From Rhodocyclales bacterium (GTDB lineage: Bacteria > Pseudomonadota > Gammaproteobacteria > Burkholderiales > Rhodocyclaceae), in NCBI GenBank assembly GCA_016235165.1, contig JACRLX010000043.1, positions 1 through 64,000 of the forward strand: a stretch of 64,000 nt of DNA, given 5' to 3'. The notes under the pieces were generated by a model. The model had not been told where the DNA came from. It saw only the letters and a list, made by a program, of their open reading frames with translations, and ran no database searches. The first letter of the stretch is position 1. Every line of letters starts with the position of its first letter. Positions 1 to 64,000 of this stretch are shown here, piece by piece. Made by a program: the position numbers and the translations under genes.

Positions 1-172
1 GAGCAAAATCCAGGGGAATCACCCCTTGTCTGCCCTCGAACAGGCCGATCACCCAATGAAAATGGCATTTCCGTCACGTTTTCGTCTCGATTTCAATTCG
101 TCGCTGCTTTTTGCGGTGGCTTGTTCAGCGTTTCCTTAGCGTCGAAACCACCGACGACGGTTCAGTGGCGAC
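1..172. other. Left edge, no supported gene
   Basis: Nothing convincing lies downstream of the permease stop at 173. Short frames run off the window edge on both strands, including a minus-strand frame over about 1-85, but none has enough sequence to name. No clear terminator hairpin follows the transporter operon here, so the operon may continue beyond the window. Confidence 0.4.
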
Positions 173-946
173 TCAGCGCCAACGCAGCAATCTGTGCTCA
201 ATCAAGGCAAGAGACCAGGAGATCGCCATGCCTACCGCTGCAAGCACGAAGACGACGGCCCAGACTCCCCCGATGTCAAAACTTGATGTCAGGTAAGCGA
301 CACGTTGACCAAGACCATGTTCGGCGGCGATGATCTCTCCGGCAACAACTCCGAGCAGCGAATACATCAAGCCAAGTCTTAGTCCGGAAAATACAACCGG
401 AACCGCCGTTGGCATGGTTATCTTCCAGAACGACTGAAGCGGACTTAATCCGAGGGTTTGCGCCAAAGTAATGTGATCCTGGTTGATGCTGCGTCCCCCG
501 GCCACGACACTCTGAAGAACAATAAAGAAGACCAGGCTGGCACCGAGCGCGATTTTTGAGCCTATCCCTAGACCAAACCAAAGAATAAGCAACGGAGCCA
601 ATGCGATTCGCGGCATTGCATTCAATGCGGCTAGAAGGGGTTCAAGCACTTTTTCCGTAAAAGGATAGATAACGAAAATCATGCCAAGAATCAGTGCTGC
701 ACCCGCACCGACCACGAACGCAATGAAGGTTGCGAGCAATGTCCATCCAAGCTCGTACCATATTTCTGAGGTCTCATATAGGCCATGGATTAACGCGCTG
801 ATGATTGCGGTAGGTTGGCTATAGAGATTTGCCGCAGCCCAACCGGATCGCATAGCGACTTCCCAAAGTACAAATAAGCCTCCGACCACAACTATCTGAC
901 AGATTAGGGTTAGCCATAGAGAGTAGCGCTTCCCATTTGATCTCAT
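173..946 (-). CDS. ABC transporter permease, SsuC/TauC type
   Basis: Inner-membrane permease of an SsuABC/TauABC-like importer for sulfonate, taurine, nitrate or pyrimidine-type substrates. The 257-residue protein has about six hydrophobic segments. The cytoplasmic EAA-type loop that contacts the ATPase is at about residues 161-183 (AQTLGLSPLQSFWKITMP). Length is typical for the family. It starts at ATG 946 and overlaps the end of the ATPase gene by 4 bp, so the two are probably translationally coupled. It is the last gene of a five-gene minus-strand unit (binding protein, ATPase, permease after a GMC oxidoreductase and an arylsulfotransferase-like protein). The substrate cannot be read from the sequence. 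The sulfate-ester context favours an organosulfur compound, but that is inference. Confidence 0.85.
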   Translation of the reverse strand: MRSNGKRYSLWLTLICQIVVVGGLFVLWEVAMRSGWAAANLYSQPTAIISALIHGLYETSEIWYELGWTLLATFIAFVVGAGAALILGMIFVIYPFTEKVLEPLLAALNAMPRIALAPLLILWFGLGIGSKIALGASLVFFIVLQSVVAGGRSINQDHITLAQTLGLSPLQSFWKITMPTAVPVVFSGLRLGLMYSLLGVVAGEIIAAEHGLGQRVAYLTSSFDIGGVWAVVFVLAAVGMAISWSLALIEHRLLRWR

Positions 947-1803
947 CGGATTGCCCCCATTTCAAAACCCTTTTCCAAGGTTGTCCAAACATTCCGGTAT
1001 AAATCATGGTATCGATGATTTTTTTGAAGTTCACGCAAGTGGCGGGGTCTCGGAAGGTCAATTTGTATATCGCCAAGCACCCGCCCTGGTCTAGGTGCCA
1101 TAACCACGACCCGATCACCTAGAGCAATCGCCTCAGCCAAATCGTGAGTGATAAAAATTACGGTTCTGCGGTTTTCCTGCCACAGCGACATCAACAATTC
1201 TTCAAGCTGGAACTTGGTTTGTGCATCTAGCGCACCGTACGGCTCGTCCATTAGGAGAATCTCCGCGTCCAGAGAAAACGTCCTGGCTAACGCTACTCTC
1301 TGCCGCATGCCATGGGACAATTCCTTCGGATAGGAATTCTCGAATCCCGAAAGTCCGACACGGGCCAGCATTTCGCGAGCATGGTCTCGTCTCATTTTTT
1401 TGGGTACACCGCGTGCTTCCATACCAAATTCTGCATTGCCAAGCGCAGTTCGCCACGGCAGCAGGCTATCTCGCGCAAGCATGTAGCCCACATTGGGATT
1501 TCCAATGATTGGCGGCTTCCCTAGGATATTGATCTCTCCCTCCGTCAATACGTTCTGCGGGAGTAGCCCAGCAAGGAAGTTAAGTATGGTTGTCTTACCA
1601 CATCCGCTAGGCCCAACGACGGATAGAAACTCTCCGGGAGCAACGCTCAACGTGACGTCTTGAAACGCGACGACGTCTCCGAATCGAATTGCCGCCCGGG
1701 TAAGGCTGACAGCGGGGCCCTGGGCTGTGGGATCCGTCAATGCCTGCGCACCATGCCGCACTCCTGGTTGCATATTATTGAAGGAGTTGTTTTGTCTCAA
1801 CAT
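943..1803 (-). CDS. ABC transporter ATP-binding protein, SsuB/TauB type
   Basis: Cytoplasmic ATPase that powers the importer with the neighbouring permease. Of 286 residues, Walker A GPSGCGKTT is at about 64-72, the signature at about 162-168, Walker B ILLMDEP at about 182-188 and the switch histidine at about 220. The signature reads LSHGMRQ rather than the usual LSGGMRQ of this subfamily, a small oddity at a glycine position. An N-terminal extension of about 30 residues precedes the first beta strand, so the true start could lie a little downstream of ATG 1803. It sits 31 bp after the binding-protein gene and overlaps the permease gene by 4 bp, consistent with one transcript. Confidence 0.88.
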   Translation of the reverse strand: MLRQNNSFNNMQPGVRHGAQALTDPTAQGPAVSLTRAAIRFGDVVAFQDVTLSVAPGEFLSVVGPSGCGKTTILNFLAGLLPQNVLTEGEINILGKPPIIGNPNVGYMLARDSLLPWRTALGNAEFGMEARGVPKKMRRDHAREMLARVGLSGFENSYPKELSHGMRQRVALARTFSLDAEILLMDEPYGALDAQTKFQLEELLMSLWQENRRTVIFITHDLAEAIALGDRVVVMAPRPGRVLGDIQIDLPRPRHLRELQKNHRYHDLYRNVWTTLEKGFEMGAIR

Positions 1804-1834
1804 CGTTGCCCCGAGCCCTGTTTAGTCTATGAGT

Positions 1835-2860
1835 TCAATTGATCGGGGCCACGCTCGATACGATCTGCGATGCGTCCGGCTTCTTTGGAATGAGTCCGCC
1901 GTCAAAGAGCATCTGAGAATAGGCATCGATTGAACTGACACTTACCTTCACGTCAGCTATCTTGTTTTGCCGTTGCAGTGCTTTGCGGAGGATTGCATCC
2001 GCCTTGTCCACCTTGAGGGTCAGGAACTTCTTTGCAATACCGAAACTTTCTTCAAAGTTGGCCGGATTCCTCATCCAGGCATCGGCATCACGTGCGGCTG
2101 CAAGCCAAGCTTCTACCACCTTTGGGTTTGCAACGATGTACTCTTGGTTCATCAAAACTACAGTCGCGGAACCGGTCAGTGCGTTGAGGCGAGGAATATC
2201 GTTGGTGTGCGGAATATCCATCACAGTTTGACAGACGGTAGATTCATCACAGATTTCTGACAACGGCGGTACGTTCATCACTGCATCCACTTGCTTGGAC
2301 TGCAACATGCCAAATGCTGTGGGTGGCCCACCGACGGCGACAAAAGTCACATCCGTTGGCGACAAACCGGCATCCTTGAGTAGCATTTGCGCAATCAACT
2401 CGGTGCCCGCACCACGTCCAGTAACTCCAATGCGCTTACCCTTGTAGTCCTGCAAGAATTCCGGGTACTTGGCCTTGGCTTTCGGACGATCGAGATCAGA
2501 GCGGGCGACGAAATAGAATGGGACCCGATTGCCTTGCCCATGAACGACCTTTACGGGCGCACCTCCGACAATTGCGCGAATTGCAGCGTCGGTGGTGATG
2601 AAGCTCACTTCAATACTCTTTCCACTTAGCGCTTGAATACCTGCTGGGCCGGAGGCAATCCGAACCGCTTCGCACTTGAGCCCGTACTTTTGACAGAACT
2701 TCGTTTCCATCACACGGAACAACATGTCGCCAATCGCCTCGAATACCTGGAAGCGCACGGTAGCTCCGTCTGCATTTGGCGTCTGGGCAGCGGACGGTAC
2801 GGCAGCCATCGCCAATCCCATGGCGCCAATGATGGATGCCAACAGCGATTTTTTACTCAT
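1835..2860 (-). CDS. Periplasmic substrate-binding protein, NMT1/SsuA type
   Basis: Solute receptor for the importer encoded next to it. The 341-residue protein has a Sec signal peptide (positively charged MSKK, hydrophobic core, probable cleavage after SAA near residue 25). The mature part resembles the NMT1/SsuA/TauA class II fold, with the recognisable segments KGKRIGVTGRGAGTELIA and DAVMNVPP. ATG 2860 is chosen because AGGAG lies 8 bases upstream; a longer frame to 2995 would run into the GMC gene. The AGGAGTGAG ribosome-binding block is the same one that precedes the arylsulfotransferase-like gene upstream. Class members bind sulfonates, taurine, nitrate, riboflavin or thiamine precursors. 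The ligand is unknown here. Confidence 0.85.
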   Translation of the reverse strand: MSKKSLLASIIGAMGLAMAAVPSAAQTPNADGATVRFQVFEAIGDMLFRVMETKFCQKYGLKCEAVRIASGPAGIQALSGKSIEVSFITTDAAIRAIVGGAPVKVVHGQGNRVPFYFVARSDLDRPKAKAKYPEFLQDYKGKRIGVTGRGAGTELIAQMLLKDAGLSPTDVTFVAVGGPPTAFGMLQSKQVDAVMNVPPLSEICDESTVCQTVMDIPHTNDIPRLNALTGSATVVLMNQEYIVANPKVVEAWLAAARDADAWMRNPANFEESFGIAKKFLTLKVDKADAILRKALQRQNKIADVKVSVSSIDAYSQMLFDGGLIPKKPDASQIVSSVAPIN

Positions 2861-2898
2861 AGCTCTCACTCCTTGTAGTTGATATTTACTTCCAAACC

Positions 2899-4476
2899 TT
2901 AAGTATCCTGAAGAACAAAGCTTGCCGCACGATCCGCAATCATCATGGTAGGCGCGTTGGTATTTCCTGATACAAGCCTTGGCATTACCGAACAATCCAC
3001 GACGCGCAGTCCATCGACGCCACGGACACGCAGGCTTGGATCTACTACCGCTTCACGATCAGACCCCATCCTGCAAGTACCTGCTGGGTGATAAACCGTT
3101 CGAGCATTGGCGCGAATTGCTTCGTCCAATGAATCTGATGAAGTGGTACCAGGAATTACCTCCTCCGAAATCAAGGTTCTGAGTGACGGGCCGGCGAGAA
3201 TTTCCCTCGCCACCTGGACACCACGACGCAATGTTGCGAGATCATTGCTGTCACCTAGAGCATTAGGCTCTAGTACGACATTGCTTTCAGGGTCACTACC
3301 GCTCAGACGCAGGAATCCTCTCGACTTTGGCTGAAGTACACAGGGCATTAGCGCGATTCCATGGTACGGACGTGGTGCCGACCCTGGCGTGCCAGGCACA
3401 AATGCTCCGACATGAAACTGAATGTCTGGTCGCCCGTTGTTGTTGGTATCTACAAAGCCACCCGCCTCAAGAACATTGGTTGTAAGCAGTCCCTTCCGGA
3501 ACAGCAGGTACTGAAGACCGTGCTTAACCGCTCTTAGCCCCTTGTCCTGCCCGTAGAGACTAATGGGCTCTTTTGTTTTAGCAGCGACCAGCATCGCAAC
3601 ATGATCGTGGTAGTTGCTGCCTACGTCGGGTGAGTCATAAACGACATCAATACCATGTTGCCTCAAGTGTTCCGCAGGGCCGATGCCCGACTGCATCAAT
3701 AATTTCGGACTCTGAAATGTTCCACCGCAGAGGAGAATTTCCCGTCGGGCTTTGTAGACAAGATCCTTACCGGAAGAATCTCTTGCCTCGACTGCAACAG
3801 CCCGCCTGTTCGAAAATCTGATTTTTCTGACCCTAACGCCCGTTTCTACCGTAAGCGTTTCGCGTCCGAGCATTGGGTACAAGAAACAGTGCGCGGCACT
3901 GCGACGTCGGCCACGAAATGCTGTCAACTGGTAGAACCCAACGCCATCCTGCTTGGCGCCGTTAAAATCGCTTGAATGCGGAATCCCAGTTTCAGCTGCG
4001 GCTTCAATGAAGGCGCGGCACAAGGGGTGTCCGTATTCTTGGTTGGCAACGATCAGCTCACCCTGAGTACCATGAAAAGGACCAGACAGGCTCATGTTTC
4101 TTTCCTGAGCCTTGAACACGGGAAGAACTTTTTCGTATTCCCAGCCTGTGGCTCCTTCACTGCTCCAGTCGTCATAGTCGTCCCGATGGCCGCGAATATA
4201 GATCATGCCGTTAACTGAGCTACCACCACCTAGCACCCTTCCTTGGGGAACAGGAAAGCGACGCCCGCCTACCGTCGAATCCGGCTCAGAGAGTAGCGTC
4301 ATGACATCTTTGGATTGCATAACATGAGCCAACATTCCCGGGATGTGAAGAATTGGGCTGCTGTCGGATCGTCCCCATTCCAAGAGCGCCACGGTATAGC
4401 GCCCGTCCTTTGCCAGCCGCGCGGCCAAGACACAGCCTGCAGCTCCTCCACCGACGATGATGTAGTCGAACTCCAT
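2899..4476 (-). CDS. GMC-family FAD oxidoreductase, choline/alcohol dehydrogenase-like
   Basis: FAD-dependent oxidation of an alcohol to an aldehyde or ketone is the family reaction; the substrate is not readable here. The 525-residue length is normal. The FAD-binding GGGAAGC motif is at about 9-15, the first GMC signature (GRVLGGGSSVNGMIYIRG) at about 79-96 and the second (GIGPAEHL) near 265. The C-terminal catalytic region HPAGTCRMG is near 463, and SGNTNAPTMM ends the protein. There is no signal peptide, so it is cytoplasmic. It lies 28 bp after the arylsulfotransferase-like gene and 38 bp before the binding protein. The grouping suggests that an imported compound, or the alcohol freed from an ester, is oxidised. 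Confidence 0.9.
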   Translation of the reverse strand: MEFDYIIVGGGAAGCVLAARLAKDGRYTVALLEWGRSDSSPILHIPGMLAHVMQSKDVMTLLSEPDSTVGGRRFPVPQGRVLGGGSSVNGMIYIRGHRDDYDDWSSEGATGWEYEKVLPVFKAQERNMSLSGPFHGTQGELIVANQEYGHPLCRAFIEAAAETGIPHSSDFNGAKQDGVGFYQLTAFRGRRRSAAHCFLYPMLGRETLTVETGVRVRKIRFSNRRAVAVEARDSSGKDLVYKARREILLCGGTFQSPKLLMQSGIGPAEHLRQHGIDVVYDSPDVGSNYHDHVAMLVAAKTKEPISLYGQDKGLRAVKHGLQYLLFRKGLLTTNVLEAGGFVDTNNNGRPDIQFHVGAFVPGTPGSAPRPYHGIALMPCVLQPKSRGFLRLSGSDPESNVVLEPNALGDSNDLATLRRGVQVAREILAGPSLRTLISEEVIPGTTSSDSLDEAIRANARTVYHPAGTCRMGSDREAVVDPSLRVRGVDGLRVVDCSVMPRLVSGNTNAPTMMIADRAASFVLQDT

Positions 4477-4504
4477 TGACTCAGATCTTCATCTTGGGAG
4501 AGGG

Positions 4505-5566
4505 CTACAAAACGCGCCCAACGAGTTCAGGACTGCTGGCGGCGTATCGGAACGCTCGAAAAACGCAATTCGCCTTCTGCCTGCCGCGCGGGAATTGCGA
4601 ATCGAAGTCGGGATTCACATAGTCCCAAATCACTTGATTGGATCGTGTAACTTCAAAGATGCGTCCGTACGCGGATTGGCATATCAAAACGTTGCCATTG
4701 GGAAGTGGCTGGCAACCACCCATTACGTGGCTATAGAAGTGCCATGGAATGTCTGCCTCATAGCGCCACACTTCGGTTCCCGTCTTGGGATCGAACTCAA
4801 TTACAGAGGATGTTTGCGGCGCGAGCATGTCGTGTGCACCGTTCGCAAAGAACATGATGTTGCCGTTTGGAAGAATCTGTGGATCGTGTGGCCTTCCCCA
4901 GACGAACTCCCTTCGCTCCCAAATGATTTTTTTCTCGCTCCTGGACACAATAGCCATCATGTCGGTATTGCGGAAATTGATCAGGATGTCTCCGCCGGGA
5001 GTTTGCGAACAGGTATTTCCGTGGGCGAACTCAGCTCGTCGTACTCCTGATGCAAGTGGATAGTCTTCGATTCTTAAGGACGATGTCGCCCATTCCCAGG
5101 CAGTGTCGCCACTCGGTGTGACCTCACGGAAATAGTCTTCGTAGATCTTGCCTTCGTGTTCGGTGCCGTCGATTCCACCGCGCACGCGGGCAGCATCAGC
5201 TTCTCTCATCTCCCGCCAACCGATATAAAGCGTATTGCCGTTTGGAAGCCGACGGAGGTCATGGTGCTGGCTGTGATCAATGTGCTCCCAAAGAACATTT
5301 CCATCCCAATCAAGCTCCAGCATGTGACCGCCCTTAGCCTGCCGCAACGGGGGGCCCTCAGTAGTGACAACTGAGCAAAGCAATCTGCCTCCAGGAAGCA
5401 AGTAGGCCAAGGACCCGAGGCGACCGGGGAGAGTCCAGCTATGGATCCTGGCGCCAAACATGTTGATCAAGCTCACAGTCCGACCACGAAACGTCGGTAC
5501 CAACGTATATCCATTGAAGGTCAGATCCGGAACGTGATGCAGCAGACCGACTTGAGAAAGAAACAT
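4505..5566 (-). CDS. Arylsulfotransferase (ASST)-like beta-propeller protein
   Basis: This 353-residue protein has the repeated blades of the ASST/PQQ-like propeller family, with units such as RRLPNGNTLYIGW, QILPNGNIMFFANG and QPLPNGNVLICQSAYG. Classical ASST enzymes move sulfate from phenolic sulfates to phenols in the periplasm. This protein has no signal peptide and is shorter, so it belongs to the less understood cytoplasmic branch. I cannot assign the catalytic histidines with certainty; a conserved HHD sits near residue 125. ATG 5566 is preferred to GTG 5575 because AGGAG is 8 bases before it. It is the first gene of the minus-strand unit, divergent from lysR. A non-enzymatic propeller role remains possible. 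Confidence 0.7.
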   Translation of the reverse strand: MFLSQVGLLHHVPDLTFNGYTLVPTFRGRTVSLINMFGARIHSWTLPGRLGSLAYLLPGGRLLCSVVTTEGPPLRQAKGGHMLELDWDGNVLWEHIDHSQHHDLRRLPNGNTLYIGWREMREADAARVRGGIDGTEHEGKIYEDYFREVTPSGDTAWEWATSSLRIEDYPLASGVRRAEFAHGNTCSQTPGGDILINFRNTDMMAIVSRSEKKIIWERREFVWGRPHDPQILPNGNIMFFANGAHDMLAPQTSSVIEFDPKTGTEVWRYEADIPWHFYSHVMGGCQPLPNGNVLICQSAYGRIFEVTRSNQVIWDYVNPDFDSQFPRGRQKANCVFRAFRYAASSPELVGRVL

Positions 5567-5878
5567 TCGACTCACTCCTTAATGGTTTTAAAGCGATGGC
5601 CGTTTTTCGAAAGAGAAAGAGGGACCGTAGGGATGAAGAAATCCAAAGACGTGCTACGCGCCCGATAGCGCCGGAATTCATCGATCCAGTTTCAGGTCTC
5701 CTCCAAACATTTGCCCTGCAGTAGCAGTTAGCAACGCTTGCTTCACTCTTTCGATGCTGGGTGCTTTCAGCCCAACTCTTTTATGGGACGAGAGTGTAGG
5801 AGGGGCAGCGCGATATCCGAAAGATGATAAATTAGTTAAAGTGATCATAAATAGTTATCACGTGAATCGGAGGGGAGT
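5567..5878. promoter_or_regulatory. Divergent intergenic region, asst-like/lysR
   Basis: This gap of about 310 bp separates the minus-strand transporter/oxidoreductase unit from lysR and must hold both promoters. No ORF in it looks coding. The lysR-proximal end is AT-rich and carries the dyad listed separately. Confidence 0.6.
5841..5861. promoter_or_regulatory. LysR-type operator, GTGAT-N11-ATCAC
   Basis: A perfect 5-bp dyad GTGAT/ATCAC has an 11-base spacer and fits the T-N11-A rule for LysR-type regulators exactly. It ends 18 bases before the lysR start and overlaps its presumed core promoter. That position fits autorepression plus activation of the divergent unit. Confidence 0.6.
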
Positions 5879-6775
5879 ATGAAGCTCAGCAACCTAAGAG
5901 GATTTCTCGCAGTCGTCGAACAAGGAAGCATTCGCGCCGCTGCTCGCTCGCTTGGAATGTCGCAACCTGCTCTGACAAAGAGCATTCGACAGTTGGAAGA
6001 CGAGCTGGCCGTCCAGCTTGTACAGCGAACAACCAGAGGTGTTATCCCGACAAAATTTGGCGATGCCTTACGCCAACGAGTCCACTTGATCTCTGGCGAG
6101 CTCCGCAAAGCTGTTGAGGAGATTGAACAGATGCGGGGAAACATGGTGGGTGAAGTAGCGTTTGGTGTTTCGCCATCGGCCGCGATACGGCTAATTCCTG
6201 AAGCTCTGCAGAACTTCCGACGCCAACACCCGAAAGTAAGCATTCGTATTGTCGATGGTCTGTATCCAGCCGTTCTGAGAAGTGTTCGAAATGGGAATCT
6301 CGATTTTGTCGTAGGTCCATTACCAAGCGAGCTTCCAGGTAATGAGTTTGCGTCACAAACGCTTTACAAGAACGAGCTGGTTGTAGCGGTCAGGGAAGGT
6401 AATCCACTGTCACGTGCCACGTCGCTTAAACAGCTCTTGGATGCTCATTGGATCTTCACCGGCCTCGCAGGAAGTCCCGGCATGGCCGTTGAACAGACGT
6501 TTGTCCAAAACAACCTGACTCCACCCAAGAGCCTATTGGAGTCCGAGTCTTTTACGGCATTGATCGCACTTATCGTGTCATCTGACTACATTTGCCTTCT
6601 TCCGCGCCAACTTGTAGAACTTCCACAAATGAAAGGGATTCTCCGCAGAGTTGCTATAAAGGAATTCGCTGCACACTCTGAAGTAGGTCTAATCATGCGG
6701 GCTGATTCACCACTAACGCCTGCCGCACAAAAGTTGATCACTCACATACAGCGAGTTGCAAGTAGGTTGTCTTAG
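5879..6775 (+). CDS. LysR-family transcriptional regulator
   Basis: DNA-binding regulator of 298 residues, typical for the family. The winged helix-turn-helix occupies residues 1-60 (FLAVVEQGSIRAAARSLGMS), with a linker helix after it and a two-lobed effector domain from about 90. ATG 5879 has GGAGGGG four bases upstream. It is transcribed divergently from the ASST/GMC/ABC-importer unit, which it most likely controls in response to the imported or processed compound. A T-N11-A dyad lies just upstream. Base composition is lower in GC than in the flanking core genes, as for the divergent unit. Confidence 0.93.
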   Translation: MKLSNLRGFLAVVEQGSIRAAARSLGMSQPALTKSIRQLEDELAVQLVQRTTRGVIPTKFGDALRQRVHLISGELRKAVEEIEQMRGNMVGEVAFGVSPSAAIRLIPEALQNFRRQHPKVSIRIVDGLYPAVLRSVRNGNLDFVVGPLPSELPGNEFASQTLYKNELVVAVREGNPLSRATSLKQLLDAHWIFTGLAGSPGMAVEQTFVQNNLTPPKSLLESESFTALIALIVSSDYICLLPRQLVELPQMKGILRRVAIKEFAAHSEVGLIMRADSPLTPAAQKLITHIQRVASRLS

Positions 6776-6890
6776 CGCTTTGCAAAATCGCAAATCAGCC
6801 TGCCATGACTCAATTCTGCCATTGCCACTCCCTTCGTAATTTCCGAAAATCATCACCTCAATGCTCCCGGCAATTTGATTGGCATGAGTA

Positions 6891-7640
6891 ATGACCCACA
6901 CTCAGTGCGCATGGCCAAAAAGCAAAGCACTGCACTGGAAGGATCCCCAGCCGCCTACCTACTCGTCGCGGTCGTACGGACCCGCTGACGTGCGCGAAGC
7001 GATGCGTCAGGCGCTGCGGGGCGAGGCGGCACGAATCGGAACGCCGGATGGTGAGAACAGCGGCATGGCCGATCGGAAGTTTGCTGCCATGAGCGCGCTG
7101 CATCGGCTCGATACGGCGAGCTACGTACCGGGAGGCTCAGACGAGGGCGACCAGCCGACCGTCGAATACGTGCCCCCTGCTGACGAAGCGTGGCTACGCG
7201 CCGAACTCTAGAAGAAGCCGCAGCGCGGCGGTGTCGAGGTTGCGATTCGCGGGCAACACACACATGCCCTCACCGAACCACGCTGTCACGCGCAGCTTTT
7301 CGAGCAGGGCGAGCGTTGGGCGACACGCGACGCCTCGGCGTCGCAAGCTGATCCAGACAAGGCCGCGGAGGAGTGGATCGAGCGCTTCCGACGCGGTTCA
7401 TCGTCGCCGCAATGGTGATGCGCGATGGTTCGCTGGAGCTGAAGGCTGCATAGGGTAGTTGGGCGCGAACGCAACTGGCAGAAGCTGCGATGCGCGAATC
7501 GGATGACTGCGGGTTCGCGAAGCAACTGCCATACAACGCGTCCGGGATCGCTGTCATAGGGCTCCTGGCCGCATACCGCGACGGTCTTCGCACCGCGGAT
7601 TCACGTGGCCGCCGCTCGGCCATTCCCAGCCACATTGACA
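6891..7640 (+). pseudogene. Decayed gene of unknown function
   Basis: A coding-like reading frame runs from about 6891 but is broken. An in-frame TAG at 7209-7211 is followed directly by 66 further plausible codons (KKPQRGGVEVAIRGQ onwards) to a TGA near 7417. A frame change near 7390 then continues as RFIVAAMVMRDGSLELKAA, a second stop, and a last stretch with FAKQLPYNASGIAVIGLL and an AYRDG segment. Several stops and at least one frameshift in GC-rich, amino-acid-like sequence indicate a gene in decay, perhaps the C-terminal part of a larger protein. I do not recognise the family. It lies at the boundary between the lower-GC LysR block and the following hydrolase. Confidence 0.4.
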
Positions 7641-7645
7641 AACGC

Positions 7646-8650
7646 TTACGGTAACAGCGTGGCCTCGCCCCGGCACCTCGCATGCGACGGCATCCCTCGA
7701 CCCAACCGCTGGCTCCGAACTGGTATCACCATCAGATCTTTGCCTACAATAATCCGTCCCGAGAAATGCTTGCGTATACCCTCCGTCCACTCGTCATCGG
7801 TGATCGACGGATCATCTCCGGGAACAAAATGTGACAACACAAGGGTCTTCACGCCAGCGGCTACTGCGACCCTTCCAACATCCTCCGTGGCAGTATGGCT
7901 AGCCAGTTGGTGTTCGCGCATGGTGGCTGCGTTGGGCACACGCTGTAGCAGCTGCTGCAGCCCTGGGAGGTAAAGTGCCTCGTGCACCAGCACGTCGGCG
8001 CCCATAGCCAATTCAATCAGCTCAGGGGAATAAGTAGTATCCCCGGAGACCACCACGGAGCCCTCCCGTGTATCGAAGCGGAAGGCGTACGAATGATGAA
8101 TTGGCGGGTGACGGACGCGGGTTGCTGTCACCCTCACTTGGTCGTTCTGCATGACCAGACCTGGCCTGTCGAATTCGTGGGCAACGACCAGTTCGCGCAG
8201 ATCGACACGCCCCTCATCCTTGACGCGTATGTCCACGTCGTATGCTGCATAGTCAAGAAACGCCTTGGCGATCTCCTTTATCGGTGGCGGCCCATAGGCT
8301 TCGACCGGCGTCTTCAGTCCCGCGGCCCACGCGTTGTAGATGAGGGGCCCGAGATCAATGTTGTGATCCGAGTGGTGATGCGTGATGAAGATATAGCGAA
8401 GCATATTGGGCGGCACGCCCGCACGCTGCAACTGCATGCTCGTGCCGTAGCCGCAATCCACGACGTACGGCACGCCACCCAGGAGGAGCAGAGTGGATGG
8501 ATTCTTGCGCCCCTCCGATACGATACGTGGACCGCCTTTTGTTCCAAGCAAGATAATCCGGGCATCCCGCTCCGTTGTGCTCTGTACAGAGGTACCGTCC
8601 TTGGACGCGCTCCTGCCGGCGCGACTCGCCAACTCCTTAATGTCCGTCAT
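7646..8650 (-). CDS. MBL-fold metallo-hydrolase, RNase Z/arylsulfatase-like
   Basis: This 334-residue enzyme has a metallo-beta-lactamase fold. The zinc motif HxHxDH is at residues 91-96 (THHHSDHN), a further ligand region at SGDTTYSPEL and a distal histidine in VLSHFVPGD. The layout (LLGTKGGPR start, short YGPPP segment after the motif) matches the RNase Z-like branch, which also contains arylsulfatases of the Pseudoalteromonas AtsA kind. ATG 8650 has AAAGGAGAAG upstream. The domain should end at KDLMVI; the last 25 or so residues look like read-through into decayed DNA. It is 63 bp after the sulfatase on the same strand, which suggests a shared transcript. It is not housekeeping RNase Z by context. 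Confidence 0.8.
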   Translation of the reverse strand: MTDIKELASRAGRSASKDGTSVQSTTERDARIILLGTKGGPRIVSEGRKNPSTLLLLGGVPYVVDCGYGTSMQLQRAGVPPNMLRYIFITHHHSDHNIDLGPLIYNAWAAGLKTPVEAYGPPPIKEIAKAFLDYAAYDVDIRVKDEGRVDLRELVVAHEFDRPGLVMQNDQVRVTATRVRHPPIHHSYAFRFDTREGSVVVSGDTTYSPELIELAMGADVLVHEALYLPGLQQLLQRVPNAATMREHQLASHTATEDVGRVAVAAGVKTLVLSHFVPGDDPSITDDEWTEGIRKHFSGRIIVGKDLMVIPVRSQRLGRGMPSHARCRGEATLLP

Positions 8651-8713
8651 CGCTCTTCTCCTTTCGTGGTTGTGGCTACCAGCAATGGGAGGCGTCCTTC
8701 AGCCCTGTTCACG

Positions 8714-10276
8714 TCACCAGGCACCGAAAAAAACGCCGGCGCGCTTGTGCCCGGCTGTCCCCGCCTCGACCTGCTCCAACGTGACTGTCGTGCGCCGCTT
8801 GCGGGTCGCGAGCCAATCGAACAGCCGTTCGCGCATCTGTCGGCGAATCTCCTCGTACGCCGGGTTTGCGCCAAGATCGGCGAACTCGCCCGGGTCCGCT
8901 GTCAGGTCGAAGAGTTGTGGGCGGAACCCCTCCCAGTGCACGTACTTCCAGTCGTCGGTGCGAACCATCCAGGCGCGGCACTCGTCCGGCTTGCGTCCGA
9001 GGATTAGGCGCGCCTCACGGTACGCATAGTCGAGCTCCGCGAACACTGCGTCGCGCCAATGCTCGACCGGCTGGCCGCGCGTAAGCGGCAGCAGCGAGTG
9101 CCCCTCGACCCGATGCCAAGGCACCGGCACGCCGAGCGCCTCTAGAAAGGTCGGCACCGCATCGATACCTTCGGCGAACCTCATTTCCACGGTGCCGCGG
9201 GTCGCATCCGCATCCGGATGCGGGTCGTAGACGATCAATGGCACACGCAGTACTGCGTCGTAGAACTGCTCCTTCTCGCCGAGCCAGTGGTCGCCCAGGA
9301 AATCGCCGTGATCGGCGGCAAACAGGATCAATGTGTCTTTCCAGCGCCCTGTCTCTTCTAGCAAGTCCCAAAGCCGGCCAAGGTGGTCGTCAAGTTGCTT
9401 GATCAGGCCTTGGTAGGCCGGCCGCACTTTCCCGATCACCTCGTCGCGCATGAAGTTCGCGCATTCCTCGTGTTGGCGGTAGGCGGCGAGCACCGGGTGC
9501 GGATTAACCAGCTCGCACGGGTCGCGGTGCACGGGCAGGCAGGCCTTCAGGCCGTATATCGCGTGGTAAGGTGCAGGCGCCATATATGGCCAGTGGGGTT
9601 TCACGTACGAGAGGTGTAGGACCCAGGGAGCATCACCCTGGGTCCGAACAAAACGGATCGCTTGGTCGGTCATATATGCAGTCTCGGAGTGCTCCTCCTT
9701 CACGCGCGCCGGCAGATGGACATTGCGCATGTTCCAGCCGCATACAATCTGCCCGTTCTCATCCATGGCCGAGATCACGAAATCGGTCCACGGGTCGGCG
9801 CTCTCATAGCCGTGCACGCGCAGGAAGTCTGGGTAGCCGCTTTCTCTGCCCGGCGGGTGATGCCCATCGTAACGATCGATTTCCTCGAAATGGCCGCGCC
9901 GCAGGAGCGTGCCGAGCTCGTTGTCGCCCTCTATTTCGAGCCGCGCAAGCCCGCGCGCGTCCGGCATCACATGGGTCTTGCCAGCGAGCGCGAGCTTCAG
10001 CCCGGCGTCGCGCAGATATTCACCGAACGTCGGCTCGCCAATTGACAGCGGCACGCGGTTCCAGGTCGCACCGTGGCTCGCCACGTAGCGGCCGGTGTAG
10101 AAGGACATGCGCGAGGGCCCGCATACGCCCGACTGCACAAACGCGCGCTCGAAGAGCACGCCGCGCTCGGCAAGGCGGTCGATGTTGGGCGTCTCGAGTC
10201 GCGGATGACCGTAACAGGACAGATGGTCCGCCCGCAGTTGGTCGCACATGATGAACAGAATGTTTCTGACACTCAT
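8714..10276 (-). CDS. Type I sulfatase (formylglycine-dependent), choline-sulfatase-like
   Basis: Alkaline-phosphatase-fold sulfatase of about 520 residues that should hydrolyse a sulfate ester. Cys52 in CGPSRMSFYTGR is the C-x-P-S-R site converted to formylglycine. The metal site is CDQLRADHLS near the start and ADHGDFLGDH in the middle. No signal peptide is seen, so it would work in the cytoplasm on an imported ester. ATG 10276 (MSVRNILF) is chosen because the family begins there; upstream frame extends to 10348 without a better ribosome site. No anaerobic or aerobic sulfatase-maturase gene is in the window. It is divergent from an IclR regulator. The family also contains phosphonate monoester hydrolases, so substrate is uncertain. 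Confidence 0.88.
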   Translation of the reverse strand: MSVRNILFIMCDQLRADHLSCYGHPRLETPNIDRLAERGVLFERAFVQSGVCGPSRMSFYTGRYVASHGATWNRVPLSIGEPTFGEYLRDAGLKLALAGKTHVMPDARGLARLEIEGDNELGTLLRRGHFEEIDRYDGHHPPGRESGYPDFLRVHGYESADPWTDFVISAMDENGQIVCGWNMRNVHLPARVKEEHSETAYMTDQAIRFVRTQGDAPWVLHLSYVKPHWPYMAPAPYHAIYGLKACLPVHRDPCELVNPHPVLAAYRQHEECANFMRDEVIGKVRPAYQGLIKQLDDHLGRLWDLLEETGRWKDTLILFAADHGDFLGDHWLGEKEQFYDAVLRVPLIVYDPHPDADATRGTVEMRFAEGIDAVPTFLEALGVPVPWHRVEGHSLLPLTRGQPVEHWRDAVFAELDYAYREARLILGRKPDECRAWMVRTDDWKYVHWEGFRPQLFDLTADPGEFADLGANPAYEEIRRQMRERLFDWLATRKRRTTVTLEQVEAGTAGHKRAGVFFGAW

Positions 10277-10343
10277 CGGAATCGGCGTGTATCCATTTCC
10301 TCTGAATGAAATCAGAAATAGGAGTAACCGAAAACAGGGAGGG

Positions 10344-10356
10344 TTCACCTAGTGAA
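10344..10356. promoter_or_regulatory. Possible IclR operator TTCAC-CTA-GTGAA
   Basis: A perfect dyad with 5-bp arms and a 3-base centre lies in the 128-bp space between the divergent sulfatase and IclR genes. Its place suits an operator for the adjacent IclR protein. Arms are short, so chance is possible. Confidence 0.4.
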
Positions 10357-10404
10357 ACGTAAGCATTAATATGCGGATCAAACAAACTTCCCGACAGGAA
10401 CATC

Positions 10405-11196
10405 TTGGTAAAGAACATCACCGCGCTCGCCCGCGGGCTTCAAGTCGTTGAAACACTGCAAGAGACCGGGCCGATTTCATTGGCCGGGTTGCAGTTACAG
10501 ACTGGGCTGCCCAAGGCAACGCTGTTGCGTATTTTGAGAACTCTTGCGGAGCAGGGCTGGGTATTCCGCGGATTGGGAGACGACCGTTATCGACTACGCG
10601 CCGAATTGCGGATTCGCCATCAGGAGCCTAGCCGCCATGAGTATCTGATCGAGCGAGCCGGCCCGATTCTGGAAGGCTTGCAGGAACATACCGGCTGGCC
10701 GTCCGCGATTGCAGTACGCGAGCGATATCGTATGCACATTCTAGAGTCGACCGCACGCACACTGAGCCTACAACTGAACTACCCGGTCATCGGGTTCCAG
10801 GTTCATTTCCCGTGGTCGGCGCTGGGCCGGGTTTACCTTGCGTACTGTCCTGATTCCGAGCGCGAGGAGATTGTCTCCAACCTGTCCCGCTCAAGTGATC
10901 CACGGGATCGCATTGTCGACGCACCCGGCTGGGTTGATCGACTACTGCGGGAGATCCGGGATCGAGGCTATGGCACCCGACTGCCCAGATACTGGGTACA
11001 TCCGGATGCCCCATCGGAGCCGCTCAATGCGGTTGCAGTTCCCGTGATGTCTGGCGGCCAAATCGTCGCAACCTTCAACATGGTTTGGCTCGCCAACGCG
11101 ATGAGTCTCGAAACCGTGGAGCGGGAGCATCTACCCTTCCTGCGGAACGCAGCGCGAACACTTGGTGAGAGTGTCGTTATCGAAAGCGCACTGTGA
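10405..11196 (+). CDS. IclR-family transcriptional regulator
   Basis: Regulator of 263 residues. The N-terminal winged helix domain is at about residues 1-65 (GLQVVETL, then LQLQTGLPKATLLRILRTL). The ligand-sensing IclR C-terminal domain follows, with VHFPWSALGRVYLAYC and a closing NMVWLANAM segment. The start is TTG 10405, with AGGA 6-9 bases upstream; no ATG lies between it and the divergent promoter. IclR proteins commonly control aromatic or ester catabolism, and this one is divergent from the sulfatase/metallo-hydrolase pair, its probable target. Confidence 0.88.
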   Translation: MVKNITALARGLQVVETLQETGPISLAGLQLQTGLPKATLLRILRTLAEQGWVFRGLGDDRYRLRAELRIRHQEPSRHEYLIERAGPILEGLQEHTGWPSAIAVRERYRMHILESTARTLSLQLNYPVIGFQVHFPWSALGRVYLAYCPDSEREEIVSNLSRSSDPRDRIVDAPGWVDRLLREIRDRGYGTRLPRYWVHPDAPSEPLNAVAVPVMSGGQIVATFNMVWLANAMSLETVEREHLPFLRNAARTLGESVVIESAL

Positions 11197-11777
11197 GCGA
11201 CGCGGAGGCGATTGAGCGTCTGCACCGCTCCGCATCCGGGACGTACGCCCTAGCCTTTCATGCCAGTCTGCTCGCGACCCACTGGATGTGGATGACCAGT
11301 TGTGGGGCAGCCGGCGCAAGAGGAGAGTACAGGCCCGAAGCGCGCTCATTGGCTGCATTGGAGCAGACTGCGGCCGTTCGTTCCGCGGGTGCTTAACGAC
11401 CACTCCGGCCGATCAGTTTGAATTGCCACTTTGGCAGGTCTCGAAGTACATCGGTCATTTGAATGGCTGCTTTATGGAAACATCGTGCGGCAGCTTGTGG
11501 CCGCTTGCAGCCATCACACCTCCACAGCCCAAGGCCGGGTGGGCGCCGGGTGCCGCCGATTTGGCGGACGCCGCCGCGAGGAGCCGTGTCAGGGGTAGTC
11601 CGCCGGCGATGTCCGACGACGCTGCCGGCCTCATCGGCAGCGGCTAGTTTCGCCGGCGGCCTGGCGCGGCCCCGCAGCAAGGGAACCCGCAGGGCGGGAG
11701 CCCATGAGGCGGCACCCGGCGTCTGCCCGGCCGAGCCCGTGAGTGAAGGTTGCCCCTCCCGCTACGCCCAGCGCCGA
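11197..11777. other. Intergenic region, no supported gene
   Basis: About 580 bp separate iclR from the convergent toxin gene. A 67-codon frame starting GTG 11193 overlaps the iclR stop but has no recognisable features. Several short frames on both strands between 11390 and 11780 look like random GC-rich DNA. One copy of the dispersed repeat sits at its right end. Confidence 0.4.
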
Positions 11778-11785
11778 CTATTCTT
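11766..11785 (-). repeat. Dispersed AAGTCGGCG repeat, partial copy 1
   Basis: Reverse strand reads AGTCGGCGCTGGGCG, a shortened copy of the dispersed repeat. It overlaps the stop codon of the DUF5615 gene. Confidence 0.4.
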
Positions 11786-12161
11786 CCGTTGACACCGTAC
11801 TCAGGGGCAATATGCGCAAACGCGTCCGTTGGGGCTCGATCGTCACCAAAGCGCCCTGCTCTAGTTCATCCCGCAGTTGACGGAGAGCGCCGACGACCGG
11901 CTTGCCGATGCCCTCATGGCTCAAATCGTCCGAGCGCAATTGCACGACGCTGGGCTTGTTGCCGTGGGTAATCGCCAGGATGGTGCCGAAATCCAGATCA
12001 CTGGTGACGACGACATGGCCGCCTTCGCGCGCATGGCGCATGATGTCGGTATCGGGTGCGTTTGCCGCGCCGATGGTTGTCCAGTGGACAGCGTTAAACC
12101 CGGCCTCGATCAGGAACCCCGCCCACTTCGGCGAAAGGTTCATATCGATCAGCAGCTTCAT
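11778..12161 (-). CDS. DUF5615 PIN-like toxin
   Basis: Putative ribonuclease toxin of 127 residues from the DUF5615/PIN-like group. It begins MKLLIDMNLSPKWAGFL, where the N-terminal aspartate forms part of the acidic site. It continues with HWTTIGAANAPDTDIMRHA and VVTSDLDFG, which holds the second acidic pair. The start codon overlaps the DUF433 stop (ATGA), the standard antitoxin-toxin order for this pair. The stop codon lies inside a partial copy of the dispersed repeat, so the last residues may be derived from it. It is expected to be neutralised by the upstream DUF433 protein. Target RNA unknown. Confidence 0.8.
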   Translation of the reverse strand: MKLLIDMNLSPKWAGFLIEAGFNAVHWTTIGAANAPDTDIMRHAREGGHVVVTSDLDFGTILAITHGNKPSVVQLRSDDLSHEGIGKPVVGALRQLRDELEQGALVTIEPQRTRLRILPLSTVSTEE

Positions 12162-12388
12162 GCAGCCGCCAGCGGGACCTCGCGTTCCTCGGCGCGCCAG
12201 GCGGCGTAACGCAGGGCCTGGGCAATATCTTCACGTTCAAGATAGGGGTAGTCCGCCAAAAGGGCTTCGAAGCTGCGGCCAGCCCCGATCTGCCCGACCA
12301 GCGCGCCCACGGTCACGCGCATGCCGCGAATGCATGGCTTGCCGCCCATCACGGCGGGGTTTTGGGTAATGCGGTCAAGTGTTTCCAT
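12158..12388 (-). CDS. DUF433 antitoxin
   Basis: A 76-residue DUF433 protein, with RITQNPAVMGGKPCIRGMRV near the start and a C-terminal DYPYLEREDIAQALRYAAW helix, the usual helix-turn-helix-like signature. Such proteins pair with DUF5615 toxins and probably repress their own operon. ATG 12388 is chosen because GGAG lies 6-9 bases upstream and the family starts at METLDRIT; the frame itself is open to 12481. Its stop overlaps the toxin start by four bases. The locus sits in a scar-like region between accessory and core genes, typical for such modules. Confidence 0.82.
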   Translation of the reverse strand: METLDRITQNPAVMGGKPCIRGMRVTVGALVGQIGAGRSFEALLADYPYLEREDIAQALRYAAWRAEEREVPLAAA

Positions 12389-12505
12389 AGTGAGCTCCAA
12401 CGGACGTTCTGGCCGATACCTTACCGCATCCGTGGCCGGCCTTCCAGTACTGACGGGATCGGACATGGCTTCCGCCGCCATCCCGCCTGCGCTGACTTTC
12501 CGCCG

Positions 12506-12741
12506 CTACATCGTGGCGAGCTTCCTCGGCCGGCCGCCCAGCTTGCCGTTTTCCCGCGCCGTGGCGGCTTTCGCTTCGCTGACCGCTTTGCCGTCGCGAT
12601 CAGGCGCGCCATGTCCTGCGGATCCTCGAAGGCGTTGATGTGCTCGCACGGAATCGCCTTGCCCTGGTCGGCCAGTTTCGCGATCACCTTGCCGCGCTTG
12701 AAAAACCCGTCCGGTCCTTCGACCTTGATCACGGTCCTCAT
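12506..12741 (-). pseudogene. Frameshifted antitoxin-like gene, partner of TumE-like gene
   Basis: The frame starting ATG 12741 encodes MRTVIKVEGPDGFFKRGKV and later FEDPQDMARLIATAKR, like the small regulators that follow TumE-type toxins. Near 12600 that frame becomes arginine-rich nonsense. The other frame resumes sensible sequence, EAKAATARENGKLGGRPRK, and stops at 12506. One base change in length would rejoin them, so the gene is probably frameshifted, unless the assembly is wrong. The start overlaps the toxin stop by four bases (ATGA), the coupling expected for such a pair. Confidence 0.5.
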
Positions 12742-13090
12742 TTCGTACTCCTTCGCCTGAAGGCCGTCCAGTCCGCCTCGAAACGATCCTCGATGTTCTC
12801 GAAGCTCGTGAACTCCACGCTTTCGACCTTGCCCTTGTAGCGCCGATGATGCCGACCGTGGGCATTGTCGTATCCGATCAGCAGTGGGCTGCGATCTTGG
12901 ACGAATGCCGACCATCGACACTGCCGCGCGCGGCGAAATTCGCCGTGGCACCGGCGCCGACTTTCCATCGTTCCGCCCCGCTGACAGGCCGCCGCGGAAT
13001 TTGAAGATGCTTTTCCCATGCGATAGCATCCGCAGCATCGATCGGTGGCGGGCCGGAACGGCGGGACGAGTCCGGGTTTGCGGCTTTCAA
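12738..13090 (-). pseudogene. Broken TumE/DUF6516-like toxin gene
   Basis: The last 55 or so codons, ending at 12738, read SPLLIGYDNAHGRHHRRYKG and then VEFTSFENIEDRFEADW, which resembles the C-terminal half of TumE-family (DUF6516) toxins. The upstream half is not in the same frame. The neighbouring frame, open from 13090, reads into a copy of the dispersed repeat (WKVGAGATANF at 12941-12965) and stops near 12880. The likely reading is a toxin gene damaged around the repeat. No intact start is evident. Identification rests on the C-terminal segment and on the antitoxin-like gene overlapping its stop. Confidence 0.42.
12941..12965 (-). repeat. Dispersed AAGTCGGCG repeat, copy 2
   Basis: Reverse strand reads AAAGTCGGCGCCGGTG followed by CCACGGCG. 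It lies in the upstream half of the broken TumE-like gene and in one frame reads K-V-G-A-G-A-T-A. Confidence 0.65.
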
Positions 13091-13167
13091 CGACGAGCAC
13101 CGGAGATGACAAACTCAACAAGACTCGCCAGGATCCTTCCCGTCGAAGTGCCGCGCGAGGAACACTG

Positions 13168-13905
13168 ATGGCATCGCAACCCCCGCAAACCGTCGAACCC
13201 GCGATCGGCAGCCCGCTGCTGTGGGCCGGCATTGCCGCCGGCAGCCTGATCCTGGCCATGCTCGCGGTGTATGTCGGCACCGGCCTGCACGACGGCTTCA
13301 GCGACTGGGACCTGCACCGGCTCGGGCGCCGCCTGCGCCGTTCCCTGCCCTGGTCGCTGCCGCTGGCGGTCGTCGCCGGCCTGCTGCTGCGTGGCTACTA
13401 CCTCGGCCTGCTGCGCGGCAGCCGCTCGGGCTGGGGCATGCTGTGGTCGGTGGCGCGCGCCTTCGCCCATTTCCCCTTTTTCGGCATGCTGGCGCTGCTG
13501 GCCATGATGTGGGGCTTCCTCGCCGCTGGCGGCAGGCTGCTGCCGCGCCTGTGGCGAAAGGCGGCACGCAAGCCCTTACCGCCGCAGAACGAAGCACCCG
13601 TACTCGAACGCTGGCTGGCGGTGCCGCTGTGGTTCATCATGCTGCCCTTCATCGTGCTCAAGCTGCCGATGGAAGGCAACATCGCAATTCCGCAGAGCAT
13701 CTCCCTGCGTCGCCTGCTGCGCTGGCTGCCGGCCATGCTGGCCCTGCTGTTCCTCTACACCGACGCCTATTCGGAAGACAGCGGCGAGCGCGTCGATCCC
13801 TACTGGCTGACGGCCTTCGCCGCACTGTGGTTGGGCGACTACCTGCTGGCCGCCCTGCGCCTGGCGCCGGTGCTGCGCGCCCGGCGCCAGGACCCGGGTA
13901 CCTAG
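13168..13905 (+). CDS. Integral membrane protein of unknown function
   Basis: A 245-residue hydrophobic protein with about six predicted membrane segments: near residues 17-40, 61-80, 97-120, 145-170, 182-200 and 215-235. The loops are rich in arginine. ATG 13168 (MASQPPQTVEP) is chosen for GAGGAA 5-10 bases upstream; the frame is open further upstream only through the broken toxin region. I do not recognise the family and no catalytic motif is obvious. It is convergent with putA and has no operon partner. Codon use is GC-rich like the core genes, so it probably belongs to the chromosome rather than the neighbouring scar. Confidence 0.7.
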   Translation: MASQPPQTVEPAIGSPLLWAGIAAGSLILAMLAVYVGTGLHDGFSDWDLHRLGRRLRRSLPWSLPLAVVAGLLLRGYYLGLLRGSRSGWGMLWSVARAFAHFPFFGMLALLAMMWGFLAAGGRLLPRLWRKAARKPLPPQNEAPVLERWLAVPLWFIMLPFIVLKLPMEGNIAIPQSISLRRLLRWLPAMLALLFLYTDAYSEDSGERVDPYWLTAFAALWLGDYLLAALRLAPVLRARRQDPGT

Positions 13906-13939
13906 CCCCGCCGCAACGCCACGCCCCGCGCCAGCCGCC

Positions 13940-16900
13940 TCAGGCGCCAAGCGTCATCAGCGTTGCGTTGCCGCCGGCGGCCGTGCAGTCGATGCTGACC
14001 ACGCGCTCGGCCAGCATGCGGTACAGCGGATAGTGCCCGCTGCCCGCTGCGGCGCGATACACGGGCAGCAGCGGGCCGTCGCGCGCCGCCAGCCGGGTTT
14101 GCAGCGCCGGATCGGCGGCGTCGAGCAACACCCCGGCGATGCCGGAGAAATCCTCGCCGGAACGCAGCGCGACCTGCGCCGCCAGCGCCGCCGGCAACAG
14201 CGCCCACACGGCGCGGCCGGCGGCGTCGTCGGCCAGCGCCGCCGTGTTGCCGGTGGCGAAGACGGCGGCGAGCTGGGCGAGCAGCGCATCCGTGTCTTGC
14301 GCCCGGCACAGCAGGCGGCCGCGCGGCGCGAAGGCAAGGCTGTTACGCTCGCCAGTCGGCCCTGGCAGCGTCAGTTGCGCACCGAGCAGGCTTTGCCGAG
14401 CATACACATGGCATAGACCGGCCAGCGCCAGGTCGCCGTGCTCCGCGGCCCAGGCGGCAAGGGCTTGCAGCATTGCGCCGGCCGCCGCCGGCGCCGTCCC
14501 GAGCATGGCCGGCGTCACCGCCTCGCCGCCGGCAAGGCGCGGCAGGTAGAGCGGCCCGCCGGCCTTGGGGCCGGTGCCGGAGAGGCCCTCGCCGCCGAAG
14601 GGCTGCACGCCGACGATGGCGCCGACCATGTTGCGATTGACATAGATGTTGCCGACGCGCGCCTGCGCCACCACCGCCTCGACGGTCTCGTCGATGCGGC
14701 TGTGGATGCCCAGCGTCAGGCCGTAGCCGGTGGCGTTGATCGCCTCGACCAGCGCCGTCAGCTCGCCGGCGGCGAAACGCAGCACATGCACCACGGGACC
14801 GAACACCTCCCCGCCCAGTTCGGCCGGGGACTCGATCTCGACCAGCGTCGGCGCCACGAAGCAGCCGCGCGCGCAGGTGGCCGGCAAGGGCAGCTGATGC
14901 ACCGGCCGGCCGCGCCGGCGCATGGCCTCGATGTGCGCCAGCAGCCGCTCGCGCGCCTCCTCGTCGATCACCGGGCCGACGTCGGTGGCGAGCAATGCCG
15001 GGTCGCCGACGCTCAGTTCGCGCATCGCTTCCTTGAGCATTTGCAGCACGGCTTCGGCAATCTCGCGTTGCAGGCAGAGCACGCGCAGCGCCGAGCAGCG
15101 CTGGCCGGCGCTGTCGAAGCCGGAGACCAGCACGTCCCGCACCACCTGCTCGGGCAGCGCCGAGGAATCGACGATCATCGCGTTCTGGCCGCCGGTTTCG
15201 GCGATCAGGCGCACGCCGTCGCGCGCGGCGACGGCACGGTGGATCAGCCGCGCCGTCGCGGTCGAACCGGTGAACACCACGCTGCGCACGCGCGCGTCCG
15301 CCGTCAGCCGGCCGCCGACACGCGCACCTTCCCCCGGCACGAACTGCAGCACATCCTCCGGCACGCCGGCCTCATGCAGCAGGCGCACCGCGAGGCTGGC
15401 GACGAGCGGCGTCTGCTCGGCCGGCTTGGCGATCACCGGGCTGCCCGCCGCCAACGCGGCGACCGTTTCGCCGACGAAAATCGCCAGCGGAAAGTTCCAC
15501 GGGCTGATGCAGACCGCCGGGCCTGGCGCTGTCGGCGGCTGAACGAAGCCGGGGCCCGTCAGCTGCGCCGCGTAATAGCGGCAAAAATCGACGGCCTCGC
15601 GCAGTTCGGCAACGGCGTTCGGCAGCGTCTTGCCGGCCTCGCGCCGGCACAGGCTGAGGAACTCGTCGCGCCGCGCCGCGAACAGCTCGGCGGCGCGCAG
15701 CAGGCAGGCGGCGCGCTCTGCCGCAGGCAGCGCATGCCAGCCTGCGCTGGCCGCCGCGGCATTGGCCAGCGCGCGCTCGACGACGGCCTCGTCCGCCGCC
15801 ACCACCGTGCCGACCTGGCGCCGGCGGTCGGCCGGATCGCGCACCGCCACGGCCTCGATGGCGGACGGCGCGGCGCCAGGCACCCGCGGCGCGGCCTGCC
15901 AGGTGCGCAGCGCCAGCCTGCCCAGGGCCTCGTCCAGGGCGGCCAGCACGGATTCATCGGCAAGGTCAATGCCGACGGAATTGCGCCGCGCATCGCCGTA
16001 CAGGTCTGCCGGCAAGGGAATCGCCGGATGGCGCTCGCCGCCTTCGGCGCGCACCGTCACCAGCGGGTCCGCAAGCAGCGCGGCGATCGGCACCGCTTCA
16101 TCGACGATGCGATTCACGAAGGAACTGTTGGCGCCGTTTTCCAGCAGGCGGCGCACCAGGTAGGGCAGCAGGGTCGCGTGGCTGCCCACCGGGGCATAGA
16201 TGCGGCAGCGTGCGCCGGCCGTTCCCGGATCCACGACATGGTCGTAGAGCGGCTCGCCCATGCCGTGCAAGCACTGGAATTCGAAGTCGTCGATGCCGCG
16301 CGCGCGGGCCATCTCGCGCACGGCGGCGAGGCTGTGGGCGTTGTGCGTGGCGAACTGCGGATAGATCGCATCGGGCGCCGCCAGCAGGCGACCGGCGCAG
16401 ACCAGGTAGGCGAGGTCGGTATGCGCCTTGCGCGTATATACCGGGTAGTCGGCCAGGCCGTCGACCTGGGCGCGCTTGATCTCGCTGTCCCAGTAGGCGC
16501 CCTTGACCAGGCGCAGCATCAGGCGCCGCCGCGTGCGCCGGGCGAGATAGATCAGGTGGTCGATCACGGCGGGACAGCGCTTCTGGTAGGCCTGGACGAC
16601 GAAGCCCATCCCCGCCCAGCCGGCGAGTTCGGGGTCGGCGGCCAGCGCTTCGAGCAGGTCGAGCGAGAGCTCCAGCCGGTCCGCTTCCTCGGCGTCGATG
16701 TTGAGGCCGATGTCGTGGCGCTTGGCGAGCAGCATCAGCCCCTTGAGGCGGGCATGCAGCTCGCCTATCACGCGCTCGCGCTGGCTGCGCACGTAGCGCG
16801 GATGCAGCGCCGAGAGCTTGACCGAGATGCCCGGGCCGGCGATGCAGCCGCGCCCGGCGGCGGCCGCGCCGATGGCCTCGATCGCCGCGGCGTAGGCGTC

Positions 16901-17533
16901 GCCATAGCGCCGCGCGTCGGCCGCAGTCAGCGCCGCCTCGCCCAGCATGTCGAAGGAATGGCCATAGCCGCGCGACTCGTTGGCCGCAGCGCGCGCGAGC
17001 GCGGCGTCGATTGTTTCGCCGATGACGAACTGCCGGCCGAGCAGGCGCATCGCGTAGTCCACGCCAGCGCGGATCAGCGGCTCACCGCCGCGCGCCAGCA
17101 GGCGCGTCAGCGCGGCGCCCAGGGTAGGCTCGCTGTGCGTCGCCACCAGCTTGCCGGTGAGCATGAGCCCCCAGGCGGCCGCATTGACGAACAGCGACGG
17201 GCTGCCGCCGAGATGCGCCGCCCAGTCGCCGTGGCCGAGCTTGTCGCGGATCAGCCGGTCCGCCGTCGCCGCGTCCGGGATACGCAGCAGCGCCTCGGCC
17301 AGGCACATCAGCGCCACACCCTCCTGGCTGGAGAGCGCGAACTCGTGCATCAGCTGGTCGGCGCCGCCGGCGTGGCGGCGCTGGCGACGCACCGCCGCGA
17401 CCAGTTCATGCGCCTGCGCGGCCACGGCATCGCGGTCGAAGGCTAGCGCCGCGTACTCGCGCGCCAAGTCAGCGACGCAGGCCGCCTCGTCGCGCCGGCA
17501 AGTCCGGCGGATCGCTTCGCGCAAGTCGCTCAT
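13940..17533 (-). CDS. putA: Bifunctional proline dehydrogenase / P5C dehydrogenase PutA
   Basis: Oxidises proline to glutamate in two steps, feeding electrons to quinone through FAD and then to NAD. It has 1197 residues. The PRODH barrel spans about 130-440 (NIDAEEADRLE, LVKGAYWDSEIKRAQ, FATHNAHS). The aldehyde dehydrogenase part spans about 525-970, with SPWNFPLAIF, ETGGQNAMIVD and the catalytic cysteine in GQRCSALR near 812. An extra C-terminal domain ends in the conserved GGNATLMTLGA. There is no N-terminal ribbon-helix-helix, so it is an enzyme-only type B PutA and not an autorepressor. ATG 17533 has GGGAG upstream. It follows the rlmN-like gene by 67 bp on the same strand. Confidence 0.96.
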   Translation of the reverse strand: MSDLREAIRRTCRRDEAACVADLAREYAALAFDRDAVAAQAHELVAAVRRQRRHAGGADQLMHEFALSSQEGVALMCLAEALLRIPDAATADRLIRDKLGHGDWAAHLGGSPSLFVNAAAWGLMLTGKLVATHSEPTLGAALTRLLARGGEPLIRAGVDYAMRLLGRQFVIGETIDAALARAAANESRGYGHSFDMLGEAALTAADARRYGDAYAAAIEAIGAAAAGRGCIAGPGISVKLSALHPRYVRSQRERVIGELHARLKGLMLLAKRHDIGLNIDAEEADRLELSLDLLEALAADPELAGWAGMGFVVQAYQKRCPAVIDHLIYLARRTRRRLMLRLVKGAYWDSEIKRAQVDGLADYPVYTRKAHTDLAYLVCAGRLLAAPDAIYPQFATHNAHSLAAVREMARARGIDDFEFQCLHGMGEPLYDHVVDPGTAGARCRIYAPVGSHATLLPYLVRRLLENGANSSFVNRIVDEAVPIAALLADPLVTVRAEGGERHPAIPLPADLYGDARRNSVGIDLADESVLAALDEALGRLALRTWQAAPRVPGAAPSAIEAVAVRDPADRRRQVGTVVAADEAVVERALANAAAASAGWHALPAAERAACLLRAAELFAARRDEFLSLCRREAGKTLPNAVAELREAVDFCRYYAAQLTGPGFVQPPTAPGPAVCISPWNFPLAIFVGETVAALAAGSPVIAKPAEQTPLVASLAVRLLHEAGVPEDVLQFVPGEGARVGGRLTADARVRSVVFTGSTATARLIHRAVAARDGVRLIAETGGQNAMIVDSSALPEQVVRDVLVSGFDSAGQRCSALRVLCLQREIAEAVLQMLKEAMRELSVGDPALLATDVGPVIDEEARERLLAHIEAMRRRGRPVHQLPLPATCARGCFVAPTLVEIESPAELGGEVFGPVVHVLRFAAGELTALVEAINATGYGLTLGIHSRIDETVEAVVAQARVGNIYVNRNMVGAIVGVQPFGGEGLSGTGPKAGGPLYLPRLAGGEAVTPAMLGTAPAAAGAMLQALAAWAAEHGDLALAGLCHVYARQSLLGAQLTLPGPTGERNSLAFAPRGRLLCRAQDTDALLAQLAAVFATGNTAALADDAAGRAVWALLPAALAAQVALRSGEDFSGIAGVLLDAADPALQTRLAARDGPLLPVYRAAAGSGHYPLYRMLAERVVSIDCTAAGGNATLMTLGA

Positions 17534-17600
17534 GGCGGCTACTCCCTCAAGCCCCGCGCCGCCATGGCGATCCCCGCGAGCCGGTCGCCGCAGCCCATGA

Positions 17601-18608
17601 TCAGGCCGCCCGCGCCCGCAACTGCCCGCAACCCCCGGCCACATCCTGCCCCGCCGACTGGCGCAGCTTGGCCAGGATGCCATGGCGATACAGGTGCAGG
17701 GTCATCGCCGCGCAGCGTTCCGCCGAGGGACGGCGAAATCCTTCACCAATGCCCTCGCCCTCGACCGCGTTGAAGGGGATGAAATTCATCACCGCATACC
17801 TGTCCTTGAGCAGGCGCACGATGGCATCGAGTTCCTCGTCCGTGTCGTTGATGCCTTCGAGCAGGGTCCATTGGTATTGCACCGGATAGCCGGTGGCGCG
17901 CGAGTAGGCGTCGGCCAGTTCGACCAGTTCGGCGGGCTCGATCGCCTGCGCCCTGGGCAGCAGTTGCGCGCGCAAGTCGGCGCGCGTCGTGTGCAGCGAG
18001 AGCGCCAGCGCCGGCTTGACGCCCGCCCGCGGCAGGCGCTCGAACACGCGCCGGTCGCCCACCGTGGAAAACACCAGGTTCTTGTGGCCGATGCCGCCAG
18101 CGGTGCCGAGCAGCTCGATGGCGTCGAGCACGTTGTCCAGGTTGTGCGCCGGCTCACCCATGCCCATGAACACCACCTTGCCGACCTTGCGCCGGCGCCG
18201 CGCCAGCACCACCTGGGCGACGATCTCGGCACTGCCGAGCTGGCGCAGCAGGCCGGAGCGGCCGGTCATGCAGAAGCGGCAGCCGACTGCGCAACCGACC
18301 TGGGTCGAGACGCACACGCCGTCCTTCGGCAGCAGCACGCTTTCCACCGTCTGTCCGTCGGCCAGTGCCAGCAGCAGGCGGACTGAGCCGTCCGCCGCCG
18401 GGTGCTCGCTGCGCAGGCGCACCAGGCCATCGAGTTCCCCGGCCAGCGCGGGCAATTGGGCGCGCAGCGATGCCGGCAGGAATTGCCCCGGCGCCACCGG
18501 CCCATGATCGAGCGACCGGCCTTGCGTCCACGCGCGCAGTACGCGCTGCACATGCGGCGGCTTGGCGCCGGCGGCGGCGAGAAAGTCGCGGATTTCGGCC
18601 AGGTTCAT
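17601..18608 (-). CDS. RlmN/Cfr-family radical SAM methyltransferase
   Basis: Radical SAM enzyme that methylates an adenine C2 in RNA, by family 23S rRNA A2503 and tRNA. In 335 residues the cluster-binding CxxxCxxC is at 106-113 (QVGCAVGCRFCMTG). The GEP motif lies in FMGMGEPAHNLDNV. The methyl-accepting second cysteine is C327 in GGCGQL near the end. All required residues are present, so it should be active. It is shorter than housekeeping RlmN and starts MNLAEIRDFLAAAGAKP. It is not in the usual ndk/pilF/ispG neighbourhood, so it may be a paralogue. A 162-bp inverted-repeat element lies directly upstream. Confidence 0.82.
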   Translation of the reverse strand: MNLAEIRDFLAAAGAKPPHVQRVLRAWTQGRSLDHGPVAPGQFLPASLRAQLPALAGELDGLVRLRSEHPAADGSVRLLLALADGQTVESVLLPKDGVCVSTQVGCAVGCRFCMTGRSGLLRQLGSAEIVAQVVLARRRRKVGKVVFMGMGEPAHNLDNVLDAIELLGTAGGIGHKNLVFSTVGDRRVFERLPRAGVKPALALSLHTTRADLRAQLLPRAQAIEPAELVELADAYSRATGYPVQYQWTLLEGINDTDEELDAIVRLLKDRYAVMNFIPFNAVEGEGIGEGFRRPSAERCAAMTLHLYRHGILAKLRQSAGQDVAGGCGQLRARAA

Positions 18609-18621
18609 GGCGCCGATGCTA

Positions 18622-18783
18622 GCAGCCTCCCGGACTTAATGCGCCACGCACGTGAGGGACAAAAATCGGCGTCTGCGGCGTTGCGGCGACTGGCAAGGCA
18701 GCGAGCATTGCAGCGTCGCCGCGCCTTGCGCTGCATCCGAAATCGCCGCCGGCGTGCGCGGCGGCTTAAGTCCGGGAGGCTGC
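18622..18783. mobile_element. MITE-like element with ~31-bp terminal inverted repeats
   Basis: The left end, GCAGCCTCCCGGACTTAA at 18622-18639, is matched exactly in inverse at 18766-18783. The match continues inward (about GCGCCACGCACG against its inverse) with about three mismatches, giving 31-bp arms. The interior is GC-rich and codes for nothing. It fills the space between the divergent rlmN-like and pcm genes, ending 42 bp before the pcm start. No target duplication is clear. The right end abuts a further GCAGCCTCCCGG, forming a 22-bp perfect palindrome at 18772-18793. Confidence 0.6.
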
Positions 18784-18824
18784 AGCCTCCCGGCCAACAA
18801 GCGTATCGTGGCGGCAGGATGTCC

Positions 18825-19511
18825 ATGCCCCGCCATCTCGAAATCGAGCGCCTGCTCGACGAAATCCGCGCCGAGGCGCGGGCCACCGGCAATTACACCG
18901 GCCGCCCCGCCTTCGACGAGCGCGTGCTGGAGGCGCTGCGCGAGGTCCCGCGCGACGAGTTCGTGCCGCCCGAGCTGCGGCACTGCGCCTGGGCCAATCG
19001 TCCGCTTCCGATCGGGCACGGGCAGACGATTTCCCAACCCTACATCGTTGCGCTGATGACCGACCTGATCGATCCCCGGCCGGAGCATCGGGTGCTCGAG
19101 GTCGGCACGGGTTCGGGCTACCAGGCGGCGGTGCTGTCGCGCCTGGTGAGCCGGGTCTACACGGCGGAACGGCTGCCCGAGCTGGCCGCGGACGCCACCG
19201 CGCGCCTGCGGCGCCTGGGCTACGCGAACATCGAGACCCGCTGCGCCGACGGCCGCCTCGGCTGGCCCGAGCAGGCGCCCTTCGATGCCGTGCTGGTAGC
19301 CGCCGCGGCCACCGAGGTGCCGCCGGAACTGCTGCGCCAGCTCAAGCCGGGGGGCGTGCTGGTGATCCCGGTCGGCGCGCCGCACGAAGCGCAGCAGTTG
19401 GCGGCGATCCGGGTCGGCGGGGACGGCCGAGCCAGCCGCCGCGACCTGCTGCCGGTGGCTTTCGTGCCGCTGCTGCGCGAGGCGCCGGGTCCGCAGCAGG
19501 AGCGCCCGTGA
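18825..19511 (+). CDS. pcm: Protein-L-isoaspartate O-methyltransferase
   Basis: SAM-dependent repair enzyme that methylates isoaspartyl residues in damaged proteins in the cytoplasm. The 228-residue length suits the family. Signature pieces are FVPPELRHCAW, GHGQTISQPYIVALM and the SAM-binding VLEVGTGSGYQAAVLS. They are followed by AERLPELA and a closing LKPGGVLVIPVG. ATG 18825 is preferred to 18819 because AGG lies six bases before it. The usual surE/nlpD/rpoS neighbours are absent, and it stands alone between the inverted-repeat element and the convergent tusE-like gene. The downstream spacer to tusE contains a copy of the dispersed repeat. Confidence 0.9.
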   Translation: MPRHLEIERLLDEIRAEARATGNYTGRPAFDERVLEALREVPRDEFVPPELRHCAWANRPLPIGHGQTISQPYIVALMTDLIDPRPEHRVLEVGTGSGYQAAVLSRLVSRVYTAERLPELAADATARLRRLGYANIETRCADGRLGWPEQAPFDAVLVAAAATEVPPELLRQLKPGGVLVIPVGAPHEAQQLAAIRVGGDGRASRRDLLPVAFVPLLREAPGPQQERP

Positions 19512-19629
19512 GTCCCGCGCGCAACCGGGCCGGAGCATGCCGGCATGTCGCCATGTCCGCCCGGAGCTGAGGCCATGCGCGCCATGCTGCTGGAGCGACC
19601 GGGCACGGCGGTACTCGTCACCTGAAAGG

Positions 19630-19656
19630 AAAAGTCGGCGCCGGCGGGACGGCGAT
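19630..19656 (+). repeat. Dispersed AAGTCGGCG repeat, copy 3
   Basis: AAAAGTCGGCGCCGGCGG then GACGGCGAT. It sits in the convergent gap between pcm and the tusE-like gene and touches the latter's stop codon. Confidence 0.65.
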
Positions 19657-19985
19657 CAGACGCAGCCGGTGGGCTTGGGCATTCCCGCGTAGCGCGCGGC
19701 CTGCTTGGCCGGGCCGTAGGGGAAGAGGTCGAACAGGTACTTCTTGTCGGAAAACTGCTCGCCGAGATCGCCACCGATCATTTTCGACATCACGCGCAGG
19801 TTGGGCGCGGTACCGTATTCCGAGTAGTAATCGCGGATCCAGCGCAGCACCTGCCAGTGCTCGTCGCCGAGCTTCAGCTCGTCGCGCTCGGCGAGGAAGG
19901 AGGCGACATCCTCGCTCCAGTCGTCCAGGGTCTGCAGGTAGCCTTCGGCGTCGGTTTCGATCTCGCGGCCATTGACATTGATCAT
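19656..19985 (-). CDS. TusE/DsrC-family sulfur-carrier protein
   Basis: Small 109-residue sulfur-relay protein. The C-terminal arm PKPTGCV carries the persulfide-binding CysA at residue 108. DsrC proper has a second cysteine eleven residues earlier; here that place is Ala97 (QAARYAG). The protein is therefore TusE-like (2-thiouridine tRNA sulfur relay) or another single-cysteine DsrC homologue rather than a sulfite-reductase partner. The N-terminal MINVNGREIETDAEGYL is typical. It has its own promoter facing away from iorA, and no dsr or tusBCD genes are in view. The exact sulfur acceptor is unknown. Confidence 0.85.
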   Translation of the reverse strand: MINVNGREIETDAEGYLQTLDDWSEDVASFLAERDELKLGDEHWQVLRWIRDYYSEYGTAPNLRVMSKMIGGDLGEQFSDKKYLFDLFPYGPAKQAARYAGMPKPTGCV

Positions 19986-20033
19986 TTGTATTCTCCGTTG
20001 GGGTTGAGGGTATTACTTGAGTATTTTTGTCGG

Positions 20034-20063
20034 ATTATAAGCAAACCCTTAACTGCCTGTAAA
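20034..20063 (-). promoter_or_regulatory. Sigma-70 promoter for tusE-like gene
   Basis: On the minus strand a -35 TTTACA (20058-20063) is separated by 18 bases from a consensus -10 TATAAT (20034-20039). It lies about 50 bp upstream of the tusE-like start. Confidence 0.6.
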
Positions 20064-20075
20064 CCCCCGCCGCTA

Positions 20076-20104
20076 TGGACGGCCCTGCTGCAAATCCGGA
20101 TAAT
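20076..20104 (+). promoter_or_regulatory. Possible sigma-70 promoter for iorA
   Basis: TGGACG (20076-20081), 17 bases, GATAAT (20099-20104). It matches four and five of six consensus bases. Start of transcription would fall near 20111, just before the leader hairpin. Confidence 0.4.
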
Positions 20105-20114
20105 TCGCGGCGAT

Positions 20115-20151
20115 GACCTGCGCAGGGGGCATCCCCGCGCAGGTCAATTTT
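20115..20151 (+). terminator. Terminator/attenuator hairpin in iorA leader
   Basis: GACCTGCGC pairs perfectly with GCGCAGGTC. Inside, GGGG pairs with CCCC around a GCAT loop, with one bulged A. AATTTTTC follows. No gene upstream on the plus strand needs a terminator here, and the hairpin lies between the likely iorA promoter and the start codon 15 bp further on. It may attenuate iorA or stabilise its mRNA. Confidence 0.6.
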
Positions 20152-20165
20152 TCTCTGGAGTCTTC

Positions 20166-22058
20166 ATGGCCGCTGTTCTGCCGCTTTCGCCAAACTCGCC
20201 CGCCGTACAACGGCTACTGCTTTCCGGCAACGAGGCCGTTGCACGCGGCGTCTGGGAAGCCGGCACCCGCGTCGCCGCCGCCTACCCGGGCACGCCGGCG
20301 ACCGAGATCCTCGAAACCCTGTCGCGCTTTCCCGATCTGCATGCCGAATGGTCGGTGAACGAGAAGGTCTCGATGGAAGTCGCCCTCGGCGCCTCGATGA
20401 CCGGCGCGCGGGCCTTCTGTGCCATGAAGCACGTCGGGCTGAATGTCGCCAGCGACTGCCTGATGACCATGACCATCACCGGCGCCTATGGCGGACTGGT
20501 GATCGCGGTGGCCGACGACGTCGGCATGTCCTCGTCGCAGAACGAGCAGGACTCGCGCTTCTGGGGCCGCTTCGCCCACATCCCGGTGCTGGAACCGGCC
20601 GATTCGCAGGAAGCCTACGAGATGGCGAAGCAGGCCTTCGTGATGTCCGAGACATACGAAACCCCGGTGCTGCTGCGCCTGACCACGCGCATCTGCCACG
20701 TCAAGGGCCTGGTCACCGTCGGCGAGCGCGAGGCGCACGAGCCGGCCGGCTTCGTCAAGAATCCGCAACGCTGGGTGATGGTGCCGGCGCATGCCAAGGT
20801 ACGCATCCCCGGCCTGTTCAAGCGTGACGAGACCCTGCGCGAAGTCTCGGAAACCACGCCGCTCAACATCCTCGAGGCGGGCACGGACCGCAGCGTCGGC
20901 TTCGTCACCTCGGGCCCGGCCTACATGCACGTCAAGGAAGCCTTCCCCGATGCGCCGGTGCTGAAGCTGGGTCTTTCCCATCCCTGGCCACCCAACAAGC
21001 TGCGCGAACTCGCAGCCATGTGCGACAAGCTGGTGGTGGTCGAGGAAACCGAAAAGATCCTCGAAACCGAAATCAAGGCTGCCGGCATCGATTGCCACGG
21101 CAAGGACATCCTGCCCAGCCTAGGCGAGCTCTCGCCGCAGGTGTTGACGCCGGCCATCGACCGCCTGCTGGGCAAACCGGTGCCGCCGCCGGCCCCGGCC
21201 GCCGCGCCGCCCAAGCTCTTCCCGCGGCCGCCGACGCTGTGCGCCTCCTGCCCGCACATGGGCATGTACTACACGCTGTCGCAGATCAAGAACCTGATCA
21301 TCTCCGGCGACATCGGCTGCTATACCCTGGGCGCCGGCCACCCCTGGAACGCACTCGACACCACCATCTGCATGGGCGCGACGATGGGCGTGGCGCTGGG
21401 CATGGACAAGGGGCGCGGCAGCGTCGACAAGAACAAGCGCATCCTGGCCGTGATCGGCGATTCGACCTTCATGCACATGGGCATGCAGGGCCTGCTCGAC
21501 ATCACTTACAACCACGGCAATGTCACCGTGCTGCTGCTCGACAACCATACCACCGGCATGACCGGCGGCCAGGCCACGCCGGCCTCGGGCAAGGACATCC
21601 ATGGCAGGGACGCGCCCAAGGTCGACCTGTTCAAGATCGTCGAGGCGCTGGGCGTGCCCAACGAGCGCATCAAGGTGGTCGATCCCTACGAACTGCCGAC
21701 GCTGTTCAAGACCGTGCGCGAGGAGATCAAAATCGAGGGCCCCTCGGTGATCATCGCCCGCCGCCCCTGCGTGCTGATCGACGAGTTCAAGCCGACGCGA
21801 CCCTACCTGGTCGAGGAGGACAAGTGCACCGGCTGCGGCAACTGCGTCGAGGTCGGCTGCCCGGCAATCCACGTCACGCGCCGCGACAGGGTGGTCAAGC
21901 CCTCGGGCAAGGAAGTCGAGCTTGCCTTCGTCGAGATCGACAGCCAGGCCTGCACCGGCTGCGGCCTCTGCGTCCAGCCCTGCGCGCCGGACGCGATCCA
22001 GCACGTCTCGCGCCGCGACATCCCGATCCACATCGTCAAGACCACGAGTTCGTCATGA
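20166..22058 (+). CDS. iorA: Indolepyruvate ferredoxin oxidoreductase, alpha subunit
   Basis: Thiamine-diphosphate enzyme that oxidatively decarboxylates aryl pyruvates to aryl-acetyl-CoA with ferredoxin as acceptor; in bacteria it often serves aromatic amino acid or phenylacetate metabolism. It has 630 residues. The N-terminal pyrimidine-binding part carries YPGTPATEILETL. The ThDP/Mg region follows with GDIGCYTLG and HPWNALDTTICMGA. Two C-terminal [4Fe-4S] motifs, CTGCGNCVEVGCP and CTGCGLCVQPCAP, lie beyond about residue 550. ATG 20166 has GGAG upstream. The stop overlaps the iorB start (ATGA). The leader carries a strong hairpin. Acyl-CoA synthetase-type fusions are absent. Confidence 0.92.
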   Translation: MAAVLPLSPNSPAVQRLLLSGNEAVARGVWEAGTRVAAAYPGTPATEILETLSRFPDLHAEWSVNEKVSMEVALGASMTGARAFCAMKHVGLNVASDCLMTMTITGAYGGLVIAVADDVGMSSSQNEQDSRFWGRFAHIPVLEPADSQEAYEMAKQAFVMSETYETPVLLRLTTRICHVKGLVTVGEREAHEPAGFVKNPQRWVMVPAHAKVRIPGLFKRDETLREVSETTPLNILEAGTDRSVGFVTSGPAYMHVKEAFPDAPVLKLGLSHPWPPNKLRELAAMCDKLVVVEETEKILETEIKAAGIDCHGKDILPSLGELSPQVLTPAIDRLLGKPVPPPAPAAAPPKLFPRPPTLCASCPHMGMYYTLSQIKNLIISGDIGCYTLGAGHPWNALDTTICMGATMGVALGMDKGRGSVDKNKRILAVIGDSTFMHMGMQGLLDITYNHGNVTVLLLDNHTTGMTGGQATPASGKDIHGRDAPKVDLFKIVEALGVPNERIKVVDPYELPTLFKTVREEIKIEGPSVIIARRPCVLIDEFKPTRPYLVEEDKCTGCGNCVEVGCPAIHVTRRDRVVKPSGKEVELAFVEIDSQACTGCGLCVQPCAPDAIQHVSRRDIPIHIVKTTSSS

Positions 22059-22672
22059 GCAGCGACATCACCAACATCCTGGTCTGCGGCATAGGCGGCC
22101 AGGGCGTCATGACGGCGACCGAGATCCTCGCCGAGGCGGCCATCGCCCAAGGCCACGACGTCAAGAAAACCGAGGTTGCCGGCATGGCCCAGCGCGGTGG
22201 CGTGGTCACCTCGCACCTGCGCTTCGGCCGCAAGGTGCTCTCGCCGCAGATCGAGCCGGGCACGGTGCAGGTGCTGCTCGGCTTCGAGGGCGCCGAGGCG
22301 CTGCGCTGGTCGCACTACCTGCGTCCCGACGGATTGGCGCTGGTCAATACCGCACGCCTGGTACCGCCGGTGGTCGAGCTCGGCCTTTTCGAGTACCCGG
22401 ATGATCCCACCGGCAAGATGCGCGAGGCCGGCCATAAGGTCGTGGCCTTCGACGCCATGAGCATCGCCCGCGACCTCGGCGAAATCCGCCTCGGCAATAC
22501 CGTGATGCTGGGCGCCATCGCCGATTACCTGCCCTTCGCTCCCGATGTGCTGATGGCCTGCATCGACAAACGTTTCGCGCGCAAGGGCGAGAAGGTCGTC
22601 GAGGCCAACCGCCAGGCCTTTGCCGCCGGCCGCGATGCGGTGGCGAAGCAACTCGCCGCCACGCCGGCCTGA
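22055..22672 (+). CDS. iorB: Indolepyruvate ferredoxin oxidoreductase, beta subunit
   Basis: Gamma-type subunit of the 2-oxoacid:ferredoxin oxidoreductase, partner of IorA. Its 205 residues begin with NILVCGIGGQGVMTATEILA, the family signature, followed by KKTEVAGMAQRGGVVTSHLR. It presumably forms the CoA-binding interface of the complex. The start overlaps the iorA stop by four bases, so the subunits are made in balance. folD follows 18 bp later on the same strand, and this run continues to the Nudix gene. Both subunits are full length, so an active complex is expected. Confidence 0.92.
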   Translation: MSSDITNILVCGIGGQGVMTATEILAEAAIAQGHDVKKTEVAGMAQRGGVVTSHLRFGRKVLSPQIEPGTVQVLLGFEGAEALRWSHYLRPDGLALVNTARLVPPVVELGLFEYPDDPTGKMREAGHKVVAFDAMSIARDLGEIRLGNTVMLGAIADYLPFAPDVLMACIDKRFARKGEKVVEANRQAFAAGRDAVAKQLAATPA

Positions 22673-22690
22673 TTACGCACAAGGATATCC

Positions 22691-23538
<848 letters not shown>

Positions 23539-23542
<4 letters not shown>

Positions 23543-24039
23543 AACCCCTGGTCGGCATCGTCATGGGCTCGGATTCGGACTGGCCGGTGATGCAGGCCGC
23601 CGCCGCCATGCTCAAGGAATTCGGCGTGCCCTACGAGGCGCGCGTGGTCTCGGCACACCGCACGCCCGACCTGCTGTTCGACTATGCGGCGATGGCGCAG
23701 GAGCGCGACCTGCGCGCCATCATCGCCGGCGCCGGCGGCGCCGCCCACCTGCCCGGCATGCTGGCCTCGAAGACCATCGTCCCGGTGCTCGGCGTGCCGG
23801 TGCCCTCGAAGCACCTCAACGGACTGGACTCCCTGCTCTCCATCGTGCAGATGCCCAAGGGCGTGCCGGTGGCCACCTTCGCCATCGGCGAGGCCGGCGC
23901 CGCCAATGCGGCGCTGACCGCGATCGCCATCATCGCCACGGCCAACGACGACTATGGCCGCGCCCTGACGTTGAAGCTGGAAGCCTTCCGCAGCCGCCAG
24001 AGCGAAAAGGTGATGGCGATGAAACTGCCCGAGGCCTGA
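23539..24039 (+). CDS. purE: N5-carboxyaminoimidazole ribonucleotide mutase
   Basis: Class I PurE, which rearranges N5-CAIR to CAIR in purine biosynthesis. Its 166 residues carry [17 protein letters not shown] at the nucleotide site, [14 protein letters not shown] with the catalytic histidine, and [19 protein letters not shown] 23539 overlaps the folD stop, and the stop TGA overlaps the hemF ATG by one base. The partner purK gene is not in this window, which is unusual because purE and purK commonly adjoin. Confidence 0.95.
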
Positions 24040-24953
24040 TGGACATAGCCCCGATCCGGGACTATTTCACCGGCCTGCAGCAATCCATCGTCGGTGAACT
24101 CGAAGCCGCCGACGGCAGCTCCTTCCTCACCGACACCTGGGATCGCCCGCAGGGCGGTGGCGGCATCTCGCGCCTGATCGAGGAAGGCAAACTGTTCGAG
24201 CGTGGCGGCGTCAATTTCTCGCATGTGATGGGCGAGCAACTGCCGGCCTCGGCCACCGCCCACCGCCCCGAGCTCGCCGGCCGCCGCTGGCAGGCGATGG
24301 GCGTCTCGCTGGTGCTGCATCCGCGCAATCCCTATTGCCCGACGGCGCACATGAACGTGCGCTGCTTCGTCGCCGAAAAGGAAGCCGAAGCGCCGGTGTG
24401 GTGGTTCGGCGGCGGCATGGACCTGACGCCCTACTACGGCTTTGAAGAGGACGCGACCCATTTCCACCGGGTCTGCCGCGACACGCTGGCCCCCTTTGGC
24501 GCCGACGTCCACGCACGTTACAAGCAATGGTGCGATGACTACTTCTACCTCAAGCACCGCAAGGAGGCGCGCGGCGTCGGCGGCATCTTCTACGACGATC
24601 TCAACGCAGGCGGCGAGGGTGGCGACACTGCGTTTCAGCGCTGCTTTGCCCTGACCCAGGCCGTCGGCAACAGCTTCACCGCGGCCTACCTGCCGATCAT
24701 CGCGCGCCGCCGCGACCTGCCGTTCGGCGAACGCGAGCGCGATTTCCAGGCCTACCGGCGTGGCCGCTACGTCGAATTCAACCTGGTCTGGGATCGCGGC
24801 ACGCTGTTCGGCCTGCAATCGGGGGGGCGCACCGAGGCCATCCTGATGTCGCTGCCGCCGATCGTCAAATGGCGCTACGACTGGCAGCCCGAGCCGGGCA
24901 GCGCAGAAGCGAGGCTGTACAGCGACTTCCTGCCGCCGCGCGACTGGCTCTGA
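24039..24953 (+). CDS. hemF: Oxygen-dependent coproporphyrinogen III oxidase
   Basis: Cytoplasmic enzyme that oxidatively decarboxylates two propionates of coproporphyrinogen III using oxygen, a late haem step. The 304-residue length is normal. Signature stretches include [40 protein letters not shown] and FEERGVGGIF-like [16 protein letters not shown]-terminal [20 protein letters not shown] follows. It shares a one-base overlap with purE and so belongs to the iorA-nudix run, apart from the hemCDXY operon 4 kb away. Its presence indicates aerobic or microaerobic growth. Confidence 0.96.
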
Positions 24954-24954
24954 A

Positions 24955-24979
24955 CGCCGTAGCGCCAGCGCCGACTCTT
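24955..24979 (-). repeat. Dispersed AAGTCGGCG repeat, copy 4
   Basis: Reverse strand reads AAGAGTCGGCGCTGGCG then CTACGGCG. It fills the gap between the hemF stop and the Nudix start, ending five bases before the start codon. Confidence 0.6.
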
Positions 24980-24983
24980 GCCG

Positions 24984-25517
24984 ATGACGCACAGCTACAA
25001 CTTCTGCCCGCACTGTGCCGCGCCGCTGCGCCTGCTGACCCAGGTCGAGGACGGCGGCCCCAGGGAGCGGCTGCGCTGCCCGGCCTGTGCCTGGACGCAC
25101 TGGAACAACCCGACGCCGGTATTGGCGGCAATCATCGAGATGACGGACCGCGACGGCCGGGTGCTGCTGGCGCGCAACGCCGCCTGGCAGGGACGCATGT
25201 TCGCCCTGATCACCGGCTTCATGGAGGCCGGCGAGAGCGCCGAGGAAGGCATCGTCCGCGAAGTGCTGGAGGAAACCGGGCTGCGTGTTGACGCCCCGAC
25301 CCTGGTCGGCGTCTACGACTTCCAGCGCATGAACCAGTTGATCGTCGCCTACCACGTCGAGGCGCAGGGCGAGATCGTGCTCTCGCCGGAACTCGCCGAA
25401 TACAAGCTGTTCCGCCCCGAGGACCTGCGCTGCTGGCGCGCGGGCACCGGTTACGCGCTGGCCGACTGGCTGATTGCACGCGGCATCACGCCGCAGTGGA
25501 TGGAGCAACCGGGTTAG
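24984..25517 (+). CDS. Nudix hydrolase with zinc ribbon, NudC-like
   Basis: Hydrolyses a nucleoside diphosphate linked to X; the zinc ribbon suggests NADH pyrophosphatase/NudC-type or a related ADP-ribose hydrolase. Of 177 residues, the ribbon cysteines are C8, C11, C32 and C35 (FCPHC, RCPAC). The Nudix box is complete at 78-100 (GFMEAGE to REVLEETGL). ATG 24984 is used in preference to TTG 24978. The ribosome site is poor because the preceding bases belong to a copy of the dispersed repeat. It is the last gene of the iorA run. NudC is longer, so the precise substrate is open. Confidence 0.85.
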   Translation: MTHSYNFCPHCAAPLRLLTQVEDGGPRERLRCPACAWTHWNNPTPVLAAIIEMTDRDGRVLLARNAAWQGRMFALITGFMEAGESAEEGIVREVLEETGLRVDAPTLVGVYDFQRMNQLIVAYHVEAQGEIVLSPELAEYKLFRPEDLRCWRAGTGYALADWLIARGITPQWMEQPG

Positions 25518-25661
25518 GGCCGGTGCTCACTCACTCGACCGGCTCCAATTCTCCGGTCAATTCACTGGTCATGGACAAGACCCGAAGCTTCAACTATCCT
25601 TGCGTTTCGTCGATCGCCTGTTCGACGGGTGGTATCGATAAATCTCGGGGAAGGGCATCAC

Positions 25662-25967
25662 ATGAAAAAGATCAGTCTTCTGTTGGCGATTCTGTTTGGT
25701 TTCGCTCCCACGGTTTACGCGGCCAGCCCTTCATCAGTCGCCGCGCAGAATGACATCAATCCGTCCACCGTCAACACCAACGGCGGCTTCGATTTTCAGG
25801 CGCGGGACAATGGCGGGCATCTGGGCTGGTGCAAAGGCCAGGGACATCTGGTGCCTCCCGGCAACCAGGCATCCGGCCACCGCAATCACTGGGATTGCGA
25901 CAACGACGATGGTGGCGGCGACGACGGCGAGGACGACTGCCCGGACGGCAGTTGCCTGCCCCATTGA
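25662..25967 (+). CDS. Small secreted acidic protein, unknown
   Basis: A 101-residue exported protein. The signal peptide MKKISLLLAILFGFAPTVYA should be cut near residue 20. The mature part is serine/asparagine-rich, then carries GGHLGWCKGQGHLVPP and a GHRNHWDCDNDD segment. It ends in a run of Asp and Gly with two further cysteines (DDCPDGSCLPH). Four cysteines and the acidic tail suggest disulfide bonds and possible metal binding, but I recognise no family. ATG 25662 has GGGGAAGG upstream. It has its own start region and is convergent with hemY. Confidence 0.65.
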   Translation: MKKISLLLAILFGFAPTVYAASPSSVAAQNDINPSTVNTNGGFDFQARDNGGHLGWCKGQGHLVPPGNQASGHRNHWDCDNDDGGGDDGEDDCPDGSCLPH

Positions 25968-26044
25968 TCGGCTCGCTGCGCTCGACATCACCAGCGGCCC
26001 AATCTGTTGTTACACGCAAAACCGGAGAAGCTTGTGACGCCGTA

Positions 26045-27229
26045 TCAGAGCACCGCCGCAGCCCTGTAGTGGCGTGCCGCCGGCACCGACTCTTCGAGCT
26101 GCTCCAACAGTTGCGCCAGTTCGACGTGCGCGGCGCGCGAAGGCGCGATGGCCAGCGCCGCTTCCAGATAGCTGCGCGCCTTGCCCCACAGCTGCTGCTG
26201 GCGGCACAGGCGGCCCAGCGTGAGCAGTAGTTCGCCGTCGCGCGGCAGGCGCTGCAACCATTTTTCGGCGCGGGCAATGCGCCCCAGCACGTCGCCCGCG
26301 GGCTCGCCGGGTTTGCCGCAGTCGCCGTAGGCCAGCACCAGCGCGGCATCCCAGTTCTCTTCCAGCGCGTCTTCGATCACGCGCTGCGCCTCGCGACAAT
26401 CGCCCGCTGCCTTCAGTGCGCGCGCTGTTTCCAGCGCCAGTGCCGGGTGCACGCGATCGGCCTCGTCGAGTTCACCCCAATAGCGCATCAAGCCGGTGAC
26501 ATCGTCGCGCAGGCCGCGCAAGGCTTCGCGCAGCGCACGGGCGCGAATCGGCGCCGCCTGCTCGACGGTAAGCGCCTGGTGTTTTTCCAGTTGGCGCACC
26601 AGGCGCGCCACTTCACGCCAGTTGTCCAGGCCCTGCTCGGTACGCAGGGAAAGGCGCAGGGCGGCGATGTGACGCCCCTCGCGCGCGGCAAACTGGTTGA
26701 GGGCGATGCGTGCGTCCTCGAAACGCCTGTCATCGAGGGCAAACTCGGCTTCGGTCATCAGCCTGGCGGCTTCGAGCTTCGGCTCGCCCGCACCACGCAG
26801 CCGGGCCGCCCACTCCCCGCGGCGCGCGGTGTCGCGCATGGCATGGGCCGCCTTCCAGCCGGCCAGTGCCAGGATGCCGGCGGAGGGATCATCGGCGGGA
26901 ACCTTTTCGGCGGCGCGCAAGGCATGGCCGTAGCGTCCTTCCTGCAACAGGCGCCAGGCGTCGCGCAGCGCCTGCGAGGCCTTGTCCTGCTGGCGACGCC
27001 GCCGGAATTCGGCCACCGCGCGGGGCAGGGAGAGCGTATGGCCGACAGCGCGCGCCAGCAGGTAAATGACAAAGAAGCCGGCGGCGCTCAGCAGCAGGAA
27101 CAGGTTCAGCGAAACCTCGGCGCGCCAGGGCGGCAGCACCAGCAGCACATAGCCTTCGTTGTAGCGCGCCGCCAGCGCCAGACCGACGGCCAGCGCGGCC
27201 AACAGCAGCAACCAGAACACCGCGCGCAT
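26045..27229 (-). CDS. hemY: HemY, haem-biosynthesis-associated TPR membrane protein
   Basis: HemY N-domain protein of 394 residues. Two N-terminal membrane helices (about 3-22 and 41-63) flank the conserved segment YNEGYVLLVLPPWRAEVSLN. A cytoplasmic TPR-like helical array follows. It is the last gene of hemC-hemD-hemX-hemY, 6 bp after hemX, and is thought to organise haem enzymes at the membrane. It is not the protoporphyrinogen oxidase also called HemY in Gram-positives. Residues about 378-388 coincide with a divergent copy of the dispersed repeat (ESVPAARHYRA), so the C-terminus may have been altered. Confidence 0.9.
   Translation of the reverse strand: MRAVFWLLLLAALAVGLALAARYNEGYVLLVLPPWRAEVSLNLFLLLSAAGFFVIYLLARAVGHTLSLPRAVAEFRRRRQQDKASQALRDAWRLLQEGRYGHALRAAEKVPADDPSAGILALAGWKAAHAMRDTARRGEWAARLRGAGEPKLEAARLMTEAEFALDDRRFEDARIALNQFAAREGRHIAALRLSLRTEQGLDNWREVARLVRQLEKHQALTVEQAAPIRARALREALRGLRDDVTGLMRYWGELDEADRVHPALALETARALKAAGDCREAQRVIEDALEENWDAALVLAYGDCGKPGEPAGDVLGRIARAEKWLQRLPRDGELLLTLGRLCRQQQLWGKARSYLEAALAIAPSRAAHVELAQLLEQLEESVPAARHYRAAAVL
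26066..26096 (-). repeat. Dispersed AAGTCGGCG repeat, divergent copy 5
   Basis: Reverse strand reads AAGAGTCGGTGCCGGCGG then CACGCCACTACA. It lies inside the last codons of hemY in a different frame from the V-G-A-G copies, so chance similarity is possible. Confidence 0.35.
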
Positions 27230-27235
27230 GCTGGC

Positions 27236-28291
27236 TTACTTGCCGCCGCTGCCGCGACGTTCGCGCGCCAGCTTGAGATTGCGCAGGGCGTTGAGCGTTT
27301 CCGTCATGCCCGGCAGATCGAAGCTGACATCGGTCGTGGCCAGGGTGCTCAAGGTGGCCTGCGCGGCCAGCACCGGCTTGGCGCGGTTGTCGAAATAGCG
27401 ATCGAGATGCTCGCGCGACTGGCGGATTTCCTCGCGGAACACCCGGCCGTCGCGTTGCAGCAGCGCCAGCCGCGCGTTGAGCAGGCGCAGCTTGAGGTTC
27501 TCGCGCAGGAAATAGCTTTGCTGCGGCGCCAGCAGGGCCGGATCGCCGTGCTCGATGCGCTCGACGCGTACCAGCTGGCGGAACTCGCGCCAGAGGTCGG
27601 CGCCCAGCTCACGCCAGAAATCGGTGCTTGACGGCTTCGGCGCCGCTGCCGGCCGCTTTGCTGACGCCGTCGGCCGTTGCTCGAACGCCAGCGGCAGGCC
27701 ATCGACGGCGGCCACCACGCTTTCGATCTTGAGCGAGAGGCCGCTGATGTTGGCGCCGGGAATGCCCTTGAGCCGCTCGATGTCGCGCGCGATCAGCTTG
27801 CGCGCCGGCAGGAACTGCGGCTGCACGGAGCGGCCGAGGCGCGCCTCGGCGCCCTGCAGCGCGATCAACGCCGCCTCGACATTGCCGGAGAACTGCAACT
27901 GCTGCATGGCAATGACAACTGCCTGCTCGACCTCGGCCAGCAGGCGCTCGTCGCGACTGCTCGACAGCTCCTGGTACATGGCCTCGAGGGCCACGGCCTG
28001 GCTCTGGGTTTCAGCCAGCCGCGCCTCCAGCACGCCGACCTTGGCCTGCTGCGCGGCAAGCGCTTCCTGCATCTGTTGCAGCTGCGCACGCCCCGCCTTG
28101 GCCGTCGCGTCTACATCGGCGGAGCGGCGCGCGACTTCGTGCTGCAGGCCGGACACCTGCATGCGCGTATCGACCCACTGGACGACGATGACCGCCAGCG
28201 CGACGAGGGCGACACGCGTCGTGGGCCGGCGCAGGGCCTCGCGCCAGCCGGCTGCCTGCGGCGTGGTTTCAGTTTGCTGTGGAGCTTCCAT
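27236..28291 (-). CDS. hemX: HemX, uroporphyrinogen-III C-methyltransferase-like protein
   Basis: Membrane-anchored HemX of 351 residues. One N-terminal helix lies near 29-47 (VALVALAVIVVQWVDTRM). A coiled-coil stretch follows (about 50-120, rich in Gln/Ala/Glu). The conserved HemX domain has ARKLIARDIERLKG, LGADLWREFRQLVRVER and QSREHLDRYFDN. Despite the database name no methyltransferase motif is present, and a scaffolding role in the haem operon is more likely. The gene overlaps the end of hemD by 23 bp and is followed by hemY after 6 bp. Confidence 0.9.
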   Translation of the reverse strand: MEAPQQTETTPQAAGWREALRRPTTRVALVALAVIVVQWVDTRMQVSGLQHEVARRSADVDATAKAGRAQLQQMQEALAAQQAKVGVLEARLAETQSQAVALEAMYQELSSSRDERLLAEVEQAVVIAMQQLQFSGNVEAALIALQGAEARLGRSVQPQFLPARKLIARDIERLKGIPGANISGLSLKIESVVAAVDGLPLAFEQRPTASAKRPAAAPKPSSTDFWRELGADLWREFRQLVRVERIEHGDPALLAPQQSYFLRENLKLRLLNARLALLQRDGRVFREEIRQSREHLDRYFDNRAKPVLAAQATLSTLATTDVSFDLPGMTETLNALRNLKLARERRGSGGK

Positions 28292-29051
28292 GGGATGCGA
28301 AGTATTGCACGAGACCGGCCATCAAGCCGTCATCGCCGGGGCCAGTGGGAATCACTCGACCCAGGCCCAGTACCTGCGCCTGTTCGGCGATGCGCGCATG
28401 CGGCACGAAGGCGGGCGTCTTTTTCAGCCAGGCCTGGCCGAGGCGTCCGATCATGTCGTGGAAATTGCGCAAGCCCTCGCTGCTGGTCAGCGTAACCGCG
28501 TCGAGTCGGCCTTGTTCCCAGAGCTTGAGCAGGGGCGCCGGGTCGATGCGCGGTCGCCCGCGCCGATAGCAGCTCAGGTATTCGACGCTTGCCCCGCGCG
28601 CCTTCAAGGTATCGCCAAGGAGTTCGCGGCCGCCGTCGCCGCGAAAAATGATCACACGCCTGCCCGCCATGTCCATCAGCTCGGGAAGTTCCAGCAGCGC
28701 CTCGGAATCGAAGCGCTGCGCCGGTGCTATGACATCGACAATGCCGTGGCGGGCCAGTTCGCGCTCGCTGCTCTTGCCCATGGTGGCCACGCGCAGGCCT
28801 GCCGGCCAGCTCCGACGCGCCAGGATCACCGCCAGCGCTTTCTGGATCGCATTCGGGCTGACGAAAACGGCGAGGTCGAAGCCATCGAGCCGGATCGCCG
28901 CATCGAGCAGCGAAGAAGGATCTTCGACGTCGCTGATTTCGAGCACCGGAAAGAGCACGGGAATCGCGCCGGCCTCGCTCAGCGCGGTGGCAAAGTGAGC
29001 GGCCTGCCCGGCCGGGCGGGTCACCACGACATGGCGCCCGGCGAGACCCAC
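28269..29051 (-). CDS. hemD: Uroporphyrinogen-III synthase
   Basis: Cyclises hydroxymethylbilane and inverts ring D to make uroporphyrinogen III. It has 260 residues, starts with VVVTRPAGQAAHFATALS and has VFVSPNAIQKAL and a GRRVIIFRGDGGRELLG segment. A C-terminal AVTLTSSEGLRNF stretch follows. The family diverges strongly but these four pieces and the place between hemC and hemX make the call firm. It starts 2 bp after the hemC stop and overlaps hemX by 23 bp. Confidence 0.93.
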   Translation of the reverse strand: MGLAGRHVVVTRPAGQAAHFATALSEAGAIPVLFPVLEISDVEDPSSLLDAAIRLDGFDLAVFVSPNAIQKALAVILARRSWPAGLRVATMGKSSERELARHGIVDVIAPAQRFDSEALLELPELMDMAGRRVIIFRGDGGRELLGDTLKARGASVEYLSCYRRGRPRIDPAPLLKLWEQGRLDAVTLTSSEGLRNFHDMIGRLGQAWLKKTPAFVPHARIAEQAQVLGLGRVIPTGPGDDGLMAGLVQYFASHGSSTAN

Positions 29052-29053
29052 GC

Positions 29054-30013
29054 TCAGGAGCCGAGGGCCGCCAGGATCTCGCTTGCGCCCTGGCGCCGCA
29101 ATTCTTCCGCGAGCTGCAGGCCGAGCGCCTCCGGATCGGCGCTGCCGCCGGTCAACTCGGCATGCGCCATACGGGTGCCATCAGGAGAGGCGACGAAGCC
29201 GCGCAGGAAGACCTGGCCGCCCTGCATCTCGGCATAGGCGCCCAGCGGAACTTCGCAACTGCCGGCCAGTGCGCGTGAGACGGCACGTTCGGCACGCACG
29301 CAGGCGGCGGTGGTCGGATCATTGAGCGGAGCGACCCAGGCCGCGACCTCGGGCCGCGAGCTCAGGGCCTCGATGCCCAGCGCACCCTGCCCCGCGGCGG
29401 GCAAGGAATCGGCGGCGGGCAACACGGAACGGATGCGCGCGCCGAGGCCAAGGCGCTTGAGCCCGGCGGCGGCAAGGATGATGGCATCGAACTGGCCTTC
29501 GTCCAGCTTGCGCAGGCGCGTATCGAGGTTGCCGCGCAGCGGCGTCACCGCCAGATAGGGGTAGCGCGCATGCAACTGGGCTTCGCGGCGCAGGCTGGAG
29601 GTGCCGACCACCGCGCCCGGCGGCAGCTCGTCGAGGCTGGCGTATTTGGAAGAAACAAAGGCATCGAGCGGAACTTCACGCGGCCCGATCGCGACCAGGG
29701 CGAACTCCGGCTCCATCTGCATCGGCACGTCCTTCATCGAATGCACCGCCAGGTCGGCCGAGCCATCAAGCAGGGCGGTTTCCAGTTCCTTGACGAACAG
29801 GCCCTTGCCGCCGACCTTGGCCAGCGGCCGGTCGAGGATCTGGTCGCCGCGGGTGGTCATGCCCAGCAGTTCGACGCTGCACGCCGGGTAGAGCGCGCGC
29901 AGCAGGTCGCGCACATGTTCGGCCTGCCAGAGGGCCAGGCGCGATTCACGCGTGGCGATGACAATGCGTTTTGGCGGCGGGAAAGCGGTGGCTGGATTCA
30001 CGGGCGGCCCCAT
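29054..30013 (-). CDS. hemC: Porphobilinogen deaminase (hydroxymethylbilane synthase)
   Basis: Joins four porphobilinogens into hydroxymethylbilane on a covalently bound dipyrromethane. The 319 residues contain [42 protein letters not shown], and [11 protein letters not shown]. The cofactor-bearing cysteine lies in [15 protein letters not shown] 30013 leaves a short proline-rich lead before [10 protein letters not shown]; a later start is possible. First gene of the hemC-hemD-hemX-hemY operon, with the promoter somewhere in the 105 bp before pbpG. Confidence 0.96.
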
Positions 30014-30118
30014 CGGTTGGACTGTCGGCGGGCCTCTCGCGACGGCCCTTTCAGCGGCACGCGGCGCCTTGCCGCGCGTTTCGGCCGGCGATTTTAGCAG
30101 CCGCCGGCGCCCGCGGCC

Positions 30119-31060
30119 TCAGCCGGCCGCCGGCCGTCCCAGGGACGCGCTCTCGACCCAGCGCTTGATGCGATTGGCATCGCCGATGCGGGTCATCTTG
30201 CCCCAGGAATCGAGCAGCACGATGATGGTCGGCTTGTTGTTGAGCCAGGCCTGCATCACCAGGCACTTGCCGGCTTCGCTGATGTAGCCGGTCTTGGAGA
30301 GGCCGATTTCCCAGGTCGGGCTCTTGACCAGGGTATTGGTGTTGCGGAACTGCTGGGCGCGACCGGCGATGCTGAACTCGCCTTCCGAGGTGGTGGAGAA
30401 TTCGCGGATCAGCGGATAGCGATGCGCCGCATCGACCATTTTGGCGAGATCGCGCGGACTGGAGACATTGGCCGCGGTGAGCCCGGTCGGGTCCTGGAAG
30501 CGCGTATCGCTGAGGCCCAGGGCCTGGGATTTCTGGTTCATCGCCGCGATGAAGGCATCGCGCCCTCCTGGGTAGTGGCGCGACAAGGCCGCGGCGGCGC
30601 GATTCTCGGATGACATCAGCGCCAGACGCAACATCTCCTCGCGCGAAAGCTGAGTGCCGACCTTGAGCCGTGAGCGGGTGCCCTTCAGGTTATCGACATC
30701 CTCGTCGCTGATGGTCAGGGTTTCGTTCAAGTCGGGCCGCGCATCGAGCGCGACCATGGCGGTCATCAGCTTGGTGATCGATGCGATCGGCAATACCGCG
30801 TTGGGGTTCTTTTCCAGCAGGACGGTACCCGTGGCCTGATCCTGTACCAGCACCGCCGAGGATTGCAGGGCGAGCTGGTGGGCATCGTCCATGGTCGCGC
30901 CGTGCTGCGCGGCCCTGGCCTTGGGTGGCACCTTGGCGCGCGGTGGCGTGTGCTTCTTGGGAGTGACGGATTTCTTTTTTGTTGCCGCCAGCGCATCCGT
31001 CGGCATCGCGCCAACCCCGAACACAGCCCCAGCCAGCAGGATCATGAGCAGATTTTTCAT
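30119..31060 (-). CDS. pbpG: D-alanyl-D-alanine endopeptidase, PBP7 type
   Basis: Periplasmic low-molecular-mass penicillin-binding protein that cuts peptidoglycan cross-links. It has 313 residues. The signal peptide is MKNLLMILLAGAVFGVG with cleavage near ALAA, followed by a Lys/Pro-rich basic linker. Catalytic motifs are SITK (ASITKLMTAM), SEN (SSENRAAAAL) and KTG (LSKTGYI). ATG 31060 is chosen for the signal peptide; ATG 31072 would add MGLP. It stands alone between hemC and the patatin gene and has its own promoter. Confidence 0.92.
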   Translation of the reverse strand: MKNLLMILLAGAVFGVGAMPTDALAATKKKSVTPKKHTPPRAKVPPKARAAQHGATMDDAHQLALQSSAVLVQDQATGTVLLEKNPNAVLPIASITKLMTAMVALDARPDLNETLTISDEDVDNLKGTRSRLKVGTQLSREEMLRLALMSSENRAAAALSRHYPGGRDAFIAAMNQKSQALGLSDTRFQDPTGLTAANVSSPRDLAKMVDAAHRYPLIREFSTTSEGEFSIAGRAQQFRNTNTLVKSPTWEIGLSKTGYISEAGKCLVMQAWLNNKPTIIVLLDSWGKMTRIGDANRIKRWVESASLGRPAAG

Positions 31061-31086
31061 GGGCAGGCCCATCCGTTGATCGCTCG

Positions 31087-31114
31087 ATTCTAGCAGAGCA
31101 AACCTGATCCGCAA
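31087..31114 (-). promoter_or_regulatory. Possible sigma-70 promoter for pbpG
   Basis: Minus-strand TTGCGG (31109-31114), 16 bases, TAGAAT (31087-31092). Transcription would begin about 20 bases before ATG 31060. Confidence 0.4.
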
Positions 31115-31177
31115 GTGGTTATCCGCCGACTTCGCCATATGAATAAGCAACTTGCAATCAAACCTTGAGCAAGAGGT

Positions 31178-32314
31178 TTAATTTACGCCAAGAAAGCTCC
31201 GCACTTCTTCGCTTCGCGCCATGGTATCGGCATGACCCAAGTCGATCAGGGCACGGGTGTAATCGCGTTCGAACAACAAGTAGCTGGTCAATGCGCCGCC
31301 GTTCGGATTCATCGCGCCGACGCCGCGCAGAAGCGTCCGCACCGGCCACGGCAGGGCGTTGGCATGGCGCGCGGCAAGATGGTCGAGGCGCTGCGAGGGC
31401 GCGATCACCAGTACTTCGATCGGCCGCAGCGCAAGCTCGTTTCGGGAACGCACCTGCGGGGGTATCAGCGCCAGGGTGCGGTTGATGCGGCTCATGCGCT
31501 CCAGATCGACCGACATGCTGTCGAGAAAGATGCTCGACAAGGCATGGCCGGCGATCTGTGCCAGCGAAGGATAGACGCTGCCTGCCGGACGCAGGTTTTC
31601 TTCCGACATGCGCCCGGCGCCAATCACCAGGATGCGATCGGCGCCGAGGTGGATCGCCGGGGATACCGGCGCGACCTGGCGCATCGAGCCGTCGCCGAAC
31701 CACTCGCGATGGATATGCACGGCGGGGAAAATGAAGGGGATCGCGCTCGACGCCATCAGATGGTCGAGCGTGATCCGCGCCGGCACGCCGACGCGCTGGC
31801 TGCGGCGCCAGGCATCGAGGCCGGCGCGGCCCTGAAAAAAGCTTACGCTCTGGCCCGAGGAATAGCCGGAACAGGTGATGCTCAGCGAATGCAAGGCGCC
31901 ATTGTCGATCGCGCGCCCGATGCGGTCGAAGTCGAGGCCGGCCTGCAACAAGCGCCGCAAGGGGGAATTGTCGAGCAGCGATCGCGGCGCGCGGCGCGTG
32001 ATCCAGCCGATGGCCAGTGTCGCCAGCCAGCGCGCACCGGCGATGCCAATTCCCGAAGGGTCGGCCCGATACACTTGATGGGCGCTGAAGTTATCCCAGA
32101 CCTGCAGGAGATTGGCCACCGCGGCGTCGAAATCCTCGGCCCAGACCGCCAGCGAAGCGGCGTTGATTGCGCCGGCCGAGGTGCCGCAGAGGATGGGAAA
32201 GGGATTGGCGCTGCCCGGAGGCAGGATTTCGCGGATCGCCTTGAGCACGCCGGCCTGATAGCCGGCCCGCGCACCGCCCCCGGTCAGGATCAGGGCGGTA
32301 CGCGCGCTGCTCAT
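31178..32314 (-). CDS. Patatin-like phospholipase
   Basis: Serine lipid acyl hydrolase of the patatin family, 378 residues. The oxyanion motif GGGARAGYQAG is near residue 12. The nucleophile is in GTSAG near 44-48, and the catalytic aspartate in GDGSMRQ near 210. All elements of the Ser-Asp dyad are present. No signal peptide is seen, so it acts in the cytoplasm or at the inner membrane. The C-terminal third is the extension common in proteobacterial patatins (YLLFERDYTRALIDLGHADT). It is followed by pbpG and preceded by maeB, on the same strand. Substrate lipid unknown. Confidence 0.9.
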   Translation of the reverse strand: MSSARTALILTGGGARAGYQAGVLKAIREILPPGSANPFPILCGTSAGAINAASLAVWAEDFDAAVANLLQVWDNFSAHQVYRADPSGIGIAGARWLATLAIGWITRRAPRSLLDNSPLRRLLQAGLDFDRIGRAIDNGALHSLSITCSGYSSGQSVSFFQGRAGLDAWRRSQRVGVPARITLDHLMASSAIPFIFPAVHIHREWFGDGSMRQVAPVSPAIHLGADRILVIGAGRMSEENLRPAGSVYPSLAQIAGHALSSIFLDSMSVDLERMSRINRTLALIPPQVRSRNELALRPIEVLVIAPSQRLDHLAARHANALPWPVRTLLRGVGAMNPNGGALTSYLLFERDYTRALIDLGHADTMARSEEVRSFLGVN

Positions 32315-32365
32315 GGGATGGCAGCGCTCAGGCGCAGGGCAGGCCGGGCATGGCGGGAGCCGTCA

Positions 32366-34648
32366 TCAGAGTGCGGCCCTGGCCTGCTGTTCTGCTTCCA
32401 CCGACAACAGCGCGGTGACATTGACGATGCGCCGCACCGTCGCCGTCGGCGTCAGGATATGCACCGGACGCGCCGCGCCGAGCAGCATCGGACCGACGGT
32501 GAGGCCGTCCCCAGCCGAGGTCTTGAGCAGGTTGAAGGCAATGTTGGCGGCATCCAGCGTGGGCATGATCAGCAGGTTGGCCTGGCCCGTAAGGGTCGAA
32601 TTGGGGAAGACCTGGCGGCGAATCTCGGCCGAGAGCGCCGTGTCGCCATGCATCTCGCCATCGGCTTCCAGATCGGGTGCGGTCTGGCGCAGGATTTCCA
32701 GCGCGCGCCGCATCTTGATCGCGGTTGGCGTGTCCTCGGCACCGAAATTCGAATGCGAGAGCAGCGCGGCGCGCGGCGTAAGGCCGAAGCGGCGCACTTC
32801 CTCGGCGCCGAGGCGTGTCAGCTCCGCCAGTTGCTCGGCGCTCGGGTCGTAATTGATATACGTGTCGCCGATGAACAGCGTGCGTTTGGGCAGCACCAGC
32901 ATGTTCATGGCGTAGAAATGCTCGATCCCCGGCTTGCGGCCGATCACGTCGGCAACATAGCGCAGGTGCTGAGAATGCTTGCCGAAGGTGCCGCACAGCA
33001 TGCCGTCCGCGTAGTTGTGGCGCACCAGCATGGCGCCGATCAGCGTCGTCCGACGACGCATTTCGCGTTTGGCGTACTCGATGCCGACGCCCTTGCGGCA
33101 GGTCAGCTCGTAATAGTCCTGCCACAGCTCCTTGTAGCGCGGATCGGAATCGGGATTGACCAGCTCGAAATGCTCGTCGGCGCGCAGCCGCAGCCCGTAG
33201 CGCGTGATGCGCTGACTCACCACTTCCGGACGGCCGATCAATATGGGCTTTGCCAGCCCCTCGTCGACCACCGCCTGAACCGCGCGCAGCACGCGCTCGT
33301 CCTCACCTTCGCAAAATACGACGCGCGCCGGAGCCTTTTTTGCCGCGGCGAACACCGGGCGCATCAAGAGGCCGGTGTGATAGACGAAATCGTTGAGCTT
33401 GTCGCGGTAACGTTCCATGTCCTCGACCGGCCGCGTGGCGACACCGGAATCCATCGCCGCCTGGGCCACCGCGGGAGCCACCTTGAGGATCAGTCGCGGG
33501 TCGAAGGGCTTGGGGATCAGATATTCAGGACCAAACGCCAGATCTTCCGTGCCATAGGCGGCGGTGACCACTTCCGACTGCTCGGCGTGCGCCAGCTCGG
33601 CGATCGCGCGCACCGCGGCAACCTTCATCGCTTCGTTGATGGTGGTGGCGCCGACATCGAGCGCGCCACGGAACATGAAGGGGAAGCACAGTACGTTGTT
33701 GACCTGGTTCGGGTAGTCCGAACGACCCGTGCCGATGATGGCGTCCGGCCGTACCGCCTTGGCCTGCTCGGGACGGATCTCCGGGTCGGGATTGGCCATG
33801 GCCAGAATGATCGGGTCGCGCGCCATGGTCTTGACCATTTCCGGCTTGAGCACGTCGGCCGTGGACAGGCCCATGAACACGTCGGCGTCGGGCATCGCAT
33901 CGCCGAGCGTGCGCGCATCGGTTTTCTGCGCATAGCGCGCCTTGGAGGGATCAAGGTTCTCGCGCCCGGTATGGATCACGCCCTTGCTATCGACCGCAAA
34001 TACATTCTTCGGATCGAGGCCCAGGCTCACCAGCAAATCAAGGCAGGCGATCGCGGCGGCGCCGGCGCCGGAGCAGACCAGCTTGACCTTGGTGATGTCC
34101 TTGTTTACCACGCGCAGGCCGTTCAGCACCGCGGCGCTGGCGATGATCGCCGTGCCATGCTGGTCGTCGTGGAAGACCGGGATCTTCATGCGCTCGCGCA
34201 GCTTGGCTTCGACATAAAAGCATTCCGGCGCCTTGATGTCTTCCAGGTTGATGCCGCCGAAGGTCGGCTCCAGCGAGGCAATGATGTCGACCAGCTTGTC
34301 GGGGTCGTTCTCCGCGACTTCGATGTCGAACACGTCGATGCCGGCGAATTTCTTGAACAGCACGCCCTTGCCTTCCATCACCGGCTTGCCGGCCAGCGGC
34401 CCGATGTTGCCCAGGCCGAGCACCGCCGTGCCATTGCTGATCACCGCGACGAGGTTGCCGCGCGAGGTGTACAGCGCCGCAGTGGCCGGGTCGCGCACGA
34501 TTTCGTCGCAAGCCGCCGCCACGCCCGGCGAATAGGCGAGTGACAGGTCACCCTGGTTGGTCAGCGCCTTGGTCGGGGTCACCGCGATCTTGCCGGGCTG
34601 GGGGTGGAGGTGGTACTCAAGCGCGGCGGCGCGCAGGCGTTCGTCCAT
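32366..34648 (-). CDS. maeB: NADP-dependent malic enzyme with phosphotransacetylase-like domain
   Basis: MaeB decarboxylates malate to pyruvate with NADP+. The 760-residue fusion has a malic-enzyme half (about 1-430: [51 protein letters not shown]). The other half is a phosphotransacetylase-like domain (about 440-760: [17 protein letters not shown], ending [20 protein letters not shown]). The second half usually regulates and oligomerises the enzyme. ATG 34648 has GGAGCAG upstream. It is divergent from pckG, so two enzymes of the malate/pyruvate/PEP node share one 324-bp control region, which also contains a copy of the dispersed repeat. Confidence 0.95.
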
Positions 34649-34690
34649 GTTCTGCTCCAATTGTTGTAGTTGGGGATATACGGTTGATTG

Positions 34691-34717
34691 TAGCGCCGTG
34701 CTGCCGGCGCCGACTTT
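34691..34717 (-). repeat. Dispersed AAGTCGGCG repeat, copy 6
   Basis: Reverse strand reads AAAGTCGGCGCCGGCAG then CACGGCGCTACA. It lies in the maeB leader region, and its end forms a TACAAT that could act as a -10 element. Confidence 0.65.
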
Positions 34718-34972
34718 CGGGCAAGCCTGCGATTTCCAGTGCAATTCCCTTAAAAAATGAGGAAATCGCATTCCGCGAGATGTCGGTACACGCATTCAGA
34801 CAACGCGTATCGGGCGTCTGGCGGTCGAATATGGGATAATTCTCGGCTCGCCAGTTTCGCGAAACGACTACCCGTCGAGCTGTCGCGGACGGCCACAAGG
34901 CCCGTTGATCGTCACCCTTCGATCGACCGCCCGGCCAGACAAATTCACTATCCGCCTGGAGACTTTTTCGTC

Positions 34973-36805
34973 ATGAACCAGCCCAAACAATTCCCTGCCC
35001 CCACCCATGTCAAGCACGCCAGGCTGATCGCCTGGGTTGCCGAGGTGGCGGCGCTCACCCAACCCGATGCGGTCGCCTGGTGCGACGGCTCGCAGGAAGA
35101 ATCGGACCGACTGTGCGAGCAGATGATCGCCAGTGGCAGCATGATCCGGCTCAACCCCGCCAAGCGCAAGAACTCCTACCTGGTGCTTTCCGATCCTTCC
35201 GACGTGGCACGGGTCGAAGACCGCACCTTCGTCTGCACGCCGGATGCCGATGACGCCGGCCCCAACAACAACTGGGAGCACCCGGACAAGATGAAGGAAA
35301 CCCTGCGCGGCCTGTTCTCGGGTTGCATGCGCGGTCGCACCATGTACGTGGTGCCGTTCTCGATGGGACCCATCGGCTCGCCGATCGCCCATATTGGCGT
35401 CGAACTGTCCGACAGCCCCTATGTCGTGGTGAACATGCGCATCATGACCCGCATGGGTCGCGCTGTACTCGACCAGCTCGGCAGCGATGGCACTTTCGTG
35501 CCCTGCCTGCACAGCGTGGGCCATCCGCTGGAGGCCGGGCAGAAAGATGTCAAGTGGCCCTGCAACAAGACCAAGTACATCTGCCACTTCCCCGAGACGC
35601 GCGAGATCTGGTCCTTCGGCTCCGGCTACGGCGGCAACGCCCTGCTCGGCAAGAAGTGCTTCGCCCTGCGCATCGCCTCGACCATGGCGCGCGACGAAGG
35701 CTGGCTGGCCGAACACATGCTGATCCTCGGCGTCGAATCACCCGAGGGCGAGAAATCCTACGTTGCCGCCGCCTTCCCGTCAGCCTGCGGCAAGACCAAC
35801 TTCGCCATGCTGATTCCGCCGCAGAGTCTCGGCGGCTGGAAGGTCACCACGGTCGGCGACGACATCGCCTGGATCAAGCCCGGCGCGGATGGTCGTCTGT
35901 ATGCGATCAACCCCGAAGCCGGATTCTTTGGCGTCGCCCCCGGCACCAGCGAAAAGACCAACTTCAACGCCATGGCGACGCTGAAGGAAAACGTGATCTT
36001 CACCAACGTGGCCCTGACCGATGACGGCGATGTCTGGTGGGAAGGCATGAGCAAGGAGCCACCCGCGCACTGCATCGACTGGCAGGGCCAGGACTGGACG
36101 CCGGCGATCGCCAAGGAAACCGGGCGCAAGGCGGCACATCCGAACTCGCGCTTCACCGCCCCCGCCGCGCAATGCCCCTCGATCGACAAGGACTGGGAAA
36201 GCCAGGCCGGCGTGCCGATCTCGGCCTTCATCTTCGGTGGCCGGCGTTCGACCACCGTGCCGCTGGTGTTCGAGGCCTTCAACTGGAACTACGGCGTCTA
36301 CATGGCGGCGACCCTCGGCTCGGAAACCACCGCAGCGGCGGTTGGCGCCCAGGGCGTGGTGCGCCGCGACCCCTTCGCCATGCTGCCCTTCTGCGGTTAC
36401 CACATGGGCGATTACTTCAATCACTGGCTGCGCATCGGCCACCAGGTCGAGCACGCACCGCGCATCTTTACGGTCAACTGGTTCCGCCAGGACGCCGAGG
36501 GCAATTTCATGTGGCCCGGCTTCAGCGATAACATGCGCGTGCTGAAGTGGATCGTCGGCCGCTGCGGTGGCAAGGCGGACGCACGCCAGACCGCGCTGGG
36601 CTGGATGCCGCGCTTCGAGGATCTCGACTGGAGCGGCAGCGACGAAGTCAGCCGGGAGCAGTTCGACGAACTGACCACCATCGATACCGAGGCCTGGCGC
36701 GAAGAACTCAAGCTGCACGGTGAATGGTTCGAGAAGCTGAAGTCGCGCCTGCCGCGCTCGCTGACGCTGAAGAAGGAATTGTTCGAGCTGACCCTGGTGG
36801 ATTAA
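34973..36805 (+). CDS. pckG: Phosphoenolpyruvate carboxykinase (GTP)
   Basis: GTP-dependent conversion of oxaloacetate to PEP, the entry to gluconeogenesis. The 610 residues show the PEP/Mn region [21 protein letters not shown], the P-loop [16 protein letters not shown] near residue 270 with the redox-sensitive cysteine, and [12 protein letters not shown]. The guanine-binding region [16 protein letters not shown] follows later. This is the GTP family, not the ATP-using PckA. ATG 34973 has GGAG ten bases upstream. It is divergent from maeB and ends in a strong terminator, giving a single-gene transcript. Confidence 0.97.
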
Positions 36806-36828
36806 AAGTCGGCGCTGGCAACACGCCG
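36804..36828 (+). repeat. Dispersed AAGTCGGCG repeat, copy 7
   Basis: AAAAGTCGGCGCTGGCAA then CACGCCG, starting inside the pckG stop codon and ending just before the terminator stem. Confidence 0.6.
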
Positions 36829-36832
36829 AACT

Positions 36833-36874
36833 GGCGGCCGCCCTGCCCTGCGCACGGCGGCCGCCGTTGTTTTT
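36833..36874 (+). terminator. Intrinsic terminator after pckG
   Basis: GGCGGCCGCC (36833-36842) pairs perfectly with its copy at 36856-36865; the 10-bp sequence is itself palindromic. GTTGTTTTT follows. The next gene has its ribosome site immediately after. Confidence 0.75.
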
Positions 36875-36885
36875 CGGAGGCGGAA

Positions 36886-38040
36886 ATGAATATCGCTGCA
36901 CGGATGCGGGAAATCGCGCCCTTTCATGTCATGGAACTGATGGCCAAGGCTGCCGCGCTGGAAGCCGCCGGCCGATCCATCATCCACTTCGAAGTCGGCG
37001 AGCCGGACTTCGCCACCGCCGAGCCCATCGTTCAGGCGGCGCAGGAGTTTCTCCGCGGCGGCCATGTGCACTACACCGCCGCACTCGGCCTGCCACAGCT
37101 GCGCGAAGCAATCAGCGGCTATTACCGGGATCGCCACGGCATCGAGGTTTCGCCGGCGCGCATTGTCGTTACCGCCGGCGCCTCGGGCGCGCTGCTGCTG
37201 GCTCTCGGCTTACTGGTCAACCCCGGCGACGAATGGCTGCTTCCCGATCCGGGCTACCCCTGCAACCGGCATTTCGTGCGCCTGCTTGAAGGCCGACCGC
37301 TGCCACTGGCCGTGAATGCCGAGGGAAACTTCCAGCCGACCGCCGAAGCAGTGGCGCGCAGTTGGGGATCCGCCACCAAGGGCCTGATGATCGCCTCGCC
37401 GGCCAATCCCACCGGAACCCTGATCGAGCCGAGCGAACTCGCCGCTATCGCCCGCTTGGTGAAACAAAAAGGCGGCAGCCTGATCGTCGACGAGATCTAC
37501 CACGGCCTGACCTACGACTGCGACGCCGAAACCGCGCTCGCCCTGGGCGAAGACGTTTTCGTCATCAACAGTTTCTCGAAGTACTTCGGCATGACCGGCT
37601 GGCGCCTGGGCTGGCTGGTGGCACCCGAAGCCTGCGTACGTGAAATCGAGAAACTGGCGCAGAACCTTTATATCGCGCCGTCGACTGTAGCCCAGCATGC
37701 CGCGCTGGCGGCTTTTTGTCCGGAATCCATCGAGATTCTGGAAGCCCGGCGCCTGGAATTTCGCCTGCGCCGGGATCTACTGCAACCCGGCCTGGAAGAT
37801 CTTGGATTCCAGATTGCGGCGATGCCTGGGGGTGCGTTTTACCTGTATGCCAATTGCAGTTTCCTGGCGGCGGACAGTCAGCAACTGGCCGAGCGCCTGC
37901 TCGGGGAGGCAGGAGTCGCTGCTACGCCGGGCCTGGATTTTGGCAGCAACGCACCGCAGGCGCACATGCGTTTTGCCTACACCGTCGCGCAGGAAAAAAT
38001 TGCCGAGGGCCTGGCCAGAATGGAAAAGCTGCTGGCGTAG
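36886..38040 (+). CDS. Class I/II pyridoxal-phosphate aminotransferase
   Basis: Fold-type I aminotransferase of 384 residues, aspartate/alanine transaminase-like. It has IIHFEVGEPDF at the start, ASPANPTGTLIEPSEL, IVDEIYHGL and the PLP lysine in SFSKYFGMTGWRLGW near residue 232. The closing AHMRFAYTVAQEKIAEGLARM holds the substrate-binding arginine. ATG 36886 has GGAGG 8 bases upstream. It directly follows pckG after a terminator, so it needs its own promoter or read-through. The amino donor and acceptor cannot be read from sequence; a role at the pyruvate/alanine node is only suggested by its neighbours. Confidence 0.88.
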   Translation: MNIAARMREIAPFHVMELMAKAAALEAAGRSIIHFEVGEPDFATAEPIVQAAQEFLRGGHVHYTAALGLPQLREAISGYYRDRHGIEVSPARIVVTAGASGALLLALGLLVNPGDEWLLPDPGYPCNRHFVRLLEGRPLPLAVNAEGNFQPTAEAVARSWGSATKGLMIASPANPTGTLIEPSELAAIARLVKQKGGSLIVDEIYHGLTYDCDAETALALGEDVFVINSFSKYFGMTGWRLGWLVAPEACVREIEKLAQNLYIAPSTVAQHAALAAFCPESIEILEARRLEFRLRRDLLQPGLEDLGFQIAAMPGGAFYLYANCSFLAADSQQLAERLLGEAGVAATPGLDFGSNAPQAHMRFAYTVAQEKIAEGLARMEKLLA

Positions 38041-38106
38041 TCAGGCTGGCCTTGGACGGCGCACCAAGGCGGGAGCAAAAACACGGTCCGCCAAGCGCCG
38101 CCGCCA

Positions 38107-38136
38107 AAAGAAAACGCGTGCCAAAAGGACACGCGT
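38107..38136 (-). terminator. Intrinsic terminator after histone-like gene
   Basis: On the minus strand ACGCGTG and CACGCGT pair around a 9-base loop, and TTTTCTTTT follows. It lies 60 bp after the histone-like stop codon. Confidence 0.65.
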
Positions 38137-38196
38137 CTGCAATCCACCCAACCCCGCATCCAATCCTGAAGGACTGGATGCGGAATCGAGCTACCG

Positions 38197-38622
38197 TCAG
38201 GGACGGGAGCCGGTGGGGAACGGCCAGGCAGCAGCCGGGTTCAGCGACGACTTGATGCCGGGAGCGGCAGCGGTCGAAGGTGCCGCCGCAGCGGCAGGCT
38301 TCGCAGCGGCCTTCTTCGGCGCAGCCTTCTTTGCGGCAGGCTTTGCGGCAGGCTTTGCCGCCGGCTTCTTGGCAGCAGGCTTTTTCGCCGCCGGCTTGGC
38401 AGCCGCCTTCTTCGGTGCAGCCTTCTTCGCCGCCGGCTTGGCAGCCGCCTTCTTCGGCGCAGCCTTCTTCGCCGCCGGCTTGGCAGCCGCCTTCTTCGGT
38501 GCAGCCTTCTTCGCCGCCGGCTTCTTGGCAGCAGGCTTCTTCGGAGCCGCAGCTTTCTTAGCGGCGGGCTTGGCCGCTGCCTTCTTTGCGGCCGGCTTCT
38601 TGGCTTTAGCTTCTTCAGCCAT
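38197..38622 (-). CDS. Histone H1-like / AlgP-type Lys-Ala-rich protein
   Basis: A 141-residue nucleoid-associated protein made mostly of Ala, Lys and Pro, with repeated KPAAKKAAPKKAA units like eukaryotic H1 tails, Bordetella BpH1 and Pseudomonas AlgP. It should bind DNA without sequence specificity and compact it. The last 30 residues leave the repeat (GIKSSLNPAAAWPFPTG). ATG 38622 has AAGGAGG upstream. The DNA contains 42-bp tandem units, so length is likely to vary between strains. Frames on the opposite strand through this region are low-complexity artefacts. Confidence 0.85.
   Translation of the reverse strand: MAEEAKAKKPAAKKAAAKPAAKKAAAPKKPAAKKPAAKKAAPKKAAAKPAAKKAAPKKAAAKPAAKKAAPKKAAAKPAAKKPAAKKPAAKPAAKPAAKKAAPKKAAAKPAAAAAPSTAAAPGIKSSLNPAAAWPFPTGSRP
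38402..38523. repeat. Three 42-bp tandem repeats in the histone-like gene
   Basis: Units begin at 38402, 38444 and 38486 and differ only at one or two wobble bases. Each encodes 14 residues of the AAKPAAKKAAPKK type. In-frame expansion or loss is expected. Confidence 0.8.
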
Positions 38623-39227
38623 GTTGAACCTCCTTAACAAATTAACAGGAAAGAACCACCACTACATTTGCTGCAACCCGTCTGGGTTAGCACGGATTAT
38701 CCAACGCCCCGATACCATCGAAAGCGCAGAATTCCTTACGTTTAACCGTCCATCAATTCGTTTTGAAGGCCTTGATGACAAAGGCACGAAGAATCATATG
38801 TCATCATCTGGGCCGTGATTTTGTGGTGGCCACTGGCTCGCAGCGGCATCGGCAATATCTTGGGGAAACGAATGCCTGAACTTCGGAGGCAACCCGACGC
38901 CGCACCTGGAGTCGGCAACGACTTTCGGGAAGACGAGAAATACGCGATGGGGAAAGGAGGCAAATCTGCGAAGCAAGCGCGGGCGGAACCAAGCGGTAGG
39001 TAGCTGCGACTGCCCGAAGTCTCCTGCATGCAGAACTCCTGTCTTTTACTTCTTCCAGTCCGTGGGACCGGTAAGCCAGTGGTTTCCGATCCATTTCTGT
39101 TTTTTTGGACAACCTACTATATCTAGTGGGTCGCGTGCAATCTTGCACTAATTGTAGTAGGTGATTTTTTCGACTGCAAGCATTTTCTTTCGCCGGAGCG
39201 AAATAAGTCGTTGCGACGCCGCGACAC
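38623..39227. other. Intergenic region without supported CDS
   Basis: About 600 bp of lower GC content lie between the histone-like gene and ampD. A 62-codon plus-strand frame (38815-39003) and several antisense frames have no recognisable features. The histone-gene promoter must be at its left end. A large inverted repeat at 39112-39170 is described separately. Confidence 0.45.
39112..39170 (+). terminator. Inverted repeat with T-run, possible terminator of an unseen RNA
   Basis: ACCTACTA (39112-39119) pairs with TAGTAGGT (39155-39162). Inside, GTGCAA pairs with TTGCAC around a two-base gap. GATTTTTT follows. The T-run is only on the plus-strand side, yet no plus-strand gene is evident upstream, so a small RNA ending here is possible. 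Confidence 0.35.
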
Positions 39228-39788
39228 TCACGCCGGTTTGACGTGCAATCGCGTCCAGTCGAAGCAGGGGCCAGGATCGGTTTTTCGCCCCGGGGCGACA
39301 TCACTGTGTCCGACCACATCGACGATCGGATGACGTGCGCGCAATTCCTCAAGAAGACGATTCAACGTCGCGTACTGAGGGTCGGTGAAGGCCATGCTGT
39401 CGCAGCCTTCCAGCTCTATGCCGAGCGAGAAATCGTTGCAGGCGCCACAGCCGCGCCAGGACGAGACGCCCGCATGCCAGGCTCGCTGGGAGCAGGATAC
39501 GAATTGCACAAGCTCGCCGTCGCGACGCACAAGAAAGTGGGCAGAGACCCTCAGGTCATGGATGGCGGCGTAATACGGGTGCGCCTCGGGATCGAGGCGG
39601 TTGGTGAACAGCTCGACGATCCCGGGGCCGCCAAATTCATCCGGCGGCAGGCTGATTGCGTGAATCACTATCAGATCGACCAGCGTGCCCGCCGGCCTAG
39701 CGTCGCAGTTGGGTGAAGGCACGCGCCGGACAAACGGCAGCCAGCCCTGGTCGTCCCTTTCGTCCCGAACCGCCGGCACCGTGATCAA
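39228..39788 (-). CDS. ampD: 1,6-anhydro-N-acetylmuramyl-L-alanine amidase
   Basis: Cytoplasmic zinc amidase that removes the peptide from recycled anhydro-muropeptides. The 186 residues include VIHAISLPPDEFGG with the first zinc histidine, SAHFLVRRDGELVQFVS, WHAGVSSWRGCGACNDFSLG and a C-terminal VGHSDVAPGRKTDPGPCFDW with the remaining ligands. The start appears to be TTG 39788, overlapping the pilR stop (TTGA); GTG 39779 is an alternative. Last gene of the PP0621-pilS-pilR-ampD chain. Confidence 0.93.
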   Translation of the reverse strand: MITVPAVRDERDDQGWLPFVRRVPSPNCDARPAGTLVDLIVIHAISLPPDEFGGPGIVELFTNRLDPEAHPYYAAIHDLRVSAHFLVRRDGELVQFVSCSQRAWHAGVSSWRGCGACNDFSLGIELEGCDSMAFTDPQYATLNRLLEELRARHPIVDVVGHSDVAPGRKTDPGPCFDWTRLHVKPA

Positions 39789-41152
39789 TCGTTGAGATTA
39801 AGGCGCGCCATGCGATAGCGCAGGGAGCGAAAGGTGACGCCCAGCACACGGGCGGCGGCAGTACGGTTGCCGTCGGACTGCCTCAGGGCATCCAGGATCG
39901 CCTGACGCTCGACCTGGTCCAGCAGGTCTTGCAGCGACCCGGAAGAAACGCTTGCGCCACCTCCGGGCTGCGCCGGAACCAGGTTCAGGTCGGAAGCTTC
40001 GATGCGATCGCCGGCCATCAGGGCCAATGCCCTTTCGAGCACGTTTTCCAGCTCGCGGACATTGCCCGGAAAGGTATAGCTTTGCAAAGCGGCAAGCGCA
40101 TCGGCGGCAAGCGGAGGCGAAGCGCGGCCGGAGGAGCGCGACAGTCGGCCCACGATGTAATGGGCCAGGGTCGGAATGTCGTCCCGGCATTCGCGCAGCG
40201 AAGGCATCCGCAGTTCGATCACGTTGAGACGATAAAACAAGTCCTGGCGAAAACGCCCTTGCTCGACCAACTGCTTAAGATCCTGGTGTGTCGCGCAAAT
40301 CAGGCGCGTATCCACGGCGGCCTCGCTGGTTGCCCCGACCTGCCTTACCCTTTTTTCCTGGATCGCACGCAATAATTTCACCTGCATCGACAGCGGCAAC
40401 TCGGCCACCTCGTCAAGAAACAGCGTGCCGCCATTCGCCGCCTGGAAAAATCCCTCCCTGTCGTCGTTGGCCCCGGTAAACGCCCCCTTGCGGTAACCGA
40501 AGAATTCGCTTTCCATCAGGCTCTCGGGAATTGCCCCACAGTTCACGGCGACAAAGGGCTTCTCGCGTCTCGCTCCGAGATTGTGGATCAGGCGGGCGGC
40601 AAGCTCCTTGCCGCTACCGGACTCGCCGGCGATATGTACCGGCGCCTGGCTGCGGGCGACCTTCTCGATCAATGCCCGGACCTGCAAAATCGCCGGCGAA
40701 TCGCCAAGCAAGCCGGTCTCGACGCCGCATTCGGCAGTCGGCTCCGCCCCGGGCAAATCCAGGGCCGACTTGACGATCCCGCGCAACTGATCCAGCGACA
40801 CCGGTTTTGCGATGTAGTCGAACGCTCCGGCCTTGAGCGCGGAAACGGCGTTCTCCGCGCTGCCATGTGCCGTGATTACCGCCACTGGCAGATCGGGCAC
40901 CGTATCCGAAATGTGCCGCACAAGATCGAGACCAAGCCCGTCGGGCAAGCGCATGTCGGTCAGGCAGAGCTGGAAACGCTGCGCGCCGAGCAAAGCACGG
41001 GCTTCCGCCAGGGAACCGGCACAGGCCGTCTGCAAGCCCATGCGTGCCAGCGTCAAGTCGAGCAACTCGCGAATATCCGCCTCATCGTCCACTATCAACA
41101 CATGCGTTGCCTCGCCGCGCTGGCGCGGCCGCTTCTCTGATTTCAGCGACAT
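39785..41152 (-). CDS. pilR: Sigma-54-dependent response regulator PilR
   Basis: NtrC-type regulator expected to activate the type IV pilin gene with RpoN. In 455 residues the receiver domain has the acidic pocket near 22-24 and the phospho-acceptor Asp66 (LTDMRLPDG). The AAA+ domain has GESGSGKELAA, the sigma-54 contact loop GAFTGAND and GGTLFLDEVAELP. A Fis-type helix-turn-helix closes it (GNRTAAARVLGVTFRSLRYR). ATG 41152 overlaps the pilS end by 10 bp. A sigma-54 promoter with a TGTC/GACA dyad stands before the pilin gene 11 kb away. Confidence 0.93.
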   Translation of the reverse strand: MSLKSEKRPRQRGEATHVLIVDDEADIRELLDLTLARMGLQTACAGSLAEARALLGAQRFQLCLTDMRLPDGLGLDLVRHISDTVPDLPVAVITAHGSAENAVSALKAGAFDYIAKPVSLDQLRGIVKSALDLPGAEPTAECGVETGLLGDSPAILQVRALIEKVARSQAPVHIAGESGSGKELAARLIHNLGARREKPFVAVNCGAIPESLMESEFFGYRKGAFTGANDDREGFFQAANGGTLFLDEVAELPLSMQVKLLRAIQEKRVRQVGATSEAAVDTRLICATHQDLKQLVEQGRFRQDLFYRLNVIELRMPSLRECRDDIPTLAHYIVGRLSRSSGRASPPLAADALAALQSYTFPGNVRELENVLERALALMAGDRIEASDLNLVPAQPGGGASVSSGSLQDLLDQVERQAILDALRQSDGNRTAAARVLGVTFRSLRYRMARLNLND

Positions 41153-42723
41153 GGATTGCCCTCGGCCCGAATACGGAAGTGCGCCCCGGGCGCCTCGTCC
41201 AGCAGTTCCAGGCTGGCGCCATTCGCTTCGCACAGTTCGCGCGCAATATACAGGCCGAGACCCGTGCCGGCGCCATGCGTAGTGAAGAATGGCTCGAACA
41301 CCTGGCTGCGAGACGCCTCCTCGACGCCTGGGCCGTCGTCGCTCACCAGCAACTCGACCGCCGCGCCGATCGGTGACAATCGGGCCTGGAGTCGCACGGC
41401 ACCGTCGCCCGCGCTGGCATGGCGCAAGGCATTGGCAACGAGATTCCAAAGTACGCGATACAGGTGTCCCCGGTCGAAATGCAGGTCGACGTCTCCCTCG
41501 CCCACCCGCACACGCCGCGCCGACGAGGGATCATGCAAGGCAAGCTCGTCGAGAAAGCCCGCCAGAAAACCGGACCAGCGCAAGACCTCCGGTTGCGCTC
41601 GATCGCGCCGCCCCAGTTCCAGCACCTCGGTCACCAGCCGGTTCAGGCGTTGCGTATTGTCATGAATGATCCCGGCAAGTCGCTGATGCAGGGGATCCCG
41701 CGCTTCTTCCGCCAACAGTTCGGCGGCATGGCTGATGGCGGCCAGGGGATTGCGGATTTCATGCGCCATGTTGGCGGTCAGGCGCCCCAGGGCGGCCAAC
41801 TTCATCTGCTGGGCCTGGGCCCGAATCCGTTCCATGTCCTCCAGATAGATCAGGGAGTGCCCGCCGGATTCGGCGGCAGGCAGGTAGCGCACTCGTAACT
41901 GGTGTTGGTCCTGTCGGCGCAGCATTTCGATCGCCTCGACCTGTTGCTGCTGCCAATGAAAGAAGCGCTCCGACAAGGAAGTCGACACCGCGGCCAAGCC
42001 CTGGCCTTCCCTGACCGGGGCATCGAGCATTTCCCCGGCGCGCGGATTCTGCAGACGAACATGCCCCCCCGCGTCGACCACCAGCACGCCATCCTCCATG
42101 TCGCGAATAATGCGTTCGCTGATACGCAGTTGTTCATCGAGCTGACGACCTCGCTCGCGGGCAAGGTTTTCATTGGTCACCACCCGCCGCGCCAAAAGCC
42201 GCGCGATGATGGCCGTGCCGAAGAAGGCGATGCAAATCATGCCGGTGCGGACAAAATCGGCGGGGTCGGCCTCGCGGGTCAGGGCGCGCCAGCTTTCCTC
42301 CAGCAGCATGGCCACCGAGGCCAGGGCGGCGTAAAACAAGGTCATGCGCCCCTGGCCAACCAGCCCGGCCCCGGCGACCACCACCAGCAGCAACACGGCG
42401 ATGCCGCTCTTCTGACCGCCGCTGGCAAACATCATCACGGTCAAGGCCAGGATATCGGCGGCGACCTGTACCGAAAGCTGAAAGTTGAAGTAGCGGGGGC
42501 GCAACAGCAGGCTCGCCAGAAAGCCGGCCGCGGCAAGCAGGTAGAACGCCGCGACGCGACCGAACAAGTGGGCATCCTGGGTGCCCAGGCTGATGGTGTC
42601 GCCGAATATCAGTGCCGCGGCGAGGAACAGGATGGCGACCGAAAGTCGATAGATCGAGAAGAACCAGAGCGACCGCCAGAACGAGTCGATCGCATCCGGC
42701 TGCCTCGGGTCCGCCGCGCTCAA
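41143..42723 (-). CDS. pilS: Sensor histidine kinase PilS
   Basis: Membrane histidine kinase partner of PilR, about 526 residues. Roughly six hydrophobic segments lie in the first 190 residues, then a PAS-like region (RISERIIRDMEDGVLVVDAG). The H-box is NMAHEIRNPLAAISHAAELL, and the ATP-binding domain has LVANALRHA and DDGPGVEEASR with a GTGLGLYIA G2 box. No in-frame ATG fits, and TTG 42723 is taken as the start because it overlaps the upstream stop as TTGA and begins just before the first helix. The frame is open to 42822. Confidence 0.9.
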   Translation of the reverse strand: MSAADPRQPDAIDSFWRSLWFFSIYRLSVAILFLAAALIFGDTISLGTQDAHLFGRVAAFYLLAAAGFLASLLLRPRYFNFQLSVQVAADILALTVMMFASGGQKSGIAVLLLVVVAGAGLVGQGRMTLFYAALASVAMLLEESWRALTREADPADFVRTGMICIAFFGTAIIARLLARRVVTNENLARERGRQLDEQLRISERIIRDMEDGVLVVDAGGHVRLQNPRAGEMLDAPVREGQGLAAVSTSLSERFFHWQQQQVEAIEMLRRQDQHQLRVRYLPAAESGGHSLIYLEDMERIRAQAQQMKLAALGRLTANMAHEIRNPLAAISHAAELLAEEARDPLHQRLAGIIHDNTQRLNRLVTEVLELGRRDRAQPEVLRWSGFLAGFLDELALHDPSSARRVRVGEGDVDLHFDRGHLYRVLWNLVANALRHASAGDGAVRLQARLSPIGAAVELLVSDDGPGVEEASRSQVFEPFFTTHGAGTGLGLYIARELCEANGASLELLDEAPGAHFRIRAEGNPCR

Positions 42724-42947
42724 TCCCCCGCTCCCAGACGGCGATGTTCGTCGCAACAGAAATCCTTGCCATCCTGACGACGCGACTCGGAACGGGGAAA
42801 ATGCACCTGGCAAAGGGCGCACCGGGCCATCTCCTCGGTTCCCGGATCCGGACCGGCTTTTCCCGGCGGATTGCCGCGACGATTGGAAGCCCTTACCAGC
42901 AGATAAATTGCCGCGACAACGGCCAGGAAAAGCAGGAACTTCGCCAT
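42720..42947 (-). CDS. PP0621-family small membrane protein
   Basis: A 75-residue protein with one N-terminal membrane helix (MAKFLLFLAVVAAIYLLV). Its C-terminal zinc-ribbon-like part has CALC, then HFPRSESRRQDGKDFCCDEH. This composition matches the small PP0621-type proteins that precede pilS in beta- and gammaproteobacteria. Function is unknown. Its stop codon overlaps the pilS TTG start (TTGA), which makes it the first gene of the pilSR chain. It follows tRNA-Pro by 26 bp on the same strand. Confidence 0.8.
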   Translation of the reverse strand: MAKFLLFLAVVAAIYLLVRASNRRGNPPGKAGPDPGTEEMARCALCQVHFPRSESRRQDGKDFCCDEHRRLGAGD

Positions 42948-42973
42948 GGCCTCAGCGACCTGAACCAGGTAGC

Positions 42974-43050
<77 letters not shown>

Positions 43051-43136
43051 ATGGCAGGTTGGTAACAAGGATTGACGTTGCGGGATCAGGCCCATGCTTC
43101 CGGCCCGGAGGGTCATCCTTGCGAACATTGCGGCAA

Positions 43137-44105
43137 TCAAAAACTCCGTTGCACGGCAAAGTCCGCTAATTGTAGCAGCGTTTCGCGGAACTTTGAATCC
43201 GGCAGCGCAGCCAAGGCAGCCTTGGCCACGGCCGCCTCGGCTTCGCCGTGGCGCCGTGCCACATCCAGTGCACCGCTCGACCGGACCGCCTCAAGTACCG
43301 CGGCAAAGCGTTCCCCGCTGGCTTGCTCGATTGCGCCGCGCACCAATGCCGCCTGCTCCTCCGTGCCGTTCTGTATCACATGGATCAGCGGCAGCGTCGG
43401 CTTGCCCTCGGCCAGGTCATCGCCGAGATGCTTTCCGGTTTCCGCCTCCTGGCCGGAATAATCGAGCACATCGTCGATCAATTGAAATGCCGTGCCGATG
43501 TGGGTGCCATAGGAGGCGAGGGCCTCTTCGACCTCCGGCGCCGCATCGCCAAGGATGGCACCGAGGCGTCCCGCGGCCTCGAACAGCTTTGCTGTCTTGT
43601 AGCGGATCACCTGCAAATAGGCATCGACTTCGATGTCCGCGTTGCGGCAGTTCATCAGCTGCAGAACCTCGCCTTCCGCAATGATGTTGGTGGCATCAGC
43701 CAGAACCTGCATCACGCGCATGCTGCCCACTCCGACCATGATCTGGAAGGCGCGGGAATACAGGAAATCGCCAACCAACACGCTCGCCGGATTGCCGAAT
43801 ACGGCATTCGCCGTATCTCGTCCGCGGCGCAGGGACGATTCGTCCACCACGTCGTCATGCAACAGGGTCGCGGTATGGATGAACTCGACCACCGCGGCAA
43901 GTTCGTGATGCCGGATACCGGAATAGCCGCAGGCTCCCGCGGAGAGGAGTACCAGCGCCGGCCGCATGCGCTTGCCACCCGCGGAAATGATGTATTCCGC
44001 GACTTGCCGCACCAGCACCACCTCCGAATGCAACCGGGCACGAACGACCTCATCCACGGCGTTCATGTCGGCGGCAATCGGGGCATAGAGGCTGGCGATA
44101 TTCAC
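43137..44105 (-). CDS. ispB: Polyprenyl (octaprenyl-type) diphosphate synthase
   Basis: Trans-prenyltransferase that builds the side chain of ubiquinone. Its 322 residues hold GGKRMRPALVLLSAG, the first aspartate-rich motif LLHDDVVDES, and the second LIDDVLDYSG. The C-terminus is RQ-poor but typical (KFRETLLQLADFAVQRSF). The small residues before the first motif favour a long (C40-type) chain. It ends near tRNA-Pro and is divergent from argH. The usual obgE/rplU neighbours are not seen upstream. Confidence 0.92.
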   Translation of the reverse strand: MNIASLYAPIAADMNAVDEVVRARLHSEVVLVRQVAEYIISAGGKRMRPALVLLSAGACGYSGIRHHELAAVVEFIHTATLLHDDVVDESSLRRGRDTANAVFGNPASVLVGDFLYSRAFQIMVGVGSMRVMQVLADATNIIAEGEVLQLMNCRNADIEVDAYLQVIRYKTAKLFEAAGRLGAILGDAAPEVEEALASYGTHIGTAFQLIDDVLDYSGQEAETGKHLGDDLAEGKPTLPLIHVIQNGTEEQAALVRGAIEQASGERFAAVLEAVRSSGALDVARRHGEAEAAVAKAALAALPDSKFRETLLQLADFAVQRSF

Positions 44106-44410
44106 GGCATCAAGCTTCGCTGGGCGAAAGGCGCGATGTTAGGCGGCGAGCCGGAGGTCGTCAACGCGTTGCCAGTAATGAAACCATGGATCGATTATGA
44201 CCATGGCAATCCGGCGCCGGCTCATCCATTCCCGATCGGATTCCGCCGACCCGCTGCTGGCGGCCCCAAATTGGATTTCCCGTATACTGGGAGCCTCACA
44301 CCCATGCTGATCAGCATTGATTTTCCAGTGCTTTTACCATTTCACCAATCACGGCACTTGCCTTGTCGCACCTGCATCACATTCCGACTTCATGAGCATC
44401 CTGCACTCCA
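44106..44410. other. Divergent spacer ispB/argH
   Basis: About 300 bp hold the promoters of both genes. A TATACT (near 44284) could be an argH -10, but no good -35 stands at the right distance. No small gene or hairpin is convincing. Confidence 0.4.
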
Positions 44411-45796
44411 ATGACTACTAACGAGCCTCCGTCCGCCTGGTCCGGACGCTTTTCCGAACCGGTTTCCGATCTGGTGAAGCGCTACACCGCGTCAGTGTTC
44501 TTCGACCAGCGAATGTGGCGGCAGGACATACGCGGCTCACTGGCCCACGCGCGCATGCTCGCCCGCCAGAACATCATTTCCGGCGCCGATCTGGCCGCAA
44601 TCGAGCATGGCATGGCCGCCATATCGGAAGAAATCGAGGCCGGCAGGTTCAATTGGAACCTCGATGACGAGGACGTACACCTCAACATCGAAAAGCGCCT
44701 TACCGTACTGGTTGGCGACTCGGGCAAGCGTCTGCATACCGGACGTTCGCGCAACGACCAGGTGGCGACCGACATCCGCCTCTGGCTGCGCGACACGATG
44801 GACGGTATTGACCAACTGTTGCAAAAGCTTCAGGCGGCGCTGCTGGACCTGGCCGAAACACACGCGGAAACGCCCATGCCGGGCTTTACCCATCTGCAGG
44901 TAGCCCAGCCTGTCACTTTCGGTCACCATCTGCTGGCCTATGTCGAAATGCTGGGGCGCGACCGCAGTCGCTTTGCCGATTGCCGCCGGCGCGCCAATCG
45001 GCTTCCCTTGGGCGCGGCGGCGCTGGCGGGAACCACTTTTCCCATCGACCGCGAATTCGTGGCCCGGGAGCTTGGATTCGACGGCGTTTGCGAGAATTCG
45101 CTCGATGCCGTTTCGGACCGGGATTTCGCCATCGAGTTCTGTGCCGCGGCCTCGCTGGTCATGACGCATGTGTCGCGCTTTTCCGAAGAGCTGATTCTCT
45201 GGATGAGCCCACGAGTGGGCTTCATCGACCTTGCCGATCGCTTCTGCACCGGCTCCTCGATCATGCCGCAGAAAAAAAATCCCGATGTTCCCGAACTGGC
45301 GCGCGGCAAAACCGGGCGTGTATTCGGCCATCTGATGGGACTGCTGACATTGATGAAGGGCCAGCCGCTGGCTTACAACAAGGACAATCAGGAAGACAAG
45401 GAACCCCTGTTCGATACCGCCGATACGCTGGTCGATACCTTGCGCATCTTTGCCGACCTGGTCCCGGGAATCTGCGTCAAGGCCGATGCCATGTCGGCCG
45501 CCTTGCGCCAGGGCTATGCCACTGCCACCGACCTGGCCGACTATCTGGTCAAGAAGGGCCTGCCCTTCCGGGACGCCCACGAAGCGGTTGCGCGTGCCGT
45601 GCGCCGCTGCGAGGCCAAGGCTTGCGACCTGCCCGATCTTGCCCTGGCGGAATTGCGCGAATTCTCGCCGCTGATCGACGACGACGTGTTTTCCGTGCTT
45701 ACCGTCACCGGCTCGCTTGGCGCCCGCAACCATGTCGGCGGCACGGCTCCGGCACAGGTACGCGCTGCCATCGCCCGGGCCAGGAAACGGCTCTGA
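44411..45796 (+). CDS. argH: Argininosuccinate lyase
   Basis: Last enzyme of arginine synthesis, splitting argininosuccinate into arginine and fumarate. The 461 residues contain [19 protein letters not shown] at the start and [13 protein letters not shown]. They continue with [20 protein letters not shown] and the fumarase-superfamily signature [16 protein letters not shown] carrying the catalytic serine. The kinase gene follows after only 3 bp, so argH, the kinase and the fructosamine-kinase-like gene are likely one transcript. Pairing arginine synthesis with a kinase has no obvious metabolic reason. Confidence 0.96.
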
Positions 45797-45799
45797 ACG

Positions 45800-47113
45800 A
45801 TGGCGACGCCGGAGCGCATCGGCAAGTACGAAATCCGATCCAGACTCGGCGAGGGCGCGACCTCCATCGTCTATCTCGGCTACGACCCCTTCGCCAAGCG
45901 CGAGGTTGCGGTCAAGGCCATCTTTCCCGAGGTTCTGCGCGACAAGGAACGGGGCAAGCTGTATCGCAACTTGCTGATGACCGAAGCCTCGCTCGCCGGC
46001 AAGCTCAACCATCCCCACATCGTACAGATTTTCGATGCGGTGCTGGGCGAGGACCAGAGCTACATCGTCATGGAGTACGTCAAGGGCGGCACGCTGGAGC
46101 CATTCTGCTCGCCCAGCACGCTGCTCCCCGTCGACCGCCTGGTGGAGATGATTTTCAAATGCACGCGGGCGCTGGATTACGCCTTTCGCGCCGGGATCAC
46201 CCATCGCGACATCAAGCCGGCCAACATTCTGCTGGCCAATCCGGCGGACAGCCCCGACCATGTCGGCGGCGACATCAAGATTTCCGATTTCGGCGCGGCG
46301 ATGATGACGGGCGCCGATCAGACGCGTACCCAGGTTTCGGGGGTCGGCTCGCCGGCCTACATGTCGCCGCAGCAGGTGCGCGATCATCCGCTCGATCACC
46401 AGACCGACATCTATTCCCTTGGCGTGGTGATGTACCAGTTGCTCAGCGGGCGGCTGCCGTTCCAGTCGACGTCCAACTACGGCATGATCTACCAGATTTG
46501 CAATACCGACCCGCCACCGCCCTCGACCTTTCGCAGCGATCTCCCGGCCAGTCTCGAAGCGGTGGTGGCGCGTGCGATGCAGAAGGAAGTCCAGGCGCGC
46601 TACCAGAGTTGGGAAGAGTTTTCCCACGATCTCGCCCAGTCGTTTCGCAACAAGCAACTCTCGGCGGACCGGCAGGGGTTTCCGGACAGCGAGAAGTTCG
46701 AGTCCTTGCGCGCCTTGCCCTTCTTCGGGGAGTTCTCGGATGTCGACCTCTGGGAGGTCGTGCGCTTCTCGCGCTGGGACGAGGTTGCGGCGGGAACCAT
46801 GATCATGCGCGATGGCGAACGCGGCGACTTTTTTGCCTTCCTCATCGACGGCGAGCTGACGGTATCGAAGAACAACCATCCGCTGGGGCTGCTCACGGCA
46901 GGCGAATGTTTTGGCGAAATGGCCATCATCCGGCGCGGCGAGCACAGTCGTGGCGCCGATGTGGTGGCACGAACCTCGGCTCGCGTGGTCACCATTCCGG
47001 CGCGGGCGCTGCAACATGCATCGGATGCCTGCCGCATGCATTTCTATCAGGGATTCCTCTCCGTCATCGCCGGCCGTCTGGCCTACGCCAACGCGCGCAT
47101 CGCCTCCCTGTGA
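45800..47113 (+). CDS. Ser/Thr protein kinase with C-terminal cyclic-nucleotide-binding domain
   Basis: Hanks-type kinase of 437 residues. The glycine loop GEGATS is at 17-22, the ATP lysine K39, and a probable alpha-C Glu62. The catalytic loop HRDIKPAN is at 135-142 and DFG at 163-165; all residues needed for catalysis are present. Residues about 302-420 form a CRP-type cNMP-binding domain whose phosphate-binding cassette is FGEMAI (371-376) with Arg384 in SRGADVV. The conserved Glu and Arg suggest cyclic nucleotide binding. No membrane helix is present. A membrane adenylate cyclase lies 1.9 kb downstream. The stop overlaps the next gene (GTGA). Confidence 0.9.
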   Translation: MATPERIGKYEIRSRLGEGATSIVYLGYDPFAKREVAVKAIFPEVLRDKERGKLYRNLLMTEASLAGKLNHPHIVQIFDAVLGEDQSYIVMEYVKGGTLEPFCSPSTLLPVDRLVEMIFKCTRALDYAFRAGITHRDIKPANILLANPADSPDHVGGDIKISDFGAAMMTGADQTRTQVSGVGSPAYMSPQQVRDHPLDHQTDIYSLGVVMYQLLSGRLPFQSTSNYGMIYQICNTDPPPPSTFRSDLPASLEAVVARAMQKEVQARYQSWEEFSHDLAQSFRNKQLSADRQGFPDSEKFESLRALPFFGEFSDVDLWEVVRFSRWDEVAAGTMIMRDGERGDFFAFLIDGELTVSKNNHPLGLLTAGECFGEMAIIRRGEHSRGADVVARTSARVVTIPARALQHASDACRMHFYQGFLSVIAGRLAYANARIASL

Positions 47114-48000
47114 CGCCGGATTGGCCCATCGTCGCCAAGCTCATCGGCGCGACCATCGGGAAGGACGTCTCAAAAGCACGGATCCGTCCCGTCCATGGCG
47201 GATCAATCCACTCCGCATGGCAAATCGAGGACGGGCCACAACGATACTTCCTCAAGACCGGCAAGGAAAAAGCAGCTCGAATGTTCGCCGCCGAAGCCGG
47301 AGGGCTCGGCGCACTGGCAGCGGCCGCCGCCATCCGCACGCCCACCGTAATCGCTTGCGGCGCCGCGGACGACTGCGCCTTCATTCTGCTGGAGTGGCTT
47401 GACCTTCAACCCCTGAACCACGCAGCGGGATCGATCCTCGGCCGAAAACTTGCGCAATTGCATCGTTGCCAAGGCGAATCCTGCGGCTGGCATGAGGACA
47501 ACTTCATCGGCGCGACGCCGCAGATCAATACGCCGCATCGGGACTGGGCGTATTTCTTCGGCATGTACCGCCTGCGCCCACAGCTCGACCTGGCAGTGGC
47601 CCGAGGTCTGGACAAGGGGCTGCACGCCAGGGGTTTGGCCATCGTCGAGCGGCTAAGCGGTTTGTTTCTCGACTACCGGCCACAGGCCAGCCTGCTGCAC
47701 GGCGACCTGTGGGCAGGCAACGTCGGTCAGCTCGCCGATGGCGAGCCCGTGATTTTCGACCCGGCGTGCTACCGGGGAGATCGCGAGGCCGACATCGCCA
47801 TGGCCGAGTTGTTCGGCGGTTTTCCCACCAGCTTTTTCGCCGCCTACCGTGAAGATTGGGGACTGGACCGCGACTATGAGCGGCGTAAGCCGCTATACAA
47901 CCTGTACCACATCCTCAATCACTACAACCTTTTTGGCGCCGCCTACCTCGGCCAGGCCGGACGCATGATCGAGGCAGTGCTGGGCGATTTGCGTCGTTAG
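47110..48000 (+). CDS. Fructosamine kinase family protein
   Basis: A 296-residue member of the FN3K/ketosamine-kinase family. Such enzymes phosphorylate sugar adducts on lysines so that they detach from damaged proteins, or act on free ribulosamines. Visible are the N-terminal VHGGSIHSAWQI, the ATP lysine region RYFLKTGKEKAARMFAAEA, the catalytic LLHGDLWAGNVG near 196-207, and FDPACYRGDREADIAMAELF. GTG 47110 is the start because it overlaps the kinase stop as GTGA. The end overlaps grxD, which is on the other strand, by 4 bp. Confidence 0.9.
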   Translation: MTPDWPIVAKLIGATIGKDVSKARIRPVHGGSIHSAWQIEDGPQRYFLKTGKEKAARMFAAEAGGLGALAAAAAIRTPTVIACGAADDCAFILLEWLDLQPLNHAAGSILGRKLAQLHRCQGESCGWHEDNFIGATPQINTPHRDWAYFFGMYRLRPQLDLAVARGLDKGLHARGLAIVERLSGLFLDYRPQASLLHGDLWAGNVGQLADGEPVIFDPACYRGDREADIAMAELFGGFPTSFFAAYREDWGLDRDYERRKPLYNLYHILNHYNLFGAAYLGQAGRMIEAVLGDLRR

Positions 48001-48317
48001 GCAGTCTTGAGCGATTCGAGCTGCTTCTGGAGTTCGCCCGCCTGGTACATCTCGGTCATGATGTCGCTGCCGCCAACGAATTCGCCATTCACATAGAGTT
48101 GCGGAATCGTCGGCCAGTTCGCGTAGTCCTTGATTCCCTGGCGCACATCCGGGTCGGCAAGCACGTCAACAGTGAGAAAATCCTTCACACCGCAGGCCTG
48201 AAGAATCTGCACCGCACGCGCCGAAAAGCCGCATTGCGGAAATTGCTTGCTGCCTTTCATGTACAGCACCACGGGATTGCCGGTAACTGTTTCGTGGATT
48301 TTTTGCTTGATATCCAT
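47997..48317 (-). CDS. grxD: Monothiol glutaredoxin Grx4/GrxD
   Basis: Monothiol glutaredoxin of 106 residues that carries Fe-S clusters with glutathione and BolA-type partners. The CGFS active site is at 29-32 (KQFPQCGFSARAVQIL). WPTIPQLYVNGEFVGGSDI gives the TIP and GG glutathione-binding elements. Length is normal. It is convergent with the fructosamine-kinase-like gene and precedes nothing on its own strand within 8 kb, so it is probably monocistronic. Confidence 0.95.
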   Translation of the reverse strand: MDIKQKIHETVTGNPVVLYMKGSKQFPQCGFSARAVQILQACGVKDFLTVDVLADPDVRQGIKDYANWPTIPQLYVNGEFVGGSDIMTEMYQAGELQKQLESLKTA

Positions 48318-48410
48318 GGGACACCCAAAATAGTTGAGTAAAAAAGTCGAGATATTCTAGCGGCAGCCAACGGGGCCGGTCAAGTATGAACACCACGTGT
48401 GCAGCGAGGC

Positions 48411-48794
48411 TTAATGCAGGATGCGCGGCATGGACAAGACGAACTCGGCAATGGCAGCCTCGAACTGCGTGCCATCCTCGGCCGTCATCTGGTAACTGCC
48501 TTTCATGGTGCCAACCGGCGTGGCCAACTGGCAGCCGCTGGTGTACTCGAAGCTCTGCCCAGGCGCCAGCAAAGGTTGATGCCCGACCACGCCAAGTCCG
48601 CGTACTTCCTGTTTCTGACCTTCGGCGTCGGTAATGATCCAGTGACGGGAAATCAACTGTGCGCTGACATTGCCGGTATTCCGGATTTCGATGGTGTAGG
48701 AGAACACATGCCGGTTGATCGCCGGATCGGACTGCTCCGCGACGTATTGCGTCGTGACCCCCACCTTGATCTCGTATTTCTTTGCTTCGGCCAT
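48411..48794 (-). CDS. apaG: ApaG protein
   Basis: Small immunoglobulin-fold protein of 127 residues. Its core carries RNTGNVSAQLISRHWIITDA and GVVGHQPLLAPGQSFEYTSG, with a closing GSYQMTAEDG segment. The biochemical role is unsettled (links to diadenosine tetraphosphate, magnesium/cobalt tolerance). ATG 48794 is chosen because the family begins MAEAKKYEI; a longer frame from TTG 48824 would add ten residues. The usual ksgA and apaH neighbours are missing. Confidence 0.9.
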   Translation of the reverse strand: MAEAKKYEIKVGVTTQYVAEQSDPAINRHVFSYTIEIRNTGNVSAQLISRHWIITDAEGQKQEVRGLGVVGHQPLLAPGQSFEYTSGCQLATPVGTMKGSYQMTAEDGTQFEAAIAEFVLSMPRILH

Positions 48795-49006
48795 AAGGGC
48801 CGCATTGAACACCAATTCTCCCAAGCGGGCAAGGCAGGCGCGGCCCCTCTATCCTGCCGGGCACCGTGGCACCTGGCCGGCGACCCGCCACGCGCCATCG
48901 ATGCCCATGATTCGATGCCCATGATTCTTGACCATTGAAGGGGATTCCGCGACACTTCGCCAATGCAATTCAATTGGCTACCGGCGCCTTGGCGCAGAAT
49001 CGTCCG

Positions 49007-50335
49007 ATGAGCAAGCTCGAATCCCCAAGACCCGGCGACAGCTTCATGGCCAGGCTGCGCAATGCCGGCATAGAAGCGCATGACAGCGAGGAGGTCAAGC
49101 TCAACAAATCGCTGTTGATGCTGGCGACCGGCCTTGCCAGCGTGGCCATCGTGCTGTGGGTGGCGATCTACTGGACATTGGGGCCGGTATTTTCCGCCAC
49201 CATGCCGCTGGTCTTCCAGCTGCTGCTGGCGGGCAACATGCTGGTCTACCTGCGCACGCGAAATTTCGACTATTTCCGCGTCAGCCAGCTCGGGCTGTTC
49301 CTGTTCCTGCCGTTTGTCGCGCAATGGAGCAGCGACATCATTTCCAGCAGCGGCGTGCTGCTCTGGGCACTGCTCGCCCCGATCGGCGCCATCCTCTGCA
49401 TCGGCGTAAGGCAGTCCGTCGGCTGGTTTGCCGCCTGGGTGATCCTCACCGCAATCTCGGGACTCGCCGACTGGTATCTGGCCGACCCGATCTTCACCCC
49501 CAAGCCCGTCGTGCCGACGCGCACCACCATCGTTTTCTTCGCCATCAACTTCATCGCCTTCTCGGTCATCATCTTCATGCTGCTGCGGCTTTCCATCGGC
49601 ATGAACCGCAAGATGCACAAGAGCCTGGAAGTTGCCCACCAACAGATCAAGATCGAACAGGAACGCTCCGAGAAGCTGCTCCTGAACATCCTGCCGGAAC
49701 CGATCGCCGACCGCCTGCGCGCCTCGGACAAAACCATCGCCGACGGCTTTGCCGACGTCACGGTGATGTTTGCCGACATCGTCAACTTCACCCAGGTCGC
49801 GGCCAACATGTCGCCCTCCCAGGTCTTTGCCATGCTGAACCGGATTTTTTCCGCATTCGACGAACTGGCGGAAGACTATGGCCTGGAAAAAATCAAGACC
49901 ATCGGTGACGCCTACATGGTTGCCGGCGGCCTCAACGAGGACCTTTCCGACTACTCCGCCGCCGTCGCCGACATGGCGATCGCCATGCGCGACCTGTTGC
50001 GGCGGGATTTTTCGATCAACGCATCCCACCTCGAAGTCCGCATCGGCATCGGCACCGGACCCATCGTGGCCGGTGTGCTGGGGAAAAAGAAATTCATCTA
50101 CGACCTGTGGGGCGATACCGTCAATATCGCCAGCCGCATTACCTCCGAAGGCGTGCCGGGCATGATCCAGTGCGACACCATGACCTACCATCGGCTGGCG
50201 GCCAACTTCGACTTCCACGAGCCGCAGACGATCTACCTCAAGGGCAAGGGCAACATGACGGTGTATCGACTGATTGGCCGCAAGGGCAGCGAGCCCCAAA
50301 CCGGGGAGCAGATCGGCCCGGCAGCGCTTTCCTGA
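49007..50335 (+). CDS. Class III adenylate cyclase, membrane-bound
   Basis: Makes cAMP from ATP. Its 442 residues start with about six membrane segments (35-195) and a short coiled-coil (205-225). The cyclase domain from about 245 has metal-binding Asp257 (FADIVNF) and Asp301. The adenine-selecting pair is Lys297 (KIKTIGD) and Asp366 (YDLWGDTVN), and the transition-state residues are Asn373 and Arg377. This Lys/Asp pair predicts ATP rather than GTP specificity. It is convergent with a histidine kinase. The nearby kinase with a cNMP-binding domain is an obvious candidate receptor, but that link is inference. Confidence 0.93.
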   Translation: MSKLESPRPGDSFMARLRNAGIEAHDSEEVKLNKSLLMLATGLASVAIVLWVAIYWTLGPVFSATMPLVFQLLLAGNMLVYLRTRNFDYFRVSQLGLFLFLPFVAQWSSDIISSSGVLLWALLAPIGAILCIGVRQSVGWFAAWVILTAISGLADWYLADPIFTPKPVVPTRTTIVFFAINFIAFSVIIFMLLRLSIGMNRKMHKSLEVAHQQIKIEQERSEKLLLNILPEPIADRLRASDKTIADGFADVTVMFADIVNFTQVAANMSPSQVFAMLNRIFSAFDELAEDYGLEKIKTIGDAYMVAGGLNEDLSDYSAAVADMAIAMRDLLRRDFSINASHLEVRIGIGTGPIVAGVLGKKKFIYDLWGDTVNIASRITSEGVPGMIQCDTMTYHRLAANFDFHEPQTIYLKGKGNMTVYRLIGRKGSEPQTGEQIGPAALS

Positions 50336-50339
50336 CAAA

Positions 50340-52064
50340 TCACTCTGGCGACGGCGGCCTCGTCGCCAGACGGAAGCTAACGCAACCGTCCCGATTCTCG
50401 GCAAGTTCCAGGCAATAGCCGGCGGTCTCGGCATGGCGGGCGGCCTGGTAAAGACCAATGCCATAACCGCTTTCCGACGACACCGGGCCAATGAACAAGG
50501 CGGCCGCGATGGCAACCGCGATGGCCGAGCCATCGTCGGTCGCCGTCAGTTCGAAACCGTCGGGCGACTGCCCAAGACGCAGCACCAGCTTGAGGCCCGG
50601 TTCGCGCAAGTGCTTTTCGGCGGCATTGCGCACCAGGTTGTCGAGCACGCCGGAATAGACCTCCATGGGCAGTTCGCCATCCAGTTCGCCTTCGCTGCGA
50701 AGTTCAACCCAGTCCAGCGCGGCCAGGCGCTGAATCTGCTCGCGCCACCATTCGCGCGCCTCGACCCGACGCAGCACCGAGCCGCCTTGCGGCGCATTGA
50801 GCTTGGCCAGCGTTTCGGCAAGGCGATCGGTAATTGCGGGCAGCTGACGGCGCAGCAGGGACTGGTATTCCGGCGAGGCCTCGGCGCCGGGCTCGATGCC
50901 GGCGGAACAAAGCGCGTTGAGCGATTGCAGCAGGTTCTTCACGTCGTGCGTCAAGCGCGCTCCGGTCTCGTGGATCGCCCGCATGTAGGAAAGTTGCCTG
51001 AGCGCCTGCGCCCGCAGCTTGTCGGCATGGAACTGCGCCAGCAACTGGGCCAGCAGGTTGTAATGCCAGATCAGGGTGGGCGACGGTGCATGCTGGGTGA
51101 ACAACACCAGGACCAGGCCGCCATGGCTGAATTCCCAGCGGCGCCCGCTGGACACTCCGAAACTGCCGCGACTGCCGCCCGCGATCCATTCGCCGCCCTT
51201 GACCCAGGGCAGGCGTTGCGCGATTTCCACGCTGGCCTTTTCGAGGAACGCGTGAGGATCTTCCTCTGCCAGGGCCAGGTTGGACAAGGCCTGCAACCAT
51301 TGTTCGACCGGCAGGCCGATCGACATCAGGTAGCGCGAGATCAGGCTGCCGATTCCCGCAAAACCGGAACGCGGATTCACCGCCAGCCCCAGCAGCATCA
51401 ACACCACGCCCGTCACCAGCAGGGTTTGCAGCAAGGCTTCGACGTAGCCGCTGCCCAGCAGCAGCATCGCCGCCAGACTGCCCAGCATCAACACCGTCAA
51501 TAGCAGGAAAATGAACATGCTATAGACGAAATCGACCACCTCGCGGACGCTATCGACTTCCTGACCCAGCGGCAACAGGGCCATCACCACCAGCAGGAAC
51601 ACCAGGCTGACGTGGCCCAGCCAGACGATTTCGACGGGCGGCTTGGCCTGCGACACCGCCAGGGGCGCCGCAAGCAGTGTCAATGCAAGCACCAGAAAGG
51701 CCAGGGCAAGCAGATAAAACAGGCGCGCCGCGCGGGCGTCATAGAGCAAGACCTTGCCGCCGACAACGCCCGCCAGCATCATGATCCACAGCGTGATCAT
51801 CCAGCCCTTGAGGTAAATGCCGGCCAGCAGGGCCACCGCCAGGACCGCCAGCAGCGACGACAGTGACAGGCGCTGACCGGTATGGACAAAGGGCTGCCAA
51901 AGGATGAACAGGCCAAGGTGGACCAGGAACAGGGTGCGCCCGAACAGCGTGTCCGGCCCCTGCCAAAGCACCACGTACAAGGCCGTAAACAGCGCCAGCA
52001 GCAAGCCGCGACGCAGGGAAATCAGACGCGCCGGGAGGGATACCAAAAGCGGGAAAGGCGCCAC
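50340..52064 (-). CDS. Membrane histidine kinase, PrsK-like orphan
   Basis: Sensor kinase with about nine to ten hydrophobic segments in the first 240 residues, then a GAF-like region. The phosphorylated histidine lies in RLTHDVKNLLQSLNAL, the HDxKN type seen in PrsK-like kinases. The C-terminal ATPase has NLVRNAAEKHL, ATDDGSAIA and SGYGIGLYQAARHAE. No response regulator adjoins. The start is unclear. GTG 52064, just before the first helix, is given here; a TTG at 52163 would add 33 residues that look non-coding. The 5' side faces the pilin promoter, so the two transcripts are divergent. Confidence 0.82.
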   Translation of the reverse strand: MAPFPLLVSLPARLISLRRGLLLALFTALYVVLWQGPDTLFGRTLFLVHLGLFILWQPFVHTGQRLSLSSLLAVLAVALLAGIYLKGWMITLWIMMLAGVVGGKVLLYDARAARLFYLLALAFLVLALTLLAAPLAVSQAKPPVEIVWLGHVSLVFLLVVMALLPLGQEVDSVREVVDFVYSMFIFLLLTVLMLGSLAAMLLLGSGYVEALLQTLLVTGVVLMLLGLAVNPRSGFAGIGSLISRYLMSIGLPVEQWLQALSNLALAEEDPHAFLEKASVEIAQRLPWVKGGEWIAGGSRGSFGVSSGRRWEFSHGGLVLVLFTQHAPSPTLIWHYNLLAQLLAQFHADKLRAQALRQLSYMRAIHETGARLTHDVKNLLQSLNALCSAGIEPGAEASPEYQSLLRRQLPAITDRLAETLAKLNAPQGGSVLRRVEAREWWREQIQRLAALDWVELRSEGELDGELPMEVYSGVLDNLVRNAAEKHLREPGLKLVLRLGQSPDGFELTATDDGSAIAVAIAAALFIGPVSSESGYGIGLYQAARHAETAGYCLELAENRDGCVSFRLATRPPSPE

Positions 52065-52155
52065 AATGAGCTTGGGCCGGCTAGGCGAGATAAGGGGAAG
52101 ACAAGGCGATTCTAGTGAGGCTTGCCAAACGTCATCTGCCAAATAGCTGACGAAC

Positions 52156-52173
52156 CTGTCCAATATTCGACAG
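52156..52173. promoter_or_regulatory. Possible PilR binding site, CTGTC-N8-GACAG
   Basis: A perfect 5-bp dyad with TGTC/GACA cores lies about 100 bp before the predicted pilin transcription start, the usual distance for an enhancer of a sigma-54 promoter. PilR sites described in other bacteria contain TGTC. Confidence 0.5.
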
Positions 52174-52235
52174 ATACCAATCCTTCATACTGCAAGAAAA
52201 TTTCGTAATACATTGTTTTATATATAATTAACAAA

Positions 52236-52253
52236 CTGGCACGCCAACTGCTT
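52236..52253 (+). promoter_or_regulatory. Sigma-54 (-24/-12) promoter of the pilin gene
   Basis: CTGGCACGCCAACTGCTT has the invariant GG-N10-GC spacing and seven bases of the -24 block identical to consensus; only the first T of TTGC at -12 is C. Transcription would begin near 52262, 28 bases before the pilin ATG. Confidence 0.75.
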
Positions 52254-52289
52254 TAGCTTGCTCACCACAACACCAATACGGAGAAGATC

Positions 52290-52991
52290 ATGAAATCCAG
52301 ACAAGCCGGCTTTACCCTGGTCGAAATCGCCATCGTGCTGGTCATCATCGGCCTGCTGCTGGGCGGCGTGCTCAAGGGCCAGGAACTCATCAACAGCGCC
52401 AAGGTGAAGAACTTCGCCACCGACTTCCGCAACATTCCGCTTTTCATCTATGGCTACCAGGACAAGTTTAAGGCGCTGCCGGGTGATGACTCGGCCGTCA
52501 CCACGACTCACTTGGGGACTGCGGTTGGCGGTGTAACGGTCGTCGCGGCTACGACTCCGGCATCCGGCGCCCGCGGCAACGGTGTCATCGAGGGTGCGTG
52601 GAATTCAGCCACGGAGACCGACGAATCGATCCTTTTCTGGCAGCACGTGCGGCTCGCGGGTTTGGCTGCCGGCCCAACTACTGCCCCGGCAGCGGCTGGA
52701 GTGCTGGACTTCCTGCCCAAGAACGCCGACGGCGGCTTTATTGGCATCACTAGCGGCGCCAATACTCCGGTAACAGGCATGTCTGGCACCTACATCGTTT
52801 GTTCGACCAGCATACTTGGCAAGTACGCAAAGCAACTCGACGTGACCATGGATGACGGCAATACGGCAACGGGTTCGCTCCGCGCCATCGCCAATATCAC
52901 CGCACTGAATGCTACTGTTACTGCTGCCGCTGCAGTAGCAAGCTCGGCCATAGACGACGCCACTTCCTACACCATGTGTATGTCGCTCTAA
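52290..52991 (+). CDS. Type IV prepilin-like major pilin
   Basis: A 233-residue prepilin. The leader MKSRQAG is cut by PilD after Gly7, leaving N-terminal Phe and Glu at mature position 5 (FTLVEIAIVLVIIGLLLGGV). After the alpha-1 helix, the Ala/Thr/Gly-rich globular part ends with two cysteines (YIVCSTS and YTMCMSL) that can close a D-loop. ATG 52290 has GGAG eight bases upstream. A sigma-54 promoter precedes it and a strong terminator follows, so it is a highly expressed single gene, presumably controlled by PilSR. It could also be a pseudopilin, but the regulation favours a pilus subunit. Confidence 0.85.
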   Translation: MKSRQAGFTLVEIAIVLVIIGLLLGGVLKGQELINSAKVKNFATDFRNIPLFIYGYQDKFKALPGDDSAVTTTHLGTAVGGVTVVAATTPASGARGNGVIEGAWNSATETDESILFWQHVRLAGLAAGPTTAPAAAGVLDFLPKNADGGFIGITSGANTPVTGMSGTYIVCSTSILGKYAKQLDVTMDDGNTATGSLRAIANITALNATVTAAAAVASSAIDDATSYTMCMSL

Positions 52992-53010
52992 GGTTTCAAG
53001 TAGGATTTGA

Positions 53011-53036
53011 AAGCCCGCTTCGGCGGGCTTTTTTTC
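53011..53036 (+). terminator. Intrinsic terminator after pilin
   Basis: AAGCCCGC, TTCG loop, GCGGGCTT, then TTTTT. A textbook terminator 20 bp after the pilin stop. Confidence 0.92.
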
Positions 53037-53047
53037 TGGTGCCACGG

Positions 53048-54877
53048 ATGTCACCCTCGTTCTACAACGCAACGGCCATCCTCGGCCTGGCAGCAATCTG
53101 GCTATTCGCCCATCGTTACTTCGGCATCCAGCACGATGGCCTGTTCTATGCGGTGCAGGCGCTGGCAAACAATGCACCCGCGGCCTTTGCACGCGACATT
53201 TTTTTTGCCCTCGGCTCGCAGGATGACTACAGCCTGTTCAGCCGGGTGTATGGGCAACTGATCGCGGTGCTGGGCTTGTCCGGCGCGGCGCTCGCGGGAT
53301 TGGTGGCGGCACAGCTGGCCTGGGCAGCGGCGGCCGCCGCCATGGCGCGCCAATGGCTTTCGGGGTCGGCCTTCTGGGTCGGCCTCGCTCTGGTATTCGC
53401 CCTGCCCGGCCATTACGGCTCGCAAGCAGAAGCGGCGCACGACATCCTGCGCTATGCCGAGAGCTTCCTCACCGCGCGCAGTTGGGCTGAGCCGCTGGTC
53501 CTTGCTGCTGTCGCCGCAACACTCGCGGGCCGTCGTAATCTGGCCATAGTGATGACGGTGCTGGCGCTTCTTTGCCATCCGATCATCGCCCTGCCGGGAG
53601 TCATCTTCCTCGCGGCCTGGTTGGTGCGACCCGCCGCACGCACCATACTTTCATGCGTCGTAATTGCCACGATTGCCGCGTTTCTGTTGCCTGAGATGGA
53701 TGCGGAGTGGCTGGCGGAAGTACGCCGTCGCGCCCGCTTCGTCATGCTCGACACCTGGACCTGGGGCGAGCTCCTCGAACCCCTGGCGTGGATCGGCATC
53801 CTTCTGACGGCATCGGCCGGCGCAACTGAAAAGGCACGCCTTGCCTGGCGCAGCCTGGCGCTGGCGGGTGCGACCGGCTACTACCTTGCCCTGCTCGGCA
53901 CCCTCAGCCATGCCGCCCTGCTGATCCAGACCCAACCCTGGCGTTGCCTGTGGCTGCTCAAGCTTACGGCCTTGCTGGCCCTGGTGGCGATCTTCGCCGA
54001 GCGCTGGCGGCGTTCGTCCATCGACCGCTGGCTGCTGGCGGGACTGGCCACCGCCGCGCTGACGGCGCAGACCCTCGGCGGCCCGGTGGCACTGATCCTC
54101 GCCATCCTGGCCCATCGCGCCTGGCGGCATGGGCAGGCGCCAAGCTCGCCTCGCTGGCTGCCGGCCGCCGCTTATGTGGCGCTGTCGGTCACGCTGCTGG
54201 AAACCCTGCTGGCGGTCGTCCAGCAACTCGGCTTCCTCCTGCAACGCATCGGCGAATTGCTGGCGGGCAACAGCGGGATGCCCAGGAGTGACCTTGCCGC
54301 CTACTTCCAGGGGCCACTCGCTCTGCTGCTGCCCCTTGGCATGGCCTTCCTGCTGGGCCTGCAAGCGCGGCGGCCACGGCTGGCCCTGAGCATGGCCGCG
54401 TTGGCGGCAGGCATCGCCGCAGCCGGCTGGTATCGTGCCGACGACCTCGTGCAAAGATTTGCCTATTCGTCGGGGATAGCCCGCCCCTTCGGTGACGCGA
54501 TTGCCCAAACGGACACCGTGCATTGGCAAGGCAATCTGATTTACACCTGGTTCGTCTTGCGGCAAAGCAGTTACGCCTCGCGGGAACAGGGTGCCAGCGC
54601 ACTGTTCTCGCGCGCGGCGGCGATGGAATCGGCGCGACGCCAGAAACGCATCGAAGCCTTCGATGCGGCAAGTGGCGGCGGTGCGACACCCGGCGAGCGG
54701 GAAGCGGCCTTGCGCGAACTCTGCCGCGACCCGGCGCTGGATGTTGCGATCCTCGCGCAGCCCATCGAAGGCCTCGCGACCAAGGCCTGGCCCGACCCGC
54801 TGCGCCAGGCGCCCTGGTACCTGTATCGCTGCGAGCCGCTGCGCGCCCATCTGGCGATGGCGCAAGCCACGCCGTGA
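53048..54877 (+). CDS. Polytopic membrane protein, GT-C-like
   Basis: About 609 residues with a dozen or more hydrophobic segments and a soluble C-terminal tail of about 130 residues. The early loop HRYFGIQHDGLFYAVQALA carries an acidic residue soon after the first helix, as in GT-C glycosyltransferases, but no family motif is decisive. ATG 53048 follows the pilin terminator. The gene abuts GtrA-like, FAD-enzyme and another polytopic gene (overlap GTGA with gtrA-like), which suggests surface glycan or lipid-linked sugar work. An alternative is a transporter. Function is inference. Confidence 0.7.
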   Translation: MSPSFYNATAILGLAAIWLFAHRYFGIQHDGLFYAVQALANNAPAAFARDIFFALGSQDDYSLFSRVYGQLIAVLGLSGAALAGLVAAQLAWAAAAAAMARQWLSGSAFWVGLALVFALPGHYGSQAEAAHDILRYAESFLTARSWAEPLVLAAVAATLAGRRNLAIVMTVLALLCHPIIALPGVIFLAAWLVRPAARTILSCVVIATIAAFLLPEMDAEWLAEVRRRARFVMLDTWTWGELLEPLAWIGILLTASAGATEKARLAWRSLALAGATGYYLALLGTLSHAALLIQTQPWRCLWLLKLTALLALVAIFAERWRRSSIDRWLLAGLATAALTAQTLGGPVALILAILAHRAWRHGQAPSSPRWLPAAAYVALSVTLLETLLAVVQQLGFLLQRIGELLAGNSGMPRSDLAAYFQGPLALLLPLGMAFLLGLQARRPRLALSMAALAAGIAAAGWYRADDLVQRFAYSSGIARPFGDAIAQTDTVHWQGNLIYTWFVLRQSSYASREQGASALFSRAAAMESARRQKRIEAFDAASGGGATPGEREAALRELCRDPALDVAILAQPIEGLATKAWPDPLRQAPWYLYRCEPLRAHLAMAQATP

Positions 54878-55272
54878 GCCCCGCCGATACCGGAGAGGCC
54901 ACCTTGCCGGCCGAGTTCGCGCGCTATTTCCTGGCCAGCCTCGGCGCCCTTGCGCTCGATGTCGGCATCCTGTGGCTGGCGGCACACTGGCTGCATTACC
55001 TGATCGCGGCATCTCTCGGTTTCGGCGCCGGCGCCGGCGCGATCTACCTGCTATCGACGCGCTGGGTGTTTCGCCGCCGCAAGCTGGCCGACCGGGCGCC
55101 GGTGGAATTTTCCGCCTTCGTCGCCATCGGACTGGCTGGTCTCGCCCTCAACGACCTTGTCATTTATGTCGCGGTCGACCGTTTCTCGCTGGCACTGCTC
55201 GCCGCCAAGGCGCTCGCCGCCGGCGCCAGCTTCCTGTTCAACTACACTGCGCGCAAGCTGGCCCTGTTCTGA
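54874..55272 (+). CDS. GtrA-family membrane protein
   Basis: A 132-residue protein with four membrane helices, of the GtrA/DPMS-like type that is thought to flip undecaprenyl-linked sugars. It has [20 protein letters not shown] in helix 1 and [10 protein letters not shown] in the mid loop. [13 protein letters not shown] at the end is the usual closing motif. GTG 54874 overlaps the upstream stop by four bases. The FAD-enzyme gene starts 4 bp after its stop. No GtrB-type glycosyltransferase is adjacent, which is unusual. Confidence 0.85.
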
Positions 55273-55276
55273 ACGC

Positions 55277-56848
55277 ATGAAGCCCACGGTCATCATCATT
55301 GGCGGCGGCCCCGCCGGACTCACCGCCGCGCTGGAGCTGGTGCGCGACGGGCGCATGCGGCCGGTCGTGCTGGAAGCCGGCGACGATGTCGGCGGCCTCT
55401 CGCGCACCGTCGACTACAAGGGCAACCGGATGGACATCGGCGGCCACCGCTTTTTCTCCAAGTCCGACTGGGTGATGGACTGGTGGCGGGAGATCCTGCC
55501 CATCGCCGCCGAGCAGCCGGAAGTCGCCATCGCCTATCGCGGCCAGCAGCGAAGAGTCGGCGCCGGCGACACGGCGATTCCGGCCGATGGTCGTGCCCTG
55601 CTGGTCAGGAAGCGGCTGTCGCGGATCTATTTCCTGCGCCGCTATTTCGACTACCCGATCACGCTCAACGCCACGACCCTGCGCAATCTTGGCCCGCTGC
55701 GCCTGCTGCGGATAGGCGTCAGCTACCTCTTGGCAGCCCTGTTCCCGCGCCGGCCGGAACGCTCGCTGGAGGATTTTCTGGTCAATCGCTTCGGCGCCGA
55801 GTTGTACCGCACCTTCTTCAAGGACTACACGGAAAAAGTCTGGGGCGTGCCCTGTGCCGACATCACCGCCGAATGGGGTGCGCAGAGGATCAAGGGGCTC
55901 TCGGTGCTCGGCGCCCTGCGTCATGCGTTGCAGCGGCGACTGAAGCCCGCCGGCGGCGAAGCGGCGCGCAACACCAGCCTGATCGAACAATTCCTGTACC
56001 CCCGCCTGGGCCCGGGCCAGTTGTGGCGGGAAGTGGCGGATCGCGTCGTCGCCGGCGGCGGTGAAGTACGCCTCGGGCAGCGCGTTGTCGGCCTGCGCTG
56101 CGAAGCGAATCGGGTGGTCGCGGTGCACACCCTGGATGCCGCGGGAACTCGCCACGAGTTGGTCGCGACACAGGTAATCTCCAGCATGCCGATCAAGGAC
56201 CTGGTCGCCGGCATGCAACCGCCGCCGCCGCGGGAAATTGACGCCATCGCCGCGGCCCTGCCTTACCGCGACTTCATCACCGTCGGCCTGTTGCTGAGCG
56301 GCATGCGCACCAACCCCTGCGCCAGCAGCGTCCACCGGAACCACATGCCGCCCGACAACTGGATCTACATTCAGGAGCGCGATGTCCGCGTCGGCCGGTT
56401 GCAGATCTTCAACAACTGGAGCCCCGACCTGGTGGCCGATCCAGGGCACGTCTGGCTGGGTCTGGAGTACTTCTGCAAGGAAGGCGACGAGCTGTGGCGG
56501 CTCGATGACGCCGCCATGATCGCTTTCGCCGCCGGCGAACTGGAACGCATAGACATGATCGATCGCGCCGCCGTGCTCGATGGCACGGTGCTGCGGGTGC
56601 CCAAGACCTATCCCGGCTACTTCGGTGCCTACGCCGGGTTCCCGCGCCTGCGGGCCTGGCTCGATGGCATCGACAACCTGTTCCTGGTCGGGCGCAACGG
56701 CATGCACCGCTACAACAACCAGGACCACTCGATGCTGACCGCCAAATGCGCGGTCGAGGCCATCCTCTCCGGCAGTACCGACAAGCAGGCGATCTGGGAC
56801 ATCAACGTCGATGACGACTACCACGAAGACAGCGGCGCCCGGCCCTGA
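55277..56848 (+). CDS. FAD-dependent oxidoreductase, protoporphyrinogen-oxidase/UDP-galactopyranose-mutase-like
   Basis: A 523-residue flavoprotein. It has [20 protein letters not shown] for [23 protein letters not shown] (a Glf/amine-oxidase element), [14 protein letters not shown] and [12 protein letters not shown]. The C-terminal FAD loop is [20 protein letters not shown]. The family is common in glycan clusters and some members act on nucleotide or lipid-linked sugars; the substrate here is unknown. Residues about 92-101 ([10 protein letters not shown]) are encoded by a copy of the dispersed repeat, in a loop before the SRIYFLRR motif where related proteins vary. It overlaps the next gene by 38 bp. 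Confidence 0.85.
55551..55578 (+). repeat. Dispersed AAGTCGGCG repeat, copy 8 (inside a CDS)
   Basis: GAAGAGTCGGCGCCGGCG then ACACGGCGAT. It is within the FAD-enzyme gene and reads R-V-G-A-G-D-T-A-I. Confidence 0.7.
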
Positions 56849-58289
56849 GCCGCTGCTCCCGCCGCACTGGTCCGCCCTCGACAGCGCCTTGTGGGCCTAC
56901 CTGCTGCTGCCGGTACTGATTTTCCTGCCCGGCTTTTTCCTGCCCGCCGTGGGCCTGCCGCTGGCCGTGCTTGCCCTGGCCGGCGGCCTGCATTTTCTTG
57001 CCGGTGCCACGCCAAGCCTGCGACTCGGAATTCCGCCGCTTGGCGACCTGTTGCTGCTCGCCGTGCTCGCGGCAGCCTGGACCATGCCGGGTGGCGCCGG
57101 CCATCTGTTCCATGCCAATGGCACCGACTGGGTGCCACGCTTCGCCGTGCTGCGCGACCTGGTGGTGGAACCCTGGCCGCCGCGCTATGACGATGGTGGC
57201 GCGACCATGCTGTTGCGCGCGCCGCTGGGCTACTACCTTCCGGTGGCCTCGCTTGCCCATGCCACCCGTCTGGCCCTGGCCGACGGCTTGCTGCTGGCCT
57301 GGACCTGGCTTGGTGTTGCCCTGTTCTTCGGCGCCAACCTCGGCGGCAGCCGTCAACGCAAGCTGGCCGCGGCCCTGATCTTCGCCTTCGCCAGCGGCCT
57401 CGATGCCATTGGCTTGCTGCTGCGCCATGGCAGCCTGCCGTGGCCGATGCAGCACATCGAGTGGTGGGCGGAAGGCATGCAGTACTCGTCGAACACGACG
57501 CTGCTGTTCTGGGTGCCAAACCACGGCCTGCCGGGCTGGATCGCCGCGGCCTGGCTGTGGCGCTTTCGCGATGACACGCGCTTTCTGGCGCGACTGCCGA
57601 TGCTGTTCCTGCCCGTGATGCTCTGGTCGCCGTTGGTGGCCCTGGGCTTGTTGCCGCTGGCCGTCATCGCGGCGGCACGGCAGTGGCGCCACCTGCTTGG
57701 GGCGGCCGAGCGGGGTGCGCTGCCAACCTCGCTGGCGCTGGTCGCGCTGCCAGGCACACTGGTCGCAAGCTACCTGCTGCTGGGGATGTTCGGCCCTGGC
57801 TCGATATCCCACGCGCTGACCACCACGGCGGTGGTGATGCAGAAATCGGCCGGAATCGGCAACACCCTGCTGTTCATCCTGCTCGAAGTCGCGGTGTTTT
57901 GCGTTTTCCTGCTCAGGCGCGATCGTTCGCCGCTGGCCCTGGGGGTGGTCGCCCTGCTGCTGCTGTTGCCCTGGTCCCGCTACGGCCCCAACAACGACCT
58001 TTTGATGCGTGCCTCGATTCCCGCCCTCGCCATCCTCTGGCTGCAACTGGCGGATACGCTGACCGCGGCTGCCGCCGACAGCGGACTGTCGAACTCCGGG
58101 CGCAAGCTGCTCCTGCTGCTGTTCGTGCTGGGCGCGATCACGCCGCTGCTGGAAATCCAGCGCGCCATCGGCGGGCGCTACTGGCCGGCGGATACCCGGC
58201 TTTCGGCGCCGCAGGCGCTGGGCGGCTTTCCGCCGCACTACTTCGTCAGGCACGACGGGCACTGGCTGCCTGGCCTGCTGCGACGCTGA
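56811..58289 (+). CDS. Polytopic membrane protein, possibly GT-C-like
   Basis: A 492-residue protein with about eleven membrane segments. The first large loop [20 protein letters not shown] and the nearby [10 protein letters not shown] give acidic residues in a place typical of GT-C enzymes, followed by [12 protein letters not shown]. The last 50 residues are soluble ([16 protein letters not shown]). ATG 56811 lies 38 bp inside the FAD-enzyme gene, so translation is coupled. It ends the four-gene envelope cassette and is convergent with the Kef-type gene. No confident family. Confidence 0.7.
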
Positions 58290-58303
58290 GAAGCGCCACG
58301 GCG

Positions 58304-60277
58304 TCACTTGCCGCGCAGCAGCCTCTCCTCGCCGGCCGTCACGGCCGCCGCGGTACCGATCAACACCACCACGTCGCCTTCGATCAGAGTCAGCTCTGCT
58401 TCCAGCTTGAGCCCGCGCTGAGTACGACGCCGTATCGCCGTGGCGCCAGCGCCGACTTTTGCCAGATCGACTTCGCCAACCGCCTTGCCGATCGCCGCGG
58501 CGCCGGGCGTCAGGGTCACCGCGTGCAGCCGCGGCTGTTCGGCGTCGGCCAGGTTGGCGCCGGCATCGGTGGCACCGTGGAAGAAGCCGCGCAGCAGCGC
58601 GTAGTGCTGTTCGCGCATCTCGCGCAGGCGCTTGATGACCTTGTGCATCGGGATTCCGGACAACGCCAGGGCATGCGTCGCCAGCATGACACTCGACTCC
58701 AGCGCCTCCGGCACTACCTCGGCGGCGCCCGCGGCGTAGAGCTTTTCGACGTCGTCCTGTTCGCGGGCACGGGCCACGATGGCGACGTCGGGGCGCAATT
58801 CGCGCACCCGATGCACCACACGCAGCCCGGCATCGATGTCGGCAAAGGTGATCACCACCACGCGCGCGCGCGGCAGGCCGGCGGCGAGCAAGGTTTCCTT
58901 GCGCGCGGCGTCGCCATAGGAGACGGGCTCGGCGGCGATATTCGCCTCGCGCACGCGCTCCGGATCGAGGTCGAGCGCCATGAAGGAAATGCCCTCGGCT
59001 TCGAGAAAGCGCGCCAGGTGCTGGCCGGTGCGGCCATAGCCGCAAAGGATGGCGTGCTTGTCGGCGGATAGGGTCTGCGCCGCGAGCTGGGTCAGCTGCA
59101 TCGAACGCAGCAGCCATTCCGAGGCGACGAAGCGAAACACGATGCGCTCCGAGAAATGCACGACCAGCGGCGCCAGCAGCAGCGACAGCACCATGGCCGC
59201 CAGCACCGGTTGCAGCAGCCCGCTGCCGAGCAAGCCGACGTCACCGCCGCGGGCAAGGATGACGAAGCCGAATTCGCCACCGGCGCACAACCACAGGGCG
59301 CTGCGCAGCGCAGTGCCCGGCGAGCTGCCGAGCAGGCGCGAGGCAATGCCGACCACGACCAGCTTGAGCAGCAGCAGCGCCCCCAGAATGGCCGCCACCA
59401 GCCACCACTGGTCGAGGATGTGCGGCACGTCGAGGCGCATGCCGATGGCAATGAAAAAGAGGCCGAGCAGCACGTCGCGGAAGGGCTTGATGTCCTCTTC
59501 CACCTGGTAGCGATATTCGGTCTCGCCGATCAGCATGCCGGCGGTGAAGGCGCCCAGCGCCAGCGAAAGCCCGGCCAGCTCGGTAAGCCAGGCCAGGCCC
59601 AGGGTGATCAGCAGCACATTGAGCATGAACAGCTCGGCCGATTTTTGCCGCGCCACCATGTAGAACCAGGCCGAAAGCAGGCGCTGGCCGACCACCAGCA
59701 CCAGGGCAAGCAGCACGCCGGCCTTCAGCGCCGCCACCAGCAGGGCCCCGGCCATCGCCTCGACCGGCTGCGACAGGGCCGGTATCAGCACCAGCAGGGG
59801 CACCACGGCGATGTCCTGGAACAGCAGCACGCCGATCACCTCGCGGCCATGCGGAGCATCGAGTTCGCCGCGCTCGGTCAAGAGCTTGGACAACATCGCC
59901 GTGGATGACATCGCCAGGGCGCCGCCCAGGGCCAGCCCGGCCAGCCAGGGAATGCCAGCAAGGCGCGCCAGCAGCGTGGCCACCAGGGCGCTGGCCAGCA
60001 CCTGCGCGGCGCCGAGTCCGAAGACGATACGCTTCATGCTGTAAAGCCGCGCCAGCGAGAATTCGAGGCCGATGCTGAACATCAGGAACACCACGCCGAA
60101 CTCGGCCAGGTGGCGCGTCTGCTCGGTGTCGGGCAGCCAGCCCGCAGCATGCGGCCCGACCACCGTGCCGACCAGCAGATAGCCCATGATCGGCGGCAGG
60201 CCCAGCATGCGGAAGATCACCACCACCACGACGGCGGCGGCAAGCAACAGCAGGATCAGCGGCAGGGTGTCGGTCAT
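58304..60277 (-). CDS. Kef-type K+/H+ antiporter (CPA2) with RCK domains
   Basis: Monovalent cation/proton antiporter of 657 residues. About twelve membrane helices in the first 380 residues include GYLLVGTVVGPHAAGWLPD and EFGVVFLMFSIGLEFSLARL. An RCK_N (TrkA-N) domain follows with HAILCGYGRTGQHLARFLEA, then a TrkA-C domain. ATG 60277 is chosen since homologues begin just before the first helix; the frame is open to 60640. Residues about 607-615 (KVGAGATAI in TrkA-C) come from a copy of the dispersed repeat and replace a stretch normally of the GVEVTAI kind. Regulation by nucleotide or glutathione is expected. Confidence 0.9.
   Translation of the reverse strand: MTDTLPLILLLLAAAVVVVVIFRMLGLPPIMGYLLVGTVVGPHAAGWLPDTEQTRHLAEFGVVFLMFSIGLEFSLARLYSMKRIVFGLGAAQVLASALVATLLARLAGIPWLAGLALGGALAMSSTAMLSKLLTERGELDAPHGREVIGVLLFQDIAVVPLLVLIPALSQPVEAMAGALLVAALKAGVLLALVLVVGQRLLSAWFYMVARQKSAELFMLNVLLITLGLAWLTELAGLSLALGAFTAGMLIGETEYRYQVEEDIKPFRDVLLGLFFIAIGMRLDVPHILDQWWLVAAILGALLLLKLVVVGIASRLLGSSPGTALRSALWLCAGGEFGFVILARGGDVGLLGSGLLQPVLAAMVLSLLLAPLVVHFSERIVFRFVASEWLLRSMQLTQLAAQTLSADKHAILCGYGRTGQHLARFLEAEGISFMALDLDPERVREANIAAEPVSYGDAARKETLLAAGLPRARVVVITFADIDAGLRVVHRVRELRPDVAIVARAREQDDVEKLYAAGAAEVVPEALESSVMLATHALALSGIPMHKVIKRLREMREQHYALLRGFFHGATDAGANLADAEQPRLHAVTLTPGAAAIGKAVGEVDLAKVGAGATAIRRRTQRGLKLEAELTLIEGDVVVLIGTAAAVTAGEERLLRGK
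58434..58460 (-). repeat. Dispersed AAGTCGGCG repeat, copy 9 (inside a CDS)
   Basis: Reverse strand reads AAAAGTCGGCGCTGGCG then CCACGGCGAT. It is inside the Kef-type gene and reads K-V-G-A-G-A-T-A-I, the best match to consensus. Confidence 0.7.
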
Positions 60278-60324
60278 CGGGCGTTCGTCGGCGAGGGCGA
60301 AGAAAGGCCGCACGGTGCGGTTGC

Positions 60325-60330
60325 TATAAT
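60325..60330 (+). promoter_or_regulatory. Extended -10 promoter of kdsD operon
   Basis: TGCTATAAT is a consensus extended -10 (TGnTATAAT). No good -35 is seen. Transcription would start near 60337, 22 bases before the kdsD ATG. Confidence 0.5.
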
Positions 60331-60358
60331 TTGGCTCCATCATAAACGTCAGCCCGAG

Positions 60359-61360
60359 ATGAACCAAGCCAATCCGCCAAGCCCCTGCGACAGGCCGGCA
60401 GGAGATCGCGCCGTGGCCATGGGTCGCCAGGTTCTGGAGATCGAGGCGGCCGCGGTGGCTGCGCTGGCGCGCCGGCTGGGCGGTGCCTTCCAGGCCGCGG
60501 TCCGGTTGATCCTCGACAGCCGCGGCCGCGTGGTGGTCAGCGGCATCGGCAAATCCGGCCACATCGCAAGAAAGCTGGCCGCCACCTTCGCCAGCACCGG
60601 CACTCCGGCCTATTTCGTACATGCCGCCGAAGCCGTGCATGGCGACCTCGGCATGATCACCCGCGACGACGTGTTGATCGCGATTTCGAATTCCGGCGAG
60701 AACGACGAGTTGCTCACCATCGTGCCCCTGGTCAAGCGCCTCGGCGGCAAGCTGATCGCCATCACCGGCAATGAAGGCTCATCCCTGGCGCATGAAGCCG
60801 ACATCCACCTCGACGCCCGCGTGGACCAGGAGGCCTGCCCCCTCAACCTGGCGCCGACCGCCAGCACCACGGCGGCACTTGCGCTGGGCGACGCGCTGGC
60901 CGTGGCCCTGCTCGACGCACGCGGTTTTGGCGCGGAGGATTTTGCCCGCTCGCATCCGGGCGGCGCGCTGGGGCGCAAGCTGCTGACCCACGTCGACGAC
61001 GTGATGCGCAGCGACGTGCCGACGCTGGACGAGGACGTCAGCGTACCAACCGCCCTGGCGGCAATGACCCAGGGCGGCATGGGCATGGCGGTGGTGCTCG
61101 ATGCCAGGGGAGCGATCAGCGGCATCTTCACCGACGGCGACCTGCGCCGGGCCATGGAACGCCTCGGCGACCTGCGTGCCACCCCGGTTGCCGCCGTGAT
61201 GACGCGCGGGCCGCGCAGCATCGGGCCGCGCCGCCTGGCCGTCGAGGCGGTCGAGATGATGGAAGCCAACCGCATCAACCAGCTGCTGGTCACCGACGAC
61301 GCCGGCGCGCTGCGCGGCGCGCTCAACATGCACGATCTGTTCCGCGCCAAGGTGGTGTGA
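60359..61360 (+). CDS. kdsD: D-arabinose-5-phosphate isomerase
   Basis: Converts ribulose-5-phosphate to arabinose-5-phosphate, the first step of Kdo synthesis. The 333 residues comprise a SIS domain (VVVSGIGKSGHIARKLAATF, AISNSGENDELL) and two CBS domains (from about 210: DVMRSDVPTLDED and MTRGPRSIGP). ATG 60359 starts just after the extended -10 promoter; ATG 60419 is an alternative with a shorter lead. The stop overlaps the kdsC start (TGATG). First gene of a four-gene lipopolysaccharide operon. Confidence 0.94.
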   Translation: MNQANPPSPCDRPAGDRAVAMGRQVLEIEAAAVAALARRLGGAFQAAVRLILDSRGRVVVSGIGKSGHIARKLAATFASTGTPAYFVHAAEAVHGDLGMITRDDVLIAISNSGENDELLTIVPLVKRLGGKLIAITGNEGSSLAHEADIHLDARVDQEACPLNLAPTASTTAALALGDALAVALLDARGFGAEDFARSHPGGALGRKLLTHVDDVMRSDVPTLDEDVSVPTALAAMTQGGMGMAVVLDARGAISGIFTDGDLRRAMERLGDLRATPVAAVMTRGPRSIGPRRLAVEAVEMMEANRINQLLVTDDAGALRGALNMHDLFRAKVV

Positions 61361-61884
61361 TGAGCCAGGCAACGGCCAAGGCCGCCGGGCTCGCCCTGAT
61401 GGGCTTCGACGTCGATGGCGTACTGACCGACGGCACGCTGTATTTCAGCTCCCAGGGCGACGAAATCAAGGCCTTTTCCAGCCTCGACGGCCACGGCCTG
61501 AAGATGCTGCAAGCCTCCGGCATCGAAGTCGCGATCATCAGCGGACGCAGCTCGCGCGCCTTGCAGCTGCGTGCGGAAAACCTTGGCATCGGCGAACTGC
61601 ACATGGGTGTCGAAGACAAGCGCGGAAAGCTGGCAAGCCTGATGGCGGCACGTGGCCTGGGCCTGGAACGCGCCGGCTACATGGGCGATGACGTGGTCGA
61701 CCTGCCGGTGCTGCGCGCCTGCGGTTTTTCCGCCACCGTGGCCGATGGCCATGACGAGCTGAAATCACGCGTCGATTACGTCGCCGCGAAGGGCGGTGGC
61801 CGTGGCGCGGTACGCGAGGTCTGCGAGTTGATTTTGCGCGCCCAGGGCAAGTGGCAGGCTGCAATGGCAGGGTACCTGGCATGA
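61360..61884 (+). CDS. kdsC: 3-deoxy-manno-octulosonate-8-phosphate phosphatase
   Basis: HAD phosphatase that frees Kdo from Kdo-8-phosphate. Its 174 residues have the catalytic Asp17 and Asp19 in GFDVDGVLTDG, the second motif IISGRSS, and YMGDDVVDLPVL with the metal-binding acidic pair. The C1-type small size is normal. ATG 61360 overlaps the kdsD stop and its own stop overlaps lptC (ATGA). Confidence 0.95.
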   Translation: MSQATAKAAGLALMGFDVDGVLTDGTLYFSSQGDEIKAFSSLDGHGLKMLQASGIEVAIISGRSSRALQLRAENLGIGELHMGVEDKRGKLASLMAARGLGLERAGYMGDDVVDLPVLRACGFSATVADGHDELKSRVDYVAAKGGGRGAVREVCELILRAQGKWQAAMAGYLA

Positions 61885-62456
61885 TGGATCGCAGCGCCTC
61901 CCTGCTACCGCTGGCCATGCTGGTGCTGCTGGCGGCCCTGACCTTCTGGCTCAGCCGCGTGATCGATGGCGACAAGCCGCGCGCGCCGCAGCGGCACGAC
62001 CCGGACTACAGCGTCGAGCGCTTCCAGGTGCGCCGTTTCGACCCCGGCGGCAAGTTGCAACACACCCTGGTGGCGCAGAAGCTGGTGCACTATCCGGATG
62101 ACGATACGACGCTGGTCACCGGCCCGCACCTTACCTACCACCAGAACGCGCCGACCGAAATCACCGCCCGCATGGCGCATATCGGGGCCGACGGCAAGGA
62201 GATCGACCTGATCGACGAAGTCCGGGTGCTGCGCCACGGTGTCTCGGGCGACGATATCCCGACCCAGCTCGACACGCGATCCCTGAAGATCTTTCCCGAC
62301 GAAGAACGCGGTTACACACGCGACCCTGTCACCATTACCCAGGGTCGCAGCCTGATTCGCGGCAAGGGCATGGAAATCGACAACAAGACCGGCCTCTCGG
62401 TGCTGCATGGCCGCGTTACCGGTACCCTGTACAGCAAACGGACGGAGCAACCATGA
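61881..62456 (+). CDS. lptC: LPS export ABC-system periplasmic protein LptC
   Basis: Bitopic inner-membrane protein of 191 residues that passes lipopolysaccharide from LptB2FG to LptA. One membrane helix near the N-terminus (LLPLAMLVLLAALTFWLS) is followed by the jelly-roll domain with ERFQVRRFDPGGKLQHTL and VLRHGVSGDDIPTQLDTRSL. ATG 61881 overlaps the kdsC stop by four bases. Sequence conservation in the family is low, and the place in the operon supports the call. Confidence 0.92.
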   Translation: MMDRSASLLPLAMLVLLAALTFWLSRVIDGDKPRAPQRHDPDYSVERFQVRRFDPGGKLQHTLVAQKLVHYPDDDTTLVTGPHLTYHQNAPTEITARMAHIGADGKEIDLIDEVRVLRHGVSGDDIPTQLDTRSLKIFPDEERGYTRDPVTITQGRSLIRGKGMEIDNKTGLSVLHGRVTGTLYSKRTEQP

Positions 62457-63013
62457 AACCAACAATCCCGAAATTCGCCTGCCTCGCCGGCTTTGCCTGC
62501 CTGGCATTTGCGACCCAGTTTGCGCGGGCGGAAAAAGCCGACCGCGACAAGCCGGTCAATATCGAGGCCGACCGCGTCAGCGTCGATGACGTGCGCAAGG
62601 TGCAAACCTTCGAAGGCAACGTGCAACTGGCCAAGGGCACGCTGGTGATCCGCGCCGAGCGCATCGTGGTGCAGCAGGACGACGACGGTTATCAGCGCGG
62701 CGTCGCCAGCGGTGGCACCAGCCTGCCGAATTTCCGCCAGAAGCGCGAAGGCCTCGACGAATACATCGAGGGCGAGGCGGAGCGCATCGAGCATGACGCC
62801 AAATCCGAGAAAACCGAGTTCTTTGGCCGTGCCAGGGTCAAGAGCGGGCTCGACGAGGTGCGCGGGCAGTTCATTTCCTACGACGCGCGCAGCGAGCAGT
62901 ACGTCGTGACCAGCGGCGCCAACGGTACCAAGGCGCCCAGCGGCAGCCGCGAGCGCGTGCGCGCCGTGATCCAGCCCCGCAACAAGGACAGCGGTACAGC
63001 GACGGCAAAGTAA
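62453..63013 (+). CDS. lptA: LPS transport periplasmic protein LptA
   Basis: Periplasmic bridge protein of 186 residues. The signal peptide (hydrophobic stretch ACLAGFACLAFATQFARA) is cleaved near residue 26. The OstA/LptA domain begins with KPVNIEADRVSVDDVRKVQT and includes FEGNVQLAKGTLVIRAERIV. It overlaps lptC by four bases. The normal next genes, lptB and rpoN, do not follow; a crotonase gene starts 30 bp later instead. Confidence 0.93.
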   Translation: MKPTIPKFACLAGFACLAFATQFARAEKADRDKPVNIEADRVSVDDVRKVQTFEGNVQLAKGTLVIRAERIVVQQDDDGYQRGVASGGTSLPNFRQKREGLDEYIEGEAERIEHDAKSEKTEFFGRARVKSGLDEVRGQFISYDARSEQYVVTSGANGTKAPSGSRERVRAVIQPRNKDSGTATAK

Positions 63014-63043
63014 AGCCAGGACAACAGCCCAGGAGACAGCATA

Positions 63044-63820
63044 GTGAATTACCAAAACATCCTCGTCGAAACCCGCGGCAAAGTGGGTCTCATCACCCTC
63101 AACCGGCCCAAGGCGATGAACGCCCTCAACGACCAACTGATCGACGAACTCGGCGCCGCGCTCGACGGCTTCGAATCCGACGAGGCCGTCGGCTGCATAG
63201 TGATCACCGGCTCGGACAAGGCCTTCGCCGCCGGCGCCGACATCGGCGCCATGTCGAGTTGGAATTTCATGGACGTTTACAAGGCCAACTACATCAGCCG
63301 CAACTGGGATCGCATCGCGCGCTGCCGCAAGCCGCTGATCGCCGCCGTGGCCGGCTTCGCCCTCGGCGGCGGCTGCGAACTGGCGATGATGTGCGACATG
63401 ATCTACGCCGCCGACACGGCCAGATTCGGCCAGCCCGAGATCAAGCTTGGCATATTGCCCGGCGCCGGTGGCACGCAACGCCTGCCGCGTGCCATCGGCA
63501 AGGCCAAGGCCATGGACATGTGCCTCACCTCGCGCTTCATGGACGCCGCCGAGGCCGAACGTTCGGGCCTGGTGGCGCGCATCTTCCCGGCCGACAAATT
63601 GCTGGAAGAAGCCCTGGCTGCCGCCACCCAGATCGCCTGCTTCTCGCTGCCGGTGGTGATGATGATCAAGGAGTCGGTCAATCGCGCCTATGAATCGGCC
63701 TTGCAGGAAGGCCTGCTGTTCGAGCGGCGGACTTTCCATTCCGCTTTTGCCCTGGACGACCAGAAGGAAGGCATGGCAGCCTTCGTCGAAAAGCGAAAAC
63801 CCGGCTTCAAAAATAACTGA
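63044..63820 (+). CDS. Enoyl-CoA hydratase
   Basis: Short-chain enoyl-CoA hydratase of 258 residues, adding water to trans-2-enoyl-CoA in beta-oxidation. Both catalytic glutamates are present: Glu112 in [13 protein letters not shown] and Glu132 in [20 protein letters not shown], 20 apart as in the rat enzyme. The oxyanion-hole elements [12 protein letters not shown] and ALGGG are intact. GTG 63044 is the start, with AGGAGA eight bases upstream. It follows lptA by 30 bp and is closed by a terminator. A likely phasin promoter downstream hints at a link with polyhydroxyalkanoate metabolism. Confidence 0.93.
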
Positions 63821-63845
63821 CTATCCTTCTGCACCGCATCAAATA

Positions 63846-63867
63846 GGGGCCGATCAAGGCCCCTTTT
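63846..63867 (+). terminator. Intrinsic terminator after enoyl-CoA hydratase
   Basis: GGGGCC, loop GATCAA, GGCCCC, then TTTT, 25 bp after the stop codon. Confidence 0.85.
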
Positions 63868-63917
63868 GTATTTTCATCTTACTGTTTTATTTAAGTTAAA
63901 TTCCATTAGAAAATTAT

Positions 63918-63934
63918 TTGTTGCATTGCATCAA
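63918..63934. promoter_or_regulatory. PhaR-like operator 1
   Basis: TTGTTGCATTGCATCAA is a near-perfect 17-bp palindrome with the TTGC/GCAA cores of PhaR operators at phasin genes. It ends 7 bases before the -35 hexamer. Confidence 0.55.
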
Positions 63935-63941
63935 AAAATGC

Positions 63942-63969
63942 TTGACTTGGCGTTTTCCGTACCTATAAT
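63942..63969 (+). promoter_or_regulatory. Strong sigma-70 promoter
   Basis: TTGACT (63942-63947), 16 bases, TATAAT (63964-63969). It drives a gene beyond the right edge. Confidence 0.8.
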
Positions 63970-63977
63970 AGGAACCA

Positions 63978-63992
63978 TGATGCACTGCAACA
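63978..63992. promoter_or_regulatory. PhaR-like operator 2
   Basis: TGATGCACTGCAACA is a 15-bp imperfect palindrome of the same TGCA-centred type as operator 1. It covers the expected transcription start, a natural site for repression. Confidence 0.55.
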
Positions 63993-64000
63993 TCGCTCCG

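Follow-up and report, generated by a model that had tools for sequence, protein, structure and literature searches.

A bacterial PknB-type kinase with a built-in cyclic-nucleotide-binding domain and its neighbouring adenylate cyclase

Judged from sequence, a Ser/Thr kinase with a built-in cyclic-nucleotide-binding (CNB) pocket is real and widespread. The adenylate cyclase gene found near it in the window (the whole 64,000-nucleotide stretch of Rhodocyclales DNA that was analysed) seems to be part of another gene block, which lies beside the kinase in only one small bacterial group. We consider it likely that two independent signalling blocks meet here, that any link between kinase and cyclase runs through a shared pool, and that their adjacency is a lineage-specific junction. 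The first block would comprise argH, the kinase gene and a fructosamine-kinase family gene, and in it the CNB domain, with E373 and R384 as contacts, would most likely bind a cyclic nucleotide and so alter kinase activity. The second would comprise the cyclase gene together with a pilin-like gene and a histidine-kinase-like gene that converges on the cyclase. Its membrane cyclase would probably be modulated by a signal of envelope or pilus type, and the product, cAMP as the residues suggest, would enter the cellular pool rather than serve a dedicated local pair.

The kinase and its nucleotide-binding domain

The kinase gene (45800..47113, plus strand) encodes 437 residues, in which Pfam recognizes an N-terminal Pkinase domain (PF00069, residues 10-270, E = 2e-47, 162 bits) and a C-terminal cNMP_binding domain (PF00027, residues 328-406, 52.4 bits against a gathering cut-off of 27.5, E = 5e-14; 46781..47017, plus strand). 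The catalytic set is complete (K39, E62, HRD at 135-137, N142 and DFG at 163-165) and invariant in the 80 best-scoring argH-linked relatives, with G17 (79/80) as the exception; by these motifs the protein is a Hanks-type, PknB-like Ser/Thr kinase with predicted activity. The cassette that binds phosphate keeps its Glu (E373, 46916-46918) in 141/141 aligned kinases, window included, and its Arg (R384, 46949-46951) in 138/141, and both rank among the most conserved CNB positions of that set. The most distant kinase in it, 28% identical to that of the window, is one of the three without the Arg. We take the Glu to be the ribose-contacting and the Arg the phosphate-contacting residue. From this conservation we infer, on good grounds, that the window kinase is gated by a nucleotide through its CNB domain. 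The sequence-only reading had described a complete Hanks-type kinase with a C-terminal cNMP domain and the key Glu and Arg, and that description is borne out. Sequences cut short (L029, from alignment A1) or with a stop inside the match (L040, L050 and L059, from A2) were omitted; A3 comprises 22 of 30, and A4 72 of 140 candidates plus the window.

A first AlphaFold model of the kinase used 29 close sequences and was of poor quality (pLDDT 72); the model from a 72-sequence alignment reached a pLDDT of 89.1 and a pTM of 0.66. The best 50 matches in each fold search with the kinase model were all kinase-domain matches (ranges 1-290 in one search), so that the CNB fold assignment rests on sequence evidence; a family missing among these best matches is not thereby excluded. 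In a PDB sequence search, the CNB part matches chains of PKG, of the PKA regulatory subunit and of MlotiK1.

A parallel with eukaryotic PKA and PKG had been drawn from the sequence, but it is an analogy only, as the kinase domain is of PknB type. In the PDB, the CNB part is matched best by PKG chains (5ezr, 4rz7 and 5dyk), which likewise join CNB and kinase in one chain. In 5ezr, however, four CNB stretches match at 63-493 and the kinase region at 576-731, whereas the window protein starts with its PknB-type kinase and ends with a single CNB domain. PKG is an AGC kinase with its CNB domains N-terminal to the kinase, and in PKA they sit on a regulatory subunit separate from the catalytic one. 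With PKA the likeness lies in the same CNB family. The kinase domain is nearest to PknB by sequence (153 bits; PKG chains reach 105 bits, best stretch query 56-223), the fold search agrees among the best matches listed, and the CNB domain is C-terminal, all of which places the protein outside the PKA and PKG families. Its kinase domain shares 33-38% identity with the Mycobacterium tuberculosis PknB/Stk1-type kinases (best Z 33.1, with an rmsd of 1.7 across 257 residues), but the protein carries a CNB domain in place of PASTA. As a PASTA/Stk1 kinase it falls below the cut-off (NCBIfam NF033483, 261 bits against 450, match confined to residues 8-292). The best 25 PADLOC matches, mostly PD-T4-6 and also mad6 and PglW, cover the kinase part and lend no specific support to a defence kinase. 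A phage origin was also rejected, as each of the 50 matching phage records is less than 60% identical and none matches over more than 80% of the query; five listed matches fall within residues 8-310. For kinase and cyclase alike, ORF length and family scores exclude chance ORFs.

Kinase-CNB genes occur in 49/274 genomes sampled across the class, with at most six candidates per genome scored and five of 54 matches (G184, G326, G327, G336 and G399) removed as kinase domain only. CNB domains joined to bacterial kinases are already listed in the 'Other_bacterial' row of Kannan et al. 2007 (PMC2246266), whose available passages give no kinase kind, argH-linked family or function test for it. The passages found in a search of the main text of PMC1262709 and PMC2877116 contain no kinase-CNB statement.

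It is possible, if rather unlikely, that something other than cAMP gates the kinase, such as cGMP, a different cyclic nucleotide or a nucleoside. In available passages of PMC10959531, nucleosides are described as ligands of trypanosome PKA. Such a reading is also favoured by five genomes that have a kinase-CNB gene and neither PF00211 nor PF01295 (G267, G297, G383, G390 and G409; 94-98% complete), and in which Glu and Arg are kept. With neither class I nor class III cyclases in these genomes, cAMP may not be the ligand in every case. The genomes thus speak against cAMP as the universal ligand of kinase-CNB proteins, which is also a point against our main reading. Five genomes of the family with a kinase match at E <=1e-80 are likewise without a class I or III cyclase (G047, G050, G061, G092 and G114), and of their matches only that of G114 was seen to span the CNB domain (5-436). 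Directly after the cassette Arg, Gly predominates among the argH-linked kinases (54/80) and Thr among distant relatives (28/47), a difference that would also fit another ligand. Against this stand the retention of both presumed nucleotide contacts and the presence of a class III cyclase in 93/94 genomes with a kinase orthologue, compared to 42/56 without one. At class level, the genome association has a p value of 0.0014, which ignores relatedness.

The cyclase and its gene block

The second gene (49007..50335, plus strand, from an ATG at 49007, with a TTG at 48935 as a possible start) encodes a class III adenylate cyclase (PF00211, E = 4e-54). Its residues D257, K297, D301, D366, N373 and R377 do not vary among the 27 aligned sequences, of which the window's is one. 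With D257 and D301 taken to be the metal residues and K297 and D366 those of the ATP type, the protein is, by its sequence, equipped with the class III adenylate cyclase set of two metal Asp, ATP-type Lys/Asp and Asn/Arg, and would make cAMP. At its N terminus, five hydrophobic windows are consistent with a membrane protein. A membrane cyclase with ATP-type Lys and Asp about 1.9 kb downstream of the kinase had been noticed earlier, correctly, the distance from the kinase stop to the cyclase ATG being 1.89 kb. The catalytic domain and the residues presumed to be of the ATP type are as in known class III membrane cyclases (mammalian AC5/8/9, bacterial Cya 7yzi); the mammalian enzymes have two catalytic stretches, whereas the window cyclase has one. 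What further sets it apart is its neighbours, a histidine-kinase-like gene and a pilin-like gene. Its matches to Pycsar cyclases in PADLOC are weak, 39 bits at best.

The histidine-kinase-like gene (50340..52163, minus strand; weak HATPase_c below the Pfam cut-off) is convergent with the cyclase gene, and this arrangement is found in 28/30 best-matching loci, the window's own included, and in 34/46 loci of a second, chosen set that also includes the window. A type IV pilin-like gene follows (52290..52991, plus strand; PF07963 N_methyl), and in 38/46 loci of the chosen set the cyclase has an N_methyl-type ORF nearby, compared to 6/80 control loci, some of which contain the cyclase block itself. 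The pattern used for this test was our own and misses some cases (in L188 it finds one where Pfam finds two). The chosen set consists of the window and 45 loci, from 45 of the 77 cyclase-bearing genomes, with the nine linked genomes left out; 17 of the 45 overlap the 30-locus set, with longer flanks, and contig ends truncate three or four.

Neighbourhoods and co-occurrence

Upstream of the kinase, argH (44411..45796, plus strand; PF00206/PF14698) ends 3 bases before the kinase start. Downstream, the fructosamine-kinase family gene (47110..48000, plus strand; PF03881, E = 1.6e-96) has a GTG start that overlaps the kinase stop, and it is present in 29/80 kinase loci of the best-scoring relatives. 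In all 80 of these loci, the window not among them, argH lies upstream of the kinase. They are the best-scoring relatives of a query built from argH-linked kinases rather than a random sample, so this constancy is valid for that branch only.

The sequence-only reading had proposed that one locus houses a dedicated circuit: the cyclase would sense a signal at the membrane, and the neighbouring kinase would be the main reader of its cAMP. We regard this as improbable, although both proteins look competent and their orthologues co-occur. Between kinase and cyclase lie the fructosamine-kinase gene on the plus strand and grxD and apaG on the minus strand, so the two do not form one operon; their adjacency is not conserved either. 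The constant neighbour in close relatives is argH, whereas the cyclase lies near the kinase in 14/80 loci of the best-scoring relatives. Of these loci 64 could be judged, 14 as linked and 50 as having at least 5.5 kb downstream and no cyclase; the other 16 were not judgeable. The 15 linked rows, of which the window is one, all belong to one supported clade of 21 (99/93) of Sulfuritalea/Rugosibacter type, with two members not linked and four not judged. On the midpoint-rooted tree the linked label needs three changes, a number that a single gain plus two losses would account for. That adjacency is mostly kept within this clade, with two judged exceptions, counts in favour of a dedicated circuit and against the two-block view.

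Across the genomes of the family, kinase and cyclase orthologues (best E <=1e-145 and <=1e-90, respectively) are found together in 61, the kinase alone in 33, the cyclase alone in 16 and neither in 40. A cyclase orthologue is thus present in 61/94 genomes with a kinase orthologue and in 16/56 without (odds ratio 4.6, p = 2e-5 at family level, which ignores relatedness; p = 0.025 by genus majority). This excess over chance is a further point against the two-block view, as a dedicated pair would also produce it. Weaker or partial cyclase matches (G006, G058 and G068) were scored absent, and dropping G068 moves p from 2.1e-5 to 1.8e-5. However, 33/94 kinase genomes are without the cyclase orthologue and 16/77 cyclase genomes without the kinase orthologue. 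Where both are present, places compared by eye put them on different contigs in 44 genomes and on one contig in 17; of the latter, nine (genera g1, g14, g38 and g64) have them within 5 kb and eight more than 100 kb apart. The cyclase also has other usual neighbours elsewhere. The window's own genome holds 12 PF00211 (class III cyclase), 22 PF00027 (CNB) and nine PF00069 (kinase) matches and three kinase-CNB genes, and with so many cyclases and CNB proteins the wiring probably runs through a shared pool.

CNB-fold domains can lose nucleotide binding, but a purely structural or dimerisation module without ligand is very improbable here, given a cassette kept in relatives down to 28% identity, even if the most distant one has no Arg.

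Significance

The most prevalent bacterial receptors of cAMP and cGMP are Crp-Fnr transcription factors, according to available passages of PMC10127613. An exact-term search of open-licence PMC papers found no experimental study of a bacterial CNB-gated Ser/Thr kinase. We put forward, tentatively and as a rather doubtful proposition, that cyclic nucleotides directly gate a large family of bacterial Ser/Thr kinases that has so far gone uncharacterised, that PKG logic was thereby invented independently on a PknB scaffold with the domain order reversed, that one Rhodocyclales branch of the family is hard-wired to arginine biosynthesis through argH, and that lineages with neither class I nor class III cyclases use another nucleotide as ligand. 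If this is true, cyclic nucleotides could also drive protein phosphorylation directly through such kinases, and the link to argH in Rhodocyclales would be a concrete starting point for a substrate search. Outside that branch the surroundings differ, and two observations there also count against the two-block view: argH adjoins 0/40 loci of distant kinase-CNB genes, and in two genomes of one genus from another lineage (L171 and L177) a kinase-CNB gene lies directly upstream of a cyclase-AAA-TPR gene.

The kinase and its cyclic-nucleotide-binding domain

The kinase gene (45800-47113, plus strand) starts 3 bases past the argH stop, and its own stop overlaps the GTG start of the fructosamine-kinase gene. 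The protein gives a full match to Pkinase and, C-terminally, a match to cNMP_binding, which confirms the complete kinase with a C-terminal cyclic-nucleotide-binding (CNB) domain described in the sequence-only reading. Both sequence and fold mark the kinase domain as PknB-like (33-38% identity; best Z 33.1, rmsd 1.7, 257 residues). Therefore, the parallel with PKA and PKG drawn in that reading holds for the outline, as the protein can be considered to work like PKG, but the protein lies outside both families.

The key Glu and Arg of the CNB domain are indeed present. None of the 80 named argH-linked kinases departs from either residue, and their catalytic residues are equally constant except for one glycine-loop position in one sequence. 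In an alignment of 141 proteins (these 80, 11 more kinase-CNB genes from those loci, the window's kinase, 2 paralogues in its genome and 47 distant proteins encoded at 40 loci), Glu is kept in 141/141 and Arg in 138/141, and they rank with the most conserved CNB positions. The solved CNB domains nearest by sequence are mostly those of PKG, PKA regulatory subunits and the MlotiK1 channel. The position following Arg is variable (Gly in 54/80 argH-linked kinases; Thr in 28/47 distant ones), and for that reason we do not assign cAMP over cGMP as the ligand. Eight of the 80 loci (L090, L092, L094, L098, L102, L104, L107 and L108) carry tandem kinase-CNB duplicates downstream of argH, with Glu and Arg kept in both copies. 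In 24 of the 47 distant proteins (L148-L187), the DFG Gly is replaced by Ser, and the Lys, Glu, HRD, Asn and Asp of the kinase are kept.

Bacterial CNB domains joined to kinases were already tabulated in 2007 (PMC2246266), and we found no experimental study of such a kinase in the open-licence PMC literature searched, so we judge this protein to be a variant on a known theme. What sets it apart is the predicted cyclic-nucleotide-type kinase on a PknB base, with its sensor at the C-terminus, and the argH link, shared by all 80 of the close relatives surveyed.

Linkage of kinase and cyclase

Kinase and cyclase had been proposed as a candidate circuit in one locus, and such a dedicated circuit was not supported. 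The two genes are not one operon, because grxD and apaG lie between them on the minus strand. In the 80 close-relative loci, which scored best against an argH-linked query, argH is upstream of the kinase in 80/80, whereas the cyclase is a neighbour in 14, grxD in 69 and the fructosamine-kinase gene in 29. The cyclase was found in 9 of the 59 loci with at least 5.5 kb of downstream sequence and in 5 more on shorter flanks; 16 of the 80 were too short to judge. The kinase tree gathers all 15 linked rows (window included) into a single supported clade; of its 21 rows, 2 are judged exceptions and 4 are unjudged, and the named linked members include Sulfuritalea and Rugosibacter. None of the 40 distant kinase-CNB loci has argH nearby, and 2 have a class III cyclase, indicating that neither neighbour is general to this architecture. 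In two genomes of the same genus (L171 and L177), a cyclase-AAA-TPR gene of ~1050 aa directly follows the kinase-CNB gene.

The window's genome has 12 class III cyclase matches, 22 CNB matches and 9 kinase matches, 8 of these above the Pfam cut-off. The kinase matches include two further kinase-CNB paralogues, L066:3092-4375, adjoined by a convergent FHA-domain gene, and L067:3183-4493. Two other loci of this genome are tighter kinase-cyclase neighbourhoods than that of the window. L063 (C5:38000-52000) has at ~2861-11219, on the minus strand, one same-strand cluster encoding a CHASE2-Ser/Thr kinase, an FHA protein, a CHASE2-class III cyclase and a CNB-rhodanese protein. In L064 (C26:123500-134700), at ~7222-10517, a CHASE2-class III cyclase is directly upstream of a Ser/Thr kinase on the same strand.

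Co-occurrence across genomes

Among 150 family genomes, 94 have the kinase orthologue and 77 the cyclase orthologue (both 61, kinase only 33, cyclase only 16, neither 40). This is a real positive signal for the co-occurrence check suggested in the sequence-only reading, with species kinship and genome size uncorrected, both over all genomes (Fisher p 2e-5) and by genus majority (28/15/9/16 in the same order, p 0.025). When contig placement was compared by eye, 17 of the 61 genomes with both genes had them on the same contig, separated by no more than 5 kb in 9 and by over 100 kb in 8; the remaining 44, mostly draft assemblies, had them on different contigs. In G148 (C1:786769-789471), the cyclase orthologue is in two pieces ~1.4 kb apart, near the kinase.

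Any class III cyclase was present in 93/94 family genomes with the kinase orthologue versus 42/56 without it, and at class level in 42/49 kinase-CNB genomes versus 140/225 others (p 0.0014). Of the 7 kinase-CNB genomes without a class III cyclase, 2 have a class I enzyme and 5 have neither; the kinase-CNB proteins of these 5 keep Glu and Arg. Either some members of the architecture read another ligand, or the drafts (94-98% complete) miss the cyclase gene.

The cyclase and its neighbours

In the cyclase (49007-50335, plus strand), the catalytic domain is of class III and the N-terminal part is hydrophobic, in agreement with the membrane adenylate cyclase first noted there. In 28 of the 30 best-matching loci (window's own counted), the cyclase is convergent with a histidine-kinase-like gene. 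A second survey, with longer flanks, took 45 loci from genomes in which kinase and cyclase are not linked and added the window (n=46); 17 of the 45 cyclase genes were also among the 30. Here the histidine-kinase-like gene is convergent in 34/46, and an ORF with a pilin-type N-methylation motif is near the cyclase in 38/46 versus 6/80 control loci; our own pattern found none in the other 8. Pfam confirmed N_methyl in all three loci checked, the window's own and two more. Beside the pilin-like gene of the window, a 633-aa ORF (52976-54877) matched no Pfam family at E 0.01. As type IV pili, cAMP and CyaB in Pseudomonas aeruginosa are the subject of several papers, it is a reasonable guess that the cyclase may be tuned by an envelope or pilus signal. 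In five loci without the histidine-kinase-like gene (L211, L225, L230, L231 and L232), the pilin-like ORF directly follows the cyclase.
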